Origin: an uncultured bacterium
GTDB taxonomy: Bacteria > Desulfobacterota > Desulfobaccia > Desulfobaccales > 0-14-0-80-60-11
NCBI GenBank assembly: GCA_937943575.1
Contig: CALEAV010000052.1
Coordinates: forward strand, 1 to 58,392
Length of the DNA stretch: 58,392 nucleotides
Reading direction: 5' to 3'
The notes under the pieces were generated by a model. That model was not told where the DNA came from. It saw only the letters and a program-made list of their open reading frames with translations, and did not search any database. Each line of letters begins with the position of its first letter. Positions within the stretch are counted from its first letter, which is position 1. Of this stretch, positions 1 to 58,392 are shown piece by piece. Made by a program: the position numbers and the translations under genes.

Positions 1-2
1 TC

Positions 3-530
3 AATCTGAAGTGGAGCCAGGTGGATTTGTCCCATGCGTGTGTGCATATTCCGGCAGACGAGGCCAAAGGGGGCCGGGACCTGCGATTGCCCTTGGCTCC
101 AGAGGCCGTGGAGCTTTTGACGAGACTGCCCGGGCATCCTGAAAGTGATTATGTCTTTTGCAAAGAGGATGGCCGACCATACCGGAATATTTACTCCGGC
201 TTTCGCTTGGCGGTGAAAAAGGCAGGGCTTAAGGATGTCACCATTCACATTTTACGCTACACTGTGGGGAGCCACCTGGTGATGAATGGCGTGGATTTGG
301 CCACGGTTAAGGAGCTTCTGGGACACAAGGATATCCGCACCACTCTACGCTATGCCCACCTGGCCCAGGAGCACAAGCGCCAAGCCATCGGAAAATTGGG
401 AGCAATATTCACCAATATATTTCACCGGACCCCTTTCGATAATAAAAGGGTTACCGCGAGAAGCCGTAACCCCTTGAAATTACTGGTGCCGAAGCCGGGA
501 CTCGAACCCGGACAGGCCTGCGCCCACTAG
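3..530 (+). CDS. Tyrosine recombinase (integrase), C-terminal part; cut by window edge
   Basis: C-terminal catalytic half of a phage/island-type tyrosine recombinase, which integrates and excises DNA through a covalent 3'-phosphotyrosine intermediate. Visible are HILR (the HxxR box, with Tyr where His often follows), the LLGHKD box and the nucleophile Tyr in TLRYAHL. The first catalytic Arg would lie left of the window, as would the true start; the frame is open from base 3. After the catalytic Tyr the frame continues about 55 residues and ends inside the 3' half of the tRNA-Leu gene on the other strand, giving a tail VPKPGLEPG that is simply antisense tRNA sequence. The gene therefore abuts its probable attachment site. 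Family assignment is secure; whether the enzyme is intact cannot be seen. Confidence 0.85.
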   Translation, partial: NLKWSQVDLSHACVHIPADEAKGGRDLRLPLAPEAVELLTRLPGHPESDYVFCKEDGRPYRNIYSGFRLAVKKAGLKDVTIHILRYTVGSHLVMNGVDLATVKELLGHKDIRTTLRYAHLAQEHKRQAIGKLGAIFTNIFHRTPFDNKRVTARSRNPLKLLVPKPGLEPGQACAH

Positions 531-570
531 ACCCTGAACCTAGCGCGTCTACCAGTTCCGCCACTTCGGC
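484..570 (-). tRNA. tRNA-Leu (anticodon CAG)
   Basis: On the minus strand the sequence begins GCCGAAGTGGCGGAA and ends GGTTCGAGTCCCGGCTTCGGCACCA-like, with a 7-bp acceptor stem (GCCGAAG/CTTCGGC) and encoded CCA. The anticodon stem CTAGG/TCTAG encloses loop TTCAGGG, giving anticodon CAG, and there is a class II variable arm. The 3' end lies inside the end of the integrase frame, the usual geometry for an island inserted at a tRNA 3' end. Confidence 0.95.
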
Positions 571-619
571 CGCTCGTGGAGTCCGCCGGCTGCCGGCCTG
601 GCAAAATCCACACATACAA

Positions 620-646
620 ATTATAATATGCGAGTACATTCGTCAA
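620..646 (-). promoter_or_regulatory. Candidate sigma-70 promoter of tRNA-Leu
   Basis: Reading the minus strand, TTGACG (641-646) and TATAAT (620-625) are separated by 15 bases, about 50 bases before the tRNA 5' end. Both hexamers are strong but the spacer is short, so the exact pairing is uncertain. Confidence 0.45.
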
Positions 647-665
647 GAGGCGGTGACGCACTTTC

Positions 666-1616
666 ATGGTCCTCTACGATCTTCCCCCGGGCAAGGGGCC
701 GTTTTCCCGCACCGTGCTCACCATCGGCAATTTCGACGGCGTGCATCTGGGCCACCGGGCCATCCTCTCCCGGGTGGTAAGGCGAGCCCAAGAGCTGGAC
801 TGCCAGCCCGTGGCGGTGACTTTTGACCCCCACCCCCTTAGGGTGCTCCGGCCGGAGCTGGAGCTGCCCCTTCTCACCACGCCGGCCCAGAAATGCCGCC
901 TCCTGGAGGAGGCCGGCATGGCCGGGGTGGTGGTCCTCCCCTTTACCCGGGAATTTGCCGAGCTGTCGGCCCGGGAGTTTGTGCGCCAGTATTTCTGGGA
1001 GCGCCTGAGCGCCCGGGAGGTGGTGGTGGGCTATGACTACCGCTTCGGCAAGAACCGGGAAGGCAATCTTGACCTGCTCAAGGAGATGGGGCGCAGGCTG
1101 GGCTTCACGGTGCAGGTGGTCTGGGCCGTGGAGGTGAACGGCGCAGTGGTCTCCAGTTCCCTCATCCGGGCCATGCTGCGGCTGGGGAAGGTCAAAGAGG
1201 CGGCCCGGCTCCTGGGGCGCCCCTACCGGGTGGAGGGCCGGGTGGTGCCGGGGAAGGGCCGGGGAGCCCGGCTCCTGGGGATCGCCACCGCCAACCTGGA
1301 GCCGGACAACGAGATTTTGCCCGCCTCGGGGATCTACGCGGTGGTGGTCCACTGGCAGGGCCGCGCCTACCGGGCGGTGGCCAATATCGGCACCTGCCCC
1401 ACCTTCGACAACCAGGAGCTGACCCTGGAAGTGCACCTGCTGGATTTTGCCGGGGACCTGTATGGCGAGCGCCTGGAAGTGGATTTCGTGGCCCGGCTCC
1501 GGGAGGAGCGCCGCTTCCCGTCACTGGGGGACCTGGCGGCCCAGATCCGGGCGGACATCGCCCAGGCCCGGGAGCTATTGGGGCAGGAGCCCGATCCCCC
1601 CTCAGGCACCCGGTGA
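666..1616 (+). CDS. ribF: Bifunctional riboflavin kinase/FAD synthetase
   Basis: Converts riboflavin to FMN and then FAD in the cytoplasm. The N-terminal nucleotidyltransferase domain (about residues 1-180) has GNFDGVHLGH near residue 22 and the SSSLIR motif. The C-terminal flavokinase domain (about 185-300) has ATANL, where most homologues read PTANL, and the NIG..PTF...LEVHLLDF block carrying the catalytic Glu. The 316-residue length is normal for the family. Start is the ATG at 666, preceded by only a weak ribosome binding site. Its 3' end overlaps the convergent HAD phosphatase gene by 15 bases. The Pro-to-Ala change beside the essential Thr/Asn is unusual but need not abolish activity. 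Confidence 0.95.
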   Translation: MVLYDLPPGKGPFSRTVLTIGNFDGVHLGHRAILSRVVRRAQELDCQPVAVTFDPHPLRVLRPELELPLLTTPAQKCRLLEEAGMAGVVVLPFTREFAELSAREFVRQYFWERLSAREVVVGYDYRFGKNREGNLDLLKEMGRRLGFTVQVVWAVEVNGAVVSSSLIRAMLRLGKVKEAARLLGRPYRVEGRVVPGKGRGARLLGIATANLEPDNEILPASGIYAVVVHWQGRAYRAVANIGTCPTFDNQELTLEVHLLDFAGDLYGERLEVDFVARLREERRFPSLGDLAAQIRADIAQARELLGQEPDPPSGTR

Positions 1617-2234
1617 GGGTTCCGATGGGGGCAAAAGCCCCGCCTCCGCCAGATGGCGGGCCAGGGCTGCGGCGTCTCCAAAATGCCAGGCCGCAAGTCC
1701 CTGGCGGCGGGCCGCCTCCACAAAGGGGAGCTTGTCGTCGATGAAGAGGCAGGCCGCAGGCGGGCAGGGAAGCTTCCGGAGGAGGGCCTGGTAAAAGCCG
1801 GGTTCCGGCTTGCGGCTGCCCACCCGGTAGGAGAGGATATAGCCCTGAAAGCCGTGGATTACCGGAAAGCGCTCCCAGAGATAGGGGAAGTGCAGGACGT
1901 TGGTGTTGGAGACCAGATACAGGGGGAGGCGGTTTTTCAAGTGGGCGAGGAGCTCCTCCATCTCCGGCAGCGGCGCAAAAATCTCACACCAGTAGCGGCA
2001 GAAGTCGGGGTAGGGGAGGGGGGCGGGGACCACGGCCAGCACCTGCCGGTAAAACTCCTGGGGGCTGATCAGGCCGCAGTCAAAGGCCGGCTCCAGGCCG
2101 CCCTCAAAGATGCGGCTATACACCTCGTCGGGTTCCAGGCCGGCAGCTTCTGCCAGGCGGCGGCAGAAAAGGCCGTGGTCCACCCGGATGAGGACGTTGC
2201 CCAGATCAAAGGCCAGGGCGGCGTAGGGGGGCAT
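1602..2234 (-). CDS. HAD-superfamily phosphatase (YihX-like)
   Basis: A 210-residue cytoplasmic hydrolase of the haloacid dehalogenase superfamily, subfamily IA. Motif I is FDLGNVLI near residue 9, with the nucleophilic Asp followed by Leu-Gly-Asn as in the E. coli YihX sugar-phosphatase type. Motif II is SNTN, motif III contains the Lys of SRKPEPGF, and motif IV is FIDD. All catalytic elements are present. The substrate cannot be read from the sequence; small phosphorylated sugars or FMN are reasonable guesses because of the family and the convergent ribF. It stands alone on the minus strand. Confidence 0.8.
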   Translation of the reverse strand: MPPYAALAFDLGNVLIRVDHGLFCRRLAEAAGLEPDEVYSRIFEGGLEPAFDCGLISPQEFYRQVLAVVPAPLPYPDFCRYWCEIFAPLPEMEELLAHLKNRLPLYLVSNTNVLHFPYLWERFPVIHGFQGYILSYRVGSRKPEPGFYQALLRKLPCPPAACLFIDDKLPFVEAARRQGLAAWHFGDAAALARHLAEAGLLPPSEPSPGA

Positions 2235-2480
2235 GGGGCCTCACCGACGCGGGCCGGACCCGGCGGGGCCCAGGGCCCGGGAAACTGCCGGGGAATGCCG
2301 CGCCGATCGCCTGGATTCCATGGCGCCTATTGTCGCGCCACCGGCCTCAGGGGCAAAGGGGGATCGGAGGAGAGCCGCTGCCTTCCCCGGGGTGCGGAAA
2401 ATCGGTTAAACTAGTCGCTACCGGTTCCGAGAGCTTGATAAAAGGGAGGAGCCTGAGGGCGCTGAGGAGAGGGGGCACGC

Positions 2481-2885
2481 ATGGCCAGAAACCGGGGCTG
2501 GGGATATGTGTTGGCGCTGTTGGTGGGCGCTGGCGGGGCCAGCATCTTTTGGCTGTGGGGCCCCATCATGAAAGGGGAGGTGGCCCGGCAGGTGGCCCAG
2601 GCGGTAAGCGCCCGGCCCCTGACCGTCGAGGCCGGCCGGGGGGAGGCGGCGAAAGTGGGCGCCACCCAGGCGTCGGGTGGCCGCTTCCAGATGATCTCCG
2701 ACGGCAAGCACGTCTTTCTCGCCGACCTGAAAACCGGCCGGGTGTGGCGCTATTATCACTTCACCCGGGAAAGCGGCGGGAGGGAGGATGAGGGCTTCCA
2801 GCCGGTGGCCATCTTGAGCGGCGGCAAACGTTTTTACGCCGCCGAGGAGATTGAGGCGGCCCTGAAAGGAAGCGATCGGCCGTAA
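2481..2885 (+). CDS. Membrane-anchored protein of unknown function
   Basis: A 134-residue protein. One N-terminal hydrophobic segment (about residues 8-27, GYVLALLVGAGGASIFWLW) anchors it or acts as a signal anchor, followed by an Ala/Gly-rich linker. The small C-terminal domain (about 60-130) contains HVFLADLKTGRVWRYYHF, which looks like a small beta-rich extracytoplasmic fold. A purine-rich ribosome binding site (GAGGAGAGGG) precedes the ATG. No family recognised. It lies just upstream of another unassigned membrane protein on the same strand, with no visible terminator between them. Confidence 0.7.
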   Translation: MARNRGWGYVLALLVGAGGASIFWLWGPIMKGEVARQVAQAVSARPLTVEAGRGEAAKVGATQASGGRFQMISDGKHVFLADLKTGRVWRYYHFTRESGGREDEGFQPVAILSGGKRFYAAEEIEAALKGSDRP

Positions 2886-3027
2886 GCCTTGAAGGGCGGA
2901 TTCCCGGTCACATGATTGCGGGGTCTTTCCTGAGGGCCGGACGCAGCGGGGGCTGCCGAGGTTGGCCGCATCCGCCCGCTTCTTTTCCCCGGAAACGTCC
3001 CCAGCCAGCCGTCGCGGGCAGACCGTG

Positions 3028-3705
3028 ATGAAAAAATACTTTGATTTCTATTCGCCTCTGGAGCGGCGCTACCTCTTCAACAGCTTTCTGGTGGTGGTGG
3101 CCGTGGTGGAGGTGATCATCTTTGTCTTCACCCTCATCTGGCAGATTGATGAAGGCATGTTCGGGGGGCCGGTGAGGGAGGTGCCCTTCCCGTGGCGGGA
3201 GTATCTCCTGGTGGCCTTCGCGGCGCCCATCGCCTTGCTCTTGGTCTTTGGCATCATCATCTGGGGGTTTGAGACCCTGGCCTCCCCGCCGCAAGCCAGG
3301 GATGCAGCAGGGGCTGCGGATTCCCGTTCCCGGCGGGTCAGGCGATTCGTGCTCACCGTCCTGGGGCTGCTCGCAGCGGTAATGCTGCTCTGGCACGGGG
3401 GGGGACTTTTGGCGGGCCTGGCCGCTCTCTTCAAGGCCCTGGGCTTGGGGGGCACCTACATCCTGGCGGCCCTGGTGGGCCTCCTGTGCGTTTTCATCAC
3501 CATCTGGCTCTACCTCAATTACCGGCTCCAGAAGCGGGCTTTGGAACTGCGTTATCTCCAATACCTGGCCGAGCGCCACGGCCTGGTGCTGCCGGAAGGG
3601 GAGCTCCCCTCTTCGGAGAGGTTGATCCCGGAAGAGGGTCAGGGTGCTGGCGAGGTGCCCCGCTTGCCGGAGGCGCCGCCGCCGTCCAAGGACTCTTTGC
3701 CTTAA
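3028..3705 (+). CDS. Multi-pass membrane protein of unknown function
   Basis: A 225-residue protein with about four hydrophobic segments: residues ~17-38 (LVVVAVVEVIIFVFTLIW), ~61-82, ~112-138 and ~146-172. They are separated by a charged Arg-rich loop (SRSRRVRRF) and followed by a soluble acidic, Pro-rich C-terminus. The ATG at 3028 (MKKYFDFYSPLERRY) is preferred over upstream starts because only there does the frame become protein-like. No family recognised. It lies upstream of hppA but is separated from it by a 212-base gap with its own promoter. Confidence 0.65.
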   Translation: MKKYFDFYSPLERRYLFNSFLVVVAVVEVIIFVFTLIWQIDEGMFGGPVREVPFPWREYLLVAFAAPIALLLVFGIIIWGFETLASPPQARDAAGAADSRSRRVRRFVLTVLGLLAAVMLLWHGGGLLAGLAALFKALGLGGTYILAALVGLLCVFITIWLYLNYRLQKRALELRYLQYLAERHGLVLPEGELPSSERLIPEEGQGAGEVPRLPEAPPPSKDSLP

Positions 3706-3763
3706 GGTCCCATCTCTCTGTCCGGTTGCCGTAAGGATGTGTTTTTGTTTGTGAAAATTTTCC

Positions 3764-3792
3764 TTTACATCAGGTTCAGGTTAAGGTATGAA
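3764..3792 (+). promoter_or_regulatory. Candidate promoter of hppA
   Basis: TTTACA (3764-3769), 17-base spacer, TATGAA (3787-3792), in an unusually AT-rich stretch. The implied leader to the hppA start is about 120 bases long. Nothing else is seen in the 3706-3917 gap. Confidence 0.5.
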
Positions 3793-3917
3793 TGGACATC
3801 TGAGGTGGCTGGGTCACAAGGCCGCCGGTGGGCCTGAAAGCAGGCGGACAGGGGCGCACCGGCCCTGAGGGCCTGACGATATCGGCAACACCAATCTCCA
3901 AAGGAGGGTAGCTGCGG

Positions 3918-5978
3918 ATGGATATCATTAATTTTGCCTTGTTGTGTGGTTTGGCTGGAGTGGCCTACGGGCTGTTCACCACCAGCTGGGTGTTGAAGCA
4001 GGACCCGGGGTCCCCGCGCATGCAGGAGATCTCGGATGCGGTCAAGGAAGGGGCCAACGCCTTCCTGAACCGGCAGTACAAGACCGTGGCCATGGTGGGC
4101 GCGGTGATCTTCATCCTGCTGTTCGGCCTGGGCAAGTACACCGCCATCGGCTTTGTCATCGGCGCCATGGGCTCCGCCGCCGCCGGTTACGTGGGCATGT
4201 ATGTGTCGGTGCGGGGCAATGTGCGCACCGCCCAGGCGGCCTTCACCAGCATGGCCCACGCCCTCAAGGTGGCCTTCCGGGGCGGCTCGGTCACCGGGCT
4301 CCTGGTGGTGGGCCTGGCGCTTCTGAGCGTCGCCGGCTACTACAAGTTCCTCTTGGCCGTGGATCCCAAGGAAGCCATGCACGCCCTGGTGGGTCTGGGC
4401 TTCGGCTGCTCCCTGGTGAGCGTCTTCGCCCGCTTGGGCGGCGGCATCTACACCAAGGCGGCGGACGTGGGCGCTGACCTGGTGGGCAAGGTGGAAGCGG
4501 GCATCCCCGAGGACGACCCCAGAAACCCTGCGGTAATCGCCGACAACGTGGGCGACAACGTGGGCGACTGCGCCGGCATGGCCGCCGACCTGTATGAGAC
4601 CTACGTGGTCACCGCGGTGGCCGCCATGCTCCTGGCCGCCACCGTGTATGGCCCCACCTCTCCGGCGGTCATCTTCCCGTTGCTCATCGGCGGCGTCTCC
4701 ATCCTGGCCTCCATCGCCGGCACCTTCTTTGTGCGCCTGGGCAAATCCCAGTACATCATGGGCGCCCTTTACAAGGGCCTCATCGCGGCGGCCGTGCTGG
4801 CCACCATCGCCTTCTATCCTTTGGCCCAGAAGTTCATGGCGGGCGTGGCCGCCAAGGCGGTGAAGGGCGGCGCCGGCTATGTCATTCCGCCCTTTAATGT
4901 CTTCCTGCTGGCCGTCATCGGCGTGGTCCTCACCGGCCTGATCGTGGCCATCACCGAGTACTTCACCTCCAAGAGCTTTGCCCCGGTGAAGTCCATCGCC
5001 CTGGCCTCCACCACCGGCCATGGCACCAACGTCATCCAGGGTCTGGCCATCTCCATGAAGGCCACCGGCGCCCCGGTGATCGTCATCGTCCTGGCCATCC
5101 TGGCGGCCTTCCATCTGGGCGGCGGCTTTGAGAGCCCGGGCACCGGTCTTTATGCCATCGCCCTGTCCGCCGTCTCCATGCTCTCCATGACCGGTATCGT
5201 GGTGGCCATCGACTCCTACGGGCCCATCACCGACAACGCCGGCGGCATCGCCGAGATGGCGGAGCTCCCGGATGAGATCCGGGCCATCACCGACCCCCTG
5301 GATGCGGTGGGCAACACCACCAAGGCGGTGACCAAGGGGTACGCCATCGGCTCCGCGGGCCTGGCGGCGCTGGTGCTCTTCGCCGAGTACTCCCGCTCCT
5401 TCCCCGGCGCCATGACCTTTGACCTCTCCGATCCCCGGGTGCTGGCCGGCCTGTTCATCGGCGGCCTCTTGCCCTACTACTTCGGCGCCCTGTGCATGGA
5501 GGCCGTGGGCAAGGCCGCGGGCGGCGTGGTGGACGAGGTGCGGCGGCAGTTCCGGGAGATCCCCGGCATCATGGAAGGCACCGCCAAACCCGAGTATGGC
5601 ACCTGCGTGGATATCGTCACCAAGGCGGCTTTGCGCCAGATGATGGTGCCGGCCCTCATCCCGGTGCTCTCCCCCATCATCGTCGGCTTCATGCCCGGTC
5701 TGGGTCCGGTGGCCCTGGGCGGCATGCTCATCGGCTCCATCGTCACCGGTCTGTTCCTGGCCATCGCCATGACCTCCGGCGGCGGCGCCTGGGACAACGC
5801 CAAGAAGGCCATTGAGGACGGCCTCTATGGCGGCAAGGGCTCTGACGCCCACAAGGCGGCGGTCACCGGCGACACCGTGGGCGACCCCTACAAGGACACC
5901 GCTGGCCCGGCCATCAACCCCATGATCAAGGTGGTGAACATCGTGGCCCTCTTGATCGTGCCCTTGCTGGCCAAGTAA
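3918..5978 (+). CDS. hppA: Membrane-bound proton-translocating pyrophosphatase, K+-independent type
   Basis: Integral membrane pump that couples PPi hydrolysis to H+ export; 686 residues, the normal size, with about 16 membrane segments. The PPi site is intact: [20 protein letters not shown], the acidic [16 protein letters not shown] block, and the C-terminal [14 protein letters not shown] block. The position that distinguishes K+-dependent from K+-independent enzymes reads [10 protein letters not shown]. Lys there (Ala in K+-dependent members) indicates a K+-independent, H+-pumping enzyme of the Rhodospirillum type. A strong AAGGAGGG site precedes the ATG. It has its own promoter and terminator, so it is monocistronic. 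Such pumps conserve energy from biosynthetic PPi in energy-limited anaerobes. Confidence 0.97.
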
Positions 5979-6001
5979 ACACCTGACCATCTGACACGCG
6001 C

Positions 6002-6034
6002 GGCCGGCTCCTGATTCAGGGGCCGGCCTTTTTT
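6002..6034 (+). terminator. Rho-independent terminator of hppA
   Basis: GGCCGGCTCC / GGGGCCGGCC stem (one G-T pair) with loop TGATTCA, followed by six T. It lies 24 bases after the hppA stop. Confidence 0.9.
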
Positions 6035-6215
6035 ATGGCGGGATCCTGCCCGCCCCTGGCCGCCGCCGCAGTCCCGGCGCCAGGGCGGCTTACTTCCGGG
6101 AGGGCTTTTCAGGCCCCGCCCGGAGACCCATCCCCCGCAGCAAGGTCCCAAAATCGGAAGTGCTCCTGCGAAGGCTTTCTGTCCAAGGCAGAGGGAAAAA
6201 GGAAGAGAGGCGGTT

Positions 6216-7340
6216 TCAGCGCAGCCGGCTGGTCCAGGGGAGCAGGGGCCGCTCCGTTAGGGTGCGGCGCCAGAGATACAGCGTCAGGAGGGCGAAAAGG
6301 ATGTTGGCGCTCCAGGGTGCCAGGAAGGGGGAGAGTTTGGCCTGCACCGCCAGGCGCCAGGAGGCGGTGAACATCACGTAATAGGTGAGAAAGACCCCCA
6401 GGCCCACCACCAGCCCCCAGGTGCGGCCGTGCTCCACGGGGCTCAGGCCCAGGGGCACCGCCAGCAGACACAGGATGAGGGCGCCCACCGGCAGGGCGAA
6501 GCGCTGGCCCAGCTCCACCGCCGCCCGGTTGTACGGCTCACTTCCCGGAGGATTCTTCGCCAAGGCCCGGCGCAGGTCCTTCAGGGACATCTCGGCCTCA
6601 GAGCGGCTCCCGGTCTGGCCGCCCGCCAGGGGCAGGGGGAGGGTGTAGGACGCAAAATCCACTGTGTGCCGCCGGTGGCCGGCGGGGTCCCAGCGGATGA
6701 TGATCCCGTCGGTGAGCTGGAGGAGGAGACTGCCCTGGGCCGGGTCATAGGCCAGCCTGCCCTGCCGGGCGTAGATGGTCTGGGGATGCTCCCGGTCCCG
6801 GGAATCCGAGAGAAAGATGCCCTCCAGCTCCCGGCCCACGGCCACCACCCGGCTGACATAGATCACCAGCCCCTTGAACTCGGTGTTGAAGACCTGCTCC
6901 TGGATGCCCAGATCCGCCCGACGCCGCACCACATCACTCAGGAGGTCCTGCGTCTGGCGCCGGGCCCAGGGGGCGCCGTAGACCGTCAGGACGAGCGTCA
7001 GGGCGGCCACCGCCAGGGAGAAGGCCAGCAGAGGGGTGAGGAGCTGCCGGTAGCTGAGGCCGGAGACCTTGAGGGCGATGACCTCGTGGTCCACGGTGAG
7101 GCGCATCAGGGCCAGCATGATGCCCACCGTGGCGGCCATGGGCAGGGTGAAGATGAGGAGATACGGCAAAAGATAGAAGCAGGCCCGGAGGATGTCCATC
7201 AGCCCGATGCCCTTGACCACGATCAGCTGCATCAGGCGCATCAGCCGGCCGGAAAAGACGATGGTGGTGAAGGCCAGGAGGCTCACCATGAAGGGATGGA
7301 GAATCTCGGTCAGCAGGTAGCGGGAGAGGATGCGGGGCAT
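6216..7340 (-). CDS. lptF: LPS export permease LptF/LptG family (YjgP/YjgQ)
   Basis: A 374-residue inner-membrane permease of the LptBFGC ABC exporter that extracts lipopolysaccharide from the inner membrane. It has the family pattern: three N-terminal membrane segments, a periplasmic beta-jellyroll (about residues 130-265, including QVFNTEFKGLVIYVSRV), then three C-terminal segments. The N-terminus MPRILSRYLLTEILHPF at 7340 matches the family; an ATG 96 bases upstream would add 32 non-homologous residues overlapping the previous gene. Neither start has a clear ribosome binding site. It lies 82 bases after the ArnT-like gene, same strand, suggesting one LPS-related operon. LptF versus LptG cannot be settled from one copy; LptB is not in the window. 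Confidence 0.88.
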   Translation of the reverse strand: MPRILSRYLLTEILHPFMVSLLAFTTIVFSGRLMRLMQLIVVKGIGLMDILRACFYLLPYLLIFTLPMAATVGIMLALMRLTVDHEVIALKVSGLSYRQLLTPLLAFSLAVAALTLVLTVYGAPWARRQTQDLLSDVVRRRADLGIQEQVFNTEFKGLVIYVSRVVAVGRELEGIFLSDSRDREHPQTIYARQGRLAYDPAQGSLLLQLTDGIIIRWDPAGHRRHTVDFASYTLPLPLAGGQTGSRSEAEMSLKDLRRALAKNPPGSEPYNRAAVELGQRFALPVGALILCLLAVPLGLSPVEHGRTWGLVVGLGVFLTYYVMFTASWRLAVQAKLSPFLAPWSANILFALLTLYLWRRTLTERPLLPWTSRLR

Positions 7341-7422
7341 GGCTGCGTCCGCGTGGCGGCGGGGGCACGGGCTGCGGGCAGCGTCGGCCCGCGATTTTGT
7401 CGGCCCCCCACCCACAGCCCCT

Positions 7423-9033
7423 TCATTTTCCGGCATAAGCCAGCAAAAGGCAATCCTTGAAGCGGCCCAGCTCCTGCCAGGCGCCCGGCAACCGGCCCTT
7501 CAGGGCGGCCAGCTCCTGGCGGCGCACCACAAACAGCACCTGGGGCCGGGTGTGGACGAACTGCGTCACCTCTTCCCAGGTTCTCAGCTCCAGACCACTC
7601 TCCGGCCTGAGGCTGAGTCCGAACTCCAGCTCCCCCCGCACCTGAAAGAGATGCATGGGGCGCCGGAGATAAAAGGACAGGGCCTGGGAGTAATACCGCA
7701 CCCCCACCACCGGGGCGTCTGGAGGGTGGTGGGTGGCGGCCAGGGCCGCGGCCCGGGGGGAGCGGTACGTGCTGATCAGCCCCAGAAAGAAGGCGGCCTG
7801 GAGGGCCAGGGCCAGCGCTCCCAGCCCCAGGGGCCACCGGTGCCGCAGCAGCAGGGCCAGGGCGCCGCTGGCGGCCGCCACCAGGATGGGCAGGGGCAGG
7901 GCTTCCGCCAACCCGGGGGTTTTGGCCACCTCCCGGGCCCAGGCCGCCGGCATCCGGACATACAGCCCCGCGGCCGCCAGACCGAGCCCCAGCCAGGCGG
8001 CGAGGCCGAGGACAAAGGGCCTCCCCTCCATTCCCTGGGCCAGGGCCCGGCCCAGGACCACGGCCAGAGGCAGCAGGGCCGGCAAGATATAGGGGGCCAG
8101 TTTTCCCCGGGAGAGGCTGTAAAAGAGCAGGATGACCCCGGCCCAGAGCAGGAGAAAGCGCCCCCGGGGCTCGGCCCAGGCCCGGGTGCGCCACACCGCC
8201 CCGGGGAGGAGCGGCGTCCAGGGGAGAAGGGCTGCCAGCAGCACCGGCAGGTAGTAGTAAAAGGGTTCCGGGTGAATGGGCTGGGTGGCGAAGCGCCCCA
8301 CGTGGTGGTCCCAGAAAAAATATCGGGGAAATTCCGGAACCTTCAGGCTCACGCCGATAAACCAGGGAAGGGCCAAAACGGCGACGAGCGCCAGGCCGCC
8401 GGGAGACAGCCAGAAGGTCCACGGCCGGCGCCGCTCCCAGAGGGTGGCCCCCCCGAGGATGAGCACTGCCAGCACCAGGGCCACCGGGCCCTTGGTGAGC
8501 ACCGCCAGGGCCAGAGCCAGATAAGCCGGCAGCAACAGCCGCCGCCGGTCCTCCTCATAGGCCAGGTAGCCCAGGGCCACGGCCACATTGAGGAACAGGG
8601 CCAGAGTCATGTCCAGGGTGAGCAGACGGCCCAAAACCACATACCCCCCGGCGGTGGCCAGAACCAGGGCGCCCCAGAACCCCGCTTCCTCCCCCCACCA
8701 GCGCCGGCCCAGGGCATACGCCAGGAGCACCCCGCCCAGCGCCGAGAGGGCCACCGGCAGGCGGGCGGCAAATTCCGTGAAGCCGAAGAGCAGGTAGCTT
8801 GCCCCGATGAGCCAGACCACCAGGGGCGGCTTTTCCAAATAGGGGACGAAATTGAGGTGGGGAAGGAGCCACTCCCCCAGGACCAGCATCTCCCGGGCGA
8901 TCTCGGCATAACGCCCTTCGTCCGGATCCATGAGGCCGGCTGCCCCCAGCTCCCGGAAAAACACCCACAGGGCGGCGGCCGCCAGGAGGACCAGGCGCGC
9001 CTGAGACGGAAAGGTGCGGGAGGAAAAGGTCAT
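7423..9033 (-). CDS. ArnT-like polyprenyl-phosphate-sugar glycosyltransferase (GT-C fold)
   Basis: A 536-residue multi-pass membrane glycosyltransferase of the PMT/ArnT type. It would transfer a sugar from an undecaprenyl-phosphate carrier to lipid A, glycan or protein on the periplasmic face. The catalytic loop signature MDPDEGRYAEIAREM follows the first membrane segment, and about 12 hydrophobic segments follow. Length matches E. coli ArnT (550). The start at 9033 (MTFSSRTFPSQ) is chosen because the 66 residues upstream in the same frame are not protein-like and would overlap the promoter region of the divergent gene. It is followed by lptF, consistent with envelope glycolipid modification. 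Donor and acceptor are unknown. Confidence 0.85.
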   Translation of the reverse strand: MTFSSRTFPSQARLVLLAAAALWVFFRELGAAGLMDPDEGRYAEIAREMLVLGEWLLPHLNFVPYLEKPPLVVWLIGASYLLFGFTEFAARLPVALSALGGVLLAYALGRRWWGEEAGFWGALVLATAGGYVVLGRLLTLDMTLALFLNVAVALGYLAYEEDRRRLLLPAYLALALAVLTKGPVALVLAVLILGGATLWERRRPWTFWLSPGGLALVAVLALPWFIGVSLKVPEFPRYFFWDHHVGRFATQPIHPEPFYYYLPVLLAALLPWTPLLPGAVWRTRAWAEPRGRFLLLWAGVILLFYSLSRGKLAPYILPALLPLAVVLGRALAQGMEGRPFVLGLAAWLGLGLAAAGLYVRMPAAWAREVAKTPGLAEALPLPILVAAASGALALLLRHRWPLGLGALALALQAAFFLGLISTYRSPRAAALAATHHPPDAPVVGVRYYSQALSFYLRRPMHLFQVRGELEFGLSLRPESGLELRTWEEVTQFVHTRPQVLFVVRRQELAALKGRLPGAWQELGRFKDCLLLAYAGK

Positions 9034-9200
9034 GACGGAGGCAATTTCTTCCGGAAATGGGTGCCGGCTCCGGGATAGCTTCCGGGAAAAAGCAGCTATT
9101 GTCAAGGTGGCGACGATGGCCTGCTTGTTGCACCGGTCCGCCGGCAAAGGGCGGCGGGGAAGGACCGCCGGGCCGTCTATCAGGGGGAGGGGGCACAGGC

Positions 9201-10217
9201 ATGCACATCGGCCGCCAGTCGGAGATTTCACCCCAGGCCATCATCGAAGAGCCGGAAAACGTGGTCATCGGGGATCATGTGCAGATCAAGGCGGGGGTGG
9301 TGCTGCGCCCGGAGACCGGCTTCATCGTCATCGGCAACCACGTGGTCATCGACCACTACACCCTTATCCACGGCAAGGGAGGGGTGGAGATCGGCGACTG
9401 GTGCATCATCGCCCCCCACTGCGGGCTCTTTGCCCAGAGCCATGCCTTTGACTCCTTTGACAAGCCCATCACCCTGCAGCCCCTCACCGGCAGGGGCATC
9501 ACCCTCATGGGGGACAATTTGCTGGAGGCCGGGGCCATCATCCTGGACGGGGTGACCCTGGGCAAGGGCACGGTGGTGGGGGCCGGCGCGGTGGTCACCC
9601 AATCCTTCCCCATGGCCAAGGTCATCGCCGGCAACCCGGCCCGCATCCTCAAGGACCGGGCCCCCCGGGACACCTGGGAATTCCGCACCTCCGAGCGGGC
9701 CTCGGTGGACCTCACCCCGCCGGAATACTGGCCCTACATCGAGCAGCGGGCAGCCTTCGGGAGGCAGCTTCTCACCCCTGCGGATGTGGTCCTGGATCTG
9801 GGTTGCGGCGAGGGCTATCTCACCAATATCTTCCGGGAAAAATGCAGCACCATCATCGGCGTGGACTACTGCGAGGCGGCGGTGGCCAAAGCCCGGGGGC
9901 GCTACGGGCTGGACTGCCGGCACATGAGCTGCACCGCCCTGGATTTCCCCCCGGCCTCCTTTGACGTGGTCACCTGCTTTGAGCTCCTGGAGCACCTTAC
10001 CCGGCTGCAGGCCAAAAGGACCGTGATGGAGATCCTGCGGGTGCTGAAGCCCGGCGGCCGGCTGGTGGGCTCCACCCCCCTGCGCCAGGGCGGCGAGGGG
10101 ATATACGCCACCTATTCCCATATCCATGAATACAGTGCCCAGGAATTGCGGGCCCTCCTGCAGCCCTTTGCGAAGGTGGAGATCACCGGCAATTATTTCC
10201 TGGCGGTCAAGGGCTGA
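9201..10217 (+). CDS. Fusion of hexapeptide-repeat acyltransferase and SAM-dependent methyltransferase
   Basis: A 338-residue two-domain protein. Residues about 1-155 form a left-handed beta-helix acyltransferase of the WbbJ/maltose-acetyltransferase type, with repeats such as VVIGDHVQIKAG and VEIGDWCIIAPHCGLF, and the terminal GAGAVVTQSFP...IAGNPAR. Residues about 175-335 form a class I methyltransferase with motif I DLGCGEGYL and the later FDVVTCFELLEHL and LKPGGRLVGSTP blocks. The ATG at 9201 follows a G-rich ribosome binding site; an upstream in-frame ATG gives a non-homologous extension. It probably decorates a surface sugar or nucleotide sugar by acylation and methylation, given the glycosyltransferase genes on both sides. 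Substrate unknown. Confidence 0.85.
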   Translation: MHIGRQSEISPQAIIEEPENVVIGDHVQIKAGVVLRPETGFIVIGNHVVIDHYTLIHGKGGVEIGDWCIIAPHCGLFAQSHAFDSFDKPITLQPLTGRGITLMGDNLLEAGAIILDGVTLGKGTVVGAGAVVTQSFPMAKVIAGNPARILKDRAPRDTWEFRTSERASVDLTPPEYWPYIEQRAAFGRQLLTPADVVLDLGCGEGYLTNIFREKCSTIIGVDYCEAAVAKARGRYGLDCRHMSCTALDFPPASFDVVTCFELLEHLTRLQAKRTVMEILRVLKPGGRLVGSTPLRQGGEGIYATYSHIHEYSAQELRALLQPFAKVEITGNYFLAVKG

Positions 10218-10335
10218 GGGGTGGCGCCCTCCCAGGCGGGGGCGGCCGGGGAGGATGGGGAGGGCAGGGAGGCCGCAAAACCCTCAAGCCCCTTCTGAGA
10301 ACTTGGCGGGACCAGATTCTTTCGGGAGGACAGGC

Positions 10336-13300
10336 ATGAACATCTTGTTGGCCACCTCAGCGGCGCCGTCCCAGACCCCCTTTTCCACCACTGAGAAACG
10401 CCCGCCCCTGGGGCTGGGCTTTCTCATCTCCGTGCTCCGCCAGGCCGGGCACCGGGTCTTTTTCATTGACAACTACCTCAGACCCAGCAATTTCCTGGAC
10501 ACCGACTATCTGTGGCGCCATGACATCGAGGTGGTGGGGATCCATGCCAACACCATCTGTTTCCGGGACACCCGGCGGATGCTGTGGCGCCTGGAGTATC
10601 TGCGCCAGACCGGGCGCTGGCGGGGGAAGATCATCGTTGGCGGGCCCCATGCGGCGGTGGCCCCGGAGACCATCCCCGCCTTTGTGGACCATGTGGTCCA
10701 GGGGGAAGGGGAGCGAGTCCTTCTGGAGATCGTGGAGGGCCGGGAGACCCGGCGCCTGGTACGGGCCCCCCGCCTGGACAACCTGGACGAGCTGCCCCGG
10801 CCCGCCTGGGACTACTTCGTTCACCAGCCCTACACCTGGACGGGGGAGTGGTTCCCCGGCGCCCCGGTCTTCACCCTGAACACCAGCCGGGGTTGCCCCT
10901 ATGGGTGCACCTTCTGTTCCGTGGGCTCCATCTGGGGCCGCAAGTACACCTGCTTCAGCGCCGAGCGCATCGTGGCCGACGTTGAGTACTTAGTGAAGAC
11001 CTACGGGGCCCAGGGCATCTATTTCCGGGAAGACAACTTCACCGTCCACCGGGAGCGCACCGAAACCTTCTGCCGCCTCCTCCTGAACAAGGGCCTGAAA
11101 CTCACCTGGGCCTGCGAAACCCGGGTGGACGCCCTGGACCGGGAGCTCCTGGGCCTGATGCAGCGCGCCGGGCTGGCGGGGCTGTATTTCGGGGTGGAGA
11201 GCGGCTCGCCGGCGGTTTTGGAGCGCCTCCACAAGGGCATCACGGTGGAGCAGATCCGCGCCGCCTTCAGCTGGTGCCGGGAGCTGGGCCTGAGGACCGC
11301 GGCCAGCGTCATTGTGGGCACCCCCGGCGAGACCCCCCGGGACCTGGAGCTGACTGAGGCGCTCCTTGCCGAGATCCAGCCCACGGTCATCTGGCACAAC
11401 GTCTTTGTGGGCATTCCCACCAGCCGCCTCTACCGCCAGGTCCTGGAAGACCGGGAGTACGAGTTCATCGATGACCGGGGGCTGGTGTATCTCCCCGGGC
11501 ACGATGAGCGGGTGCGCCGGTTTTATGGCGGGCGCTGGGACGCCGGGGTGCCTCTGCGCCGGGGGCCGGATGGCGGCCCTGAGGACCCCGGAGTCAGCGT
11601 GGTGATGGCGGTGCACAACGGCGCCCCCTATCTCAGGGAGGCCGTCCAGAGCATTCTCGACCAGACCTACCCCCAGTTTGAGGTGATCATCATCGATGAC
11701 GCCTCCACCGACGCCACCCCGGAGATCCTGGCGCAGTTGAACGACTGCCGGATCAAGGTGCTGCGCAACCCCACCCGGCTGGGGCTCGCCGCCTCCCTCA
11801 ACCGGGGGATCCGGGAGGCCCGGGCCCCCTATATCGCCCGCATGGATGCCGATGACCTCTCCCTGCCGGAGCGGCTGATGCGCCAGCGGCAGTTCCTGGA
11901 GGAGCACCCCGACCATGCCCTGGTGGGGAGCAGCTACTACCAGATGGACGCCCAGGGCCGGATTGTGGGGCTGGTGCCGGTGCTCACTGACAATGAGGCG
12001 CTGCAGGCCGGTCTCCTGGAGCAGAACTGGTTCGGCCACGGCAGCGTCATGGTGCGCCGCCAGGCCCTCCTGGAGGTGGGGGGCTATAACGAGCGCTTCA
12101 CCTGCGCCCAGGACTACGACCTGTGGCTGCGGCTGGCGGAGCGCCATAAAATCGCCAACCTGCCGGAGCCCCTGTATTGCTGGCGCCGGACGGAGGGGGG
12201 CATCTCCCAGGCCCGGCGGGCGGAACAGGAGCATTTTGCCCGGCTGGCCAGACAGGAGGCCGCGGCCCGGCGGCAGGGCCTGCCCGAGGAGGCCCCCGCA
12301 GGGTCCCCTGCTCCGGCCGAGCCGCCCCTGGTGTCCGTCATTGTCCCCACCCACAACCGCCCCCAGATGCTGGTGGAGGCGGTGCAGAGCATCCTGAACC
12401 AGACGTATCCCCACATAGAGATTATCGTGGTGAACGACGGCGGGGTGGAGGTGGAAGGGGTCATCCGGTGGCTCAACCGCAACGGCACCATCACCTACGT
12501 GCGCCATGACCGCAACCGGGGGCTGGCCGCCGCCCGCAACACCGGCCTCAGGCTGGCCAGGGGCAAATACATCGCCTACCTGGACGACGATGACCTCTTC
12601 TATCCGGAGCATGTGGAGACCCTGGTCACGGCCCTGGAGGGAGGCCCCTACCGGGTGGCGTACACCGATGCCTGCCAGGCCGCCCAGGTGTGGGACCACG
12701 GCCGCTATGTCACCGTCAGCCGGGAGGTCAACTTCTCCCATGATTTCCAGCGGGATGAGCTTCTGGTGAGCAACCGCTTCCCGGTGCTCTGTGTCATGCA
12801 TGAGAAAGCCTGCCTGGAGGACGTGGGCCTCTTTGATGAAACCCTCACCAGCCACGAGGACTGGGACCTGTGGATCCGCCTGGCCCAGCGGGAGGATTTC
12901 CTTCACATTCCCAAGGTGACGGCGGAATACTCCTGGCGCACCGACGGCAGCACCATGACCAGCAGGTCCCCGGAGGACTTTGTCCGCACCCTGAAGGTGA
13001 TCTATGACCGCTACGCCCCCCTGGTGGCGGACAAGCCGGAGATCCAGGAAAAGCAGCGGCAATTCCTGGCCGGGGTGCTGCAGCGGCCGGAGGGTTCCTC
13101 CCCGCCCGGGCCGGGGGCGGCTGACGGTGCCGCGGCGCCCGGGGCGGCCCCCCTGGGAGAGCTGCTGGCCCCTTTGCCCCGGCCACCGGAAGAGGTGCCC
13201 CCGGCCGGAGAGCCCCCCGCTGCGGGGCCCGAGGCTCCCCCGGTGTCCATCATCATCCCGGTGTACAACAACCTGAAGCTCACCCGGGACTGCCTGGCCT

Positions 13301-14241
13301 CCATTGCGGCGCACACCCCGGCCGGGCTGTATGAGCTCATCGTGGTGGACAACGCCTCCACGGACCAAAGCGGCGCCTTCCTGGAGGAGCAGGCCCGGAG
13401 CGGGCGGCTGAGGCTTATCCGCAATGACGCCAATCTGGGGTTCTCCCGGGCCTGCAACCAGGGGGCCCAAGCCGCCCGGGGGGAGTTTCTGCTCTTCCTC
13501 AACAACGACACCCTGGTCACCGCCGGCTGGCTGGAGGCCCTCCTGGAGACGGCCCGGGAAGATGAGCGCATCGCGGCGGTGGGGGCCAAGCTTCTTTATC
13601 CCGACGACTCGGTGCAACACGCCGGGGTGGTTTTCAATCGTCACGGCACGGTCTACCATCTCTACCGCCATCTCCATCGGGACCATCCGGCAGTGAACAA
13701 GGTGCGGGAGTTTAGGGTGCTCACCGCCGCCTGCCTGCTGGTGCGGCGCACCGCCTTCTTTGAGGTGGGCCTCTTTGATGAACACTTTGTCAACGGCTTT
13801 GAGGATGTGGACCTGTGCCTGCGCCTGGGGGAGGCGGGCTGGCGGCTGATCTACCAGCCCGCGGCGGTGGTCTACCATCTGGAAAGCAAGACCCCGGGCC
13901 GCTTTGACCGGGAGTCGGAGAATATCCGCTATCTCCTGCGCAAATGGCAGGGCCGCCTGGTGCCCGATGATGAGGCCTACTATGAGGCGGACGGCCTCCG
14001 ACTGGAGTGGGTCCTGGATGCCCAGGGCCGGCGGCAGGCCGTGCTCCACGACCTGAACCCCAACCCCTACAAGGCGGAGGCCCGGGCGCTGGTGGAGCAG
14101 GGGGAGCTGGAAAAGGCCCTGGAGTGCTACCGGAGGGCCGCGCTCTTCAACCCCCTGGATCCCCGACACCACCTGCTCCTGGCGGAGATGGAGGTGGTCC
14201 GGGAGATGCTGGCGCCGCCGGACCAGGCGGTGCACGCCTGA
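10336..14241 (+). CDS. Multidomain B12-binding radical SAM / triple GT2 glycosyltransferase / TPR protein
   Basis: A 1301-residue cytoplasmic megaprotein. Domains in order: a cobalamin-binding-like Rossmann domain (about residues 1-150, PPLGLGFLISVLRQAGHRV); a radical SAM domain (about 170-400) with the 4Fe-4S CxxxCxxC at Cys187/191/194 (GCPYGCTFC) and the GVESGS block; then three GT-A family 2 glycosyltransferase domains. These begin near residue 418 (VSVVMAVHNG), 664 (VSVIVPTHNR) and 968 (VSIIIPVYNN), each with its metal-binding acidic motif (MDADD, LDDDD, NNDT-type). A short TPR-like tail ends at 1301 (ELEKALECYRRAALFNPLD). Pro/Ala/Gly linkers separate the GT2 domains. The ATG at 10336 has a GGGAGGA site. 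It lies 118 bases after the acyltransferase-methyltransferase gene. It presumably builds and chemically modifies a surface glycan; the reaction is unknown. Confidence 0.85.
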   Translation: MNILLATSAAPSQTPFSTTEKRPPLGLGFLISVLRQAGHRVFFIDNYLRPSNFLDTDYLWRHDIEVVGIHANTICFRDTRRMLWRLEYLRQTGRWRGKIIVGGPHAAVAPETIPAFVDHVVQGEGERVLLEIVEGRETRRLVRAPRLDNLDELPRPAWDYFVHQPYTWTGEWFPGAPVFTLNTSRGCPYGCTFCSVGSIWGRKYTCFSAERIVADVEYLVKTYGAQGIYFREDNFTVHRERTETFCRLLLNKGLKLTWACETRVDALDRELLGLMQRAGLAGLYFGVESGSPAVLERLHKGITVEQIRAAFSWCRELGLRTAASVIVGTPGETPRDLELTEALLAEIQPTVIWHNVFVGIPTSRLYRQVLEDREYEFIDDRGLVYLPGHDERVRRFYGGRWDAGVPLRRGPDGGPEDPGVSVVMAVHNGAPYLREAVQSILDQTYPQFEVIIIDDASTDATPEILAQLNDCRIKVLRNPTRLGLAASLNRGIREARAPYIARMDADDLSLPERLMRQRQFLEEHPDHALVGSSYYQMDAQGRIVGLVPVLTDNEALQAGLLEQNWFGHGSVMVRRQALLEVGGYNERFTCAQDYDLWLRLAERHKIANLPEPLYCWRRTEGGISQARRAEQEHFARLARQEAAARRQGLPEEAPAGSPAPAEPPLVSVIVPTHNRPQMLVEAVQSILNQTYPHIEIIVVNDGGVEVEGVIRWLNRNGTITYVRHDRNRGLAAARNTGLRLARGKYIAYLDDDDLFYPEHVETLVTALEGGPYRVAYTDACQAAQVWDHGRYVTVSREVNFSHDFQRDELLVSNRFPVLCVMHEKACLEDVGLFDETLTSHEDWDLWIRLAQREDFLHIPKVTAEYSWRTDGSTMTSRSPEDFVRTLKVIYDRYAPLVADKPEIQEKQRQFLAGVLQRPEGSSPPGPGAADGAAAPGAAPLGELLAPLPRPPEEVPPAGEPPAAGPEAPPVSIIIPVYNNLKLTRDCLASIAAHTPAGLYELIVVDNASTDQSGAFLEEQARSGRLRLIRNDANLGFSRACNQGAQAARGEFLLFLNNDTLVTAGWLEALLETAREDERIAAVGAKLLYPDDSVQHAGVVFNRHGTVYHLYRHLHRDHPAVNKVREFRVLTAACLLVRRTAFFEVGLFDEHFVNGFEDVDLCLRLGEAGWRLIYQPAAVVYHLESKTPGRFDRESENIRYLLRKWQGRLVPDDEAYYEADGLRLEWVLDAQGRRQAVLHDLNPNPYKAEARALVEQGELEKALECYRRAALFNPLDPRHHLLLAEMEVVREMLAPPDQAVHA

Positions 14242-14510
14242 AGGCAGAGGGGAAGGCCTGGAAGAGTGAGGGTGAGGGGGTGTGGAAGGGGGTGTTTGCA
14301 GAAAGGGGACAGCAGAGCCTGCCTCTGACCTGACAACGCCTCCTTTCCCCTCCCCACCCCGGGGGTTGGGCGCCCTCAAAGGCAGGGCTCCAGCCGGGGG
14401 CCCGCCTCTGGCCAGCTTTCCCTGGCCGGACCCGCCCTTTCCCCCGGTCATCGTCTTGTCCCATGCTTAGCCGGCCTTCCCCCTGACTCCATCTCCTTTT
14501 CCGGCGGCCC

Positions 14511-14558
14511 CTTGACACCGCCGTCGGCCTTGTCAAGGTGAGCAAATTATTATATATT
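14511..14558 (+). promoter_or_regulatory. Candidate promoter with overlapping inverted repeat, upstream of aminopropyltransferase
   Basis: TTGTCA (14530-14535), 17-base spacer, TATATT (14553-14558). The -35 element lies in the right arm of a 7-bp inverted repeat CTTGACA (14511-14517) / TGTCAAG (14531-14537) with a 13-base centre, which could be an operator. The implied leader to the gene at 14792 is over 200 bases. The rest of the 14242-14791 gap is G/C-rich sequence in which I see no gene. Confidence 0.45.
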
Positions 14559-14791
14559 GGGCCAGACTTGGGGGAGGGCCGGGGACCACAGGGCTTCCCG
14601 CCCTCCCCTTCATCTCCCTGCCCTGATGCAGAGGGGGGAGCTCGGCCGGCCGCGGCGGGGTGGACGGGGAACACAGGTCCGGCCGCTTCCGCCGCCAGCC
14701 CTGCCCGGTTCCCTCAAGGAGCCGGGACGCCACCCTGAGGGAGCTTTTCATCAGTTTTTCAAGACCGAACATCGTGTGAGGGGAGTGAAGG

Positions 14792-15757
14792 ATGACCCAG
14801 GAGCAGCCCGCCCCCCGCCAGACCCGGTGGCCGGCGGGGGATTGGTTTCTGGACCGGGGCAGCCCCGCGGACCTCATCGCCTACGAGCGCCAGGAGGTCC
14901 TTGTCCGGGGCCGCACCGCCTTTCAGGAATACGAGATCTTCACCAGCTCCATCTTCGGCCGGGTCCTGGTGCTGGACGACCGGGTGCAGTCCGCCTCCCG
15001 GGATGAGTTCATCTACCATGAGGCCCTGGTGCAGCCGGTGATGGTGGCGCATCCTGAGCCCCGGCGGGTGATGATCATGGGGGGCGGGGAGGGGGCCACC
15101 CTGCGGGAGGTGCTGCGGCACCGCACGGTGAGCGAAGCGGTAATGGTGGACATCGACGCCGAGCTGGTGGAGGTGTGCAGGAAGTGGCTCCCCAGCTTCC
15201 ACCAGGGGGCCTTCGACGACCCCCGCACCCGCCTGGTGGTGGCCGACGCCCGGGGCTGGCTGGAAAAGCAGCCCGACGGCGCCTTTGACGTCATCATCGT
15301 GGATCTGCCCGAGCCCCTGGAGGCCGGCCCGGCCCTCAAGCTCTTCACCCGGGAGATGTACGAGCTCATCCGCCGGAAGCTGACCCCTCACGGGTTGATG
15401 TCGGTACAGTCGGGCTCCGCCGGGGTGGTGGGGCAGCTCATGCCCGATATTTACCGCACCCTGACGGCGGTCTTTTCCCGGGTGATGCCGTATGTGGCCT
15501 TTGTCTCCAGCTTCATGGACCTCTACGGCTTCCATGTGGCCGGCGGCGAGAGCTTCCGGTGGCCCTCCCCGGAGGAGGTGGCGGCCCGGCTGAAGGAGCG
15601 GGGGGTGACGGGCCTTGGGTGGTTCAGCCCGGAGTACTCGGTGGCGGTGGGGCGGCTGCCGGTGTATCTCAGAAACCGCCTGGAGGAGGAGGGCCGGCTT
15701 CTCACCGACGAGCAGCCCTTCGGGCCCCGCCACCCCGGGGAGCGGATCTTCTACTGA
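14792..15757 (+). CDS. speE: Spermidine/thermospermine synthase-like aminopropyltransferase
   Basis: A 321-residue enzyme of the polyamine synthase (PABS) family. It would transfer an aminopropyl group from decarboxylated S-adenosylmethionine to putrescine or spermidine. The N-terminal beta domain (about 1-65) is followed by the Rossmann domain with GGGEGATLREVLRH near residue 93, VDIDAELVEVC, and the catalytic region VIIVDLPEPLEAGPALKLFT. The last block resembles the thermospermine synthase (ACL5) branch more than classic spermidine synthases, which read DSTDP-like sequences. The ATG follows GTGAAGG. No S-adenosylmethionine decarboxylase gene is in the window. Product specificity is inference. 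Confidence 0.85.
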   Translation: MTQEQPAPRQTRWPAGDWFLDRGSPADLIAYERQEVLVRGRTAFQEYEIFTSSIFGRVLVLDDRVQSASRDEFIYHEALVQPVMVAHPEPRRVMIMGGGEGATLREVLRHRTVSEAVMVDIDAELVEVCRKWLPSFHQGAFDDPRTRLVVADARGWLEKQPDGAFDVIIVDLPEPLEAGPALKLFTREMYELIRRKLTPHGLMSVQSGSAGVVGQLMPDIYRTLTAVFSRVMPYVAFVSSFMDLYGFHVAGGESFRWPSPEEVAARLKERGVTGLGWFSPEYSVAVGRLPVYLRNRLEEEGRLLTDEQPFGPRHPGERIFY

Positions 15758-16042
15758 TTCAGGCCCAAAGCGGCGGGGCCCTGGCCGTCGCCCGCCGCCT
15801 GGGATTCCGGGGAAAGGGGTTTTCCAGGAAATAGCGGGAAGGGCCGTGGTTCTGCGCAGCTCCCGGCCCCGGGGTGGGGGGGTGATCGAGGCTACGGCCA
15901 GGTAAGGGCTGGGGGAGGGGCTCGGAGAGAGGGGGCGGCGGTCCACCTCGCCCAACAGATATCTGCGGCGGTTCCAAGTCACGAGGGCATTTCCCTCCGC
16001 GTCCAGTTGCCCCGGATCCGGCGGGGAAAGGCGGTCACGACC

Positions 16043-16855
16043 ATGGCCAGGAGAGTGGGAGTCTATGTGGACTCCATGAACATCATGCGCAGCGGCGGCT
16101 ACGGCATGCGCTACGAGGTGGTGCGCCGGCTGGCGGACCAGGAGGGCAACGAGGTCCTGCGCCTCAATGCCTACGTGGCGGTGGATGAGGAGCGGGCCGC
16201 CTCCGATCCCACCTACAAGAGCACCCTGAACTTCATCCTGACTTTGCGGGACCTGGGCTTCAAGGTGGTGGAGAAGCCCATCCGCTGGTTCACCGATGAA
16301 TCGGGCCGCACCTACGGCAAGGCCAACCTGGACATGGACATGGCCCTGGACATCATCTCCCAGTCCGACCGCCTGGATGTCATCTACCTCTTCACCGGGG
16401 ACGGGGATTTCTGCAGCGTGGTGAACATTGTCCAGGCCAAGGGCTGCCGGGTGGAGCTGGTGGCCTTCAGCAATGTCTCCGGCCGCCTGCGCCGGGAGGT
16501 GGACCTGTTCATTCCCGGGTATCTCATCCCCAATCTGCTGCCCACGGCCCAGGCCGAGGCCGGGGCACCGGCCTGGGGGGAGCCCGGCAGCCGGGTCAGG
16601 GGGGTGTGTACCAAGTTCTTCCAGGACCGGCATTACGGTTTCCTGCGCTTCATGCACACCCTGGGCAAGTTCTGGGTCACCGACACCCGCCTGGAAGAGT
16701 CTCCTTATACCTCGGTGTTTTTCCTGGAGAAGGACCTGCCCCGGGGGGTGCCGCCGGAGCACCTCCCCAGCCGGGATTACATTCTCGAATTCACCCTGAG
16801 CGAGACGGAAAAGGGCCTGGTGGCAGGCGAGATCGAGCTGATCTACAAATACTGA
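16043..16855 (+). CDS. NYN (LabA/DUF88-like) domain protein with cold-shock-like C-terminal domain
   Basis: A 270-residue protein. The N-terminal NYN/PIN-like domain (about residues 1-165) starts MARRVGVYVDSMN, has the acidic cluster LDMDMALDI and the signature TGDGDFCSVV, followed by VELVAFS. These acidic residues would bind metal for RNA cleavage. The C-terminal part (about 190-270) begins GVCTKFFQDRHYGFLRF and looks like a beta-barrel of cold-shock type, suggesting RNA binding. The start at 16043 fits the family; an upstream ATG adds 12 basic residues. It lies between the aminopropyltransferase and glgA on the same strand. The 285-base gap before it shows no clear feature. Role inferred: RNA processing or turnover. 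Confidence 0.8.
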   Translation: MARRVGVYVDSMNIMRSGGYGMRYEVVRRLADQEGNEVLRLNAYVAVDEERAASDPTYKSTLNFILTLRDLGFKVVEKPIRWFTDESGRTYGKANLDMDMALDIISQSDRLDVIYLFTGDGDFCSVVNIVQAKGCRVELVAFSNVSGRLRREVDLFIPGYLIPNLLPTAQAEAGAPAWGEPGSRVRGVCTKFFQDRHYGFLRFMHTLGKFWVTDTRLEESPYTSVFFLEKDLPRGVPPEHLPSRDYILEFTLSETEKGLVAGEIELIYKY

Positions 16856-16975
16856 AGTCAAGGGACCGGGGGCGGGGAGGGTCACCCATGCCCTCAGGTT
16901 TTTCTGCTGCGGCGCCGATGAAGGGGAGGGGGGAAAGCCCCATCCCTGTGGTGGCCTTGTGGGAAAGGAGAGAAC

Positions 16976-18421
16976 ATGCGGGTTCTGTTTGTGGCCTCCG
17001 AGGCGGTGCCCTTCGCCAAAACCGGCGGCCTGGCGGATGTTATCGGCGCCCTGCCCCGGGCTTTGCGGGATCTGGGGCTGGAGGTGCGGGTGCTCATGCC
17101 TGCTTACGGCCAGGTGAAGCAGGGCAAAATCCCCCTGAAGGTGGCGGTGGAGGACCTGGAGGGGCACCTGGGCTGGCAGCCCCTGGCCTTCAATCTGCTC
17201 TCCCCCGCCGAAGGGGACCACCCCTTCTGGTTCGTGGAGCGGGACGAGTTTTTCGAGCGCAGCCAGCTCTACGGCACCCCCAAGGGGGATTATTTCGACA
17301 ATCTGGAGCGCTTTGCCTTTTTCTGCTCCACCGTGCCCGCGGTCTGCCAGGCCATGGGCTTTCGGCCGGAGGTCATCCACTGCCATGACTGGCAGGCGGC
17401 CCTGGTGCCGGTTTATTTAAGGCACCGCTGGGGGGCCACCCCCCCGGCCGGCGCCAAGACCCTCCTCACCATCCACAACCTGGCCTACCAGGGGCTCTTC
17501 CCCAAGGAGAAGTTCCCCCTCCTGGGGCTGGACTGGTCGCTCTTTTGCATAGACGGCCTGGAGTTTTACGACCAGATCAATCTGCTGAAGGGCGGCATCG
17601 TCTTTGCCGACGCCATCAGCACCGTCAGCCGGGGCTACAGCAAGGAGATCCAGACGCCCGAGTTCGGCTACGGCCTGGAAGGCGTGCTCCAGAGCCGGGC
17701 GGAGGCGCTTTTCGGCATTGTCAACGGCGTGGACTACCGGGACTGGGACCCGGCCACCGACCACCTCATCCCGCACCACTACAGCCCCGAGGACCTGAGC
17801 GGCAAGGTCAAAAACAAGATGGCCCTGATGGCCGCCTTCAACCTGGATCTCAGGCTCTCGACCCAGCCTCTGATGGGCATTATCTCCCGTCTGGCGGACC
17901 AGAAGGGCTTTGACCTGGTGGCCCAGGTGCTGCCGGAGCTCATGGCCCGGGACCTGCCGGTGGTGATTCTGGGCACCGGCGAGGAGAAGTACCACCGCTG
18001 GCTGGCGGAGGTGGCGCCCCAATACCCCGGCAGGCTGGGGGTGAAGATCGCCTTTGACAACTCCCTGGCCCACCTCATCGAGGCCGGGGCCGACATCTTC
18101 CTCATGCCCTCCCGGTATGAGCCCTGTGGCCTCAACCAGCTCTACTCCCTCAAATACGGCACCGTGCCGGTGGTGCGGGCCACCGGGGGCCTGGCGGACA
18201 CGGTGGCGCCGGTGGATGTGAAGAAGGGCACCGGCACCGGCTTCCTCTTCCGGGAGTACTCCGCCCAGGCCTTCATCCGGGCCATCAACGAGGCGGTGGC
18301 GGCTTACAAAGACCGGGAGCTGTGGCAGAAGATCATGATTAACGGCATGACCCAGGACTGGTCCTGGAACGCCTCGGCCAGGGAATACCTCACCCTGTAT
18401 GAGCGGCTCCTCACCGGCTGA
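16976..18421 (+). CDS. glgA: Glycogen (starch) synthase, GT5
   Basis: Transfers glucose from ADP-glucose to the non-reducing end of alpha-1,4-glucan. The 481 residues match the family. The N-terminal ADP-glucose loop is KTGGLADVIGALP (about 15-27). Other GT5 landmarks are VIHCHDWQAAL, SRLADQKGFDL, and the C-terminal PSRYEPCGLNQLYSLKYGT that contains the catalytic Glu. A ribosome binding site (AAAGGAGAG) precedes the ATG. No other glycogen genes are present here, so the rest of the pathway must lie elsewhere. Confidence 0.96.
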   Translation: MRVLFVASEAVPFAKTGGLADVIGALPRALRDLGLEVRVLMPAYGQVKQGKIPLKVAVEDLEGHLGWQPLAFNLLSPAEGDHPFWFVERDEFFERSQLYGTPKGDYFDNLERFAFFCSTVPAVCQAMGFRPEVIHCHDWQAALVPVYLRHRWGATPPAGAKTLLTIHNLAYQGLFPKEKFPLLGLDWSLFCIDGLEFYDQINLLKGGIVFADAISTVSRGYSKEIQTPEFGYGLEGVLQSRAEALFGIVNGVDYRDWDPATDHLIPHHYSPEDLSGKVKNKMALMAAFNLDLRLSTQPLMGIISRLADQKGFDLVAQVLPELMARDLPVVILGTGEEKYHRWLAEVAPQYPGRLGVKIAFDNSLAHLIEAGADIFLMPSRYEPCGLNQLYSLKYGTVPVVRATGGLADTVAPVDVKKGTGTGFLFREYSAQAFIRAINEAVAAYKDRELWQKIMINGMTQDWSWNASAREYLTLYERLLTG

Positions 18422-18454
18422 GCGTCCAAGGCCGGGGACCGGCGCCGGCTCCGG

Positions 18455-18655
18455 GCGACACCGGCGGCAGTCATGGCCTAGCCGGGGCGACAGCTCGGGA
18501 GGAGGGGGGGAGGTTGGCCAAGGCTCGGAGTCGTGCATGGCCATGGCCGGGCGGGGGCGACCCCCACGATGCTGGTGGAACGGCTCATCGGCTGCTTCGC
18601 GACACCGGCGGCAGTCATGGCCTAGCCGGGGCGACAGCTTGGGAGGAGGGGGGGC
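18455..18655. repeat. Pair of 57-bp direct repeats downstream of glgA
   Basis: The sequence beginning GCGACACCGGCGGCAGTCAT at 18455-18511 recurs at 18599-18655 with one substitution (C to T). The copies start 144 bases apart. They lie in the 576-base gap between the convergent glgA and flgE. The rest of that gap (to 18997) has no gene that I can support. Confidence 0.8.
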
Positions 18656-18997
18656 CTGAGAAAGCGGCGCTTTCCCGGGGGCCACCGCCCCGCCCCCGGG
18701 AACCCCGATGAGGGCAGCCCGGATTTCCTTTTTTCTCCCCGACCATTCCAGGGGATTCCGGGAGGGGGCCTCAGGCGTCGGTCACCTCCCTCCTTTGCCT
18801 CCCCAGATTTTTCGCGGCTGTCCTTGGGAGACGGAGGATCCCTCCATATCCCCCGCCCTGACGGCATCGGCATCAGTCCCTCGGCGGCGACCGGTCCCTC
18901 CGACCATCTCACCTTCCCGGCCCGCCCTTGTCACCGGTGTTTTAGTGCATGTTCAGATGATCCCCCTTCCCCTCCCCTTGGCCCGCCTTGGTCACGC

Positions 18998-20224
18998 TTA
19001 CCGTTTCAGGGCCAGGACCTCCTCCATCATGCTGTCGGTGGTGGTGATGATGCGGGAGTTGGCCTGGAAGGCCCGCTGGTAGAGGATCATGCGCACGAAC
19101 TCGTTCCCCAGGTCCACGTTGGACTGCTCCAGGGAGTTGGCGTTGATGCGCCCCAGCCCGTTGGTGCCGGGTGCGCCGGTGAGGGGCACGCCGGAGTCCT
19201 GGGTCTCGGTGTAGAGGTTGCTCCCTTCCCGGCGCAGCTTGCCGGGGGCGTTGAAGCGGGCCAGGGTGAGCTGGTAGTGGGGGATGATCTGGCCGTTGGA
19301 ATAGTGACCGGTGATGATGCCCTCGTTGTTGATGGAGATGCGCTGCAGGTAGCCCGGGCCGTAGCCGTCCTGGGAGGCGTAGTTGGTCACCGAGCTGGCG
19401 GCATACTGGGTGGTGCTGCCGCCGCTGGTGTTCCTGAGGCCCAGGTTGACGCTGCCGATGTTGTAGGCGGTTAAATCCATGACATAGAGGCCGCCGGAGA
19501 CCATGGTGCCGTTCTGGTCAAAGACCATGTCCGAGGGTCCGCCCCCGCCCTGATCCGTGATGAGGGCGGTGATATCCACCCCGTCCAGGGTGGCGGACAA
19601 GCTCCAGGTATTGTCGGCGGTTTTGGTGAAGGTGGTGGTGAGGGTGCGCATGTTGCCCAGGCGGTCATAAAGGCTCAGGGAGGTGGAGTAGTAGTCGCCC
19701 AGGGTCGCATTGGCGTCCAGGTTGAGGACCATCTCCACCGCCGTGGAGGCCCGGGGCGCGGCGTAGTTCTGGCTGATGGTGATGTCCGTGTCCACCCCGG
19801 TGGGGGTTTTGGTGACGGGGTCGATGAGCTTGCCCTGCACCCGGTAGCCGTGGGCGTTGATGAGATAGCCGTCCTTGTCCAGGGAGAAGTTGCCGTCCCG
19901 GGTGTAGAAGAGACTGCCGCCCAGGGGGTCCCGGACGATGAGGAAGCCGGTGCCGGTGATGGCCACGTCCACGTCGTCGGCGCTGGTCTCCAGGGAGCCC
20001 TGGGCCCAGACGGTGGCGATGTCGGAGATGCGGGCCCCCCGGCCCACCTGGCCCGGCCCCGAGCCGGTGGACACCAGCTGGGCCATGAGATCCTCAAAAT
20101 GCACGCTGCTGTACTTGAAGCCGATGGTGTTCAGGTTGGCGATATTGTCGCCCACCACGGTCATGGCCTCGCCGTAGCAGTTGAGGCCGCTCAAACCGCT
20201 GTACATGGCGGTGGACAGTGACAT
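18998..20224 (-). CDS. flgE: Flagellar hook protein
   Basis: Structural protein of the flagellar hook, secreted by the flagellar type III system. It has 408 residues, with the conserved N-terminal rod/hook segment (MYSGLSGLN...GDNIANLNTIGFK), the GTGFLIV and YTRDGNFSLDKDGYL blocks, and the C-terminal SNVDLGNEFVRMILYQRAFQANSRII coiled-coil segment. The length and the central domain fit FlgE rather than the shorter rod proteins FlgF/FlgG. It is the last gene of a minus-strand fliK-flgD-flgE operon, 73 bases after flgD. No clear terminator is visible downstream. Confidence 0.93.
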   Translation of the reverse strand: MSLSTAMYSGLSGLNCYGEAMTVVGDNIANLNTIGFKYSSVHFEDLMAQLVSTGSGPGQVGRGARISDIATVWAQGSLETSADDVDVAITGTGFLIVRDPLGGSLFYTRDGNFSLDKDGYLINAHGYRVQGKLIDPVTKTPTGVDTDITISQNYAAPRASTAVEMVLNLDANATLGDYYSTSLSLYDRLGNMRTLTTTFTKTADNTWSLSATLDGVDITALITDQGGGGPSDMVFDQNGTMVSGGLYVMDLTAYNIGSVNLGLRNTSGGSTTQYAASSVTNYASQDGYGPGYLQRISINNEGIITGHYSNGQIIPHYQLTLARFNAPGKLRREGSNLYTETQDSGVPLTGAPGTNGLGRINANSLEQSNVDLGNEFVRMILYQRAFQANSRIITTTDSMMEEVLALKR

Positions 20225-20297
20225 GGACCCCTCCTCCCTCCATAACTTCCGGGCGGCGTCCTCCCGCCGCCCCTGTGGGCAAGCCTTCTTACGCGGT

Positions 20298-20981
20298 TCA
20301 GTGGGCGCCGACGGAAATGATGTTGTCCACCCGCATCGGCCGGCCGTCCACCCTGACCCAGACGCCGCCGGAGTCCTGGTAGACCTCCTGGACCGTGCCG
20401 GTGAAGTAATTGGTCACCTCCAGCCCCACACCCTTGCCGTCCACCGCCCGCACCTGGTAGGAGTAGCTGCCGTCGGCCACGGTCCTGCCCTGGGAGTCCC
20501 TGCCGTCCCAGGTGAACTGGCGCAGCCCCGCCGCCTGGCTCCCCAGCTCCAGGGTGCGGACGGTCCTGCCGGAGGCGTCAAAGATCGTCACGGTGACCCG
20601 TTGGGCATCCTGGGGGAGCTGATAGGAGGCGCTCACCCCCCGGCCGCCGGAGATGGTGAGGGCATTGCCCACCCCCCGGACGGTCTTCCCCAGGAGCGCC
20701 ACCCCCCGGGACATGCCCAGGGAGTCGGCCAGATGCTGCACCACCCTGCCCACTGCCACCAGGTTGGTGTTGGCGTTGAGCTGCTGCTCCAGGGAGCTGA
20801 ACTGCGCCAGCTGGGCCACGAAATCCTTGGGGTCCTCCGGTGACATGGGGTCCTGGTAGCGCAGCTGGGTCACCAGCAGTTTCAGGAAATCCTCCTTGCC
20901 CATGGTCTTGACGGGCAGGGTGAACGGGCTTGCCGCGGCGGTGGAGGCGGCTTGTGCTGCAGCAGAAGTGCTGGCGGCCAT
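20298..20981 (-). CDS. flgD: Flagellar hook assembly scaffold protein
   Basis: Hook cap/scaffold on which FlgE polymerises; 227 residues. The N-terminal conserved part reads GKEDFLKLLVTQLRYQDPMSP (about residues 29-49) followed by AQLAQFSSLEQQLN. The C-terminal part contains the FlgD Ig/TUDOR-like domain with TFDASGRTVRTLELG-like and FTWDGRDSQGRTVADGSYSY blocks. It starts at the ATG at 20981 with a GGGAGAG site. It lies between fliK and flgE in the same operon. Confidence 0.94.
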   Translation of the reverse strand: MAASTSAAAQAASTAAASPFTLPVKTMGKEDFLKLLVTQLRYQDPMSPEDPKDFVAQLAQFSSLEQQLNANTNLVAVGRVVQHLADSLGMSRGVALLGKTVRGVGNALTISGGRGVSASYQLPQDAQRVTVTIFDASGRTVRTLELGSQAAGLRQFTWDGRDSQGRTVADGSYSYQVRAVDGKGVGLEVTNYFTGTVQEVYQDSGGVWVRVDGRPMRVDNIISVGAH

Positions 20982-21127
20982 TACTCTCTCCCTTCCCCGG
21001 AGGGAGCCGGACTCATGCCGACCTCCTTGGGGGTGTAAGAGGGTGTCATCAGCGATCTTTTTCCGTCAGAAGGCGGACTCTGCCTTTCCCCGTCTCCATC
21101 CCGCTCCCTGCCCCCGGGCCGGGCTCC

Positions 21128-22927
21128 TCAGGCGAAGAAATCCACCCCTTGCGACTGACGCCGGCGGGAAGTTCCGTGGCCTGTGGGGCCCTCCTCCGGG
21201 CGCCGGAAACCGGACCGGTCACCAGCGGGGGCGGCGGCCGCCAGCAGCCGGGAGGCTGGCGGCAGCTGCACCTGAAACTGGCTGAGGATGAGGCCCTGGC
21301 GGGCGAGGGCCTGGACCAGCTGCTCCACCTGCGCCTGGGCCAGCTCCGCCACCTCCGGCCGGGAGACCAGGGCCTGGACCATGAGGCGCTCGCCCTGAAG
21401 GGTGAGGGCCAGCTCCACCCGCCCCAGCTCCGGGGGGGTGAGGGTGAGGCTGACCTGGGTCCGCCCGGGCTGCAGGTGCTGCAGGACGGTGTTTTCAATC
21501 TGGGACCACACGGCCTGGCGCCAGGCGGGAGTCGCCGGAAGGGCCGGGGCGGCCGGGCCGCTGACGGCGGAAGCAGCCGGCCAGAATTCCTGCACCGCCC
21601 CGGCAAAGGCGCTCTCCTGGGCGCCGGGGTGGGGTGAGGCGGAAAGAGGCGGCTTCGGGGAGCCGAAGTCATCGTTGCCATAATGGGCGGGCCCCTCCTC
21701 CCCCTCGAACTGGCGCGGCAGGGGCGCAAGCCGCAGCCGGGCCGGCAGATACAACGGCTTGGGGGCGTCCTGGGCCGGGGGCGGCGCCGGCTCCGGGGCC
21801 AGTTTCAGGAGGCGGGCCTTGAGCTCCTCGGCGGAACCCGGGCTGGCCCGGCCCCAGAGGGTGGCGACCATCTCTTCCGACAGCCCCGCCTGCCGCAGGA
21901 GCCCCGCCCACCTCTGGGCTGCCGCCTGCGGCTCCGGATCCAGACGGTCCGCCAGCTTCCGGGCCAGCTCCTCCGGGGCCTCTGGGGCGGCCTGCGGCTC
22001 CTGCCGGTCCCTGAGCAGCCGCCACACCTGGGCCAGAGGAAGGCCGTCGGGGGCGCCTTCCTCCAGGCGTGCCAGTTGCTCCGGGGGAATCCCGAGATGC
22101 TGCAGGGCCGTCTTCAGCTCCGGCCAGGCCTCCGCCGGCAGGCGCAGCCGCTCCCAGAGCTGCCGCCAGGTCTCCACCGCCCCGGACCCGGGGGCAGCAG
22201 CCTCCCTGAGCTCAGGGTTTCGGGCCTTGAGCCACTGGGAGCGCACAAGTTCCGGGGTGAGGCCGGTCTCCGCCACCCCGGGATGCCACAGGAGCTTGGC
22301 GGCCTGGTCGGGAGTCAGCCCCGCGGCCTGCAGGAGCAGTTGCGCCTCCGGCCGCCGTTCGGTGGGGAGCTTCAGCCCGCCGCCGGGGGCGACGGCCACC
22401 CGGTCCAGGAGGTCCGCCAAAACCGCCTCTTTTTCGGCGCCGGCGCCCCCCGGGGTTCCCGGGGCGGCCCCGTCTCCCGGCCTCCCCGCCAGCTTAAGGA
22501 GAAATTCCCGCAGCTCGGCCAGGCACAGCCCCTCCTCCTGCACCCCGGGCCGGGACAGGAATTCCTGCACCCGGGGCTCCGGCACCCCGGCGGCAGTGAG
22601 GTGCCGGGCCAGCTCCGGGAGCAGCTCCGGGGGGATGACCGCCCCGCCGTCCGCCCGGCAGGCCAGAGACTCAGGGCGCCGGCGCAAGAGGCGCACGCTG
22701 CCGGCCGGCCTTCCGCCTGGAGGGCACAGCGGAAGCTCCCCCGTTTCCGGCCGGCCGCCCTGCCGCGGCGTTGGGGCTGTCTCCAGGCCGTCCGCCTTTT
22801 GCAGGTGCTGCATCAGCCGCCCCTGAAAACTGGCCTGATGGAGATCGGGGGCGGTGCGGGCGGCGGCCCGGCCCTCCCTGGGGGAGGGGAGGGCGGAGAA
22901 AAGAGCGGCGGCGCTTCCGGGCATCAT
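21128..22927 (-). CDS. fliK: Flagellar hook-length control protein
   Basis: Secreted molecular ruler that sets hook length and switches export specificity. About 599 residues, with a long low-complexity Pro/Glu/Ala/Leu-rich N-terminal and central part. The conserved C-terminal domain (about residues 490-570) contains LTLTPPELGRVELALTLQG and LVQALARQGLILSQFQVQL. The ATG at 22927 is chosen because an AGGAG site lies 8 bases upstream; a GTG six bases earlier sits too close to it. It is the first gene of the fliK-flgD-flgE operon, about 40 bases downstream of a sigma-54 promoter. Confidence 0.88.
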   Translation of the reverse strand: MMPGSAAALFSALPSPREGRAAARTAPDLHQASFQGRLMQHLQKADGLETAPTPRQGGRPETGELPLCPPGGRPAGSVRLLRRRPESLACRADGGAVIPPELLPELARHLTAAGVPEPRVQEFLSRPGVQEEGLCLAELREFLLKLAGRPGDGAAPGTPGGAGAEKEAVLADLLDRVAVAPGGGLKLPTERRPEAQLLLQAAGLTPDQAAKLLWHPGVAETGLTPELVRSQWLKARNPELREAAAPGSGAVETWRQLWERLRLPAEAWPELKTALQHLGIPPEQLARLEEGAPDGLPLAQVWRLLRDRQEPQAAPEAPEELARKLADRLDPEPQAAAQRWAGLLRQAGLSEEMVATLWGRASPGSAEELKARLLKLAPEPAPPPAQDAPKPLYLPARLRLAPLPRQFEGEEGPAHYGNDDFGSPKPPLSASPHPGAQESAFAGAVQEFWPAASAVSGPAAPALPATPAWRQAVWSQIENTVLQHLQPGRTQVSLTLTPPELGRVELALTLQGERLMVQALVSRPEVAELAQAQVEQLVQALARQGLILSQFQVQLPPASRLLAAAAPAGDRSGFRRPEEGPTGHGTSRRRQSQGVDFFA

Positions 22928-22966
22928 CGGCACGGCTCCTGGCCCTGGATGGTCGGCTCTCTGGTG

Positions 22967-22982
22967 AGCAAAGGGCGTGCCA
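22967..22982 (-). promoter_or_regulatory. Sigma-54 (-24/-12) promoter of the fliK-flgD-flgE operon
   Basis: On the minus strand the sequence is TGGCACGCCCTTTGCT, a perfect fit to the sigma-54 consensus TGGCACG-N4-TTGCW. It lies about 40 bases before the fliK start, so transcription would begin just upstream of the ribosome binding site. This implies RpoN and a bacterial enhancer-binding protein (FlrC/FlgR type) control the hook genes. The rest of the 22928-23324 gap contains an AT-rich patch near 22995-23030 but no gene. Confidence 0.88.
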
Positions 22983-23324
22983 GAGCCGGGATATCGTGAA
23001 AATATAATTATTCTGATAAGTTATCCTTTCGCAGGATGTGCTTTTCCCGCAGCCGCGGCAAAAACTGCCGCCCCCCTCGGTCCTCCTAGTGCCATCAGGG
23101 ACGCGGGCCGAGGGAAGGACACGGACCCCCTTCCTTGCGCCTGTGGGGACATTGGGGATAGAATGACAGCCAAGCGAGGTCACGATGATGAGGAGAGGCG
23201 TGGGGGCAACCGGCTCCCGCTTATCCCTTGTCTTTGTCTTTCCATTCCCTTCAAGGGGTGGGAACAGGGGAGAAGGGCGGGGGAGGGCCTCCCCAGGCCC
23301 ACTCTCTGAGAAGTCTCATCCATT

Positions 23325-24425
23325 ATGGAACCGTTTATGACCAGTACGGCAACGATAATTTCCCGGCGCCGCAGTCGGGCCATCCGGGTGGGGACGGTGC
23401 AGGTGGGGGGCGGGGCCCCCATCTCGGTGCAGTCCATGACCAACACCGACCCCCATGATGCGGCCGCCACCCTGGCCCAGGTGGAGCGCCTGGCCCAGGC
23501 GGGCTGCGATCTGGTGCGGCTGGCGGTCCCCGACCGGGAGGCGGCGGCCGCCTTTGCCCTGGTGAAGAAGCGAAGCCCGGTCCCCCTCATCGCCGACATC
23601 CATTTCAATGACCGCCTGGCCCTGGCGGCCCTGGAGGCCGGGGCCGACTGCATCCGCATCAACCCCGGGAACCTGGGCGGGGCGGAGAAGACCCGGGTGG
23701 TGGTCCGGGCCTGCCAGGAGCGGGGGGTGCCCCTGAGGCTGGGGGTGAACGCCGGCTCGCTGGAGGCCGATATCCTGGCCCGCCATGGCGGCCCCACCGC
23801 CCCCGCCCTGGTGGAGAGCGCCCTCCGCTGGGTGAAGCAGTTTGAAGACTGGGGCTTTTTTGACTTCAAGATTTCCCTCAAATCCTCCGATGTGCTGGTT
23901 ACGGTGGCGGCCTACCGGGAGCTGGCGGCCCGGGTGGATTATCCCCTGCACCTGGGGGTGACCGAGGCGGGGGGCCTCATTGCCGGCACGGTGAAGTCGG
24001 CTCTGGGGATCGGGTTATTGTTGGCTGAGGGGATCGGCGACACCCTGCGCGTCTCGCTGACCCGGGACCCGGTGGAGGAGGTGCGGGTGGGCTTTGAGAT
24101 CCTGAGGGCCCTGCACCTCAGGGAGCGGGGGGTGGAGCTCATCAGCTGCCCCACCTGTGGCCGCTGCCAGATCGACCTCTTCGGGCTGGCGGAGGAGGCG
24201 GAGCGCCGACTGGTGCAGGTGGCCGCGCCCCTCAAGGTGGCCATCATGGGCTGCGTGGTCAACGGCCCCGGGGAGGCCCGGGAGGCGGATGTGGGCATCG
24301 CCGGGGGGAAGGGGGTGGGGGCCCTGTTCAAGAAGGGGGAGCTGGTGCGCCAAGTGCCGGAGGCGGAACTGCTCTCGGCCCTGCTGGCCGAGGTGGCCGC
24401 CCTCACCGGGGAGACGATCCCCTGA
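23325..24425 (+). CDS. ispG: 4-hydroxy-3-methylbut-2-enyl diphosphate synthase (GcpE)
   Basis: Penultimate enzyme of the MEP isoprenoid pathway, a 4Fe-4S reductase converting MEcPP to HMBPP. 366 residues, the compact bacterial form. The TIM-barrel half begins GTVQVGGGAPISVQSMTNTD and includes PLIADIHFNDRLAL and INPGNLGG. The C-terminal half carries the cluster Cys residues in CPTCGRC and GCVVNGPGEA, the latter with the Glu ligand. An ATG four codons downstream (MTSTATI) is an alternative start. It is transcribed divergently from fliK. The pathway partners are not in the window. Confidence 0.96.
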   Translation: MEPFMTSTATIISRRRSRAIRVGTVQVGGGAPISVQSMTNTDPHDAAATLAQVERLAQAGCDLVRLAVPDREAAAAFALVKKRSPVPLIADIHFNDRLALAALEAGADCIRINPGNLGGAEKTRVVVRACQERGVPLRLGVNAGSLEADILARHGGPTAPALVESALRWVKQFEDWGFFDFKISLKSSDVLVTVAAYRELAARVDYPLHLGVTEAGGLIAGTVKSALGIGLLLAEGIGDTLRVSLTRDPVEEVRVGFEILRALHLRERGVELISCPTCGRCQIDLFGLAEEAERRLVQVAAPLKVAIMGCVVNGPGEAREADVGIAGGKGVGALFKKGELVRQVPEAELLSALLAEVAALTGETIP

Positions 24426-24633
24426 TGGCGGCAGCGAAGGAAACAGATTGGCCTCCCCAGGCCCGGCGGGCTTGAAGATTTCCGGTCCTGGCATGCCGCA
24501 GGCCAACACGATGGCAGCGGGTTGCCCTCATCAGGCCCAGCGGGCCGCATCTTCACCGCCGCCACCCGGAAGCCCCGGCGCCGGGGGTCCCGGGGGCAGG
24601 AGCAGAACCTCAGGAAAAAAGGGGAATTTTTCC

Positions 24634-24662
24634 TTGACACCTCCCCGGGATTGGGTGTATGG
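24634..24662 (+). promoter_or_regulatory. Weak candidate promoter upstream of the small secreted protein gene
   Basis: A consensus TTGACA (24634-24639) is followed after 16-18 bases by TGTATG/TATGGC, a poor -10. It is 35 bases ahead of the gene at 24697. The preceding part of the gap after ispG (24426-24630) shows nothing else. Confidence 0.35.
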
Positions 24663-24696
24663 CTGCGGAAGAGAACCGTAGCGGGGGGAAGGGGAT

Positions 24697-25110
24697 ATGA
24701 AAAAAAGGGTATTTTGGGTGGGAGCCCTCCTGGTGATGGCGGGGGTGGCGGCGGCCGAGGTGACCCCCATACAGCCGGACAATCCTTACGTGGGGGTCAT
24801 CAAAAATTACACCAAAAAGGATGTGGAGGTCCCTTCCCTCAACAGCATGGGGACCATCACCGTGCCTGCCGGAGGCTGGGTGGAATACCGGGTGTGGTCG
24901 GAGAAGTTTCAGTTCCTCGGTTATGTGGACGGCCAACCCTACCATTGCGCCACGGTCCAGGTGGATCCGGAAAAATATCAGCTCTTCTGCAAGTCCTACG
25001 ATTTTCTGGTGGAGATTCGCCAGGCTGAACCCCCCGCCCCCAGCAAGAAGCTCAAGAAGCGGGTCAAAAAGAGAAAGGTGGCGGCAACGGGGGGGGACAT
25101 CCTGGGGTAA
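24697..25110 (+). CDS. Small secreted protein of unknown function
   Basis: A 137-residue protein with an N-terminal signal peptide (MKKRVFWVGALLVMAGVAAA, cleavage about residue 20). The mature part starts EVTPIQPDNPYVGVIKNYTK. A central beta-rich segment (NSMGTITVPAGGWVEYRVW) and one Cys pair region (HCATVQ...LFCKSYDF) may form a disulphide. The C-terminus is strongly basic (KKLKKRVKKRKV). A GGGGAAGGGG site precedes the ATG. No family recognised. The signal peptide makes a periplasmic or extracellular location likely; function unknown. Confidence 0.7.
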   Translation: MKKRVFWVGALLVMAGVAAAEVTPIQPDNPYVGVIKNYTKKDVEVPSLNSMGTITVPAGGWVEYRVWSEKFQFLGYVDGQPYHCATVQVDPEKYQLFCKSYDFLVEIRQAEPPAPSKKLKKRVKKRKVAATGGDILG

Positions 25111-25214
25111 CCAGAACCATTCCTGAACCGAATCGTGACCGAACCGTTGCTGTAGTTTGGATGGCAACGGCCAACAGGGGCGGCAAGAACTATTCCTGAA
25201 CCGAACAGTGACAG
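25111..25214. repeat. Two 31-bp direct repeats
   Basis: Copies at 25111-25141 and 25184-25214 share 26 of 31 bases, with the invariant core ATTCCTGAACCGAA. They lie directly after the secreted-protein gene and before a terminator. They could be binding sites or a duplication scar. Confidence 0.7.
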
Positions 25215-25240
25215 GAGGGGCGTGGGGAGCCCCTCTTTTT
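25215..25240 (+). terminator. Rho-independent terminator
   Basis: GAGGGGC (25215-25221) / GCCCCTC (25229-25235) with loop GTGGGGA and five T. It ends transcription of the small secreted protein gene. Confidence 0.88.
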
Positions 25241-25342
25241 ATTGCCTGCGCAGGGGGCTGTCCGGCCCGGGGAGCCGGATTCTCAGGCCTGTCCCGGGTT
25301 TCACGGCAGGAAACGCACGCTCATCAGGGCCGTCACCCGGCC

Positions 25343-25792
25343 TCAGAACACCTTTTGGGTGTCCAGAAGGAGAGTCACCGGGCCGTCGTTGATGAGGCCC
25401 ACCTCCATCATCTGCCGGAAGCGGCCGGTGGCCGTGGGCACCCCCAGCTCCCGCAACCGGTCCACCAGCTCCTCATACAGGCGCTCCGCCTGCTCCGGCG
25501 GCGCCGCCAGATCAAAGGAGGGGCGCCGGCCCTTGCGGCAGTCCCCCAGGATGGTGAACTGGCTCACCACCAGGGCCTCGTAACCCAGCTCCAGCAGCGA
25601 CCGGTGCATGAGGCGCTCCCCTTCGGGAAAGAGGCGGAGATGGGCCAGCTTCTGGGCCAGGGCGGCGGCGTCGGCCTCGGTGTCGTCCGCCGCCACCCCC
25701 GCCAAAACCAGCATGCCCGGCCCGATGCGGGCCACCTCCTCGCCGTTCACCCGCACCCAGGCCTCCTTCACCCGCTGCACCACCGCCCGCAT
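25343..25792 (-). CDS. dtd: D-aminoacyl-tRNA deacylase
   Basis: Cytoplasmic editing enzyme that hydrolyses D-amino acids (and Gly on tRNA-Ala) from tRNA. 149 residues, the standard length. Family landmarks are MRAVVQRVKEAWVRV, the active-site SQFTILGD (Ser-Gln-Phe-Thr), KGRRPSF, and the cross-subunit NDGPVTLLLDTQ (Gly-Pro motif). It starts at the ATG at 25792. It stands alone on the minus strand, divergent from the permease genes. Confidence 0.96.
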   Translation of the reverse strand: MRAVVQRVKEAWVRVNGEEVARIGPGMLVLAGVAADDTEADAAALAQKLAHLRLFPEGERLMHRSLLELGYEALVVSQFTILGDCRKGRRPSFDLAAPPEQAERLYEELVDRLRELGVPTATGRFRQMMEVGLINDGPVTLLLDTQKVF

Positions 25793-25839
25793 AGCGCCCC
25801 TGTCTCCGGCAGAGTATAATAATGACCGGGAGAGGGAGC

Positions 25840-25962
25840 CGGAGGGCAGTGGCCCCCTGCCCCCTCTCCCCCAGCCTCACCCCCTACCCCTTATAGTAAA
25901 GGGTTGGGGGAGGGAGCAAGAGGGAGGGGGCAGGGATCAACTATCCCTAGCCCCCTCCCTCA
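25840..25962. repeat. G/C-tract palindromic repeat (copy 1)
   Basis: A stretch made of C-rich runs followed by complementary G-rich runs: CCCCCTACCCCTTATAGTAA then GGGTTGGGGGAGGG, and GGGAGGGGGCAGGGAT against ATCCCTAGCCCCCTCCC. It can fold into two hairpins. Related sequence occurs at 28420-28495 and 43460-43513. Confidence 0.65.
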
Positions 25963-25981
25963 TACCGCCATCTCACCGTAT

Positions 25982-27208
25982 ATGAAATTTGCCACCTGTG
26001 TCAAGACGGCCCTGTTGTCGCTTAGGGTACACAAGCTCCGCAGCTTTCTCACCACCCTGGGCATCATCATCGGGGTGGGGGCGGTGGTGGTGGTGGTGGC
26101 CCTGGGGACCGGCGCCCGCCAGCAGGTGGCCCGGGAGATCGCCAGCGTGGGGGCCAACCTCCTCATGGTGCTCCCCGGGGCCACCACCGCCGGGGGGCTG
26201 CGCCTGGGGCTGGGGACCGCGCCCACCCTCACGGTGGGGGACGCCCAGGCCATCGCCCGGGAGATCCCCGCGGTGAAGGCGGTGGCCCCGGTGTGGGGCG
26301 AGGTGGCCCAGGTGGTGGCCGGCCCCCGCAACTGGTCCACCATCGTCAACGGCACCACCCCGGAATACCAGGAGGTGCGCCAGGTGGACATGGAGCTGGG
26401 CCGCTTCTTCACCCCCCAGGAGGGCGCCCGGGCCGCCAAGGTGGCGGTGCTGGGGGCCACGGTGCGCTATCAGCTCTTCGGCCCCGCCGACCCGGTGGGG
26501 CAGACCATCCGCATCCGCAATCAGCCCTTCGTGGTCATCGGGGTGATGGCCCCCAAGGGCCGCAGCGCCGGCGGCCGGGATCAGGACGACGTCATCCTGG
26601 TGCCCCTGGAGACCGCCCAGCGCCGGCTCTTCGGGACCGCCCTCCCCGGGGTGGTGCGCTACATCATGGTGTCGGCCACCGGCCCGGACACCCTGAAGAC
26701 CGCCGAGGAAGAGGTGGATCGGCTGCTGGCCCAGCGCCACCGGGCCCGGCGCTTCATGGAGAAGGACTACTCGGTGGCCAACTTCGCCGAGCTCATGGCG
26801 GCCCGGGAGGCCACGGTACGCACCGTCAGCCTGCTTCTGTGGGCCATCGCCTCCGTCTCCCTGGTGGTGGGCGGCATCGGCATCATGAACATCATGCTCG
26901 TGTCCGTCAAGGAGCGCACCCGGGAGATCGGCCTGAGGATGGCGGTGGGGGCCCGCAACCGGGACATCCTCCTGCAGTTCCTCACCGAGGCGGTGGTCCT
27001 GAGCCTCACCGGCGGCCTCATCGGCATCCTCGCCGGGGTGGGGGTGGCCCATCTGGTGGGTTATTTTATGGAGTGGCCCATCATTACCTCGCCCCTGGTG
27101 GCTTTGGCGGCATTGGGCCTGTCCGCTGCGGTGGGCATCTTCTTCGGCTATTTCCCGGCCCATCAGGCGGCCAAACTCAGCCCCATCGACACCCTGCGGT
27201 ATGAGTGA
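25982..27208 (+). CDS. MacB/FtsX-type ABC transporter permease
   Basis: A 408-residue inner-membrane permease of the MacB family (lipoprotein, peptide or drug export). One N-terminal membrane helix (residues about 17-42, [24 protein letters not shown]) precedes a large periplasmic MacB-PCD domain (about 60-280). Three C-terminal helices form the FtsX domain ([24 protein letters not shown]...). The sequence [17 protein letters not shown] is typical. The ATG at 25982 starts the family N-terminus. No ATP-binding subunit gene is adjacent, and no fused ATPase is present, so the ATPase must be encoded elsewhere. Confidence 0.88.
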
Positions 27209-27381
27209 GGGGCAGGCCTGCGGCCTTGCCATCCGGGGGGAATTACGCTACTGTGAGGCCCGCGGGGGAGTCACAGGTCTTGGCGCCGGCCCGGCCCGCC
27301 CGCCGAGGACAAGCCGGTCCGTCGCCCGGCGCGCCCGACCCCGCCCTGACCCGGAGAAACACGCAACGTCATTTTACCGGC

Positions 27382-28356
27382 ATGTGGCCCTACCTTGCCA
27401 AACGCCTGCTCCTCATGATCCCCATGCTGCTGGGGATCACCCTGGTATCCTTTGTGGTCATCCAGCTGGCGCCGGGCACCCCCACCGAGATCCAGACCAC
27501 CCTCAATCCCAAGGCCAGCCTGGAGGCCCAGCAGCGCCTGCGGGAGCTCTACGGGCTGGACCAGCCCCTCCTGGTGCAGTACTGGCGCTGGCTCAAGAGA
27601 GTGGCGGTGCTGGACTTCGGGCGCTCCTTCACGCCGGACCGCCGGCCGGTATGGGATAAGATCCGGGAGCGCCTCGGCATCACCGTGGGCATTAACCTCC
27701 TGGCCCTGAGCCTCATCCTGATGGTGGCCATCCCCATCGGGGTCATCTCCGCCACCCGGCCGCACTCCCTCTTTGACCGGGCCACCACCCTTCTGGTCTT
27801 CTTCGGCTTTGCCATGCCGGGTTTCTGGCTGGCCCTGCTCCTCATCATGTTTTTTGGGGTATACCTGGACTGGCTCCCCATTTCGGGGCTCACCTCCCTG
27901 CACTTCCGCCAGCTCACCTGGTGGCAGAAAATCGGCGATCTGGCGGCTCACCTGGTGCTGCCGGTGCTGGTGTCCGCCTTCGGGGGGCTGGCGGGCATGT
28001 CCCGGTATATGCGGGGCAACATGCTGGAGGTCATCCGCCAGGATTACATCACCACCGCCCGGGCCAAGGGGCTGCCGGAGCGCACGGTGATCTTCAAACA
28101 CGCCTTAAGGAACGCCCTTCTGCCGGTGATCACCATCCTGGGGCTGTCCGTCCCCGGCCTCATCGGCGGCAGCGTCATCGCCGAATCCATCTTTGCCATT
28201 CCGGGGATGGGGCAGCTCTTCTACCAGGCGGTGATGTCCCGGGATTACCCTCTGGTCATGGGGGAACTGGTCATCGGCGCGGTGCTGACTCTCTTGGGGA
28301 ACCTCCTGGCCGACCTGGGCTACGCCCTAGCCGACCCCCGCATCCGCGCCGGGTAG
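27382..28356 (+). CDS. OppB/DppB-type ABC transporter permease
   Basis: A 324-residue inner-membrane permease of the oligopeptide/dipeptide/nickel importer family. It has the N-terminal signature [20 protein letters not shown] and LAPGTP, about six membrane segments, and the EAA-loop ([28 protein letters not shown]) that docks onto the ATPase. The ATG at 27382 starts the conserved N-terminus. The OppC-type partner follows after a 152-base gap. No substrate-binding lipoprotein or ATPase genes are beside it. Peptides are the likely substrate by family, but other small solutes are possible. Confidence 0.92.
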
Positions 28357-28419
28357 AGGGGGGGCCGGGGGGTCGGTGGACCCCTCGCCCTCCCCTCCTG
28401 CTCTCCTCCCACCCCCCCA

Positions 28420-28495
28420 TATGGGATTGGGGGTGGGGGGTTGGGGGAGGGGGTAAGGCCCGGCGGCCCTTAGCCCACTCCCCCAATAACTGGAG
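28420..28495. repeat. G/C-tract palindromic repeat (copy 2)
   Basis: GGGGGTAAGGCCCGGCGGCC is followed by the complementary arm GGCCCTTAGCCCACTCCCCC. The preceding bases are further G-tracts (ATTGGGGGTGGGGGGTTGGG). It lies in the gap between the two permease genes and matches the style of copies 1 and 3. Confidence 0.6.
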
Positions 28496-28508
28496 GGCAG
28501 CTGAAGAT

Positions 28509-29345
28509 ATGCACCGACGGGAATTCTGGCAGCGTTTTCGGCGCAATCGCCTGGCCATGACCGGGCTGGTCCTGGTGACGGGGATGTTTGTGGTGTCGCT
28601 GGCTGCCCCCTGGCTGGCGCCCTATGATCCGGGTTATATCGATCTGGAGGCGGTGCTCATGCCCCCCAGCCGGGAGCACTGGCTGGGCACCGACAACCTG
28701 GGGCGGGATGTGCTCTCCCGCATCATTTACGGCTCCCAGGTGTCTCTCAAGGTGGGGTTTGTCTCCGTGGGGCTGGCCACCCTCATCGGCCTCCTCCTGG
28801 GGTCAGTGGCCGGGTTTTACGGCGGCTGGGTGGATTTCCTCCTCATGCGGCTGGTGGACCTGATGCTCTGCTTCCCCAGTTTTTTCCTCATCCTGGCGGT
28901 GATTGCGGTCCTGGAGCCCAGCATCTGGAACATCATGGTGGTCATCGGCCTCACCAGCTGGATGGGGGTGGCCCGGCTGGTACGGGCGGAGTTTCTGTCG
29001 CTCAGGGAGCGGGAGTTCGTCTTGGCGGCCCGCGCCTTAGGGGCCTCGGATTTCCGCCTCATCTGGCGGCACCTCCTGCCCAATGCCCTGGCGCCGGTGA
29101 TGGTCTCCGCCACCCTGGGGGTGGCCGGGGCCATCCTGACGGAGAGCGCCCTGAGCTTCCTGGGGCTGGGGGTGCAGCCCCCCACCCCCAGCTGGGGCAA
29201 CATGCTCACCGCCGGCAAGGACTCCCTGGAGATCGCCTGGTGGCTGTCGGTCTTTCCGGGCTTGGCCATCCTCATCACCGTGCTCAGCTACAACCTCCTG
29301 GGGGAGGGGGTGCGGGAGGCCATCGACCCCCGCCTGCGGGAGTGA
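28509..29345 (+). CDS. OppC/DppC-type ABC transporter permease
   Basis: A 278-residue inner-membrane permease that pairs with the OppB-type subunit upstream. Typical features are the N-terminal MHRREFWQRFRRNRLAMTGL, the YDPGYID...HWLGTDNLGRDVLSRIIYG block, and the EAA-loop EREFVLAARALGASDFRLIWRHLLPNALAP. The C-terminus GEGVREAIDPRLRE is diagnostic for the family. The ATG at 28509 starts this conserved N-terminus. A terminator is not obvious after it; a new promoter appears 35 bases downstream. Confidence 0.92.
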   Translation: MHRREFWQRFRRNRLAMTGLVLVTGMFVVSLAAPWLAPYDPGYIDLEAVLMPPSREHWLGTDNLGRDVLSRIIYGSQVSLKVGFVSVGLATLIGLLLGSVAGFYGGWVDFLLMRLVDLMLCFPSFFLILAVIAVLEPSIWNIMVVIGLTSWMGVARLVRAEFLSLREREFVLAARALGASDFRLIWRHLLPNALAPVMVSATLGVAGAILTESALSFLGLGVQPPTPSWGNMLTAGKDSLEIAWWLSVFPGLAILITVLSYNLLGEGVREAIDPRLRE

Positions 29346-29379
29346 GGGCTAAAAGCCGCGCAATAATTCCCCCCTGCCA

Positions 29380-29407
29380 TTGACATTGCCCCAAGAGGCC
29401 CTATGTT
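29380..29407 (+). promoter_or_regulatory. Sigma-70 promoter of the small TPR protein gene
   Basis: TTGACA (29380-29385), 16-base spacer, TATGTT (29402-29407), 53 bases before the gene at 29461. Confidence 0.65.
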
Positions 29408-29460
29408 AGAGGCACGGGGGCGGCATTTCCGGCATTTCACTTTCCACCTGAGAGGACTGC

Positions 29461-29952
29461 ATGAAAAGAACTGTCGTGACGGTTATTTGTCTGGTCATGT
29501 CGCTGGTGCTCTGCGGGGCGGGCATGGGTTTGGCTGCCAAAGCCAAGAAAGCCGCCGCACCCGCAGAAGAGATGGATGTCAACAAGGCCCTGATCGACAG
29601 CTTTGAGCTGATGGAAAAGGGCAAGTTCGCCGAAGCCCAGAAGATTCTGGAAAAGGTGCTGCAGAAGGATCCCGGCAATCCCCTGGCCCTGAACAACCTG
29701 GCCGCCATCATGGTCAAGGCCAAGAAGTTTGACAAGGCGGACACCTACCTCAACCAGGCGCTGCCTCGGGCTAAGGGCTACATGGTGCAGGTGAACCGGG
29801 TCTGCCAGGTGGGGGGCATCTGCGTGGCCTTCCGGCCCGTCAGCGCCGGCACCGGCAACCAGGAACTGGCGCCTTTGGTTCTCATGAACCTGGAGATGGT
29901 CAAACAGTACATGTCGGCCGAGCCCCTGGCGGGCAGGGGGCCGAGACAGTAA
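29461..29952 (+). CDS. Small secreted TPR protein with two-cysteine signature (paralogue 1)
   Basis: A 163-residue protein with a signal peptide (about residues 1-25, ending GMGLAAKA). A TPR-like unit pair follows (about 38-105: LMEKGKFAEAQKILEKVLQKDPGNPLALNNLAAIMVKAKKFDKADTYLNQAL, described here in pieces). The C-terminal block VNRVCQVGGICVAFRP carries two Cys that could form a disulphide. It has its own promoter and terminator. The gene at 30155 encodes a close relative with the same architecture. TPR domains bind proteins, so a periplasmic chaperone or scaffold role is a guess; I do not recognise the family. Confidence 0.75.
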   Translation: MKRTVVTVICLVMSLVLCGAGMGLAAKAKKAAAPAEEMDVNKALIDSFELMEKGKFAEAQKILEKVLQKDPGNPLALNNLAAIMVKAKKFDKADTYLNQALPRAKGYMVQVNRVCQVGGICVAFRPVSAGTGNQELAPLVLMNLEMVKQYMSAEPLAGRGPRQ

Positions 29953-29985
29953 CAGACCTTGTGGCGCCGCCCTCCTGCACCTCAC

Positions 29986-30007
29986 GGCCCCCCCGGGGGC
30001 CTTTTTT
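29986..30007 (+). terminator. Rho-independent terminator after paralogue 1
   Basis: GGCCCC / GGGGCC hairpin with a very short CCCG loop, followed by six T (30002-30007). Confidence 0.8.
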
Positions 30008-30154
30008 GTGGTAGGTGGCGGGGTCAGGTCCGGCGCCGCCGGAAAGCTACCCCGGCCTGCACCTCCGCCACAGGCGCCGGCCATCTGACCGATGGGGGGA
30101 GGGCAGGGACAGGGCCGGATCACCGCAGGGAATTCCTTTCAGGAAGGGGCAACC

Positions 30155-30595
30155 ATGAAACTCACCATGCTGGCGGCGCTGCTGGCCGGCCTCCTTGTGC
30201 TTGGCCCGGTCTCGGTCCCGGCCCAGGAGGAGCCGGAGCTGACGGAGGCCCTGGTCCGGAGTTATGACCTCCTGGAGGCGGGCAATTACCCCGAGGCCAA
30301 AAAGATCTACCAGGAAATCCTGTCCAGGCATCCCGACCACCCCCTGGCCCTCAACAACTTGGCCTTTATCCAGATCAAGGAGGGAGATCTCCCGGGCGCC
30401 CGGGCCAGCCTGGAGCGGGCCCTGACCAAAGCGGCGGGCTACCGCCTCCAGGTGAACAAGGTCTGCGCCGTGGAGGGCATCTGCCTGGCCTTCCGCCCCG
30501 GAGGGCCGGCCTACGGCGATCAGGACCTGGAGCCCCTGGTGCGCCTCAATCTCAGCCTGGTCAGGGAGAAGCTGGCTCCAGGGCGCAATAACTGA
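30155..30595 (+). CDS. Small secreted TPR protein with two-cysteine signature (paralogue 2)
   Basis: A 146-residue relative of the gene at 29461. A signal peptide (about residues 1-24, MKLTMLAALLAGLLVLGPVS... then AQ) is followed by a TPR pair (SYDLLEAGNYPEAKKIYQEI and HPDHPLALNNLAFIQIKEGD) and the block VNKVCAVEGICLAFRP. The C-terminus (DLEPLVRLNLSLVREKL) matches that of paralogue 1 (ELAPLVLMNLEMVKQYM). The ATG at 30155 follows AGGAAGGGG. The two genes form a tandem duplication separated by a terminator, so they may be expressed independently. Confidence 0.75.
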   Translation: MKLTMLAALLAGLLVLGPVSVPAQEEPELTEALVRSYDLLEAGNYPEAKKIYQEILSRHPDHPLALNNLAFIQIKEGDLPGARASLERALTKAAGYRLQVNKVCAVEGICLAFRPGGPAYGDQDLEPLVRLNLSLVREKLAPGRNN

Positions 30596-30613
30596 GCCTG
30601 GGGCAGAACGGCT

Positions 30614-30650
30614 CCAAAAGGGGAGGGGGGCGTGGCTCCTCCCTTCCTCA
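30614..30650. terminator. Possible bidirectional terminator in a convergent gap
   Basis: AAGGGGAGGGG...CTCCTCCCTT can form a stem between the convergent genes ending at 30595 and 30808. There is no good T-run, so this is weak. Confidence 0.3.
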
Positions 30651-30807
30651 CCCTCGAAGGTGAGAATTTCATGATAGTGAAATTGTGATCTCAGGGGGGA
30701 GGGTTGGAATAATGGCGGCCCCCTCTCTTCACTCCTCCCGGTCCTTTTAGGGGATGGGGGAAGAGGCGTAGATGTTCCCGCCCCCCCTCCTGGAAGCCCT
30801 TTTCAGG

Positions 30808-31500
30808 TCACGGCGAGGCGGGCGGGGTGGTGGCCGCCAGTTTTTCTTTCAGATAGGGCACCAGGGCCGGGACGGGGGGCCGCTCCAGGAGCTTTTCCCA
30901 GGCCCGGCGGGCCTCCTCGGGCTGGCCGGCCTGCTCCGCCAGTCCGGCGTAGCGCCGCAGGAGCTCCCCCTGCAGGGGGCCGCTCACCTCCTCCAGGAGG
31001 GGCTTCAGGGCCGCGGCGGCCTCCTTGGGCCGGCCCAGCGCCTCCTCGCAGTAACTGACGCTTTCCGCCACCATGACCCGGAGCCCGGGCTGGCGCTGCA
31101 CCCGGGAGTCGGCAGCCAGGCGGCGGTAGGCTGCCAGGGCCTCCTCGAATTTCCCGGTCTGATACAGCAGATGCGCCCGGAACATCTCCGCCTCCAGGGC
31201 CGCCGGGGTCCCGGCATGCTCCCGGACGATCTTCTCCAGGGCCGGGAGCAGCTCCCCGGCCTTGGCGGGGTCGGAGAGCTGGGGCCGCAACGGGGCCAAG
31301 GCCAGCGCCGCGGCCTGGGCCCGGCGCTCCCGGAAATGGCCGGCGAGCCACCAGCCGGCGGCCAGGACCACCACCAGCCCCAGGCCGATGAAGAGATATC
31401 TCAGATAAGGTTGCAGCCGATCCTGCAGGCGCTGCAGGAGGGTGCGCACTTCGGGCTCCGGCACCAGGAGCCCCCGGCGCCGGGAGATGGGTTTGCGCAT
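30808..31500 (-). CDS. Membrane-anchored TPR protein, YfgM-like
   Basis: A 230-residue protein. A basic cytoplasmic N-terminus (MRKPISRRRGLLVPEPEV), one membrane helix (about residues 35-56, LRYLFIGLGLVVVLAAGWWL) and a periplasmic TPR-like helical domain follow. This matches the layout of YfgM (ancillary SecYEG translocon subunit). The ATG at 31500 is chosen because a GGAGG site lies upstream at good spacing; an ATG six codons earlier would include that site. It is the last gene of a minus-strand run (nnrD/E, CBS, tsaE) after a 138-base gap. The YfgM assignment rests on layout only. Confidence 0.65.
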   Translation of the reverse strand: MRKPISRRRGLLVPEPEVRTLLQRLQDRLQPYLRYLFIGLGLVVVLAAGWWLAGHFRERRAQAAALALAPLRPQLSDPAKAGELLPALEKIVREHAGTPAALEAEMFRAHLLYQTGKFEEALAAYRRLAADSRVQRQPGLRVMVAESVSYCEEALGRPKEAAAALKPLLEEVSGPLQGELLRRYAGLAEQAGQPEEARRAWEKLLERPPVPALVPYLKEKLAATTPPASP

Positions 31501-31638
31501 GGTGCATTCCTCCACCAAAACAACGGGGGCATGGTCGTCTTCATCGCCTGAGATGACGCCTGCCGCCCCCCGCCGGGACGGCCGGCCTTGGGCCTTCCCC
31601 GGGTCCAGGCCCGCGGGTCTGTCCCGGCCGGGGCCGGG

Positions 31639-32118
31639 TCAGGAGCTCAAGGAGGCCGCCACCGCCGCCACCAGCTCCTCCCCCCGGGGGCCGTGGCCGA
31701 TGAGCGTGATCTCCCGGCTCAGCTCCCCGGTTACGGTGAGGCGCACCTCCAGGTAATTTTCCGGCAGGAGCTCCCCCAGCCGTTCGGCCCACTCCACCGC
31801 CGCCACCTTCTCCCCGAACAGATACTCCTCCAGGTCCGGCAGGAACTCCGGCGGCAGGTGCCCCAGGCGGTAGAGGTCCAGGTGCGCCAGGGGCAGGCGC
31901 CCGGGGTAGTCGTGGGCCAGCACAAAGCTGGGGGAGGAGACGGGGACCTCCGGGGGGACGTCCAGCCCGGCGGCCAGCCCCCGGACAAATTCCGTCTTGC
32001 CGGCGCCCAGCTCCCCTACCAGGGCCACCACATCGCCGGGTTCCAGGAGGCGCCCCAGGCGGACGGCCAGCTCCCGGGTGGCCTCGGGGCTGTGGCTCCT
32101 GAAGGTGAGTTCTCTCAC
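31639..32118 (-). CDS. tsaE: tRNA threonylcarbamoyladenosine biosynthesis ATPase TsaE
   Basis: Cytoplasmic ATPase needed with TsaB and TsaD to form t6A at position 37 of ANN-decoding tRNAs. 159 residues. The Walker A motif is GELGAGKTEF (about residues 34-43), followed by the family motifs VSSPSFVLAHDY and LAHLDLYRL and the C-terminal VEWAERLGELLP. The start is a GTG at 32118 that overlaps the stop of the CBS gene by four bases (GTGA), implying translational coupling. The nnrD/E-tsaE linkage is common in bacteria. Confidence 0.94.
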   Translation of the reverse strand: MRELTFRSHSPEATRELAVRLGRLLEPGDVVALVGELGAGKTEFVRGLAAGLDVPPEVPVSSPSFVLAHDYPGRLPLAHLDLYRLGHLPPEFLPDLEEYLFGEKVAAVEWAERLGELLPENYLEVRLTVTGELSREITLIGHGPRGEELVAAVAASLSS

Positions 32119-32573
32119 GCCGGCGGCCGGGCCAGGACCCGGATGAGATCCAGCTTGCCCACGATGCCCACCAGCTTTCCCTCCTCCACCACCGGCAGGG
32201 TGTGAATACCCTTGTCCTCCATGAGGCGGGCCAGCTCGGAGACCGGGGTGTCGGGCGACACAGTGATGGCGGGGCTGGACATCACCTGCCCCACCGTGGT
32301 CCCCAACAGCTTTTCCAGGCGCTGGCGGAAGCGGGCCGGGGTCTCCAGAAAGAGGTGCAGATCCAGAATATTCAGGGCCAGAGGCAGAGTGGGCTCCCGG
32401 GTGCGCTTGAGGAGGTCGGATTGGGTCACCACCCCCAGCACCCGGCCCTGGTCGTCCACCACCGGCACCCCGCCGATGCGCTTCTCGGCCAGGAGGCGGG
32501 CCAGGTCCTCCACCGAATCCTCGGGGCCGGCGGTGACCACCTCCCGGGTCATGATCTCACGGGCTGTACGCAT
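32115..32573 (-). CDS. Tandem CBS-domain protein
   Basis: A 152-residue protein consisting almost entirely of two CBS domains: residues about 5-62 (IMTREVVTAGPEDSVEDLAR...GGVPVVDDQGRVLGVVT) and about 92-150 (VMSSPAITVSPDTPVSELAR...HTLPVVEEGKLVGIVG). Such stand-alone pairs bind adenine nucleotides and regulate partner proteins; no catalytic part is present. It overlaps nnrD/E by 25 bases upstream and tsaE by 4 bases downstream, so all three are translated together. Confidence 0.9.
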   Translation of the reverse strand: MRTAREIMTREVVTAGPEDSVEDLARLLAEKRIGGVPVVDDQGRVLGVVTQSDLLKRTREPTLPLALNILDLHLFLETPARFRQRLEKLLGTTVGQVMSSPAITVSPDTPVSELARLMEDKGIHTLPVVEEGKLVGIVGKLDLIRVLARPPA

Positions 32574-34144
32574 GGGTCTCCTTCAGGAGTCGAAATGCGG
32601 CCTGCGGCCAGATCGGCCAGAACCTGGGGCAGGACCTCCAGGAGATCGCCGGCAATAAAGCCCCGGGGGCCCAGATCGGCGGCCAGATAATCGGCGGCCA
32701 GGCCGTGGACATAAACCCCCAGGCGGGCGGCGTCCCAGGGGTCCAGGCGCTGGGCCAAAAGGCCCCCGATGAGCCCGGTGAGGACATCGCCGGTGCCGCC
32801 GCTGGCCAGACCGGGGTTGCCGGTGGGATTGAGGCTCAGGCGGCCGTCCGGAGCGGCGACCACGGTCTGGGCACCTTTGAGGACCACCACACAGTTATAG
32901 GACCTGGCCGTCTCCCGGGCCGCCTCCAGGCGCCGGTTCTGGATATCCGCCGTGGTGGCGCCCAAAAAGCGGGCCATCTCCCCGGGGTGGGGGGTGAGGA
33001 GGCGGGGGGCGGGAGCCTGCCTGAGGCACTCCCCGGCGCCGGCCAGGCAGTTGACCCCGTCGGCGTCGATGACCAGGGGCAGGGGCAGGGTGCGCACCAG
33101 CTCCTGCACCAGCTCCCGGGTCTCGGGGTGGGTGCCCAGACCCGGGCCCAGGGCCAGGGCGGTCTTGCCCCGGAGAAACTCCTGAAGCGGCTCCCAAGCC
33201 CGGCGGCTTAAGACCCGGGCCCCCGGCACCTCTGGCAGGGGCAGACTCATCACCTCGGTGAGCTTCACCTCCAGGATGTCGTTGAGGCTCTCCGGCACGG
33301 CCACGGTCACCAGCCCCGCCCCGGCCCGGAGGGCCGCCTCCCCGGCCAGGGCCGCGGCCCCGGTCTTGCCCACGCTGCCGGCCAGCACCACCGCGTGGCC
33401 GAAGGTGCCCTTGTGGGCCGCAAAGGGCCGGGGCGGCATGAGTCCCGCCAACTCTTCGGCCTCGGCCAGCTCAATGAGCAGAGGCCGGGTGAGCTCCGGG
33501 GGGATGCCGATGTCCACCCGGAAGAGGCGGCCGCACAGCTCCCGGCCCGGGGGCAGGATCTGCCCCAGTTTGGGGAGCCCATAGGTGACGGTGACCCGGG
33601 CCTGCACCGCCGCCCCCAGCACCCGGCCGGTATCGGCACACAGGCCGGAGGGGATGTCCACCGCCAAAACCGGCACCGGCAGGCGGTTCACCGCCTCGAT
33701 GACCTCGGCCAGGAGCCCCCGGACCGGGGCGTTGAGGCCGGTGCCCAACAGAGCATCCACGATGAGTCCGGCCTCCCTCAGCCGGGGCAGCTGTTCCCGG
33801 AAGACCCCCGCCTCCGGCACCTCCACCACCTCCACCCCCAGGCGGGAGAGGATGTCCAGGTTGACCCGGGCATCGCCGGAGACCTGTTCCCGGCGGGCAA
33901 AGAGCAGCACCGAGACCGGCACCCCGGCGGTGGCGAGATAGCGGGCCACCACGCAGCCGTCGCCGCCGTTGTTGCCCCGGCCGGCCAGGACCGCCACCGG
34001 GCCGTCCAGCTCCGGGAATTCCCGGCGCAGCACGAGAAAGGTGCTCCTGCCGGCATTCTCCATCAACACGAGGGAGGGGACGCCCACTTCTTCAATGGTG
34101 CGGCGGTCCAGCTCCCGCATCTCGGCGGCGGTGGCCAGTTTCAT
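32549..34144 (-). CDS. nnrD/nnrE: Bifunctional NAD(P)H-hydrate epimerase / ADP- or ATP-dependent dehydratase
   Basis: Repairs hydrated NADH and NADPH. 531 residues. The N-terminal YjeF-N epimerase domain (about 1-215) has MENAGRS and AGRGNNGGDGCVVAR. The C-terminal ribokinase-like dehydratase domain (about 230-510) has HKGTFGHAVVLAGSVGKTGAA, the GPGLG block, LTPHPGEMARF and the catalytic NPTGNPGLASGGTGDVLTG. The ATG at 34144 (MKLATAAEMRELD) is the family start; an upstream ATG adds 23 low-complexity residues. It leads the minus-strand operon. Confidence 0.94.
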   Translation of the reverse strand: MKLATAAEMRELDRRTIEEVGVPSLVLMENAGRSTFLVLRREFPELDGPVAVLAGRGNNGGDGCVVARYLATAGVPVSVLLFARREQVSGDARVNLDILSRLGVEVVEVPEAGVFREQLPRLREAGLIVDALLGTGLNAPVRGLLAEVIEAVNRLPVPVLAVDIPSGLCADTGRVLGAAVQARVTVTYGLPKLGQILPPGRELCGRLFRVDIGIPPELTRPLLIELAEAEELAGLMPPRPFAAHKGTFGHAVVLAGSVGKTGAAALAGEAALRAGAGLVTVAVPESLNDILEVKLTEVMSLPLPEVPGARVLSRRAWEPLQEFLRGKTALALGPGLGTHPETRELVQELVRTLPLPLVIDADGVNCLAGAGECLRQAPAPRLLTPHPGEMARFLGATTADIQNRRLEAARETARSYNCVVVLKGAQTVVAAPDGRLSLNPTGNPGLASGGTGDVLTGLIGGLLAQRLDPWDAARLGVYVHGLAADYLAADLGPRGFIAGDLLEVLPQVLADLAAGRISTPEGDPCVQPVRS

Positions 34145-34263
34145 GGGGTTGCGCAGTTCCTCCGGCCGCAAAGGCAAGGGCCGCCCTCCGCCTTTTCCCG
34201 CAGACGGGGCCACGGGTTCGGGGACCGGCGGACGGCGGCTGCCTCGCCTCCTGTCAGATATTT

Positions 34264-35103
34264 TTACAGGAAATGGAAGGCGACGCCCACGGCAAAGCGA
34301 TGCGCGGTGAAATCAAAGGTGGCCTTGTCGGTGATTTGGCCCGGCACGCCGGGAAGGCTGTAGCGCATGGAATCCAGCTCCACCTCCCACTGCTGGCTGA
34401 ACTTGTACTCGGCAAAGAGGGAGAGGTTCTTGCGCACCATGTAGCGCAGCCCGGCGGAGGCCTCCAGGGAGAAGTTCTTGGCCGAGTCATAGGTGGACCA
34501 GAGGATGACAAAGCCGGGTCCCAGGCCCACATAGGGCTGCAGGCGCCCGAAGGGCACCTCCTTGTCCGGCAGGAACCCGTAGCGGAGCAGGAAATGGAAG
34601 GCCAGGGTGCTGACGTTGATGTGGTACACCGGCAGGAGGGCGGTGGCGGCATTCTGCACCGGCCGGCTGAGGGTCACCTGCCTGGTGCCGGTGTTGTGTT
34701 TGTCGAACATGAACTCGATTTCGGCTCCCAGGTAGGGGAAGCTGTGCAGGAAGTAGCCGGCCTTGAGGCCCCCCAGGGGGCTGGGCTCAAAGTTGACCCG
34801 GGAGGTGGTGACCCCGGCCCGGGCCAGCTGCCAGCGGGCAGACTGCACAAAACCGCCGCCGGCGAAGGCGCCGATGAAGAAGCCGCCGGGTCCCTTGACG
34901 CCCCAGTCCACGGTCCCCTGGGCGGCGGGGCGGTTGAGCCAGGCAAAGTAGGCAAAGGTGGCGGCCAGGGCGCCGAACCCCACCGCCTGGGCCACGGTGG
35001 CGCCGGTGGCAGCAGTGGTGGCCCGGGCCGGTTTTGGGGCGGCGGCCACCAGGGCCAGAGCGAGTGCCAATGCCGCTAGACGTCCCCACATCGTCCCCTG
35101 CAT
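34264..35103 (-). CDS. Outer-membrane beta-barrel protein (OmpA/OprF-barrel-like), unknown function
   Basis: A 279-residue protein with a signal peptide (about residues 5-28, WGRLAALALALALVAAAP... KPARA). A short hydrophobic stretch (AVGFGALAATFAYFAWL) comes next, then alternating beta strands typical of an 8-stranded barrel. These include GGFFIGAFAGGGF, AGYFLHSFPYLGAEIEFMF, LRYGFLPD, GRLQPYVGLGPGF, FSLEASAGLRYMVRKNLSLFAEYKF, and the terminal HRFAVGVAFHFL. The near-terminal aromatic is the usual Bam recognition feature. It is monocistronic from a consensus promoter. The ATG at 35103 has a GGGGGAG site; an ATG four codons later is an alternative. No function can be given. Confidence 0.78.
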   Translation of the reverse strand: MQGTMWGRLAALALALALVAAAPKPARATTAATGATVAQAVGFGALAATFAYFAWLNRPAAQGTVDWGVKGPGGFFIGAFAGGGFVQSARWQLARAGVTTSRVNFEPSPLGGLKAGYFLHSFPYLGAEIEFMFDKHNTGTRQVTLSRPVQNAATALLPVYHINVSTLAFHFLLRYGFLPDKEVPFGRLQPYVGLGPGFVILWSTYDSAKNFSLEASAGLRYMVRKNLSLFAEYKFSQQWEVELDSMRYSLPGVPGQITDKATFDFTAHRFAVGVAFHFL

Positions 35104-35153
35104 GATGCTCCCCCTCTGTGATGGCGCAGGCGAACCTGCGGCGTGGTGGCTGC

Positions 35154-35183
35154 ATTATAGATACCGGCCTCCGAGGATGTCAA
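35154..35183 (-). promoter_or_regulatory. Consensus sigma-70 promoter of the outer-membrane barrel gene
   Basis: On the minus strand TTGACA (35178-35183) and TATAAT (35154-35159), both perfect, are separated by 18 bases. The implied leader is about 45 bases. This predicts high constitutive expression. Confidence 0.85.
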
Positions 35184-35339
35184 GGAAAAACCCTGAGGAC
35201 AACTCAGTGAAAATACGAGATAATCCGGTCAGACCCCCACCGCCTCCGGCAGCGTGGCCCGGGTCGGCAGGGGGGCAGGGGAGGGGAGGGCCCGGAAACC
35301 GGGGTCAGAAGCGCCGGCCGGGGTGGCCGGGGATTCTCA

Positions 35340-35369
35340 TTGACGCCTGGCGCTGCACTCTGATACACT
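35340..35369 (+). promoter_or_regulatory. Candidate promoter of the hisH-hisF-rpoH run
   Basis: TTGACG (35340-35345), 18-base spacer, TACACT (35364-35369), 59 bases before hisH. The 35104-35427 gap thus holds two divergent promoters and a small inverted repeat CTGAG/CTCAG near 35192-35206. Confidence 0.45.
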
Positions 35370-35427
35370 GAATTCGACTCATTGAATTTGTCATCAATCC
35401 GGGACTTTCATACCCACAATCGGCCTC

Positions 35428-36048
35428 ATGGTGGTGGTGGTGGATTACCAGGCCGGCAACCTGGCCAGCGTGGTGCGGGCTCTGACCGCCCTGGGGGCCC
35501 GGAGCCGGGTGACGGACGAACCGGAGGTGGTGGCGGCCGCCCCCCGGGTGGTCTTCCCCGGGGTGGGGGCGGCGGGCCGGGCCATGGCGGTGTTGCGGGA
35601 GAGGGGGCTGGATGAGGCCCTGCGCCAGGTGAAGGCCCGGGGCGTCCCCCTGCTGGGCATCTGCCTGGGAGCCCAGATCATCCTCGAGTTCAGCCAGGAA
35701 AATGAGACCCCCGGCCTCGGGCTCCTCCCTGGCCGCGCCACCGCCCTGCCCCGGCAGCCGGGGATCAAAATCCCCCACATGGGCTGGAACCGGGTGGAGT
35801 TTGTACGGCCGCATCCGGTCTTTGCCGGTCTGCCGCCCACGGCGGAGTATTATTTTGTCCACAGCTATTTTCCCGAACCGGCCCGGCCGGAGATGGTGGC
35901 CGGAATCACCGAGCACGGCCGCCCCTTTGTGAGCGCCGTGGCCTGGGAGAATCTGGTGGCCACCCAGTTCCATCCGGAGAAGAGTGGCCGCTTCGGGCTG
36001 CACATCCTGGCCAATTTCCTGGCCTGGGACGGCACTCTTGCTCAGTAA
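35428..36048 (+). CDS. hisH: Imidazole glycerol phosphate synthase, glutamine amidotransferase subunit
   Basis: Class I glutaminase that feeds ammonia to HisF in histidine and purine-linked AICAR synthesis. 206 residues. The nucleophile Cys is in [12 protein letters not shown] (about residue 79), and the His-Glu partner is in [10 protein letters not shown] near the C-terminus. The N-terminal [18 protein letters not shown] is typical. The ATG at 35428 is used although several GTG codons follow immediately. hisF starts inside its last codons. No other his genes are in the window. Confidence 0.95.
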
Positions 36049-36817
36049 GCGCATCATCCCCTGCCTGGACGTCCGGGACGGCCGGACCACCAAAGGGATC
36101 AAGTTTCAAAACAACGTGGACATCGGCGACCCGGTGGAGATGGCCCGGCATTATTACGACACCGGGGCGGATGAGCTGGTGTTTTACGACATCACCGCCT
36201 CCAGCGACCGCCGGGGGATCATGATCGAGGTGGTGCGCCGGGTGGCGAAAGTGATCTTCATCCCTTTCTCCGTGGGCGGGGGCCTGCGCACCCTGGAGGA
36301 CATGCGGGAGGTGCTCTTGGCGGGCGCCGAGAAGGTGAGCGTCAACACCGCGGCGGTGCGAAACCCCCGCCTCATCGCGGAGGGGGCCCAGGCCTTCGGG
36401 AGCCAGTGTATCGTCCTGGGGATGGACGTGAAGCGGGTGCCGCCTTCCCCGCAGATCCCCAGCGGCTACGAGGTGGTCATCCACGGCGGCCGCACGCCCA
36501 CGGGCATCGACGCCCTGTGGTGGGCCAGGGAGGCGGAACGGCTGGGCGCCGGGGAAATCTGCCTCAACTCCATCGATGCCGACGGCACCCAGGACGGCTA
36601 TGAGCTGACGGTGACCCGGATGATCTCCGAGGCCGTGTCCATTCCGGTGATCGCCTCCGGCGGCGCCGGCAAGCCCGAGCACCTGGCGGAGGTGCTCACC
36701 CGGGGCTGCGCCGATGCCGCCCTCATCGCCTCCATGGTCCACTACGGCACCTACACCATCCCGGAGATCAAGGACTACCTGGCCCAGCGGGGCATCCCGG
36801 TGCGCCTCACCTGGTGA
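36038..36817 (+). CDS. hisF: Imidazole glycerol phosphate synthase, cyclase subunit
   Basis: TIM-barrel cyclase that converts PRFAR plus ammonia to imidazole glycerol phosphate and AICAR. 259 residues with a TTG start at 36038, giving [20 protein letters not shown], the family N-terminus; an in-frame ATG at 35984 would add 18 residues of read-through hisH sequence. Catalytic Asp residues lie in CLDVRDG and in [11 protein letters not shown]. The C-terminal phosphate loop is [12 protein letters not shown]. It overlaps hisH by 11 bases, so translation is coupled. It is followed after 25 bases by rpoH. Confidence 0.95.
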
Positions 36818-36842
36818 GGCCCACCCGGGGCGAAGGGGCGCT

Positions 36843-37835
36843 ATGAGCCACCATTACGAGCCGGAAATCGAATTCGAGGAGTCCCTGGAGGAGGTGCCGG
36901 GCGAAGAGATCCTGGAGCCCGAGGTGGAGGAGCCTCTGCTGGAGGAGGAAGAGGAGGCGGCCCTGCCGGTGCCGGCGGAGCTCGACCCCCTGCAGCGCTA
37001 TATCCGGGAGGCCAACCGTTTCAAGCTCCTCACCCCGGAGGAGGAGAAAGAGCTCACCATCCGCTACAAAGAGACCGGGGACCCGGAGATCGCCTACCGC
37101 CTCATCACCAGCAACCTGCGTCTGGTCATCAAGATCGCCCTGGAATTCCAGAAGTACTGGATGCGCAACCTGCTGGACCTCATCCAGGAGGGCAATATCG
37201 GCCTCATGCAGGCCATCCGCAAATTCGACCCCTACCGGGGCATCAAACTGTCCTATTACGCCTCCTTCTGGATCAAGGCCTATATCCTCAAGTTCATCAT
37301 GGACAACTGGAAGCTGGTGAAGATCGGCACCACCCAGTCCCAGCGCAAGCTGTTCTATAATCTGAAAAAAGAGAAGGAAAAGCTGCGCGCCCTGGGTTTT
37401 GAGCCGGGCCCCAAGCTGCTCTCCGACGTGCTCCAGGTGAAGGAGGAGGAGGTCATCGAAATGGAGCAGCGCCTGGGGGGCTGGGAGCTCTCCCTGGATG
37501 CGCCCCTGAAGGAGGGCTCCGAGGAGTTCCACAAAAACTTCCTCACCTCCACCGAACCCCAGGTGGAGGAGGTGCTGGCGGAGAGCGAAATGAAGACCCT
37601 CTTCCGCCAGAAACTGGAGGAGTTCCGCCACGAACTGAACGACAAGGAACGGGATATCCTCGATCTGAGACTGCTGGCGGAAAAGCCCCTGACCCTGCAG
37701 GAGATCGGGGCCCGCCACGGCATCTCCCGGGAGCGGGTGCGCCAGATCGAGGACCGGCTCATCAAAAAGTTGCGCCACTACCTGAAAAGCGAGATACCGG
37801 ATTGGGAAGAGCTGCACGCCAGCGCCGTGGATTAA
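36843..37835 (+). CDS. rpoH: RNA polymerase sigma factor, RpoH (sigma-32) type
   Basis: Directs RNA polymerase to heat-shock promoters. 330 residues. An acidic N-terminal extension (about residues 1-45, very Glu-rich) is followed by region 1.2 (LQRYIREANRF), and region 2 (NLLDLIQEGNIGLMQAIRKFDPYRG and LSYYASFWIKAYI). The diagnostic RpoH box is QRKLFYNLKKEKEKL. Region 4 is LTLQEIGARHGISRERVRQIE. The Glu-rich extension is longer than in E. coli sigma-32. The ATG at 36843 follows GGGGCG at a distance. Its place between hisF and a TPR lipoprotein is a genomic accident or a stress-linked run; no heat-shock element is seen before it. Confidence 0.93.
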   Translation: MSHHYEPEIEFEESLEEVPGEEILEPEVEEPLLEEEEEAALPVPAELDPLQRYIREANRFKLLTPEEEKELTIRYKETGDPEIAYRLITSNLRLVIKIALEFQKYWMRNLLDLIQEGNIGLMQAIRKFDPYRGIKLSYYASFWIKAYILKFIMDNWKLVKIGTTQSQRKLFYNLKKEKEKLRALGFEPGPKLLSDVLQVKEEEVIEMEQRLGGWELSLDAPLKEGSEEFHKNFLTSTEPQVEEVLAESEMKTLFRQKLEEFRHELNDKERDILDLRLLAEKPLTLQEIGARHGISRERVRQIEDRLIKKLRHYLKSEIPDWEELHASAVD

Positions 37836-37855
37836 GCCAGGAGGGGTCGACGGGG

Positions 37856-39628
37856 GTGAAGGCTCCAGGATCTGAAAGACCATCCGGCCCCGCCGGACCC
37901 GGGAAGGGGGGCTGGCTCCCCTTGGCCTGGGCCTGCTTCCTTCTCCTGATCCTGGCGGGGTGTCAGACCCTGGGCGCTTGGGTGTCCACCCGGGGTCCGG
38001 CGCCGTCCGAGCCCGCGGCGGACCGCAGCCAGGCATATTTCCATTACCTTCGCGCCCAGCGGTATCTGCTGGAGGAGAATCTCCCCGGGGCCATCCGGGA
38101 GTATGAGGAGGCCCTGCGCTGCGATCCGGACTCGGTGCTCCTGCGCATCGAGGTGGCCACCCTCTACCAGCGCCAGGGGGATCTCAAGGAAGCCCTGGCC
38201 CATGTGGAGAAGGCCCTGAAGCTGGACCCCCGAAGCCAGGAGGCCCACTTTCTTTTGGCCGGCCTGCACGTCAGCCTCAACCAGCTGCAGGAGGCGGTGC
38301 AGGAGTATGAGCGCATCCTGGTGCTCAACCCGGACAGCCGGGAGGCCCGCATCTTCCTGGCCGCCCTCTATGCCCAGCAGCGCCGCTTCCCCAAGGCCAT
38401 CCGCATGGTGAAGGAGCTCCTGAAGCTGCAGCCGGATCTCATCCCGGCATACTACTACCTGGGCCGCTTCTACCTGGAGATGGACCAGGTGGAGGAGGCC
38501 AGGCGGCAGCTGCAACGGGTGCTGGATTATGACCCGGAATTCGTCCCGGCGCTGCTGGACCTGGCGGCGGTGGCGGAGCGGGAGCGGCACTATGCCCGGG
38601 CTTTGGGGTATTACCGCCGCATCCTCAAGCTCCAGCCGCAAAACTCCCGGGTGTGGGCCAACATCGGCCGCCTGCACCTGATGGCGGGGCAGTATGCCGA
38701 GGCCGCCCGGGCCCTGGCCAAATTCCGCCGCCTGGAAAAGAATGACCCGGAGGCCCTCCTCCAGGTGGGTGTCATTTATCTGGAACAGAAATATCATGAG
38801 GAAGCCTTAAAGGAGCTCAGGCCCCTCCTCAGCCGGCCCCGCTACGCTGAGCGGGTGCGCTATCTCATCGGCCTGGCCCTGGAGGAGAAGGGGGATCTGG
38901 CCGGGGCCATTCAGGAGTATGAGGCCATCCAGCCGGGGTCGGAGCATTTTGTGTCGGCGCGCCTCAGGTTGGCGTATTTGCGCTACCAGCGCCGGGACGT
39001 GGCCCAGGCCCGGCGCATCCTGGAGGAGGTCAAGGCCGCAGCCCCGGACCGGGAGGACGTCTATCTGGCCCTGGCCCTCTATCACGAGGAGGAGGCCATG
39101 TTTCACCGGGCCGAGGCGGTGCTCCAGGAGGGCCTGGAGCGGCTGCCCCGCTCCGTGGAGCTGCACCTGAGGCTGGCCTATATCCTGGAAAAGCTGAAGC
39201 GCCGTCAGGAGAGCATCGAGCGGGTCAAAAAGGTCCTGGAGCTGGATCCGGACAACCCCGATGCCCTGAATTTCCTGGGCTACACCTATGCCGAGATGGG
39301 CATCAACCTGGATGAGGCCGAGCGCCTCATCAAGGCGGCCCTGCGCCTGAAGCCGGACAGCGGCCACATCATTGACAGCCTGGGCTGGGTCTACTACAGG
39401 AAAGGCCTCTACGACAAGGCGGTGGCGGAGCTGGAGCGGGCCTTTGAGAAGCTGCCCACCGACGCCACGGTGGCGGAGCACCTGGGGGACGCCTACCGCA
39501 AGGTGAACCGCCTGAACGAGGCCCTGCGCCTCTACCGCCGGGCCCTGGAGCTGGAGAACCCGGATCTCCCCAGCCTGCGCCGCAAGATCCGGGAGCTGGA
39601 AGAGAAGCTCCCTTCCCGGAGCTTATGA
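37856..39628 (+). CDS. TPR-repeat lipoprotein
   Basis: A 590-residue outer-membrane or periplasmic lipoprotein built of about 14 tetratricopeptide repeats. The GTG at 37856 is preferred: it follows AGGAGGGG, and the resulting N-terminus has a basic region, a hydrophobic core (LPLAWACFLLLIL) and the lipobox LAGC. Repeats are clear, e.g. ALRCDPDSVLLRIEVATLYQRQGDLKEAL and NPDALNFLGYTYAEMGINLDEAERLI (each quoted only in part of the protein). Proteins of this layout act in outer-membrane assembly or in cell-surface polysaccharide or exosortase systems. It overlaps the next gene by ATGA and so is coupled to the LolB-like lipoprotein. Confidence 0.88.
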   Translation: MKAPGSERPSGPAGPGKGGWLPLAWACFLLLILAGCQTLGAWVSTRGPAPSEPAADRSQAYFHYLRAQRYLLEENLPGAIREYEEALRCDPDSVLLRIEVATLYQRQGDLKEALAHVEKALKLDPRSQEAHFLLAGLHVSLNQLQEAVQEYERILVLNPDSREARIFLAALYAQQRRFPKAIRMVKELLKLQPDLIPAYYYLGRFYLEMDQVEEARRQLQRVLDYDPEFVPALLDLAAVAERERHYARALGYYRRILKLQPQNSRVWANIGRLHLMAGQYAEAARALAKFRRLEKNDPEALLQVGVIYLEQKYHEEALKELRPLLSRPRYAERVRYLIGLALEEKGDLAGAIQEYEAIQPGSEHFVSARLRLAYLRYQRRDVAQARRILEEVKAAAPDREDVYLALALYHEEEAMFHRAEAVLQEGLERLPRSVELHLRLAYILEKLKRRQESIERVKKVLELDPDNPDALNFLGYTYAEMGINLDEAERLIKAALRLKPDSGHIIDSLGWVYYRKGLYDKAVAELERAFEKLPTDATVAEHLGDAYRKVNRLNEALRLYRRALELENPDLPSLRRKIRELEEKLPSRSL

Positions 39629-40395
39629 AGCCCCTGCTGCCCGTGGTGCTGCTGCTGGGCCTCCTCACGGGCTGCCGCACCCTGCCGCCGCCCCCGCCGC
39701 CGGCGGCCGTGGCGCCCCGGGAGGCCCTGGCCGCCTGGCAGGCCCGCCAGGCCGGCATCCAGGGCTTTCAGGCCCGGGCCCGCCTCACCCTCATTGCGCC
39801 GGGCCGCAGCTACTCCGGGAGCGCCCGGCTCCTCGGGGGGTTGCCCGCCTCCCTGCGGGTGGAGGTCACGGACCTCTTCGGCCGCAGCCTGATGACCTTT
39901 GTGAGCGACGGGGAGGAGGTGGCGGTGCTCTTCCCCCGGGAGGGACGGCTGCTCCGGGGGCCGGCCACCCCCCGGACCCTGGCCGCCTTCATCCCACCGG
40001 GGGTGACCCTGGCCCAGTGTGTGCGCCTGCTCACCGCCGGGGTGCCCCTGAGCGAGGGGGAGCCCCACCAGTGGCAGGAGGGCGGGGAACCCGGCAGCTG
40101 GCTGGTGGTCTGGAACGGCGCCGACGGCCGGCCCCGGGAGCGCCTGTGGCTGGCCCAGGGCCGGCCCCGGAAGCTGGAGTGGCGGGGGGAGGCGGGGGAA
40201 AGCGGCTTTGAGGCGGAATTTGCCGATTTTTCCGGCCCGGGGGACTGGCCCCGGCAGGTCAGGGTCAAGACGCCCTCCCCGGCGACGGAGCTCAGGGTGA
40301 CCTTCGGCGACCTCACCGTCAATCCGCCCCTGGCGCCAGAGGATTTCAGATTAAAGGCGCCACCGGGTGTCCGGGAGGTGCCCCTGGCCCCCTGA
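39625..40395 (+). CDS. LolB-like outer-membrane lipoprotein
   Basis: A 256-residue lipoprotein with a signal peptide and lipobox LLTGC (Cys about residue 16), then a Pro-rich linker. The following domain resembles LolB/LppX (FQARARLTLIAPGRSYSGSARLLGG, LRVEVTDLFGRSLMTFVSDG, VTFGDLTVNPPLAPEDFRL), a half-open beta-barrel that binds lipid acyl chains. LolB receives lipoproteins from LolA at the outer membrane. Coupling by ATGA overlap to a TPR lipoprotein suggests a joint role in envelope biogenesis. Many deltaproteobacterial proteins of this type are annotated only as LolB-like or DUF4292. Confidence 0.75.
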   Translation: MKPLLPVVLLLGLLTGCRTLPPPPPPAAVAPREALAAWQARQAGIQGFQARARLTLIAPGRSYSGSARLLGGLPASLRVEVTDLFGRSLMTFVSDGEEVAVLFPREGRLLRGPATPRTLAAFIPPGVTLAQCVRLLTAGVPLSEGEPHQWQEGGEPGSWLVVWNGADGRPRERLWLAQGRPRKLEWRGEAGESGFEAEFADFSGPGDWPRQVRVKTPSPATELRVTFGDLTVNPPLAPEDFRLKAPPGVREVPLAP

Positions 40396-40577
40396 GCGCT
40401 GGCGGGGGCGGAGTTGCAGCCGGAGCGGCAGGTGTGGAGAAGGGCAGGGGAGGGGGGTGCCGCCTTTCTCCCCCCGCCCTCCGCCTGGGGCGAGCGGTGC
40501 CGGGGGTGTGTCTTGTCTGCCCTGGTTCCCGGGGGTGGGAAAGGCCTGAAGCCGGTGGAGAGAGTGGGCATGGGGCC

Positions 40578-41069
40578 ATGAAGTTCCTCGTGGATGCCGC
40601 CCTGGGAGGTTTGGCCCGGCGCCTGCGCTTTTTGGGCCTGGATGCCCGGCTGACGGTGCTTCGCAGGGAGGCGCTGCCGGCAGCGGCGCCGGACACGGTG
40701 CTCCTCACGGCCAACCGCATGCTCGAGAAGGCCGACCGGCAGGACCTTCTCGTCCTGGCAGCCCGGGAGCCGGCGGCGCAGCTGGATGAAGTCATCCGCC
40801 GCCTCGGGCTCACCCGGCGGCACTTCCGGCCCCTGAGCCGCTGCGTGCGCTGCAATGCCCGGCTCCAAGAGCTTCCCCGGGAGGAGGCCGCCGCCCGGGT
40901 GCCGGAGCACATCTGGGCCACCCAGGCAGAGTTTTACCTTTGCCCCGCCTGCGGGCGGGTCTATTGGCCGGGGAGCCACATAGCCGGCATCAGCCGCAGT
41001 CTGGCCGGGGTTCTCGGGGAAGGGGGGGAGCCCAAGGCGGAAGCCCCAACCACAAGGAGATCCTTATGA
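40578..41069 (+). CDS. Mut7-C RNase domain protein with zinc ribbon
   Basis: A 163-residue protein of the Mut7-C (DUF82/PIN-like) family. The N-terminus MKFLVDAALGGLARRLRFLGLD has the conserved Asp and the GGLARxLR block; TANRMLEKADRQ follows. The C-terminal zinc ribbon has CVRCN and CPACG pairs (about residues 90-133). Predicted to be an RNA nuclease in the cytoplasm. The ATG at 40578 follows GGGGCC. It overlaps the next gene by four bases. Confidence 0.88.
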   Translation: MKFLVDAALGGLARRLRFLGLDARLTVLRREALPAAAPDTVLLTANRMLEKADRQDLLVLAAREPAAQLDEVIRRLGLTRRHFRPLSRCVRCNARLQELPREEAAARVPEHIWATQAEFYLCPACGRVYWPGSHIAGISRSLAGVLGEGGEPKAEAPTTRRSL

Positions 41070-41449
41070 CCGCCGAATATTCTGCCAAAGCCAAGGAAAT
41101 CAGCTCCGGCGCTCTCGCCCTGGTTTGGCGCTTCTTGGTCAATACCGGGCGCCGGGGGCTGATCCTCCTCCGCTGGCTGGGCGTCTGGTGGCAGCAGTGG
41201 CGTCTGAACCGGGCTTGGCGCCGGCTGGGCCAGGAGGTCCACCTGGCCCTGGAGGCCGGAGAGATCAACCCCATGCTCACCGAGCCGGTGAGGGACGCGG
41301 TGCTGCGCAGCCGAGACCTGAAGGCCGCCAGAGACCGGCAGCTGGCCGCCATCGCCGCCATCCGGGCCAGGATCCGGGAGTCCCGGGGCCTGCCGCCGGA
41401 GCCGGAGGGAAAGCCTGCGGACCTGAATACCGCGGCCCGGGGAGAGTAG
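41066..41449 (+). CDS. Small protein of unknown function
   Basis: A 127-residue basic protein with a strong AAGGAGA ribosome binding site, overlapping the Mut7-C gene by ATGA. A moderately hydrophobic, Trp-rich stretch (about residues 15-50, LVWRFLVNTGRRGLILLRWL) may be membrane-associated. The rest is helical and Arg/Ala-rich (LKAARDRQLAAIAAIRARIRE), probably a coiled coil. No family recognised. Confidence 0.7.
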   Translation: MTAEYSAKAKEISSGALALVWRFLVNTGRRGLILLRWLGVWWQQWRLNRAWRRLGQEVHLALEAGEINPMLTEPVRDAVLRSRDLKAARDRQLAAIAAIRARIRESRGLPPEPEGKPADLNTAARGE

Positions 41450-41722
41450 GGCATAGCGGGTGGGTCCGGGATTTACGGGAGACCCCCCTAAGCCGGTGAT
41501 TTTTGCGGGGGAATGAGGAGTCTGCGCCCTTTGGCCATCCCTGGGTCTCCCCCCACCCTCCGGAGGGGGCAGAGGTTCATCCTCCCAATCTCCGGCGCCT
41601 CCGGCAGGCTCAGGTTCCGGACTGGGGGTGCGGTTCATTATCCGCACCTCCTTCCCGATGCCTCTCCCCCTCTGCTCCCGCCCTCCCGGACAATGCCCGG
41701 CTCTGAAACCCCCTCGGGGGGC

Positions 41723-42220
41723 TCACGCCGGGCGGGCGCACTCGGCGGGGCTGCCCCGGAGCTTTTCCAGGGCGTGGGGCAGGGCCGGCAGAATGGCCGC
41801 CAGGCTTTCGCTGGCCCCCTTGGGGCTGCCGGGGAGGTTGACGATGAGGGTGGCCCCCCGGATCACCGCCACCCCCCGGGAGAGCATGGCATGGGGGGTC
41901 TTGCTTAGCCCGGCGGCCCGCATGGCCTCTGGGAGCCCCGGCACCAGGCGGTGGGCCACCGCCAGGGTCACTTCCGGGGTCAGGTCCCGGGGATGCAAAC
42001 CCGTGCCGCCGCAGGTGAGGATGAGGTCCAGGCCCTCCTCGTCGCTCCAGGCCACCAGCACCCGGGCGATCTCCTCCCACTCGTCGGGCACCACCTCATA
42101 GCGGCGCACCTCAAAGCAGGCCGGATCCAGCAGGCGGGCCAGCTCCGGGCCGGCGGTGTCCCGGCGCTCCCCGGCGTGGCCCTTGTCACTCACCGTGAGA
42201 ATGCCCACCTGGTAAATCAT
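41723..42220 (-). CDS. mogA: Molybdopterin adenylyltransferase
   Basis: Adenylylates molybdopterin before molybdate insertion. 165 residues. N-terminus MIYQVGILTVSDKGHAGERRDTAG, the TCGGTGLHPRDLTPE active-site block, and INLPGSPKG-type NLPGSPKGASESL near the C-terminus identify the MogA/MoaB family, MogA branch. The start at 42220 is the family N-terminus; an upstream ATG would add 44 unrelated residues. A MOSC-domain gene lies two genes upstream on the same strand, a known pairing in molybdenum metabolism. About 270 bases between this gene and the one ending at 41449 hold no gene. Confidence 0.93.
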   Translation of the reverse strand: MIYQVGILTVSDKGHAGERRDTAGPELARLLDPACFEVRRYEVVPDEWEEIARVLVAWSDEEGLDLILTCGGTGLHPRDLTPEVTLAVAHRLVPGLPEAMRAAGLSKTPHAMLSRGVAVIRGATLIVNLPGSPKGASESLAAILPALPHALEKLRGSPAECARPA

Positions 42221-42371
42221 CTCTGCGGCCTCAACCTCAGGGAGGCGCCCGGCTTCCTGGAGAAAAGCCCAGGGACTGCGCCCCTGCGCCCACCGGCCTC
42301 CTTCGGAGATTCCCCCCGGTCCGTCATGGGGGGGTGAAAGGAGTGATGCCACCGCTGCCTGCCGTCGGTGA

Positions 42372-42851
42372 CTACCGCCGGGAGGCCGGGAAGATCTCCA
42401 GGGGCAGCCCCGGAAAGCGGGCTTTCAGGGAACGGGCGTAGCCCGGCCGCCACAAGGGGCTGTCCTCTTCGGTGGAAGCCAGTTCGGCCACCTCCCAGTG
42501 GCCAGGACCGTATTTGAGCAGGGCGCACACCCCCTCAAACCGGCTCCTGCCATCAGGGGATCGGGGCTCCACCTCCAGCCAGGCCCAGTTCCCCTTCACT
42601 TTCAGGTGCCGGACCACGAAGATCAGTTCCATCCCATGGAGCTCATGCATCATAAAGCGCAAGGCGTCCAGGATGGCCTGGCGCTCGGGGCTCCCCGGGG
42701 GCGGGGTGTGGACGGCGCTTCCTGGCTGCTCCGCCGCCCATACGGCGGGCAGCGGCGCCCCGATTGCCCCCGCCGGCAGCCAGCCGCCTCCCCGGAGGAC
42801 CATTCCCGCCCCCAGGATCCCCACCACCACTGCCGCCTTTTTTCCCCGCAT
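42372..42851 (-). CDS. Secreted protein of unknown function
   Basis: A 159-residue protein with a hydrophobic N-terminus (MRGKKAAVVVGILGAGMVLR) and probable signal cleavage near AVWAAEQ. The mature part includes ILDALRFMMHELHGMELIFVVRHLKVKGNWAWLEVEP, a short alpha/beta domain seen in small periplasmic proteins, and ends in SLKARFPGLPLEIFP. A GGAGG site lies 7 bases before the ATG. It sits between the MOSC and mogA genes, but nothing in the sequence links it to molybdenum. Confidence 0.7.
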   Translation of the reverse strand: MRGKKAAVVVGILGAGMVLRGGGWLPAGAIGAPLPAVWAAEQPGSAVHTPPPGSPERQAILDALRFMMHELHGMELIFVVRHLKVKGNWAWLEVEPRSPDGRSRFEGVCALLKYGPGHWEVAELASTEEDSPLWRPGYARSLKARFPGLPLEIFPASRR

Positions 42852-42865
42852 CGGTGTGCCTCCGG

Positions 42866-43363
42866 TCAGGCCTCAGATGCCGGCGGTATCTCCTCCACGG
42901 TGACCGGGTCCCCGGGCCGCACCACCCCGCCCCGGATGACCCGGGCGAAGACCCCCTCCCGGGGCATGATGCAGTCCCCCACCAGCTCCCGGATGGCGCA
43001 GCCGTGGTGGCAGGCCTTGCCGATCTGGCTGATGACCACCTGGGCCTCAGCCCCCAGCCTCAGGCGGGTGCCCACCGGCAGGTCGTTGAGCGCCAGCCCC
43101 CGGGTGGTGATGTTTTCGGCGAAATCCCCGGGCTTCACTGCCGCGCCTTGCGCCCGCATCTTGTCGATGCTCTCCTGGGCGAGCAAGCTCACCTGGCGCC
43201 TACCCCCCTCGGCGTGGGCGTCGCCTTTCACCCCGTGCTCCACCACCAGGGTGATTTCGGGGACGTTTTCCTTGACCACACCTTTCTTGTCACTCACCGA
43301 GACCGCCACCACCTGGGGCCCGGCCCCGTGCGGATGTCTTGGGGCTGCCATCACCCTAAGCAT
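42866..43363 (-). CDS. MOSC-domain protein
   Basis: A 165-residue protein of the MOSC (molybdenum cofactor sulfurase C-terminal) family. Landmarks are VSVSDKKGVVKE, GDAHAEGGRRQVSLL, PGDFAENITTRGLAL and the conserved Cys block IGKACHHGCAI, where the second Cys would carry sulphur. The stand-alone MOSC next to MogA suggests metal-sulphur cofactor handling. An ATG four codons downstream (MAAPRH) is an equally likely start. It leads the minus-strand MOSC-hypothetical-mogA group. Confidence 0.88.
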   Translation of the reverse strand: MLRVMAAPRHPHGAGPQVVAVSVSDKKGVVKENVPEITLVVEHGVKGDAHAEGGRRQVSLLAQESIDKMRAQGAAVKPGDFAENITTRGLALNDLPVGTRLRLGAEAQVVISQIGKACHHGCAIRELVGDCIMPREGVFARVIRGGVVRPGDPVTVEEIPPASEA

Positions 43364-43433
43364 AGCATACCTTCAGGCACTGGGCACCTCCCCGGGATTT
43401 CTCTTCGGTTTGGAATTAAAATAGCAGGCGGGC

Positions 43434-43457
43434 TTTTGCCCGCCTGCCTGTATGGGG
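43434..43457 (-). terminator. Rho-independent terminator of the EF-G paralogue
   Basis: A perfect 10-bp stem GCAGGCGGGC / GCCCGCCTGC with a four-base loop; on the minus strand it is followed by TATTTTAATT. It lies 63 bases after the EF-G stop. Confidence 0.82.
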
Positions 43458-43459
43458 TC

Positions 43460-43513
43460 GGGGGAGGGGTTCGGGGGAGGGGGCAGGGGCCGTCGATCCC
43501 TGGCCCCCTCCCC
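43460..43513. repeat. G/C-tract palindromic repeat (copy 3)
   Basis: GGGGGAGGGG runs followed by GGGGGCAGGGGCCGTCGAT and the complementary arm ATCCCTGGCCCCCTCCCC. Close in sequence to the right part of copy 1. Confidence 0.65.
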
Positions 43514-43520
43514 TGAAGTT

Positions 43521-45590
43521 CTACTCTTTTTCTTTGGCCGCCCGGGCCTCGGCGATGATCTTTTCCGCCAGGTGCGGCGGCACCTCCTCGTAGTGGGAGA
43601 GCTCCATCTCGAAGGCCCCCCGGCCGCCGGTCTTGCTGATGAGGTCCGGGGCGTACATGAGCACCTCGGCCATGGGCACGTGGGCGGTGATGACCTGGTT
43701 CTTGCCCTGGGCCTCCACCCCCAGGACCCGGCCCCGGCGGCCGTTCAGGTCGCCGATGATGTCGCCCATGTTCTCCTCGGGCACGGTGACGGTCATCTTC
43801 ATGATGGGCTCCAAAAGCACCGGGTTGGCTTGCTGCACGCCCTTTTTGAAGCCCATGGAGCCGGCGATCTTGAAGGCCATGTCCGAGGAGTCCACTTCGT
43901 GGAAGGAGCCGTCATAGAGAGTGACCTTGACGTCCACCACCGGGAAGCCGGCCAGCACCCCCTCCTGCATGGCCTCCACGATGCCCTTTTCCACCGAGGG
44001 GATGTATTGCTTGGGGATGACGCCGCCCACGATGGCGTCCACGAACTCAAAGCCGCCGCCCCGGGGCAGGGGCTCGATCTCCAGCCAGGTGTCGCCATAT
44101 TGGCCCCGGCCCCCGGACTGGCGCTTGTATTTGCCTTGCACCTTGGTCTTGCCCTTGATGGTCTCCCGGTAGGGCACCTTGGGCAGGGTGAGATTGACCT
44201 CCACCCCGAACTTGCGCTTCATCTTCTCGGCGGTGGCCTCAATGTGCACCGCCCCCATGCCGGAGAGGAGGATCTCCTTGGTCTCCGGGTTGCGGGTGAG
44301 GCGCAGGGAGGGGTCTTCTTCCGTGAGCTTCTGGATGGCGGTGAAGACCTTGTCCTCTTCGCCCTTGACCTTGGGCTCCACCGCCAGGGTGATCATGGCC
44401 CGGGGCGGCTCCAGGACCGGGAGCAGCACCGGCTTGGCCTCGCTGGCCAGGGTGTCGCCGGTGACCGTCTCCTTGAGCTTGGCCACCGCGCCGAAGGCGC
44501 CGGGCCCCAGCTCCGGGACGGGCTTCTGCCCCTTGCCCTCCAGCAGGAAGAGCTGGCCGTAGCGCTCCGCCACCCCCTTATTGACGTTGTAGACGCTGGA
44601 GTCGGAGACCATCTTGCCGGAATAGACGCGAAAGAGGGAGAGCCGCCCGGCATAAGGGTCGGCCACGGTCTTGAAGACCTGAGCCGCCAAAGGCCCGTCG
44701 GGGTCGGCGGCCAGGGCCACCTCCTCCCCGGCGGGGGTTTTGCCTTTGATTTCGCCCCGGTCTTCGGGTGCCGGGAGGAAATGGTTGATGGCCTCCAAAA
44801 GCAGGGCCGGGCCCACGTTGGCCACCGAGGCCCCGAAGAGGACCGGGACGATCCTGCCCATGAGAGTCCCGATCCTGAGACCCCGGAGGACCTCCTCCGG
44901 AGTGAGCTCGCCCGCGTCCAGAAATTTCTCGATGAGCTCGTCGTCGCTTTCGGCGGCGTAGTTCATCAGATCGCCCCGGAGGCTCTCCACCTCCTCTTTG
45001 AGCTCCTCCGGGATGGGGCCGGCCTCCATCTTCCCCGCGCCGGTGAAGGCCTTCATCTGGATGAGGTCCACCACGCCCTTGAAGGCGGCTTCCCGGCCGA
45101 TGGGAAGCTGCACCAGCACGGGGGTGGCCTCCAGGATGTTTTTCACCGCCGTGAGCACCGGGGCATAATCGGCCCGCTCCCGGTCCAGCTTGTTGATGTA
45201 GATGAGGCGGGGCAGGCGGTAGGCATCGGCGGTGGCCCAGACCTTTTCGGTGCCCACTTTCACCCCGTCCACGGCGTCGATGACCACCACGCAGGCGTCG
45301 GCCACATGCAGCACCGCCCGGGTGTCGGCCAGGAAGTTGTCGTCCCCGGGGGTGTCGGCCACAAAGACGGTGTGCTTCTTCCAGGTGTAGTGGTGGAAGG
45401 CCGAGGAGATGGTGATCCTGCGTTTGATCTCCTCCGGCTCGAAGTCCAGGACGGAGGAGCCGTCATCCACTTTGCCCAGACGGGTGGTGGCTCCGGCGGT
45501 GAAGAGCAGGGCTTCGGCCAGGGAGGTTTTGCCGCAACCGCTGTGGCCTACCAGCGCGACATTGCGGATGTGTGCGGTTTTTCCGGACAT
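43521..45590 (-). CDS. Elongation factor G-like translational GTPase (EF-G paralogue)
   Basis: A 689-residue five-domain GTPase. G1 is VGHSGCGKTSL (about residues 14-24) and G4 is YINKLDRE. Switch II reads ADTPGDDNF, so the catalytic His of canonical EF-G/EF-Tu (DTPGH) is Asp here. Domains II-V are complete (domain IV includes YKRQSGGRGQYGDTWLEIEPL; domain V ends with PLAEVLMYAPDL-type sequence). It belongs to the EF-G-like/EF-G2 group, not the str-operon FusA. An AAGGAG site precedes the ATG at 45590. It is monocistronic between a plausible promoter and a terminator. Role is unknown: ribosome recycling, rescue or stress. Confidence 0.9.
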   Translation of the reverse strand: MSGKTAHIRNVALVGHSGCGKTSLAEALLFTAGATTRLGKVDDGSSVLDFEPEEIKRRITISSAFHHYTWKKHTVFVADTPGDDNFLADTRAVLHVADACVVVIDAVDGVKVGTEKVWATADAYRLPRLIYINKLDRERADYAPVLTAVKNILEATPVLVQLPIGREAAFKGVVDLIQMKAFTGAGKMEAGPIPEELKEEVESLRGDLMNYAAESDDELIEKFLDAGELTPEEVLRGLRIGTLMGRIVPVLFGASVANVGPALLLEAINHFLPAPEDRGEIKGKTPAGEEVALAADPDGPLAAQVFKTVADPYAGRLSLFRVYSGKMVSDSSVYNVNKGVAERYGQLFLLEGKGQKPVPELGPGAFGAVAKLKETVTGDTLASEAKPVLLPVLEPPRAMITLAVEPKVKGEEDKVFTAIQKLTEEDPSLRLTRNPETKEILLSGMGAVHIEATAEKMKRKFGVEVNLTLPKVPYRETIKGKTKVQGKYKRQSGGRGQYGDTWLEIEPLPRGGGFEFVDAIVGGVIPKQYIPSVEKGIVEAMQEGVLAGFPVVDVKVTLYDGSFHEVDSSDMAFKIAGSMGFKKGVQQANPVLLEPIMKMTVTVPEENMGDIIGDLNGRRGRVLGVEAQGKNQVITAHVPMAEVLMYAPDLISKTGGRGAFEMELSHYEEVPPHLAEKIIAEARAAKEKE

Positions 45591-45654
45591 CGGGATCTCC
45601 TTCTGCGGCGGTCCTGTTTCACCCCCGCTCACACGCCGGGGGCGAAACTTTATT

Positions 45655-45683
45655 TTCATATCAGATTTCAATGATTTTCACAA
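45655..45683 (-). promoter_or_regulatory. Candidate promoter of the EF-G paralogue
   Basis: On the minus strand TTGTGA (45678-45683), 17-base spacer, TATGAA (45655-45660), in the AT-rich patch 45640-45700. Confidence 0.4.
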
Positions 45684-45834
45684 CCGGATTTTAACCGGGA
45701 CGCTGCCTCCGGGAGGATGGGCTGCGCCTGCCTTCCAGGGAGGCGGGGGCCCAACTTCCCGAAGGACCTGGGCACCAGCCTGGCGGTTTGACAACCGGGG
45801 GGGCCGGGCCCGGGGAATTCTTCCACTCAGGGCG

Positions 45835-45863
45835 TTGACAAGCGCCGCCGGGGTTGGTAGATT
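45835..45863 (+). promoter_or_regulatory. Promoter of tRNA-Pro
   Basis: TTGACA (45835-45840), 17-base spacer, TAGATT (45858-45863); the transcript would start only a few bases before the tRNA. Confidence 0.75.
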
Positions 45864-45872
45864 TCCAGGTGT

Positions 45873-45949
45873 CGGGACGTGGCGCAGCCTGGAAGCGCAC
45901 CTGAATGGGGTTCAGGGGGTCGGAGGTTCAAATCCTCTCGTCCCGACCA
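45873..45949 (+). tRNA. tRNA-Pro (anticodon GGG)
   Basis: 77 bases: acceptor CGGGACG/CGTCCCG, D arm GCGCAGCCTGGAAGCGC, anticodon stem CCTGA/TCAGG enclosing loop ATGGGGT (anticodon GGG), T arm GGAGGTTCAAATCCTC, discriminator A and encoded CCA. Confidence 0.96.
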
Positions 45950-45970
45950 GGAGCTGACGTGATTCCCAGG

Positions 45971-46001
45971 GGCTGACAGACGAAAAGCTGTCAGCCTTTT
46001 T
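45971..46001 (+). terminator. Rho-independent terminator of tRNA-Pro
   Basis: GGCTGACAG (45971-45979) / CTGTCAGCC (45988-45996) with loop ACGAAAAG, followed by five T. Confidence 0.93.
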
Positions 46002-46218
46002 GTTTTGCACGGCAATTTCTCACCTTCACGTGACCTGAGGCCATGGAGAAGGGCGCACAGGCTCCCTGGGGGCCGGGTGCCTGGCGTGCAGGATCGCTGG
46101 GTGTCTATGGCTCCTCCTGCATGAAAAGAGGCACCTTCATATATAATGGGGGGAGGCGACAACCGAATCGGTTCAGTGAAGTGGGAATTGAGAAGGACAC
46201 TGCAAAACAGGTCCCCGT

Positions 46219-48090
46219 ATGGCCAGGATGCGCCCGGAAAGGATCGACGGCCTGGACCGGGTCACCCCGGGGGAGCTGAAGGTTTTCCACTTCCTCCGGG
46301 AAGCGGCGCGGCCGCACCGGGATTTTGTGTGCTGGTACAGGCCCCTTCTGGGCGGCCCCGGGGTGGAGCCGGATTTTGTTCTCTTCGGCCAGCATCTCGG
46401 GCTTTTGGTGCTGGAAGTGAAGAACTGGATCCTCCCCCAGATCGTCGCCGCCGACCAGCACCAATTTGTCCTCCGGGTCAAGGACCGGGAGGAAAGGAAG
46501 ATCAACCCGGACCGGCAGGCCAAAAATTATGTGGACGCCTTGTTGGAAGCCCTCAAGGCGGTTCCGGCCTTCGTGGACCAGCCGCCGCCCCATTGCGGTC
46601 AGCTCAAGATACCGGTGGGGCGGATGGTGGTCTTTCCTTACATTTCCCAGGCAGATTACCTGCAATATGGTTTCAACCGGATCCTTCCCCTGGAACGGGT
46701 GCTTCTGCAGGAGGACCTTGACCCGGCGGGGGAGGTGATGGGGGACCCCTCGGGGCAGGCCTTCCGGGCGCGTCTGGCCCGGGCTTTTCCCTTTCCCTTT
46801 GCCGGCCTCACTCCCAAAGAGCTGGCCAAGCTGGAGGCCCTGCTCTGGCCGGAGGTCAGGCTGGACTTGCCCCTCCGCCAGGGAGCGGACAAAGCCCGCT
46901 TTCAGGCCGAGGTGCGGGCCCTGGACGACCTGCAGGCCCGGGTGGCCCGGCAGTTGGGCTCCGGCCACCGGCTCCTCAAAGGCCCGCCGGGCAGCGGCAA
47001 GACCCTGGTCCTCATTCACCGCTGCTATGTGCTCCGCAAATACCAGCCCCAGCCGCCCCGGATCCTGCTGGTGTGCTACATTATCGCCCTGGCCAGTTAC
47101 CTTAAGAGGCTTTTGCAGGAAAAAGGCCTGGGGATCGGCGAAGGCGGCGTGCACGTCCACCACTTCTATGAGCTCTGCTCCTTCATTTTGCAGAACTCCC
47201 TGGGGGAGCCGGTACAATTCAATGTCCCGGATTCCAGTTATTATGAGACCATCATCACCTACACCCTGGAATCGGTCCAGCAGGGGCTTCACCGGCTGGG
47301 GCAATTCGATGTGATCCTGGTGGACGAGGGCCAGGACTTCAGCAACGAGATGCTGAAAATTCTTTTGGGATTGCTGCACCCCGGCGGAGATCTGGTCATC
47401 GCCCTGGATGCCTACCAGGACCTCTATCGCCGCCAGACCTCCTGGCGCGCCCTGGGCATCCAGGCTCAGGGACGCAGCCTCTATCTCGGCCGGGTCTACC
47501 GGCACACCGCCGAAATCTTTGCCTTCACTCAGTGTTTCCTGGGGATGGCCCGCCCTCAGGAGCCGACTCTGCCCCTGTTTCCGGAGGAGGAGCTTGAGCA
47601 TGGCGAGCCGCCGCAGGTGCGCCGCTTCCCTGATATGGAGAAGCTGGAGGCCTTCCTGGTGACGGATATCCGCCGGCACCTGGACGCCGGGGCCTTTACC
47701 CGCGCGGAGATCGCCATCCTCTATGATGACAAGGTGTATGGGCCGGAGGGCTTTCATTACGGCGGCCGGGAGCTGCCCCGCCGCCTCAAGCAGCGGCTTC
47801 AGGCCGCCGGCATCCCGGTCAAATGGGTCTCCGAGGACCTCCGGGCCAAGGAACTCTTTGACATCACCACCGACCGGGTGTCTCTGGTGAGCATCCACAG
47901 CGCCAAGGGGCTGGATTTTGACCTGGTGTACGTGGTGGGCGCCGATCGCATCCGGGCCACGGACGAAACGCGTCCCTACCTCACCCGGCTCCTGTATGTG
48001 GCTCTCACCCGGGCCAAATACCGGCTGGTTATCCCCTATGTGGAAGAAAATGAGTTCATCCGGAAGATGGCACGGTGTCTGGAAGTGTAA
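46219..48090 (+). CDS. NERD-nuclease domain / superfamily 1 DNA helicase
   Basis: A 623-residue protein. The N-terminal NERD domain (about residues 15-150) has a PD-(D/E)xK-type core with PDFVLFG then LLVLEVKNW, so catalytic Asp, Glu and Lys are present. The UvrD/Rep-like helicase (about 235-620) has Walker [11 protein letters not shown] (about residue 253), Walker [21 protein letters not shown], motif [12 protein letters not shown] and motif [15 protein letters not shown]. The ATG at 46219 has no good ribosome binding site. A lone TATAAT occurs at 46142-46147 without a good -35. Downstream on the same strand lie SbcD-like and SbcC-like genes. DNA cleavage coupled to unwinding, in repair or defence, is inferred. 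Confidence 0.88.
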
Positions 48091-48092
48091 CC

Positions 48093-48174
48093 GTCGGGGG
48101 TGGCCAGGGCGGCACGCCCTTTTCAGCCGAGGCACTCTCGCCTCGGTCCCATGATGATGGGCCACCCCCCGGAC
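48093..48174. ncRNA. Folded intergenic element with a closing stem and internal hairpins
   Basis: Outer arms GTC plus GGGGGTGGCC (48093-48105) pair with GGCCACCCCC plus GAC (48160-48174, two-base bulge). Inside lie AGGGCG/CGCCCT (48106-48120), CCGAGGC/GCCTCGG (48127-48146) and CCCAT/ATGGG (48148-48161, partly competing with the outer stem). It could be a structured RNA, a REP/MITE-like repeat or a site used by the flanking genes. Function unknown. Confidence 0.45.
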
Positions 48175-48212
48175 CATTGTTTTCACCCCAGGATTGAAGG
48201 AGAATCCTCGCC

Positions 48213-49337
48213 ATGCCCCTGCGCCTGCTGCACACCGCCGATCTCCATCTGGGAATGAAGTTCACCGGCAGGTATCCCCCTCAGGTGCAAGAGCGCCTGA
48301 TCAGAGCCCGCCTGGAAACCCTGCACAACCTGGTGGAGGCCGCCAATGCGGCCGAGGCTGCGGTCTTGGTCATTGCCGGCGACCTCTTCCATGACCACCA
48401 CCTGCCGCGGCGGGACATCCGGGCCGCGGCCGAGGCTCTGGGGGACTTTGCCGGCCGGGTGGTGCTCATCCTGCCCGGGAACCACGATTTCCTCCAGGAA
48501 GGGGAATGCCCCCTCTGGGACCGCTTCCTGGAGGCCGCCGATGACCAGGTCCTGCTTCTGAAGGAGGCAAGGCCGTATTCCCTCTTGCAGTGGGACCTCC
48601 CTCTGATGATCTATCCCGGCCCCTGCACTGCCAAGCACTCCCCCACCAATGCCATCGGCTGGATTGAGCCGGGCCCCCGGGATCCGGACTTCTGGCATAT
48701 CGGGGTGGCCCACGGCAGCCTGGAGGGGGTGTCCCCGGATTTTGAGGGCCAATATTACCCCATGACCTGGGCGGAGCTCACCTTGGCCCATCTCGACCTG
48801 TGGCTGCTGGGACACACCCATGTGCGGCTGCCGGAGGGGGATCAGGGGCGGGAGGGCAGGGTATTCGTGGCCGGCACCCCGGAGCCCGACGGCTTCGACT
48901 GCCGCCATCCCGGGAACGCCTGGCTCATCGAGCTTAACGCGGACCGCTCCCTCTCATATCGCGGCCTGGTGACCGGCCGGCACCGCTTTGCGGTTCACGA
49001 AGTCGAGCTTTCCACCGAGGACGACCTGGAGGCTTTCCGGGCCCGTTTCCGCCAATTCGATCCCGAACGGGATCTCATCAGGCTCATCCTCCGGGGCCGT
49101 CTTCCGGGGGAGCTGTTTGCCCAGCGGGGCCAGTGGCTGGAGGAGCTGCAGCAGCAGGTCCTCTATCTGGAAGCCGACTTAAGCCGCCTGTTCCGGCGGA
49201 TCACTGCCGAGGACGTCAACCGGGAGTTCACGGCCGGGTCATTCCCCCACCAGCTTTTGACCCGGTTGGTGCAGGCCGGCGGGGATCCCCGGGTGCTGCA
49301 GCTGGCCTATGATCTCATCCAGGAGGTGAGGTCATGA
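48213..49337 (+). CDS. SbcD/YhaO-like metallophosphoesterase nuclease
   Basis: A 374-residue DNA exonuclease-type metallophosphoesterase. All metal-binding motifs are intact: TADLHLG (about residues 8-14), AGDLFHD, LPGNHDF, VAHGS and GHTHV. The C-terminal part (about 270-374) is helical and would contact the SbcC-like ATPase encoded next. The layout resembles Bacillus YhaO, the partner of YhaN. A GAAGGAGAA site precedes the ATG. Its stop overlaps the next start (ATGA), so the two subunits are coupled. It follows the NERD-helicase gene after 122 bases that hold a folded element. Confidence 0.9.
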   Translation: MPLRLLHTADLHLGMKFTGRYPPQVQERLIRARLETLHNLVEAANAAEAAVLVIAGDLFHDHHLPRRDIRAAAEALGDFAGRVVLILPGNHDFLQEGECPLWDRFLEAADDQVLLLKEARPYSLLQWDLPLMIYPGPCTAKHSPTNAIGWIEPGPRDPDFWHIGVAHGSLEGVSPDFEGQYYPMTWAELTLAHLDLWLLGHTHVRLPEGDQGREGRVFVAGTPEPDGFDCRHPGNAWLIELNADRSLSYRGLVTGRHRFAVHEVELSTEDDLEAFRARFRQFDPERDLIRLILRGRLPGELFAQRGQWLEELQQQVLYLEADLSRLFRRITAEDVNREFTAGSFPHQLLTRLVQAGGDPRVLQLAYDLIQEVRS

Positions 49338-51766
49338 TTCTCCGGGAGCTGAAACTCTGCCCCTTTGCGGGCCTGAGCTGCCAGGAGCTCACCTTTGCCC
49401 CGGGCCTGAACGTCATCCTGGGTCCCAATGAAGCGGGCAAAAGCACCATCGTCAATGCCCTGAAGCTGGCGCTGTTCATGCCCACCCGATATTACAAAAC
49501 CACCTTTGACAAGGAAATCCGCCGTTATCTGCCCCTGAGCGGCGGCGACACCATTCGGGTGGAGCTGCATTTCGTCTGTGAGCCCGCCGACACCCTCTAC
49601 CGTTTATCCAAGTCCTGGGGGGCGCGGGCCGAAAGCCGCCTGATTCTGGCGGACGGTGCTCTTTTGGCGGACCCGCAGGCGGTCCAGGAGAAGATGCGGG
49701 AACTCCTGGTGCTTACCGAAGGCACCTACCACAATGTGCTCTTTGCCTACCAATCCCGCCTGGGCACGACGCTGGAGGCCCTCCGGGAGGAACCGGAGGC
49801 GCGGCACCGGCTGGCGGACCTGCTGCGCCGCAGCATCTATGAGACGGACGGCGTCCCCGTGGACCTTCTCGAACAGCGCCTCAATGAGCGCCTGGATCAG
49901 TACTTCTCCCACTGGGACAGGGATCTGGCCAGACCGGAAGGGGATCGAGGTATTGACAATCCCTGGAAGAAGAAAGTGGGGAAAATCCTGCAAGCCTATT
50001 ACGAGCGGGAGCAATGGCGCCGGAAATTGAGAGAAGCCCAGGACTACGAAAGGGAGTTGGATGCCTTCAATGAGCGTCTCCGCCGCATGGGGGCCGAAGT
50101 GGAGAGCCTCAAGAAATACGTCGACACCCATCAGAAACTGGTGGCCGATGCGCGCCAGCGCCAGCTCCTGACGGCTCAGCTGGAGGCCCATCGCAAAGAT
50201 GAAAAGGAGTTGAAGGAAATCTGTCAGAAATGGCCGGTCCTGGAGAAAGAAATCGAGAACGGCACAACCTTATTGGCACAACGCCAAAAAGAGCAGCAAA
50301 GCCTGGATAAGGAGCTGGAGGAGGCCAAAAAATATGAGGCCTTAAAAGAGGCCCGGGACCGTTTCCAACGGGCGGAGAAGAAGCATCAGGCTGTGAAAGA
50401 GGCCAAGGCCGCTTTGGCGGACCTCAAAGAGGTCACCGCCACGGACCTTACCACCCTGCAGAACCTGAACCTGCGGTTGACCGACTGCCGGGCCCGCCTG
50501 GCTGCAGGGAGACTCCAGCTGCATTTTACTCCCCGGGTGGCCTTGACCCTGGAGGCAGCCAGGGACCTGGAAGAAGCCGCCCCCTACCCCCTCGCGGCCG
50601 GCCAGACCCTGGAGCTGGAGGCCGGCGGCCGGCTCTCTCTGGCCCATCCGGACTGGCAACTGACGGTGCGCTCCGGGGAGGTGGACTTTGAGGAGGTGGC
50701 GCGGGACTATACCCGGGTCCACAAGGAGATGCAGGACCTTCTGAAGCGTCTCCAGGTGAAGAGTCTTGAGGAGGCGCACCAGGCTTACGAAACTTATCGG
50801 GAGCAGCTCAATGTCATCAAGGCCCTGGAAGCCGATCTGGCAGAGATTCTGGGCGACACGTCCTACGAAGAGCTTAGGGCGACCCTCCAGGGGGCTGAGC
50901 CCACTGCCCCGCCCCGTCCCAGCAACGAGGTGGCCCTGCGCCTGGGGGAGGTAAGGACGGCCATCAGCCAGCAGGAGAAGGACCTGACAGAAAAGCGCGA
51001 GCAGCTGAGCAAGTGGCAGGAGGCCCACCACTCCCTGGACCGCTTGCTGGACCGGCAAGTGGACGTCCGCGCCGGGATCAGACGGCTGGAAGGGGAACTC
51101 CAGGCTCTCACCCCCCTGCCTCCCGACATTACAGATGTGGAAGCCTTCATCGCCGGGTTTGAGGAGCAGGAGAGGCAGCTCAAGCTCAAAGAGAGGGAAT
51201 TCCAGGAGCTGCTGCTGCAAAGGGCGGAGTTCCAAACCCAGGCTCCGGGCGAAACCGTTGAGGAGATCCTCCCGCAACTGCAGGAGGCGGAGCGCCTGTT
51301 TGCGGAGGCCCGGCAGGAAGGCGAAGCCCTCCTGGCCATCCGGCAGGCCTTTGACGAGGTCAAGGGGCAGATGGATGGGCAGACCCTGACCCCCTGGCTG
51401 GAGGACCTGCAAAACCTCCTGGGAACCCTCACCGGCGGGCGCTATGTCACCGTGGAATTTCCTGACCAGGGGGAGGAAAGGGCGGTGCGGCAAGATGGCC
51501 TGAAGGTGCCGGCCCTGCTTCTCTCCGGGGGCGCCAAGGTCAGCTTCGGCCTGGCAGTGCGGCTGTCCATGGCAGCCCATTTCCTTCATGGGCTCCAGGG
51601 GTTCCTGGTTCTGGACGATCCCCTGGTGGACCTGGACGATGCCGGCCGACAGCAGGCGGCGGTGCAGGTCCTCCGGGAGTTTGCCCACCAAAAACAGGTC
51701 ATTGTGCTCACCTGCAAACGGAGCCATGCCGACCTGCTGGGCGGACATCGCATTGACCTGGCGTGA
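49334..51766 (+). CDS. SbcC/YhaN-like SMC-type ATPase without zinc hook
   Basis: An 810-residue Rad50/SbcC-type ATPase. Walker A is GPNEAGKSTI (about residues 31-40), a Q-loop-like segment lies near AYQSRLG, the ABC signature is LLSGGAKVSFGLAVR, and Walker B/D-loop is LVLDDPLVDLDDAGRQ. Two long coiled-coil stretches flank a compact beta-rich segment (about residues 395-452, ALTLEAARDL... TLELEAGGRLSLAHPDW). That segment occupies the place where SbcC and Rad50 have a CxxC zinc hook; no CxxC exists. It is coupled to the nuclease gene by ATGA. The pair would process DNA ends or hairpins. A 405-base gap follows with no gene. Confidence 0.9.
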   Translation: MILRELKLCPFAGLSCQELTFAPGLNVILGPNEAGKSTIVNALKLALFMPTRYYKTTFDKEIRRYLPLSGGDTIRVELHFVCEPADTLYRLSKSWGARAESRLILADGALLADPQAVQEKMRELLVLTEGTYHNVLFAYQSRLGTTLEALREEPEARHRLADLLRRSIYETDGVPVDLLEQRLNERLDQYFSHWDRDLARPEGDRGIDNPWKKKVGKILQAYYEREQWRRKLREAQDYERELDAFNERLRRMGAEVESLKKYVDTHQKLVADARQRQLLTAQLEAHRKDEKELKEICQKWPVLEKEIENGTTLLAQRQKEQQSLDKELEEAKKYEALKEARDRFQRAEKKHQAVKEAKAALADLKEVTATDLTTLQNLNLRLTDCRARLAAGRLQLHFTPRVALTLEAARDLEEAAPYPLAAGQTLELEAGGRLSLAHPDWQLTVRSGEVDFEEVARDYTRVHKEMQDLLKRLQVKSLEEAHQAYETYREQLNVIKALEADLAEILGDTSYEELRATLQGAEPTAPPRPSNEVALRLGEVRTAISQQEKDLTEKREQLSKWQEAHHSLDRLLDRQVDVRAGIRRLEGELQALTPLPPDITDVEAFIAGFEEQERQLKLKEREFQELLLQRAEFQTQAPGETVEEILPQLQEAERLFAEARQEGEALLAIRQAFDEVKGQMDGQTLTPWLEDLQNLLGTLTGGRYVTVEFPDQGEERAVRQDGLKVPALLLSGGAKVSFGLAVRLSMAAHFLHGLQGFLVLDDPLVDLDDAGRQQAAVQVLREFAHQKQVIVLTCKRSHADLLGGHRIDLA

Positions 51767-52177
51767 GAGCAAGAAAATCACGGGAGTAGGTCTGCTTAAG
51801 CAAGAAAGGTCGGGGGATACCCCGCAAAGACGAGACAGCTCCGGTGGGATCCTGCCCCTGTTGCCTCAAAACCTCCAAACCTAAGACCGCCCTGCCTGGT
51901 TGGCGGGGCGGTGTGCCTGGCAAAGAGAACCCGATACTTTTTCCTTCAATTGGCTTATAGTTAAATTGTCTGGAATTTTAAGAGGGGGCAGGGGGCATGG
52001 CCTTCTGGCCCTGTATCCGGCTTTCTTCCTCAACCCGTTCACCGGTGGCCGGGGAATTGCGAGGCGGGTCGCAGCCTCTCACTTCCCGGCCTTCCATCCG
52101 AGGGCAGGTGCCTGGCGCCTCATGGGCGCGGGGCCTTTCCGCCGTTTCATGCCGGGGTTCATCCCCAGGAGGTGATC

Positions 52178-54928
52178 ATGGGAAGCTTGCAGGGGTTGGG
52201 GCTGGAGTTTCAGGAGACCATGTCTGGCTGGCTGGGCGTGGGCCAGGAGGATTTTCTGGCGGGCCGCATCACCGGGGAACGGGAGCACACCCCCTTACAG
52301 TTTGAGGCCCGCATCATCATTGACGACCTGGAGAAATTCATCCATCTGGCGGAGCACGAAGCCCGCCTGACCGGCACCGTGACCTTCGGTCCCCTGGGGG
52401 GCACCTTTCCCATGGAGGACGGGGTCTTCACCCTGTTTTCCGTGAGCCCCGCAGGCATCCGGCGCATGACCTACTCCTTCCGCTTCACCGCCGCCGACGG
52501 CCGCCCCTATTTTCTCTTCGGGCACAAGAACCTCAAGGATGACCCCGGCTTCGACCTGGTGGAGGATATGACCACCCTCTTTACCCGGCTTTATGCCGGG
52601 CCGGATGAAGGTGCCCCCCTCTATGGCGCCGGACAGCTCTTTTTTGACCTTAGGGAGGCGCCGGCCCTGATGGCCTCCTTGAAGGTTACCGGCGCCGGGT
52701 GGTGGGAATTGCACCGGAAGATCCAGGCCCGGTCGGCCTTCCTCGACTTCGTCTGGGGGAAGCTCCGCCAGGAGTATCTCCGGGATCTCAATCCCTTATA
52801 CGATACGGAATATGAAAACCTGGCGCTGGCCGGGAAGGTGGACCTCCAAGGGGAGCCCCGGGATTTCTTCCTGGTCTCCGGCATCCACGACCGGGACTTC
52901 CCTTGGGGGGACGGGGAGATCTTCTGGGATGTGCTTCTGGTTTTGGAGGACGGCCGGGGCGGCTGGCGGCGCTTCGCCCTCACCGACCGCGTCCTGCCCG
53001 GCCTGAAACTCAGCGTCCAGGCCGGGACCTTCAGCTATCAGGGGCCACTCTTTGAGCTCACCCGGGGCTATGCCGTCTTTCGGGCGGAGATGCAGCGAGG
53101 AGACCCCGGACTGGCGGCCTGGCAGGCCGATCTTCAGCTCACCTTCACCGCCACCCCCTATGCCGTCACCCCGATTCCCTTCGCCATCGCCCACGAGGTG
53201 GTGGCCCAGATGGCCTCCAGCCTCAGGTGGCTGCTGCGGAGCATCCTGCCGGGGGAGTCATTGTTGGGGGTTTATATCACCCCCCACACAGTGGCGGTGC
53301 GTGAGGGCCGGCTGGCCCTGAGGCGATCGGGCGAGGAGCTCATGGCCGGAATCCTCCCCGAGACCGCCTTCGGGGAGGCGGAGCGCACCAGCTTCCGCAA
53401 CCTCAAGGAGCCCCCCCTGCTGTACGGCTATATCTGTGCGGTGCGCCCCCAGGCCCGGGCCGCCCGGGTGCAGATCCACGCCAATTCGCTGCGGACCGGG
53501 CGCCACCGCCTCACCAGGGACCAGTTCGACGCCTTCCTGGGCGCAGTGTTGGACCGGGTGGCTTCCCGGGAGTTCCTCCTGGAGGGGGGCGCCCTGAAGG
53601 TGACCCCGCTGGGGCCCTGGGAGGAGGGGGAGACCCGCGGGCGCCTTTTCCGCAAACTGGGGGAGCCGCTGTTGGAGGTGAACAACGACCACTTCCCCAC
53701 CGCGGTCTTCCAGCGGCGCATCATCCGGGTGGCGGACCCGGCAGGGCAAATCTGCCTGGCCCTGGAGGAGGACATGAACCTGATGCGCCTGCAGGCGGAA
53801 AACTGCCGCCGCCAGGTGAGCGTGGCCGCCATCCGGGACCCGGACCAGTTCAGGGCCCTGGACACGGCGCTCACGGCCGGCCGCTTCTGGGAGACGCTGG
53901 AGGCGGCCTGGCAGGGCTCCGGCAGGGGGAGGGCGGAGTTCGCCATCGTCATCAAGCCCAATTTCATGTTCGCCTACAACCGAAACGACAGAAGCACCTA
54001 TACCGACCCGGAGCTGGTGCACCACCTGGTGCGGCGGCTCCGGGAGCGGGGCTACCCCCACCTCACCGTGGCCGAAGCCCAGAGCACCTACGGCGAGTAT
54101 TTCGACAAGCGGAGCGTCCGGGAGGTGGCGGAGTATCTGGGCTACGTGGCGGACGGCAGCGAGGGGTACCGGCTGGTGGACCTCACCCTGGATGAGTGGG
54201 AGGAGCGTTACCTGGGTCTGCACCTGGGCCGTCATCCGGTGCCCCTGACCTGGCGGGACGCCGACTTCCGGATCTCCTTCGCCAAGAACAAGACCCACGC
54301 CTACGCCTACTACTCCCTCACCCTGAAAAACATCTACGGCGCCCTGCCGCTGGCCGACAAGTTCTCCGCCTACCACACCGGCCGGGACATCTACCACCCC
54401 ACCATGGAGTATCTCCAGGCCTTTCCGGTGCACTTCGGCATCATTGACGCCCACCTCAGCGCCGACGGTCCCTTCGGGGTCTTTGCCGACCCGGAGCCCA
54501 ACCGCACCGAAACCATCATCGCCGGGGCGGACCTGGTGGCGGTGGACTGGGTGGGGGCCGGCAAGATGGGGCTGAACCCCAAGATCAGCCAATACATGGA
54601 GCTGGCGGTGAAGACCTTCGGCAAGCCGGAGATTCACCTGGTCGGCGATGCCAGCTTATATCGGCCCTGGCTCAATGTGCCGGCGGTGATGACCATCCTC
54701 ACCCACTTCGGGCTGGACGCCAACGACTACTTCGGCAATCTCCTCTACATGGCCGGGGCCTACATGGACGAGAGCCATTTCACCCATAAATCCAAATCCG
54801 TCTACATGCAGGCGGCCAGGCGGGCCCTTAGGCCTTTGCAGCAGGCCCTCTTTCTTCAGGCCGGGGGCGAGCGCACCTTGGCCAACCGGCTCCTGGCCCG
54901 GTTTTTCACCTGGCTGGGGAGCCGGTAA
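52178..54928 (+). CDS. DUF362-domain protein with a large N-terminal beta-rich extension
   Basis: A 916-residue protein. The C-terminal part (about residues 500-880) is a DUF362 domain: IVIKPNFMFAYN, VAEAQSTYGEYF, ISFAKNKTHAYAYYSLTLKNIYG and GADLVAVDWVGAGKMG. The N-terminal part (about 1-330) is beta-rich with LTGTVTFGPLGGTFPMEDGVFTLF and RPYFLFGHKNLKDDPGFDLVEDMTTLF. From memory this resembles a domain found in some mycobacterial GMC/cholesterol-oxidase-like proteins (low confidence). AGGAGG lies five bases before the ATG at 52178. No ferredoxin-type CxxC cluster is visible, unlike many DUF362 proteins. No signal peptide is seen. Function unknown. Confidence 0.78.
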   Translation: MGSLQGLGLEFQETMSGWLGVGQEDFLAGRITGEREHTPLQFEARIIIDDLEKFIHLAEHEARLTGTVTFGPLGGTFPMEDGVFTLFSVSPAGIRRMTYSFRFTAADGRPYFLFGHKNLKDDPGFDLVEDMTTLFTRLYAGPDEGAPLYGAGQLFFDLREAPALMASLKVTGAGWWELHRKIQARSAFLDFVWGKLRQEYLRDLNPLYDTEYENLALAGKVDLQGEPRDFFLVSGIHDRDFPWGDGEIFWDVLLVLEDGRGGWRRFALTDRVLPGLKLSVQAGTFSYQGPLFELTRGYAVFRAEMQRGDPGLAAWQADLQLTFTATPYAVTPIPFAIAHEVVAQMASSLRWLLRSILPGESLLGVYITPHTVAVREGRLALRRSGEELMAGILPETAFGEAERTSFRNLKEPPLLYGYICAVRPQARAARVQIHANSLRTGRHRLTRDQFDAFLGAVLDRVASREFLLEGGALKVTPLGPWEEGETRGRLFRKLGEPLLEVNNDHFPTAVFQRRIIRVADPAGQICLALEEDMNLMRLQAENCRRQVSVAAIRDPDQFRALDTALTAGRFWETLEAAWQGSGRGRAEFAIVIKPNFMFAYNRNDRSTYTDPELVHHLVRRLRERGYPHLTVAEAQSTYGEYFDKRSVREVAEYLGYVADGSEGYRLVDLTLDEWEERYLGLHLGRHPVPLTWRDADFRISFAKNKTHAYAYYSLTLKNIYGALPLADKFSAYHTGRDIYHPTMEYLQAFPVHFGIIDAHLSADGPFGVFADPEPNRTETIIAGADLVAVDWVGAGKMGLNPKISQYMELAVKTFGKPEIHLVGDASLYRPWLNVPAVMTILTHFGLDANDYFGNLLYMAGAYMDESHFTHKSKSVYMQAARRALRPLQQALFLQAGGERTLANRLLARFFTWLGSR

Positions 54929-55170
54929 GGCGGCAGGGCCGGGAAAACCGAAAGAGGGTTATCGGGGCCGTGAAAAAATTATTGGCCCGGACCGACTCCC
55001 ATGAGATGATGGGATCTGCAGGTGCAGGAAGCTGACGGACGGACTAGGCCGGCAGGACGGCGATCAGCAAATCCCCGCCTTAAAGTTCCCTGGGGGGAGG
55101 CCGATGGGAGAGAAAGGGGGGGCGGCCCCGGGAGCGAAGCCCGGGCGAAGACGGAAAGGAGCGGAAAACA

Positions 55171-57426
55171 GTGGGCGCAAATGTCTTGTCGTGGCGAGGG
55201 GTGGCAGCATTCCTGGGCATCCTGCTTCTCGTCGTCCCGGCCGGGGCCCAGGTCCCTCCCCAGCCGTCGCCGGGGACCGGACGGCCGACTTCCGGGACCC
55301 TTCAAACCCGGCAGCCGCCGGCGGGGCCCCAGACTGAAACCAAAGCCAAAGTCCGGAAGGATACGCAGCCGCCCCCCGGCGTTCCGGGACCCCAACCCCG
55401 GCCGGGGAATCTCCGCCCGCCGCAGGTGCAGCAGAAGGCCCCCCCGCAGCTCCAGCAGCCCGGGTCGCCGCCGGCGGTCAGGCAGACTGCGCCTCCCCAA
55501 AGGCCAGGGCAGCCGGGAACCCCTCAGGTCAAGCCCAGGAGCCCACAGCCGCCCTCCGGTCCGCCGGGCGGCGTGATTCCGGGCCGGGCAGGCCGCCCGG
55601 CGGGTCCTCCCGCCGTCACCTCTCCACCCGCCAGACCTCCGGGGGCCACAGCCCGGCCCCCGGGCGCCCCTTTGGGGGGCAGACCGCCTGCCTCCTCTTC
55701 CGGCGGGCCGGGACGCGGGGCCTCCCCACCCCTTCACTATCAGCAGGCCTCACCTCCAGGCGCCCCCAAGACCACCCCCGCCCCGGGCAGCAGCGCCCAA
55801 GGCGCGCCGTCGGGCAGCCCGGCCGGGGCGGCGGCCGGGACCCCGCCCTCCGGGTTCAAACCCCCGGCCTCCCCCTCCGAGACCTACAGCCGCCTGAAAG
55901 CCGCCAAAGAGGCCCTGGAATATTACACCTCGGGGAACGGTCGCTTTGTCAAGGACCGGGACGCCCAGATCGAGAAGCTTCGGCGGGAGATCGGCTTTCT
56001 GGAGGGGTATGAGCGCCGCAGCGGCGGGGGCAGCACCCCGCCCGCCACCAAAAAGACGCCGGCCGCCCCCACTCCGCCCTCCGGTCCGGCACCCGGCTCC
56101 TCCGTCCGGCAGGTCACCCCCCCACCCAAGAGCCCGCCGCCGCCGGTGGCCCCTCCCAAAGGCGGGGTGGCCACCGCGCCCGGCCCCGGCCGCCTGTCTC
56201 CTCCCACCGGGAAGCTCAATGTCTATGACCAAGGGGGAAGGAAGGTGGGGGAGAAGCCCTACTGGGGGAGCGGCACCGCCGCTGACCCCTACCGGGACTA
56301 TCAGGACCCCGGCAAGCCCTTCGGGGACCGCATCTGGGGGAGCGGCACCCCTTCCGACCCCTATACCAACGTCCGTCCCCCCGCGGTGCTGCCGGAGCCG
56401 AAGAGTCCCGGCGGTCCCCGGGACGGGGCCGGAGTGCGGGCCGGACAGCATGCCGGGGCGGGGGTCTCCTCCCCGGGGAAGTCCTCCGGAGCCTCCGCCC
56501 CCACCCGGGACCGGGCCGCAGAGAAACAGCGGGACCAGGTGGTGAGCCGGCTCCTGAACCTGGAAAAGCAGTTTGGCCAGAAAATCAAGGACCTGGAGAT
56601 GGCCGTGGACAAATGGCATGACCATCACCGGGCCGAGTCCGAGCGGCGGCTCATGCATCTTCAGGAGGGCTTGAATATCATCGAGAGCAAAATCAACAGG
56701 TTCGAGAATGCCCTCCGGGAGGCGGAGGCGCGGGGCGACCGGGAGGAGGTCCGCAGACGGGACAGAGACCTGGAAAGATTGTACCTCATGCATACCATGT
56801 TGTATTCGAACCGTGAAAATATAAGAGATTATCTTAATAACGAAGCGACTGAAAGAGCCAGGGACAAGGAACTGGTGAAGAATGTCCATCAGTCCTTCCA
56901 GGAGGAGAACCGGCGCCTGCTGGAACTGAGCCGGGAAGACCCCGCCGCCGCCTCCCATATCCTGAAAACCCATCACTCCTCCAAATGGAACCCCAATCAA
57001 TTGGACCAGCTTTTCCAAAACCCTGACCTGAGGGACCAATCCCCCTTGCTCACCCCCACGGTCTACAATCCGGCCACGGAGAAATCCAAGGCGGAGAAGG
57101 CCAGGTGGCAGGAGCAGCGGAAGAGGCAGATTGAGCGGGAATATGAAGACCGTATCACCCGGGTGATGAACGAGCCGGTGGACCCCACCAGCCACGGGGC
57201 CGGCGCGGCGCTCGGCAAACACCAGCGGATCGACCAGCTGCGCCGGGAAAAGGAGGCCCGGCAGCGGCAGATCGACATCATTTACCGGGAACGCCTGCTG
57301 AACAGCGGGCGGCTGTCCCAGGAGGAGTTCAACGCCCTGAACACCCCGGAGTGGGAGGAGAAGCTGGAAGCCTACCGGCGGGATCTCAGGGAAGGCAGGG
57401 TCGGGGGGGACTGGCCGACGCCGTAA
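55171..57426 (+). CDS. Secreted proline-rich protein with coiled-coil C-terminus
   Basis: A 751-residue protein. The GTG at 55171 with an AAAGGAG site gives a clear signal peptide (LSWRGVAAFLGILLLVVPAGAQ). Residues about 28-230 are Pro/Gly/Ala-rich and disordered. A short helical segment (SETYSRLKAAKEALEYYTS) and a second Pro-rich stretch follow. Then come two copies of a WGSGTxxDPY motif (YWGSGTAADPYRDYQ and IWGSGTPSDPYTNV, about residues 368-405). The last 300 residues are charged coiled coil. It is AT-richer in places (56800-56850). No family recognised; a cell-wall, surface or polymer-associated protein is plausible. Confidence 0.75.
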   Translation: MGANVLSWRGVAAFLGILLLVVPAGAQVPPQPSPGTGRPTSGTLQTRQPPAGPQTETKAKVRKDTQPPPGVPGPQPRPGNLRPPQVQQKAPPQLQQPGSPPAVRQTAPPQRPGQPGTPQVKPRSPQPPSGPPGGVIPGRAGRPAGPPAVTSPPARPPGATARPPGAPLGGRPPASSSGGPGRGASPPLHYQQASPPGAPKTTPAPGSSAQGAPSGSPAGAAAGTPPSGFKPPASPSETYSRLKAAKEALEYYTSGNGRFVKDRDAQIEKLRREIGFLEGYERRSGGGSTPPATKKTPAAPTPPSGPAPGSSVRQVTPPPKSPPPPVAPPKGGVATAPGPGRLSPPTGKLNVYDQGGRKVGEKPYWGSGTAADPYRDYQDPGKPFGDRIWGSGTPSDPYTNVRPPAVLPEPKSPGGPRDGAGVRAGQHAGAGVSSPGKSSGASAPTRDRAAEKQRDQVVSRLLNLEKQFGQKIKDLEMAVDKWHDHHRAESERRLMHLQEGLNIIESKINRFENALREAEARGDREEVRRRDRDLERLYLMHTMLYSNRENIRDYLNNEATERARDKELVKNVHQSFQEENRRLLELSREDPAAASHILKTHHSSKWNPNQLDQLFQNPDLRDQSPLLTPTVYNPATEKSKAEKARWQEQRKRQIEREYEDRITRVMNEPVDPTSHGAGAALGKHQRIDQLRREKEARQRQIDIIYRERLLNSGRLSQEEFNALNTPEWEEKLEAYRRDLREGRVGGDWPTP

Positions 57427-57509
57427 GGCCGGGATTCAGAGAGTCATTCCATAACCGGCGCCCCGGGGGAGCCCCCAATCTCTGAAAGGGGGGCCGCAAG
57501 GTTATTCAA

Positions 57510-57535
57510 GGGAAGGCAGGCTGCCTTCCCTTTTT
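57510..57535 (+). terminator. Rho-independent terminator of the proline-rich protein gene
   Basis: GGGAAGGC (57510-57517) / GCCTTCCC (57523-57530) with loop AGGCT, followed by five T. Confidence 0.9.
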
Positions 57536-57668
57536 CTTTCCGGCGGCGGTATGGCGGGGGAGGGGGAAGGGAAGGCTGAGGGTGGCGGGGCGGGATCCGG
57601 GCTGATACCGGGAGGATGGGCCTGCGGTGCCGCTCAAAATCGCCGCCCTCTCCCTGAAGATTTACACA

Positions 57669-57692
57669 CCCGACAGTGATGTCGGGTTTTTT
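57669..57692 (+). terminator. Rho-independent terminator abutting the CRISPR array
   Basis: CCCGACA (57669-57675) / TGTCGGG (57680-57686) with loop GTGA and six T (57687-57692). It ends 12 bases before the first CRISPR repeat, so plus-strand transcription is stopped there. Confidence 0.88.
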
Positions 57693-57844
57693 CATGCACG
57701 CTGGATCGCAATCCCCTCTCATCGGGTCAAGGATTCCTACCTTCTAAGGATCAGGAGGGGATTATGCTGTGCATTCTGGTCGCAATCCCCTCTCATCGGG
57801 TCAAGGATTCCTACCCGTAGATGCTTAAGGCCATGTCTCAAGCC

Positions 57845-57928
57845 TCACGCCATGCGTTCCAAGGCCTCACGATAACACTCTCGACAGCCTTCTACCAGCG
57901 ACGGGGGTGGACAGTGTTTGTCAGTCAT
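57845..57928 (-). CDS. Tiny Cys-containing ORF (27 residues) inside the CRISPR interruption
   Basis: An ATG directly follows the stop of the ORF at 57929 (TAA-ATG), giving a 27-residue peptide starting MTDKHCPPPSLVEG and ending in REALERMA, with three Cys (HC, GC, EC). Translation would depend on coupling to the upstream tiny ORF. It could be a real small protein or chance; no homologue is recalled. Confidence 0.35.
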   Translation of the reverse strand: MTDKHCPPPSLVEGCRECYREALERMA

Positions 57929-58006
57929 TTAAAGATACCCCTGTTTTTTGAGTTCCTTGTAGCCAACATACAAGAAGAGACCAATCAAAACCAACCAGAA
58001 AAACAT
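57929..58006 (-). CDS. Tiny membrane-protein ORF (25 residues) inside the CRISPR interruption
   Basis: Starts at an ATG (58006) with AGGAGGTG ten bases upstream, among the best ribosome binding sites in the window. The 25-residue product begins MFFWLVLIGLFLYVGYKEL and ends in Lys-Lys-Gln-Gly-Tyr-Leu: one membrane helix with a basic tail, like small subunits of membrane complexes. It lies in the same direction as the presumed CRISPR transcript. Family not recognised. Confidence 0.55.
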   Translation of the reverse strand: MFFWLVLIGLFLYVGYKELKKQGYL

Positions 58007-58392
58007 GTTCGTTTCACCTCCTGATGATGGTGTCTCACACTGCAGGTTGCGCCGCTCTGCGGCGGGTTAGACGTTGTAATCGGGTCAATGATTCCTACCC
58101 ACCCATAATAGGCCAATTATACATCCTTATCCCTATGTCGCAATCCCCTCTCATCGGGTCAAGGATTCCTACGAGGAGCTGTAGAGACCAGGGGAGGGGG
58201 AGCACCCCCAGTCGCAATGCCCTCTAATCGGGTCAAGGATTCCTACCCGGGACCTGGCCAACAAGGAATCCCGGGAGGGTAGTAAGTCGCAATCCCCTCT
58301 AATCGGGTCAAGGATTCCTACAGGGAGGGGGTCACCCTGCCGGCCGGCGCCGTATATCCGTCGCAATCCCCTCTAATCGGGTCAAGGATTCC

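Follow-up and report, generated by a model that had tools for sequence, protein, structure and literature searches.

Flagellin glycans carry unusual sugars, and the route by which these sugars are customized is often obscure. The excerpted report on FlmG of Caulobacter presents it as a flagellin O-glycosyltransferase whose TPR part binds flagellin (PMC7591256), and the excerpted account of the Pseudomonas syringae viosamine island gives VioT, of 1,173 aa, as the flagellin-glycan transferase and VioM (a methyltransferase) and VioB (an acetyltransferase) as the enzymes that decorate the terminal sugar (PMC3927599). Two kinds of radical SAM enzyme that act on sugars have been described. AprD4 is a 1,2-diol dehydratase of apramycin biosynthesis with the sugar paromamine as its substrate, and GenK and GenD1, according to an excerpt of the relevant paper, methylate sugars with cobalamin (PMC5461906). 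In literature searches that combined radical SAM with flagellin or flagella, none of the titles or abstract openings listed described such an enzyme.

We analyzed a stretch of 58,392 nucleotides from an uncultured bacterium of the Desulfobacterota (here called the window) in which a gene at 10336..14241 on the + strand encodes a fused protein of 1301 aa, with a B12-binding-like domain, a radical SAM domain, three GT2 domains, and a TPR-like tail. The gene is a single unbroken open reading frame from an ATG at 10336 to a stop at 14241, and its start is supported because orthologs align from residue 1. The architecture is neither chance nor an assembly join, because orthologs of the protein over its full length (86% and 82%) are present in two genomes of the same genus; these also excluded the frameshift that the preliminary description of the locus had named as a possible explanation. 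That description named no characterized enzyme known to have this domain order, and none of the NCBIfam models covers the architecture.

Pfam domain calls, judged against curated cut-offs, located a B12-binding (Rossmann) domain at residues 23-132 (10402..10731, +; PF02310, 41.5 bits, cut-off 32.1), ahead of a radical SAM domain at residues 182-340 (10879..11355, +; PF04055, 81.9 bits, cut-off 29.5), as had been proposed. The intact CxxxCxxC motif for the [4Fe-4S] cluster noted earlier was found as CPYGCTFC at residues 187-194 (10894..10917, +) and was conserved in all 28 distinct orthologs; this motif, the PF04055 score, and the fold place the protein in the radical SAM superfamily. Residues 1-402 of the structure model had a pLDDT of 92.8, and fold comparison showed the B12-binding domain to be folded like that of Cbl-type radical SAM enzymes and of AprD4. 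Among solved structures, AprD4 (PDB 6fd2) came nearest to the radical SAM part in sequence (4.2e-28), profile (2.6e-50), and fold (Z 33.2, 381 residues aligned, rmsd 2.8), with 23% identity in the structural alignment. Two strand motifs, FREDNF at residues 230-235 (11023..11040, +) and WACETR at residues 258-263 (11107..11124, +), also occur in AprD4, as FR[ED]xxF and WxCE[TS]R, and the two together were present in 0 of 65 other B12-type stretches. That AprD4 and the subfamily described below have both motifs provides a lead, drawn from the sequence of one characterized enzyme. Unlike AprD4, the window protein is fused to glycosyltransferases, and no AprD3-like reductase partner was identified adjoining its gene. 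Membership in the AprD4 family itself (NF033070) was rejected because the score of 117 bits fell short of the 500-bit cut-off; in a genome search the score was 119.7 bits, lower than those of several unrelated B12-type enzymes.

For the chemistry of this domain, our tentative first prediction is an AprD4-like 1,2-diol dehydration; cobalamin-dependent C-methylation would be rather unlikely, as would another reaction such as epimerization or ring contraction. A competing explanation is that this domain serves as a sugar C-methyltransferase of the cobalamin-dependent class B, like GenK and GenD1, whatever the final acceptor. The B12-binding domain, above its cut-off and N-terminal, is the one that characterizes class B enzymes, although AprD4 aligns over the same range, and OxsB, MgmA, TokK, TsrM, and CysS have the same layout of B12-binding Rossmann and radical SAM domains (fold Z 18 to 31), the fold of the window protein being also near the cobalamin enzymes OxsB (Z 31.0) and MgmA (Z 29.4). 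GenK and GenD1, likened to the window protein from their excerpted description, are the precedent for cobalamin-dependent methylation of sugars. The closer structural match to AprD4 and the two strand motifs in common with it argue against this explanation, as does NCBIfam, in which no curated cobalamin radical SAM family reached its cut-off and the scores singled out no family. We consider a methyltransferase doubtful. The question concerns the chemistry and leaves the link to flagellin, presented below, unaffected.

The Pfam Glycos_transf_2 family (PF00535) matched three stretches of the protein (339 bits, cut-off 23.3). These are GT2 domain A, at about residues 415-650 (11578..12285, +; Pfam), domain B, at about residues 655-935 (12298..13140, +; Pfam and motifs), and domain C, at about residues 960-1225 (13213..14010, +; Pfam, model, and fold matches), with a Pro/Ala-rich linker between domains B and C. 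Acidic catalytic motifs, which the preliminary description had reported for all three, were present in domain A (IIDDAS at 452, ARMDADD at 501, and AQDYDLW at 591), domain B (VVNDGG at 698, YLDDDD at 748, and HEDWDLW at 840), and domain C (VVDNAS at 1003, LNNDT at 1055, and FEDVDLC at 1155), assigning each to glycosyltransferase family 2. The proposed TPR tail was upheld in part. Its scores in the window protein were below the Pfam cut-offs (TPR_11, 23.1 versus 26.8; TPR_14, 22.8 versus 23.5; TPR_2, 19.8 versus 27), whereas the relatives at loci L014 and L021 had TPR_2 scores of 35.8 and 36.1, above the cut-off of 27, and the model has three helices at residues 1244-1292 (14065..14211, +) in which ten-residue blocks average a pLDDT of 87 or more. 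Given the scores of these relatives and the modeled helices, the tail appears to be real, with only about 1.5 predicted TPR repeats. The window protein would resemble FlmG, a soluble transferase of modular build that includes a TPR part; the excerpted description of FlmG gives it an N-terminal TPR, a GT-B-type domain, and no radical SAM domain, whereas the window protein has a short C-terminal TPR-like tail and GT2 domains, which ruled out an FlmG-type transferase. VioT, VioM, and VioB, compared by description, resemble the system proposed here in combining a long flagellin-glycan transferase with enzymes of methyl and acetyl decoration, and differ from the window protein in that the excerpt on them mentions no radical SAM enzyme.

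The radical SAM part belongs to a distinct subfamily of at least 28 distinct members (41 ortholog matches less 13 exact duplicates), of which 17 were fused and 11 unfused; the relatives were drawn from the best 80 of 138 confirmed stretches, and further members are possible. The alignment, A3, included 27 of the 28 orthologs (that of L037 was omitted) and 7 paralogs, and the tree took in 16 of 23 candidate paralogs. The fused members formed one clade (98/97) that extended across several phyla. GT domain A directly followed the radical SAM domain in 27 of 28 loci, fused or unfused. Members differed in how many GT domains they had and in how these were arranged, with six in L034 and, in several others, one before the radical SAM domain. 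Immediately upstream in the window (9201..10217, +) is a gene whose 338-aa product joins a hexapeptide acyltransferase to a methyltransferase (Pfam), and its relatives were upstream of the radical SAM domain in 7 of the 17 fused loci and in 4 of the 11 unfused ones.

Flagellin was present in all 15 of the genomes with the fused form versus 2 of the 11 with the unfused form, a contrast whose p value of 1.8e-5 ignores the relatedness of the genomes. The counts are not independent, since the fused-form genomes include many relatives of one another and the fused clade has a single origin. The base rate was 41 flagellin-bearing genomes among the 68 Desulfobacterota genomes that had no ortholog, and within this phylum the excess of flagellin with the fused form reached only p=0.045. 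In the window's order, all 14 genomes that matched the protein strongly had flagellin, against 2 of the 15 that lacked such a match. Flagellin-bearing relatives with strong GT matches and no radical SAM ortholog also exist, and the radical step would thus be optional. The flagellins of the window's own genome are on other contigs, and the gene is not beside them. Genes for the flagellar hook protein FlgE (18998..20224, -) and the hook-length control protein FliK (21128..22933, -) are about 5 kb from the fused gene, on the opposite strand. In the planctomycete-clade loci the fused gene lies inside flagellar clusters, with fliD as the next gene in L034, L038, L039, and L041 and as the next but one in L040; among the Nitrospira and Brocadia multi-GT loci examined, tblastn found neither flagellin nor fliD. 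Flagellated carriers and the linkage to flagellar genes in planctomycete-clade loci are the genomic traits of the flagellin-glycosyltransferase class.

The fused protein might instead use a lipid carrier to assemble a surface polysaccharide, either an O-antigen or an exopolysaccharide, as its unfused relatives probably do, with the flagellar link a phylogenetic coincidence. The neighbors of the unfused members, which include ABC-2/ABC exporters, Wzy_C, and other polysaccharide genes, are consistent with this, as are the similarity of the GT2 domains to O-antigen and polysaccharide transferases and the genes for an LptF/LptG-type permease and an ArnT-like transferase near the fused gene in the window. 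Among the loci compared by blastp, however, counterparts of the ArnT-like and LptF genes were found only in the related loci L028 and L029, so the association with these genes raised in the preliminary description looks like local synteny. A lipid carrier had also been suggested as a target of the radical chemistry; flagellin is likelier, because it accompanies the fused form in all 15 genomes and because this form sits in planctomycete-clade flagellar clusters, beside fliD. We regard the polysaccharide explanation as unlikely.

We think it probable that the window protein is a soluble, multi-domain flagellin-glycosylation enzyme whose radical SAM domain edits the glycan or a donor sugar. A role in the flagellar sugar coat is most likely because all of the examined fused-form genomes carry flagellin genes. 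The GT2 domains would assemble a short flagellin glycan in the cytoplasm, assisted by the short C-terminal TPR-like element, and the N-terminal radical SAM domain would edit one sugar of this glycan or of an activated donor. Its target is probably the sugar that GT2 domain A works with, because the two units stay adjacent, fused or not, and the upstream acyltransferase-methyltransferase may supply conventional decorations. Flagellin as the acceptor, a sugar as the radical substrate, and the order of these steps are all predicted, and the earlier suggestion that one polypeptide couples glycan assembly with radical chemistry is plausible. The protein may be a radical sugar-modifying enzyme beyond antibiotic biosynthesis. 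The family is directly accessible to study, through a single gene with a defined active site, flagellin as the candidate acceptor, and glycopeptide mass as the readout. A more specific version, to which we give a low probability, is that AprD4-like diol chemistry removes oxygen from a sugar or rewrites it in another way during glycoprotein assembly and the product is passed directly to the fused transferases on flagellin. Radical editing would then be part of a protein-glycosylation machine that arose once from an O-antigen-type pathway and spread between phyla with flagella.

The variable set of GT domains, in number as in order, and the linker between domains B and C might suggest a looser arrangement, in which the fusion only fixes the ratio of a radical SAM part and a transferase part that work separately within the same pathway. 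We consider this quite improbable, given the adjacency of the radical SAM domain to domain A in nearly every locus and a junction that has been maintained within one clade of members from several phyla.

The mycofactocin glycosyltransferase MftF (TIGR03965) was rejected as an identity for the GT2 region: the score of 295.3 bits (cut-off 280) is a whole-protein sum over the three GT2 stretches, and the best single stretch spans just profile positions 67-280 of 467. In fold comparisons of GT domain C, polypeptide GalNAc-transferases ranked at the top with a plain GT2 enzyme within about one Z unit of them, a ranking that serves as a lead only.

Positions 10336-14241 (+) of the window (66.6% G+C) were found to form one open frame encoding the 1301-aa fused protein, with the cluster motif CxxxCxxC intact as CPYGCTFC, as the preliminary description had stated. 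A B12-binding domain (residues 23-132), a Radical_SAM domain (residues 182-340), and three Glycos_transf_2 stretches were each detected over the curated Pfam cut-offs, and acidic GT2 motifs were found in all three transferase domains (A, B, and C), bearing out the claim that these retain their catalytic motifs. For the proposed TPR tail, the TPR models scored under their Pfam cut-offs, and in the modeled structure three helices at residues 1244-1292 make up a TPR-like tail. Since two genomes of the same genus hold full-length orthologs (at 86% and 82% identity), the fusion is real and an assembly artefact was ruled out as its source. The window's genome (2.58 Mb, 62 contigs, 95.8% complete) contained no second full copy of the fused gene, its other matches being partial and 26-41% identical.

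When residues 1-400 were searched against 394 genomes sampled from the window's phylum, orthologs (at least 456 bits) were found in 12 genomes, and the best match in every other genome was 177 bits or lower, so that the radical SAM subfamily, as judged from these scores, appears to have a sharp boundary. Members from further phyla were added by a scan of genome contigs, using the best 80 of 138 confirmed stretches (79 loci), and removal of 13 duplicates from the 41 ortholog matches left 28 distinct members, all with CxxxCxxC. Seventeen were fused, with GT2 in the same frame and a radical SAM part 60.6-100% identical to that of the query; the other 11 were unfused (51.6-57.7% identical). In an IQ-TREE tree of the 28 members and 16 paralogs, orthologs were split from paralogs with support of 100/100 and the fused members formed a single clade (98/97). 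The unfused members did not form one clade and all fell outside the fused one, a topology that fits a fusion arising after the unfused state. Record labels of the fused members included Syntrophales or Desulfobacca, Thermodesulfovibrionales, Chitinispirillaceae, and Planctomycetota, among others. In one planctomycete member (L034:4846-16002; 3719 aa), the radical SAM domain is followed by six recognisable GT2 domains. A single genome (G060) carries two differing fused copies, L029 and L032, which score 711 and 654 bits against the query; in only one of them does an additional GT domain precede the radical SAM domain.

An AlphaFold2 model of residues 1-402 (pLDDT 92.8, pTM 0.91) matched AprD4 best among solved structures (Z 33.2, 381 aligned, rmsd 2.8), followed by OxsB (Z 31.0) and MgmA (Z 29.4). 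AprD4 and MgmA were also recovered by sequence (4.2e-28 and 6.6e-21) and profile (2.6e-50 and 2e-38) searches. NCBIfam scores were alike for many families (ApyD, 136.5; TIGR04072, 126; AprD4, 117; BchE, 117; PhpK, 116.6; HpnJ, 111.3) and none was close to its cut-off, and for this reason the domain is placed in a subfamily of its own. The strand motif FR[ED]xxF was present in 27/27 aligned orthologs and WxCE[TS]R in 26/27, the exception (L094) reading CELR; AprD4 carries both. Among 65 further radical SAM stretches of the B12 type, 0 had the first motif and 1 the second; among the 15 examined of 23 HpnJ- or AprD4-model matches, the counts were 1 and none. AprD4 itself is not known to use cobalamin. 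Excerpts of one paper describe AprD4 as acting with the reductase AprD3 to strip a hydroxyl group off paromamine's sugar ring, and GenK and GenD1 as carrying out cobalamin-dependent sugar methylation (PMC5461906). Both candidate reactions, AprD4-like hydroxyl removal and cobalamin methylation, fit a sugar substrate.

In 27 of the 28 loci the radical SAM is immediately followed by domain A, within the same protein or as the next gene, at 42-100% identity to the query's (30% in the exception, L106); in the 28th, L104, the contig ends and an 80-aa fragment of the next frame matches the same GT. Relatives of the upstream partner, a 338-aa hexapeptide acyltransferase-methyltransferase (window 9201..10217, +), preceded the radical SAM in 7/17 fused and 4/11 unfused loci, some contigs starting too near the gene to judge, and in L097 this relative was split into two separate frames. 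Upstream of L032 are sugar-tailoring genes: an NDP-sugar epimerase, a C-methyltransferase, a dTDP-sugar isomerase, a DegT aminotransferase, an acetyltransferase, and a rhamnosyl O-methyltransferase family protein. By sequence, domain B is similar to PglI and domain C to polypeptide GalNAc-transferases; the best fold match for a model of residues 956-1301 (pLDDT 91.8) was GalNAc-T2 (Z 24.3), and a plain GT2, 6p61, scored about one Z unit lower (Z 23.3). The TPR part of FlmG is described as able to bind flagellin for glycosylation (PMC7591256). In Pseudomonas syringae, VioT (a 1,173-aa transferase) serves the flagellin glycan's terminal sugar together with a methyltransferase, VioM, and an acetyltransferase, VioB, according to excerpts of PMC3927599. 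The window's pair, an acyltransferase-methyltransferase followed by radical SAM plus transferases, appears to be a counterpart of this set with an extra radical step.

Directly after the fused gene, fliD was found in four planctomycete-clade loci (L034, L038, L039, and L041), and with one gene between in L040; the L037 contig ends within the fused gene. The 24 neighbouring proteins scanned, from four of the genomes behind L034 and L037-L041, include FliD, FlhB, FliR, FlgK, FliG, MotB, flagellin-like FlgL, FliP, FlhA, MotA, FliH, FliO, and a FliI-like ATPase. Unfused loci carry ABC-2/ABC exporters, DegT, GT4, GT9, GT11, Wzy_C, and a rhamnosyl O-methyltransferase family protein. In the window, FlgE and FliK lie close to the fused gene on the opposite strand, and the genome has two full-length flagellins, both on other contigs and one followed by fliD. 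A flagellin (PF00669) search of 23 genomes behind the loci was positive in 15/15 with the fused form versus 1/8 with the unfused form; three further unfused genomes (G271, G165, and G377) added one positive, giving 2/11 (Fisher p=1.8e-5, uncorrected for relatedness). The base rate was taken from 80 genomes, comprising the 12 with an ortholog, relatives belonging to the same order as the window, and about every sixth remaining genome, and was 41/68 for those with no ortholog (p=0.002 against 15/15; p=0.045 against 8/8 when fused genomes were limited to the window's phylum). Within the window's order, a whole-protein search left a clean gap between 14 genomes at E 5.5e-104 or better, several without the radical SAM part, and 15 at 4.5e-50 or worse; flagellin was present in 14/14 of the former versus 2/15 of the latter (p=1.8e-6). 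The protein belongs to a coherent fused family that spans several phyla and is linked to flagella.

With somewhat better than even confidence, we consider its most likely function to be the assembly of a flagellin glycan together with the editing of a sugar by radical chemistry, both reaction and acceptor being predicted. In titles and abstract starts of the open-access papers listed, no radical SAM enzyme was described for flagellin glycosylation or flagella, and the papers listed for radical SAM with glycosyltransferases, O-antigen, or polysaccharide likewise showed no enzyme of this kind; a description elsewhere is possible.

Nitrospira loci (including L057:2929-8427 and L105:7338-12755) encode large fusions of a methyltransferase, GT4/GT1-like domain, two or three GT2 domains, and TPR; upstream in several of these loci is another, distinct radical SAM gene at 24-31% identity. 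An unfused Omnitrophota module (L094:8999-13729) adjoins the BREX genes brxA, brxB, and brxC, and one radical SAM match (G315:C2:72146-72790) lies inside an open frame of the extraordinary length of 24,364 aa. Elsewhere in the window, long open frames at 43452-45674 (740 aa) and 25973-27232 (419 aa) had no Pfam match at E 0.001 and may be antisense frames in G+C-rich sequence. Consecutive genes at 46219-51766 may form a set for DNA repair or defence: they encode a NERD plus UvrD-like protein, a metallophosphoesterase, and an SMC/RecN-like ATPase.

Follow-up and report, generated by a model that had tools for sequence, protein, structure and literature searches.

A NERD-UvrD nuclease-helicase and a hookless Mre11-Rad50-like pair, probably two separable modules, adjoin each other in a variable CRISPR-bearing slot

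Introduction

Do three neighboring genes for DNA-end-processing proteins, found close to a CRISPR array in an uncultured member of the Desulfobaccales, make up a single defense system? The window analyzed here, 58,392 nucleotides in length, corresponds to the complete contig C52 of a genome of 2.58 Mb (G000). A preliminary description of this DNA had proposed a defense or repair cassette, in which a nuclease-helicase is followed by a coupled nuclease-ATPase. We compared the locus with those of relatives and of more distant bacteria and asked how the three genes are distributed and what accompanies them.

Organization of the locus

Three ORFs encoding proteins of 623, 374, and 810 amino acids lie on one strand between a tRNA-Pro gene and a DUF362 gene, and a CRISPR array begins 5.9 kb past the last of them. 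The three intact genes, their positions, the adjoining tRNA gene, and the array a few kilobases away were all found as first described.

45873..45949, + strand: tRNA-Pro (GGG), left border of the variable slot (ARAGORN; Rfam tRNA)
45968..46005, + strand: intrinsic terminator of tRNA-Pro, a 12-pair stem followed by a T-rich tail (terminator scan)
46001..52112, no strand: variable slot from tRNA-Pro to the DUF362 gene (comparison with congeners G001 and G002)
46219..48090, + strand: NERD-UvrD nuclease-helicase, 623 aa (Pfam; PADLOC PDLC01087 C3a187; motif alignment)
46267..46638, + strand: NERD nuclease domain, residues 17-140, with PD-(D/E)xK residues D52, E66, and K68 (Pfam PF08378; alignment)
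48096..48172, + strand: structured spacer, a branched stem (MFE of -58 kcal/mol for a 125-nt region)
48213..49337, + strand: SbcD/Mre11/YhaO-like phosphoesterase, 374 aa (Pfam Metallophos; metal ligands; comparison with solved chains; tree clade)
49334..51766, + strand: SbcC/Rad50/YhaN-like ABC ATPase without a zinc hook, 810 aa (motifs; AlphaFold2 model; Foldseek)
50513..50671, + strand: compact beta-domain, residues 394-446, at the coiled-coil apex in the place of the Rad50 zinc hook (secondary structure of the model, pLDDT about 74-88)
57705..58392, + strand: CRISPR array, running off the contig end (array detection; repeat comparison)

The interval between tRNA-Pro and the DUF362 gene is a variable slot because its contents differ in two congeners. 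In G001, both flanks (EF-G/tRNA-Pro and DUF362) share 86-91% identity with the window, and the 5-kb interval that they enclose differs. Blastn of the G001 junction showed that homology stops at the tRNA-Pro terminator; the G001 slot holds a multihaem-cytochrome-like gene set, including one gene that encodes an fn3 domain and matches multihaem cytochromes weakly. In G002, the two sides are on separate contigs, one with array repeats just beyond tRNA-Pro, the other with repeats, cmr1, and cas10 immediately outside the DUF362 gene. The repeat of the window array also occurs beside the III-A genes of G001 and the III-B genes of G002; within the window itself, no cas gene was found near the array.

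Two further readings were considered and rejected. One was integration at the tRNA with duplication of an attachment site: the last 16-25 nt of tRNA-Pro have no second copy in the loci compared. The other was foreign base composition: the GC and GC3 values of the helicase and the pair fall inside the range of the window's other genes.

The NERD-UvrD helicase

Pfam identified a NERD domain and UvrD N- and C-terminal domains in the first protein, all above curated cutoffs. The nuclease residues (D52/E66-x-K68) and SF1 motifs I, II, V, and VI are intact, and they are kept in 16 homologues from many genera and plasmids. In PADLOC, the protein matched PDLC01087 C3a187 (NERD+UvrD) with 252 bits and an E value of 2.9e-75, its residues 13-622 aligning to positions 13-558 of the 559-position profile. 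By its full-length profile match and its intact nuclease and motor motifs, the predicted protein fits the C3a187 family. A literature search found no functional test of C3a187.

Fourteen of 395 genomes sampled from the phylum encode the helicase. Among 59 relatives, a full-length relative was present, besides the window genome, only in G048. In the helicase tree, the window protein forms a four-member clade with those of G296, G108, and G060 (support, 100/100). The gene adjoins BrxL and PglZ (BREX) in G108, a DndH/HerA-like gene in G048, a PDC-M21B gene in G289, and Mokosh/TmtA-like genes in G302; of the plasmid relatives, one lies near viperin and one near an N-6 DNA methylase. Phage records yielded no helicase relatives. 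Neighbors such as the BREX, viperin, and restriction genes support a defense-island distribution of the helicase.

The SbcD/SbcC-like pair

The second protein is a calcineurin-like phosphoesterase (Pfam Metallophos) whose nearest solved chains are SbcD/Mre11. Its metal-site motifs (D10, H12, D57, N90-H91-D92, H167, H201, and H203) are invariant in its clade. The third gene overlaps the second by 4 nt (ATGA) and encodes a protein with Walker A (GPNEAGKST), an ABC signature, and a DD-type Walker B, all conserved in relatives. Pfam and the homologue alignments thus agree with the domain calls and intact motifs reported earlier for this locus. With all of the metal ligands and an overlapping Rad50-type ATPase gene, the pair belongs to the Mre11-Rad50 superfamily.

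An AlphaFold2 model of the SbcC-like protein, built from 19 sequences (mean pLDDT, 83; pTM, 0.43), consists of an ABC head from which long coiled-coil arms extend to a small beta-domain at the apex. The protein contains no CxxC zinc hook; the beta-domain is found at the apex. In Foldseek, Rad50 chains matched the model best, and SMC-type proteins and Lamassu LmuACB ranked lower; an extended coiled coil is expected to give low whole-chain TM-scores, as it did here, and the comparison turns on the match of the head.

The pair falls below every NCBIfam cutoff for SbcD, SbcC, and Rad50 (TIGR00619, 43.5 bits versus a cutoff of 77.65; Rad50 models, at most 90 bits versus cutoffs of at least 700). 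In the tree, the SbcD-like protein lies in a clade of 30 rows (support, 100/99), apart from the genome's YhaO-type protein and the Planococcus proteins. The genome encodes its own family-wide YhaO/YhaN-type pair elsewhere (contig C38, about 25.9-30.4 kb). The preliminary label of the window pair as YhaO/YhaN-type needs one correction: the family-wide pair of that type is the one on C38, and that of the window forms a sporadic clade of its own. The predicted pair is a distinct, uncatalogued clade of hookless Mre11-Rad50/YhaO-YhaN relatives.

Co-occurrence of the helicase and the pair

The pair is present in 3 of the 395 sampled phylum genomes (G000, G002, and G296). Among the 59 relatives, G002 and G011 carry it, and G026 has a truncated SbcC-like gene. 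When 84,980 species genomes were scanned, 29 relatives of the SbcD-like protein were recovered at 36-70% identity, two of which are those of G011 and G002; below them, identity drops to 34% or less, save for one short fragment. At the 27 loci outside the phylum, an SbcC-like gene directly follows the SbcD-like gene wherever the contig allows.

Only two genomes, G000 and G296, are common to the 14 with the helicase and the 3 with the pair. The remaining 12 helicase genomes lack the pair. Conversely, G002 and G011 have the pair and lack the helicase. The same is true of all 27 loci outside the phylum, where no helicase was found in flanks of up to 10 kb (several contigs are shorter); a helicase homologue, even a remote one, was present in only 3 of the 27 genomes. 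Conserved co-localization of the three genes was thus seen in only 2 of 14 helicase genomes and at none of the 27 outside loci, and the proposed cassette is not a conserved unit. Two patterns had been named in advance as telling against it. The first, that the modules are not neighbors in relatives, largely describes what we found, G296 being the exception; the second, a universal presence with a housekeeping distribution, does not, as neither module is universal in the lineage.

The exception bears on the possibility of a true two-module defense system, rare yet functional and assembled at least twice, in which the pair would sense, open, or clamp ends and the NERD-helicase would degrade the invader. 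In G296, the helicase (L164:8069-9955, 52% identical) and the pair (L164:12891-16423, 44% and 36% identical) lie 3 kb apart on the same strand. In the tree, the SbcD-like protein of G296 clusters with sequences from Erginobacter and one of the Pseudomonadota, and that of the window clusters with G002, G011, and Verrucomicrobia. The G296 pair is on a different branch, and therefore the combination was probably assembled separately in the two genomes. In addition, within the close helicase clade, two of the four members are accompanied by the pair, though it is found in so few genomes of the phylum.

On the other side, the G296 gene order differs: a transposase-like ORF stands between the modules, as does an ORF of 377 aa. 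A DUF2779/Cas4-like nuclease immediately follows the G296 helicase. The window genome was chosen for having both modules, so that only one independent recurrence counts. Without the window genome, the helicase is present in one of two pair genomes (G296), an outcome with a chance of about 6-7% given that 13 of 394 genomes have the helicase. Adjacency within 3 kb is rarer still, unless clustering in islands is the cause. Moreover, in the window the two modules are divided by a strongly folded 122-nt spacer (z = -3.3; 1 of 200 shuffles was equally stable), which may separate the helicase and pair transcripts. The spacer is not repeated in any of the compared loci, and an Rfam scan, whose sole match was the tRNA, found no known RNA in it. 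Together with the many genomes that have one module and not the other, these observations make a functional two-module system unlikely.

Neighbors of the pair in other genomes

Mre11-Rad50 relatives are repair enzymes, and the three genes might be an ordinary housekeeping DNA-repair set that lies near CRISPR by chance. In keeping with this, the neighbors of the pair are fixed and housekeeping-looking within Akkermansiaceae and within Syntrophomonadaceae; fixed neighbors in Verrucomicrobia and Syntrophomonadaceae suggest a repair role of the pair there. The lineage of the window presents a different picture. Both modules are sporadic, missing from congener G001 as well as from the greater part of family f1, and the genome already has the separate pair on C38. 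The neighbors of the pair in this lineage are CRISPR, Azaca, and cas genes: in G011 it lies between an array of the same repeat family and Azaca zacA/zacB, in G002 it adjoins a second array with a different repeat, and the truncated copy in G026 adjoins cas3 and cas5. For the window genome, we consider a housekeeping role improbable.

Also very improbable is that the genes are accessories of type III CRISPR, acting for instance in DNA clearance after Cas10 targeting or in trimming spacer precursors: all three intact pairs of family f1 lie less than 6 kb from an array, the equivalent G002 slot has III-B genes, and C3a187 stands, by our own reading of its numbering, among the CRISPR accessory models of PADLOC, but no array was present in the examined stretches at 13 other helicase loci or at the 27 outside pair loci, the window array has no cas gene near it, and other helicase relatives accompany BREX, viperin, or restriction genes.

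A role of the pair dedicated to CRISPR everywhere was rejected on the same lack of arrays at the outside loci. We also rejected the idea that plasmids or phages spread the pair; at the thresholds used, no relative was found in plasmids or phage records, and viral contigs gave only remote YhaO/SbcD-type matches.

Discussion

We consider it likely that the locus holds two separable DNA-end-processing modules, neighbors within a variable CRISPR-bearing slot, rather than one fixed three-gene system. Both are probably defense-related in the window genome. The pair appears to be sporadic and located in defense islands in the window's phylum and apparently fixed in some other phyla. What we say of enzymatic activity, of a defense role, and of any cooperation between the modules we infer from sequence.

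The NERD-UvrD protein would be an accessory nuclease-helicase, self-contained and like those that occur in defense islands. It would load on free or exposed single-stranded DNA ends, its SF1 motor translocating and its NERD site cutting, so that invading DNA is degraded. The pair would act as a compact, hookless Mre11-Rad50-type complex, in which ATP-dependent engagement of the heads holds DNA ends or hairpins in a clamp and controls when the Mre11-like nuclease cuts. Against two separable modules, the recurrence in G296 exceeds what would be expected from random placement and is a hint of cooperation; clustering of defense genes in islands would also produce it.

The clade is compact and hookless and carries a beta-domain at its tip; its neighbors are fixed in some phyla, and in others it is sporadic and adjacent to CRISPR or Azaca. 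Such a clade would offer a helpful example of a repair complex recruited to immunity. If the partnership of helicase and pair is functional, it would constitute a new two-module, end-degrading defense; if it is not, the locus would advise caution in inferring defense operons from a single locus.

Comparison with known systems

The preliminary description could match the genes to no named system. This holds for the pair, which has no full-length match to any defense model, and not for the helicase, for which PADLOC has the C3a187 model. C3a187 and Nhi-like nuclease-helicases have the same domain order as the window helicase over its full length, whereas the Nhi model itself matched only one motor stretch (27.5 bits). 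NERD is also listed for Nhi-like proteins (PMC10952713).

Gabija (GajA/GajB) resembles the locus in having an ATPase/nuclease next to a UvrD-like helicase. The window ATPase, however, has a coiled coil and an Mre11-type metallophosphatase partner instead of an OLD-TOPRIM nuclease, and the window helicase carries NERD; the GajA model covers only the first ~80 residues of the ATPase, which has no TOPRIM domain.

Mre11-Rad50-like ATPases are known relatives of defense systems such as Lamassu. The likeness to Lamassu lies in a Rad50-like ATPase of modest size, with a partial LmuB match of 73 bits, but the window has an Mre11-like nuclease and neither the LmuA effector nor LmuC. No LmuA or LmuC match was obtained among the four scanned proteins, and the neighbors are the helicase, the Mre11-like gene, and DUF362. 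The Walker B of LmuB is reported with Q (PMC10586767), where the window ATPase has D.

SbcCD and Mre11-Rad50 share with the window pair a nuclease and a Rad50-type ATPase; the window pair differs in its short coiled coil, which carries the apex beta-domain and no CxxC hook. Bacillus-type YhaO/YhaN likewise couple a phosphoesterase to a hookless ABC ATPase with a DD-type Walker B. The window pair nevertheless occupies its own strongly supported clade, and the genome's own YhaO-type protein lies far off in the tree.

Spacer and surroundings of the nuclease-helicase and SbcD/SbcC-like genes

Folding computation gave a very stable branched fold (-58 kcal/mol, z -3.3) for the spacer at 48088-48212, between the NERD-helicase and the SbcD-like gene; this spacer had no Rfam match and no second copy in any fetched locus. 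Downstream of EF-G, a short palindromic repeat of the dispersed type (43447-43513) lies in a strongly folding stretch (z -4.0), and dozens of related copies occur in the window genome and in G001, G002, G003, and G011. On the other side of the SbcD/SbcC-like pair lies the following gene:

52172-54928, 918-aa DUF362 protein

DUF362 itself is confined to the C-terminal part of this protein (residues 592 to 796), and no Pfam family matched the N-terminal ~590 residues. Both congeners have orthologues that are 86 to 87% identical. Within the window's CRISPR array, a degenerate repeat (58063-58107) is preceded by an irregular spacing of 284 nt. The repeat that makes up this array also adjoins a type III-A locus in congener G001:

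L186:10648-19045, cas6, CARF effector, cas10, csm3, and further genes

Related genes in other genomes

Other loci hold relatives of the SbcD/SbcC-like pair or the genes next to them:

L035:5534-8040, zacA and shortened zacB (Azaca) in G011, adjoining a transposase-like gene and the SbcC-like gene of the pair
L036:3024-4151, truncated SbcC-like remnant in G026, beside type I-C cas3/cas5
L037:270-392, truncated SbcD-like remnant in G027, on a contig that also carries a HerA-like gene

The two truncated remnants suggest that genes of the pair were lost in the past within the order.

Elsewhere in the phylum, the NERD-helicase gene is closely packed, as in an operon, with the gene for a DUF2779/Cas4-like nuclease in G296 (L164:6575-9955) and with those for a NOV_C protein and a DpdJ/MkoA-like protein in G302 (L168:147-8951). 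These proteins are possible helicase partners in their own right.
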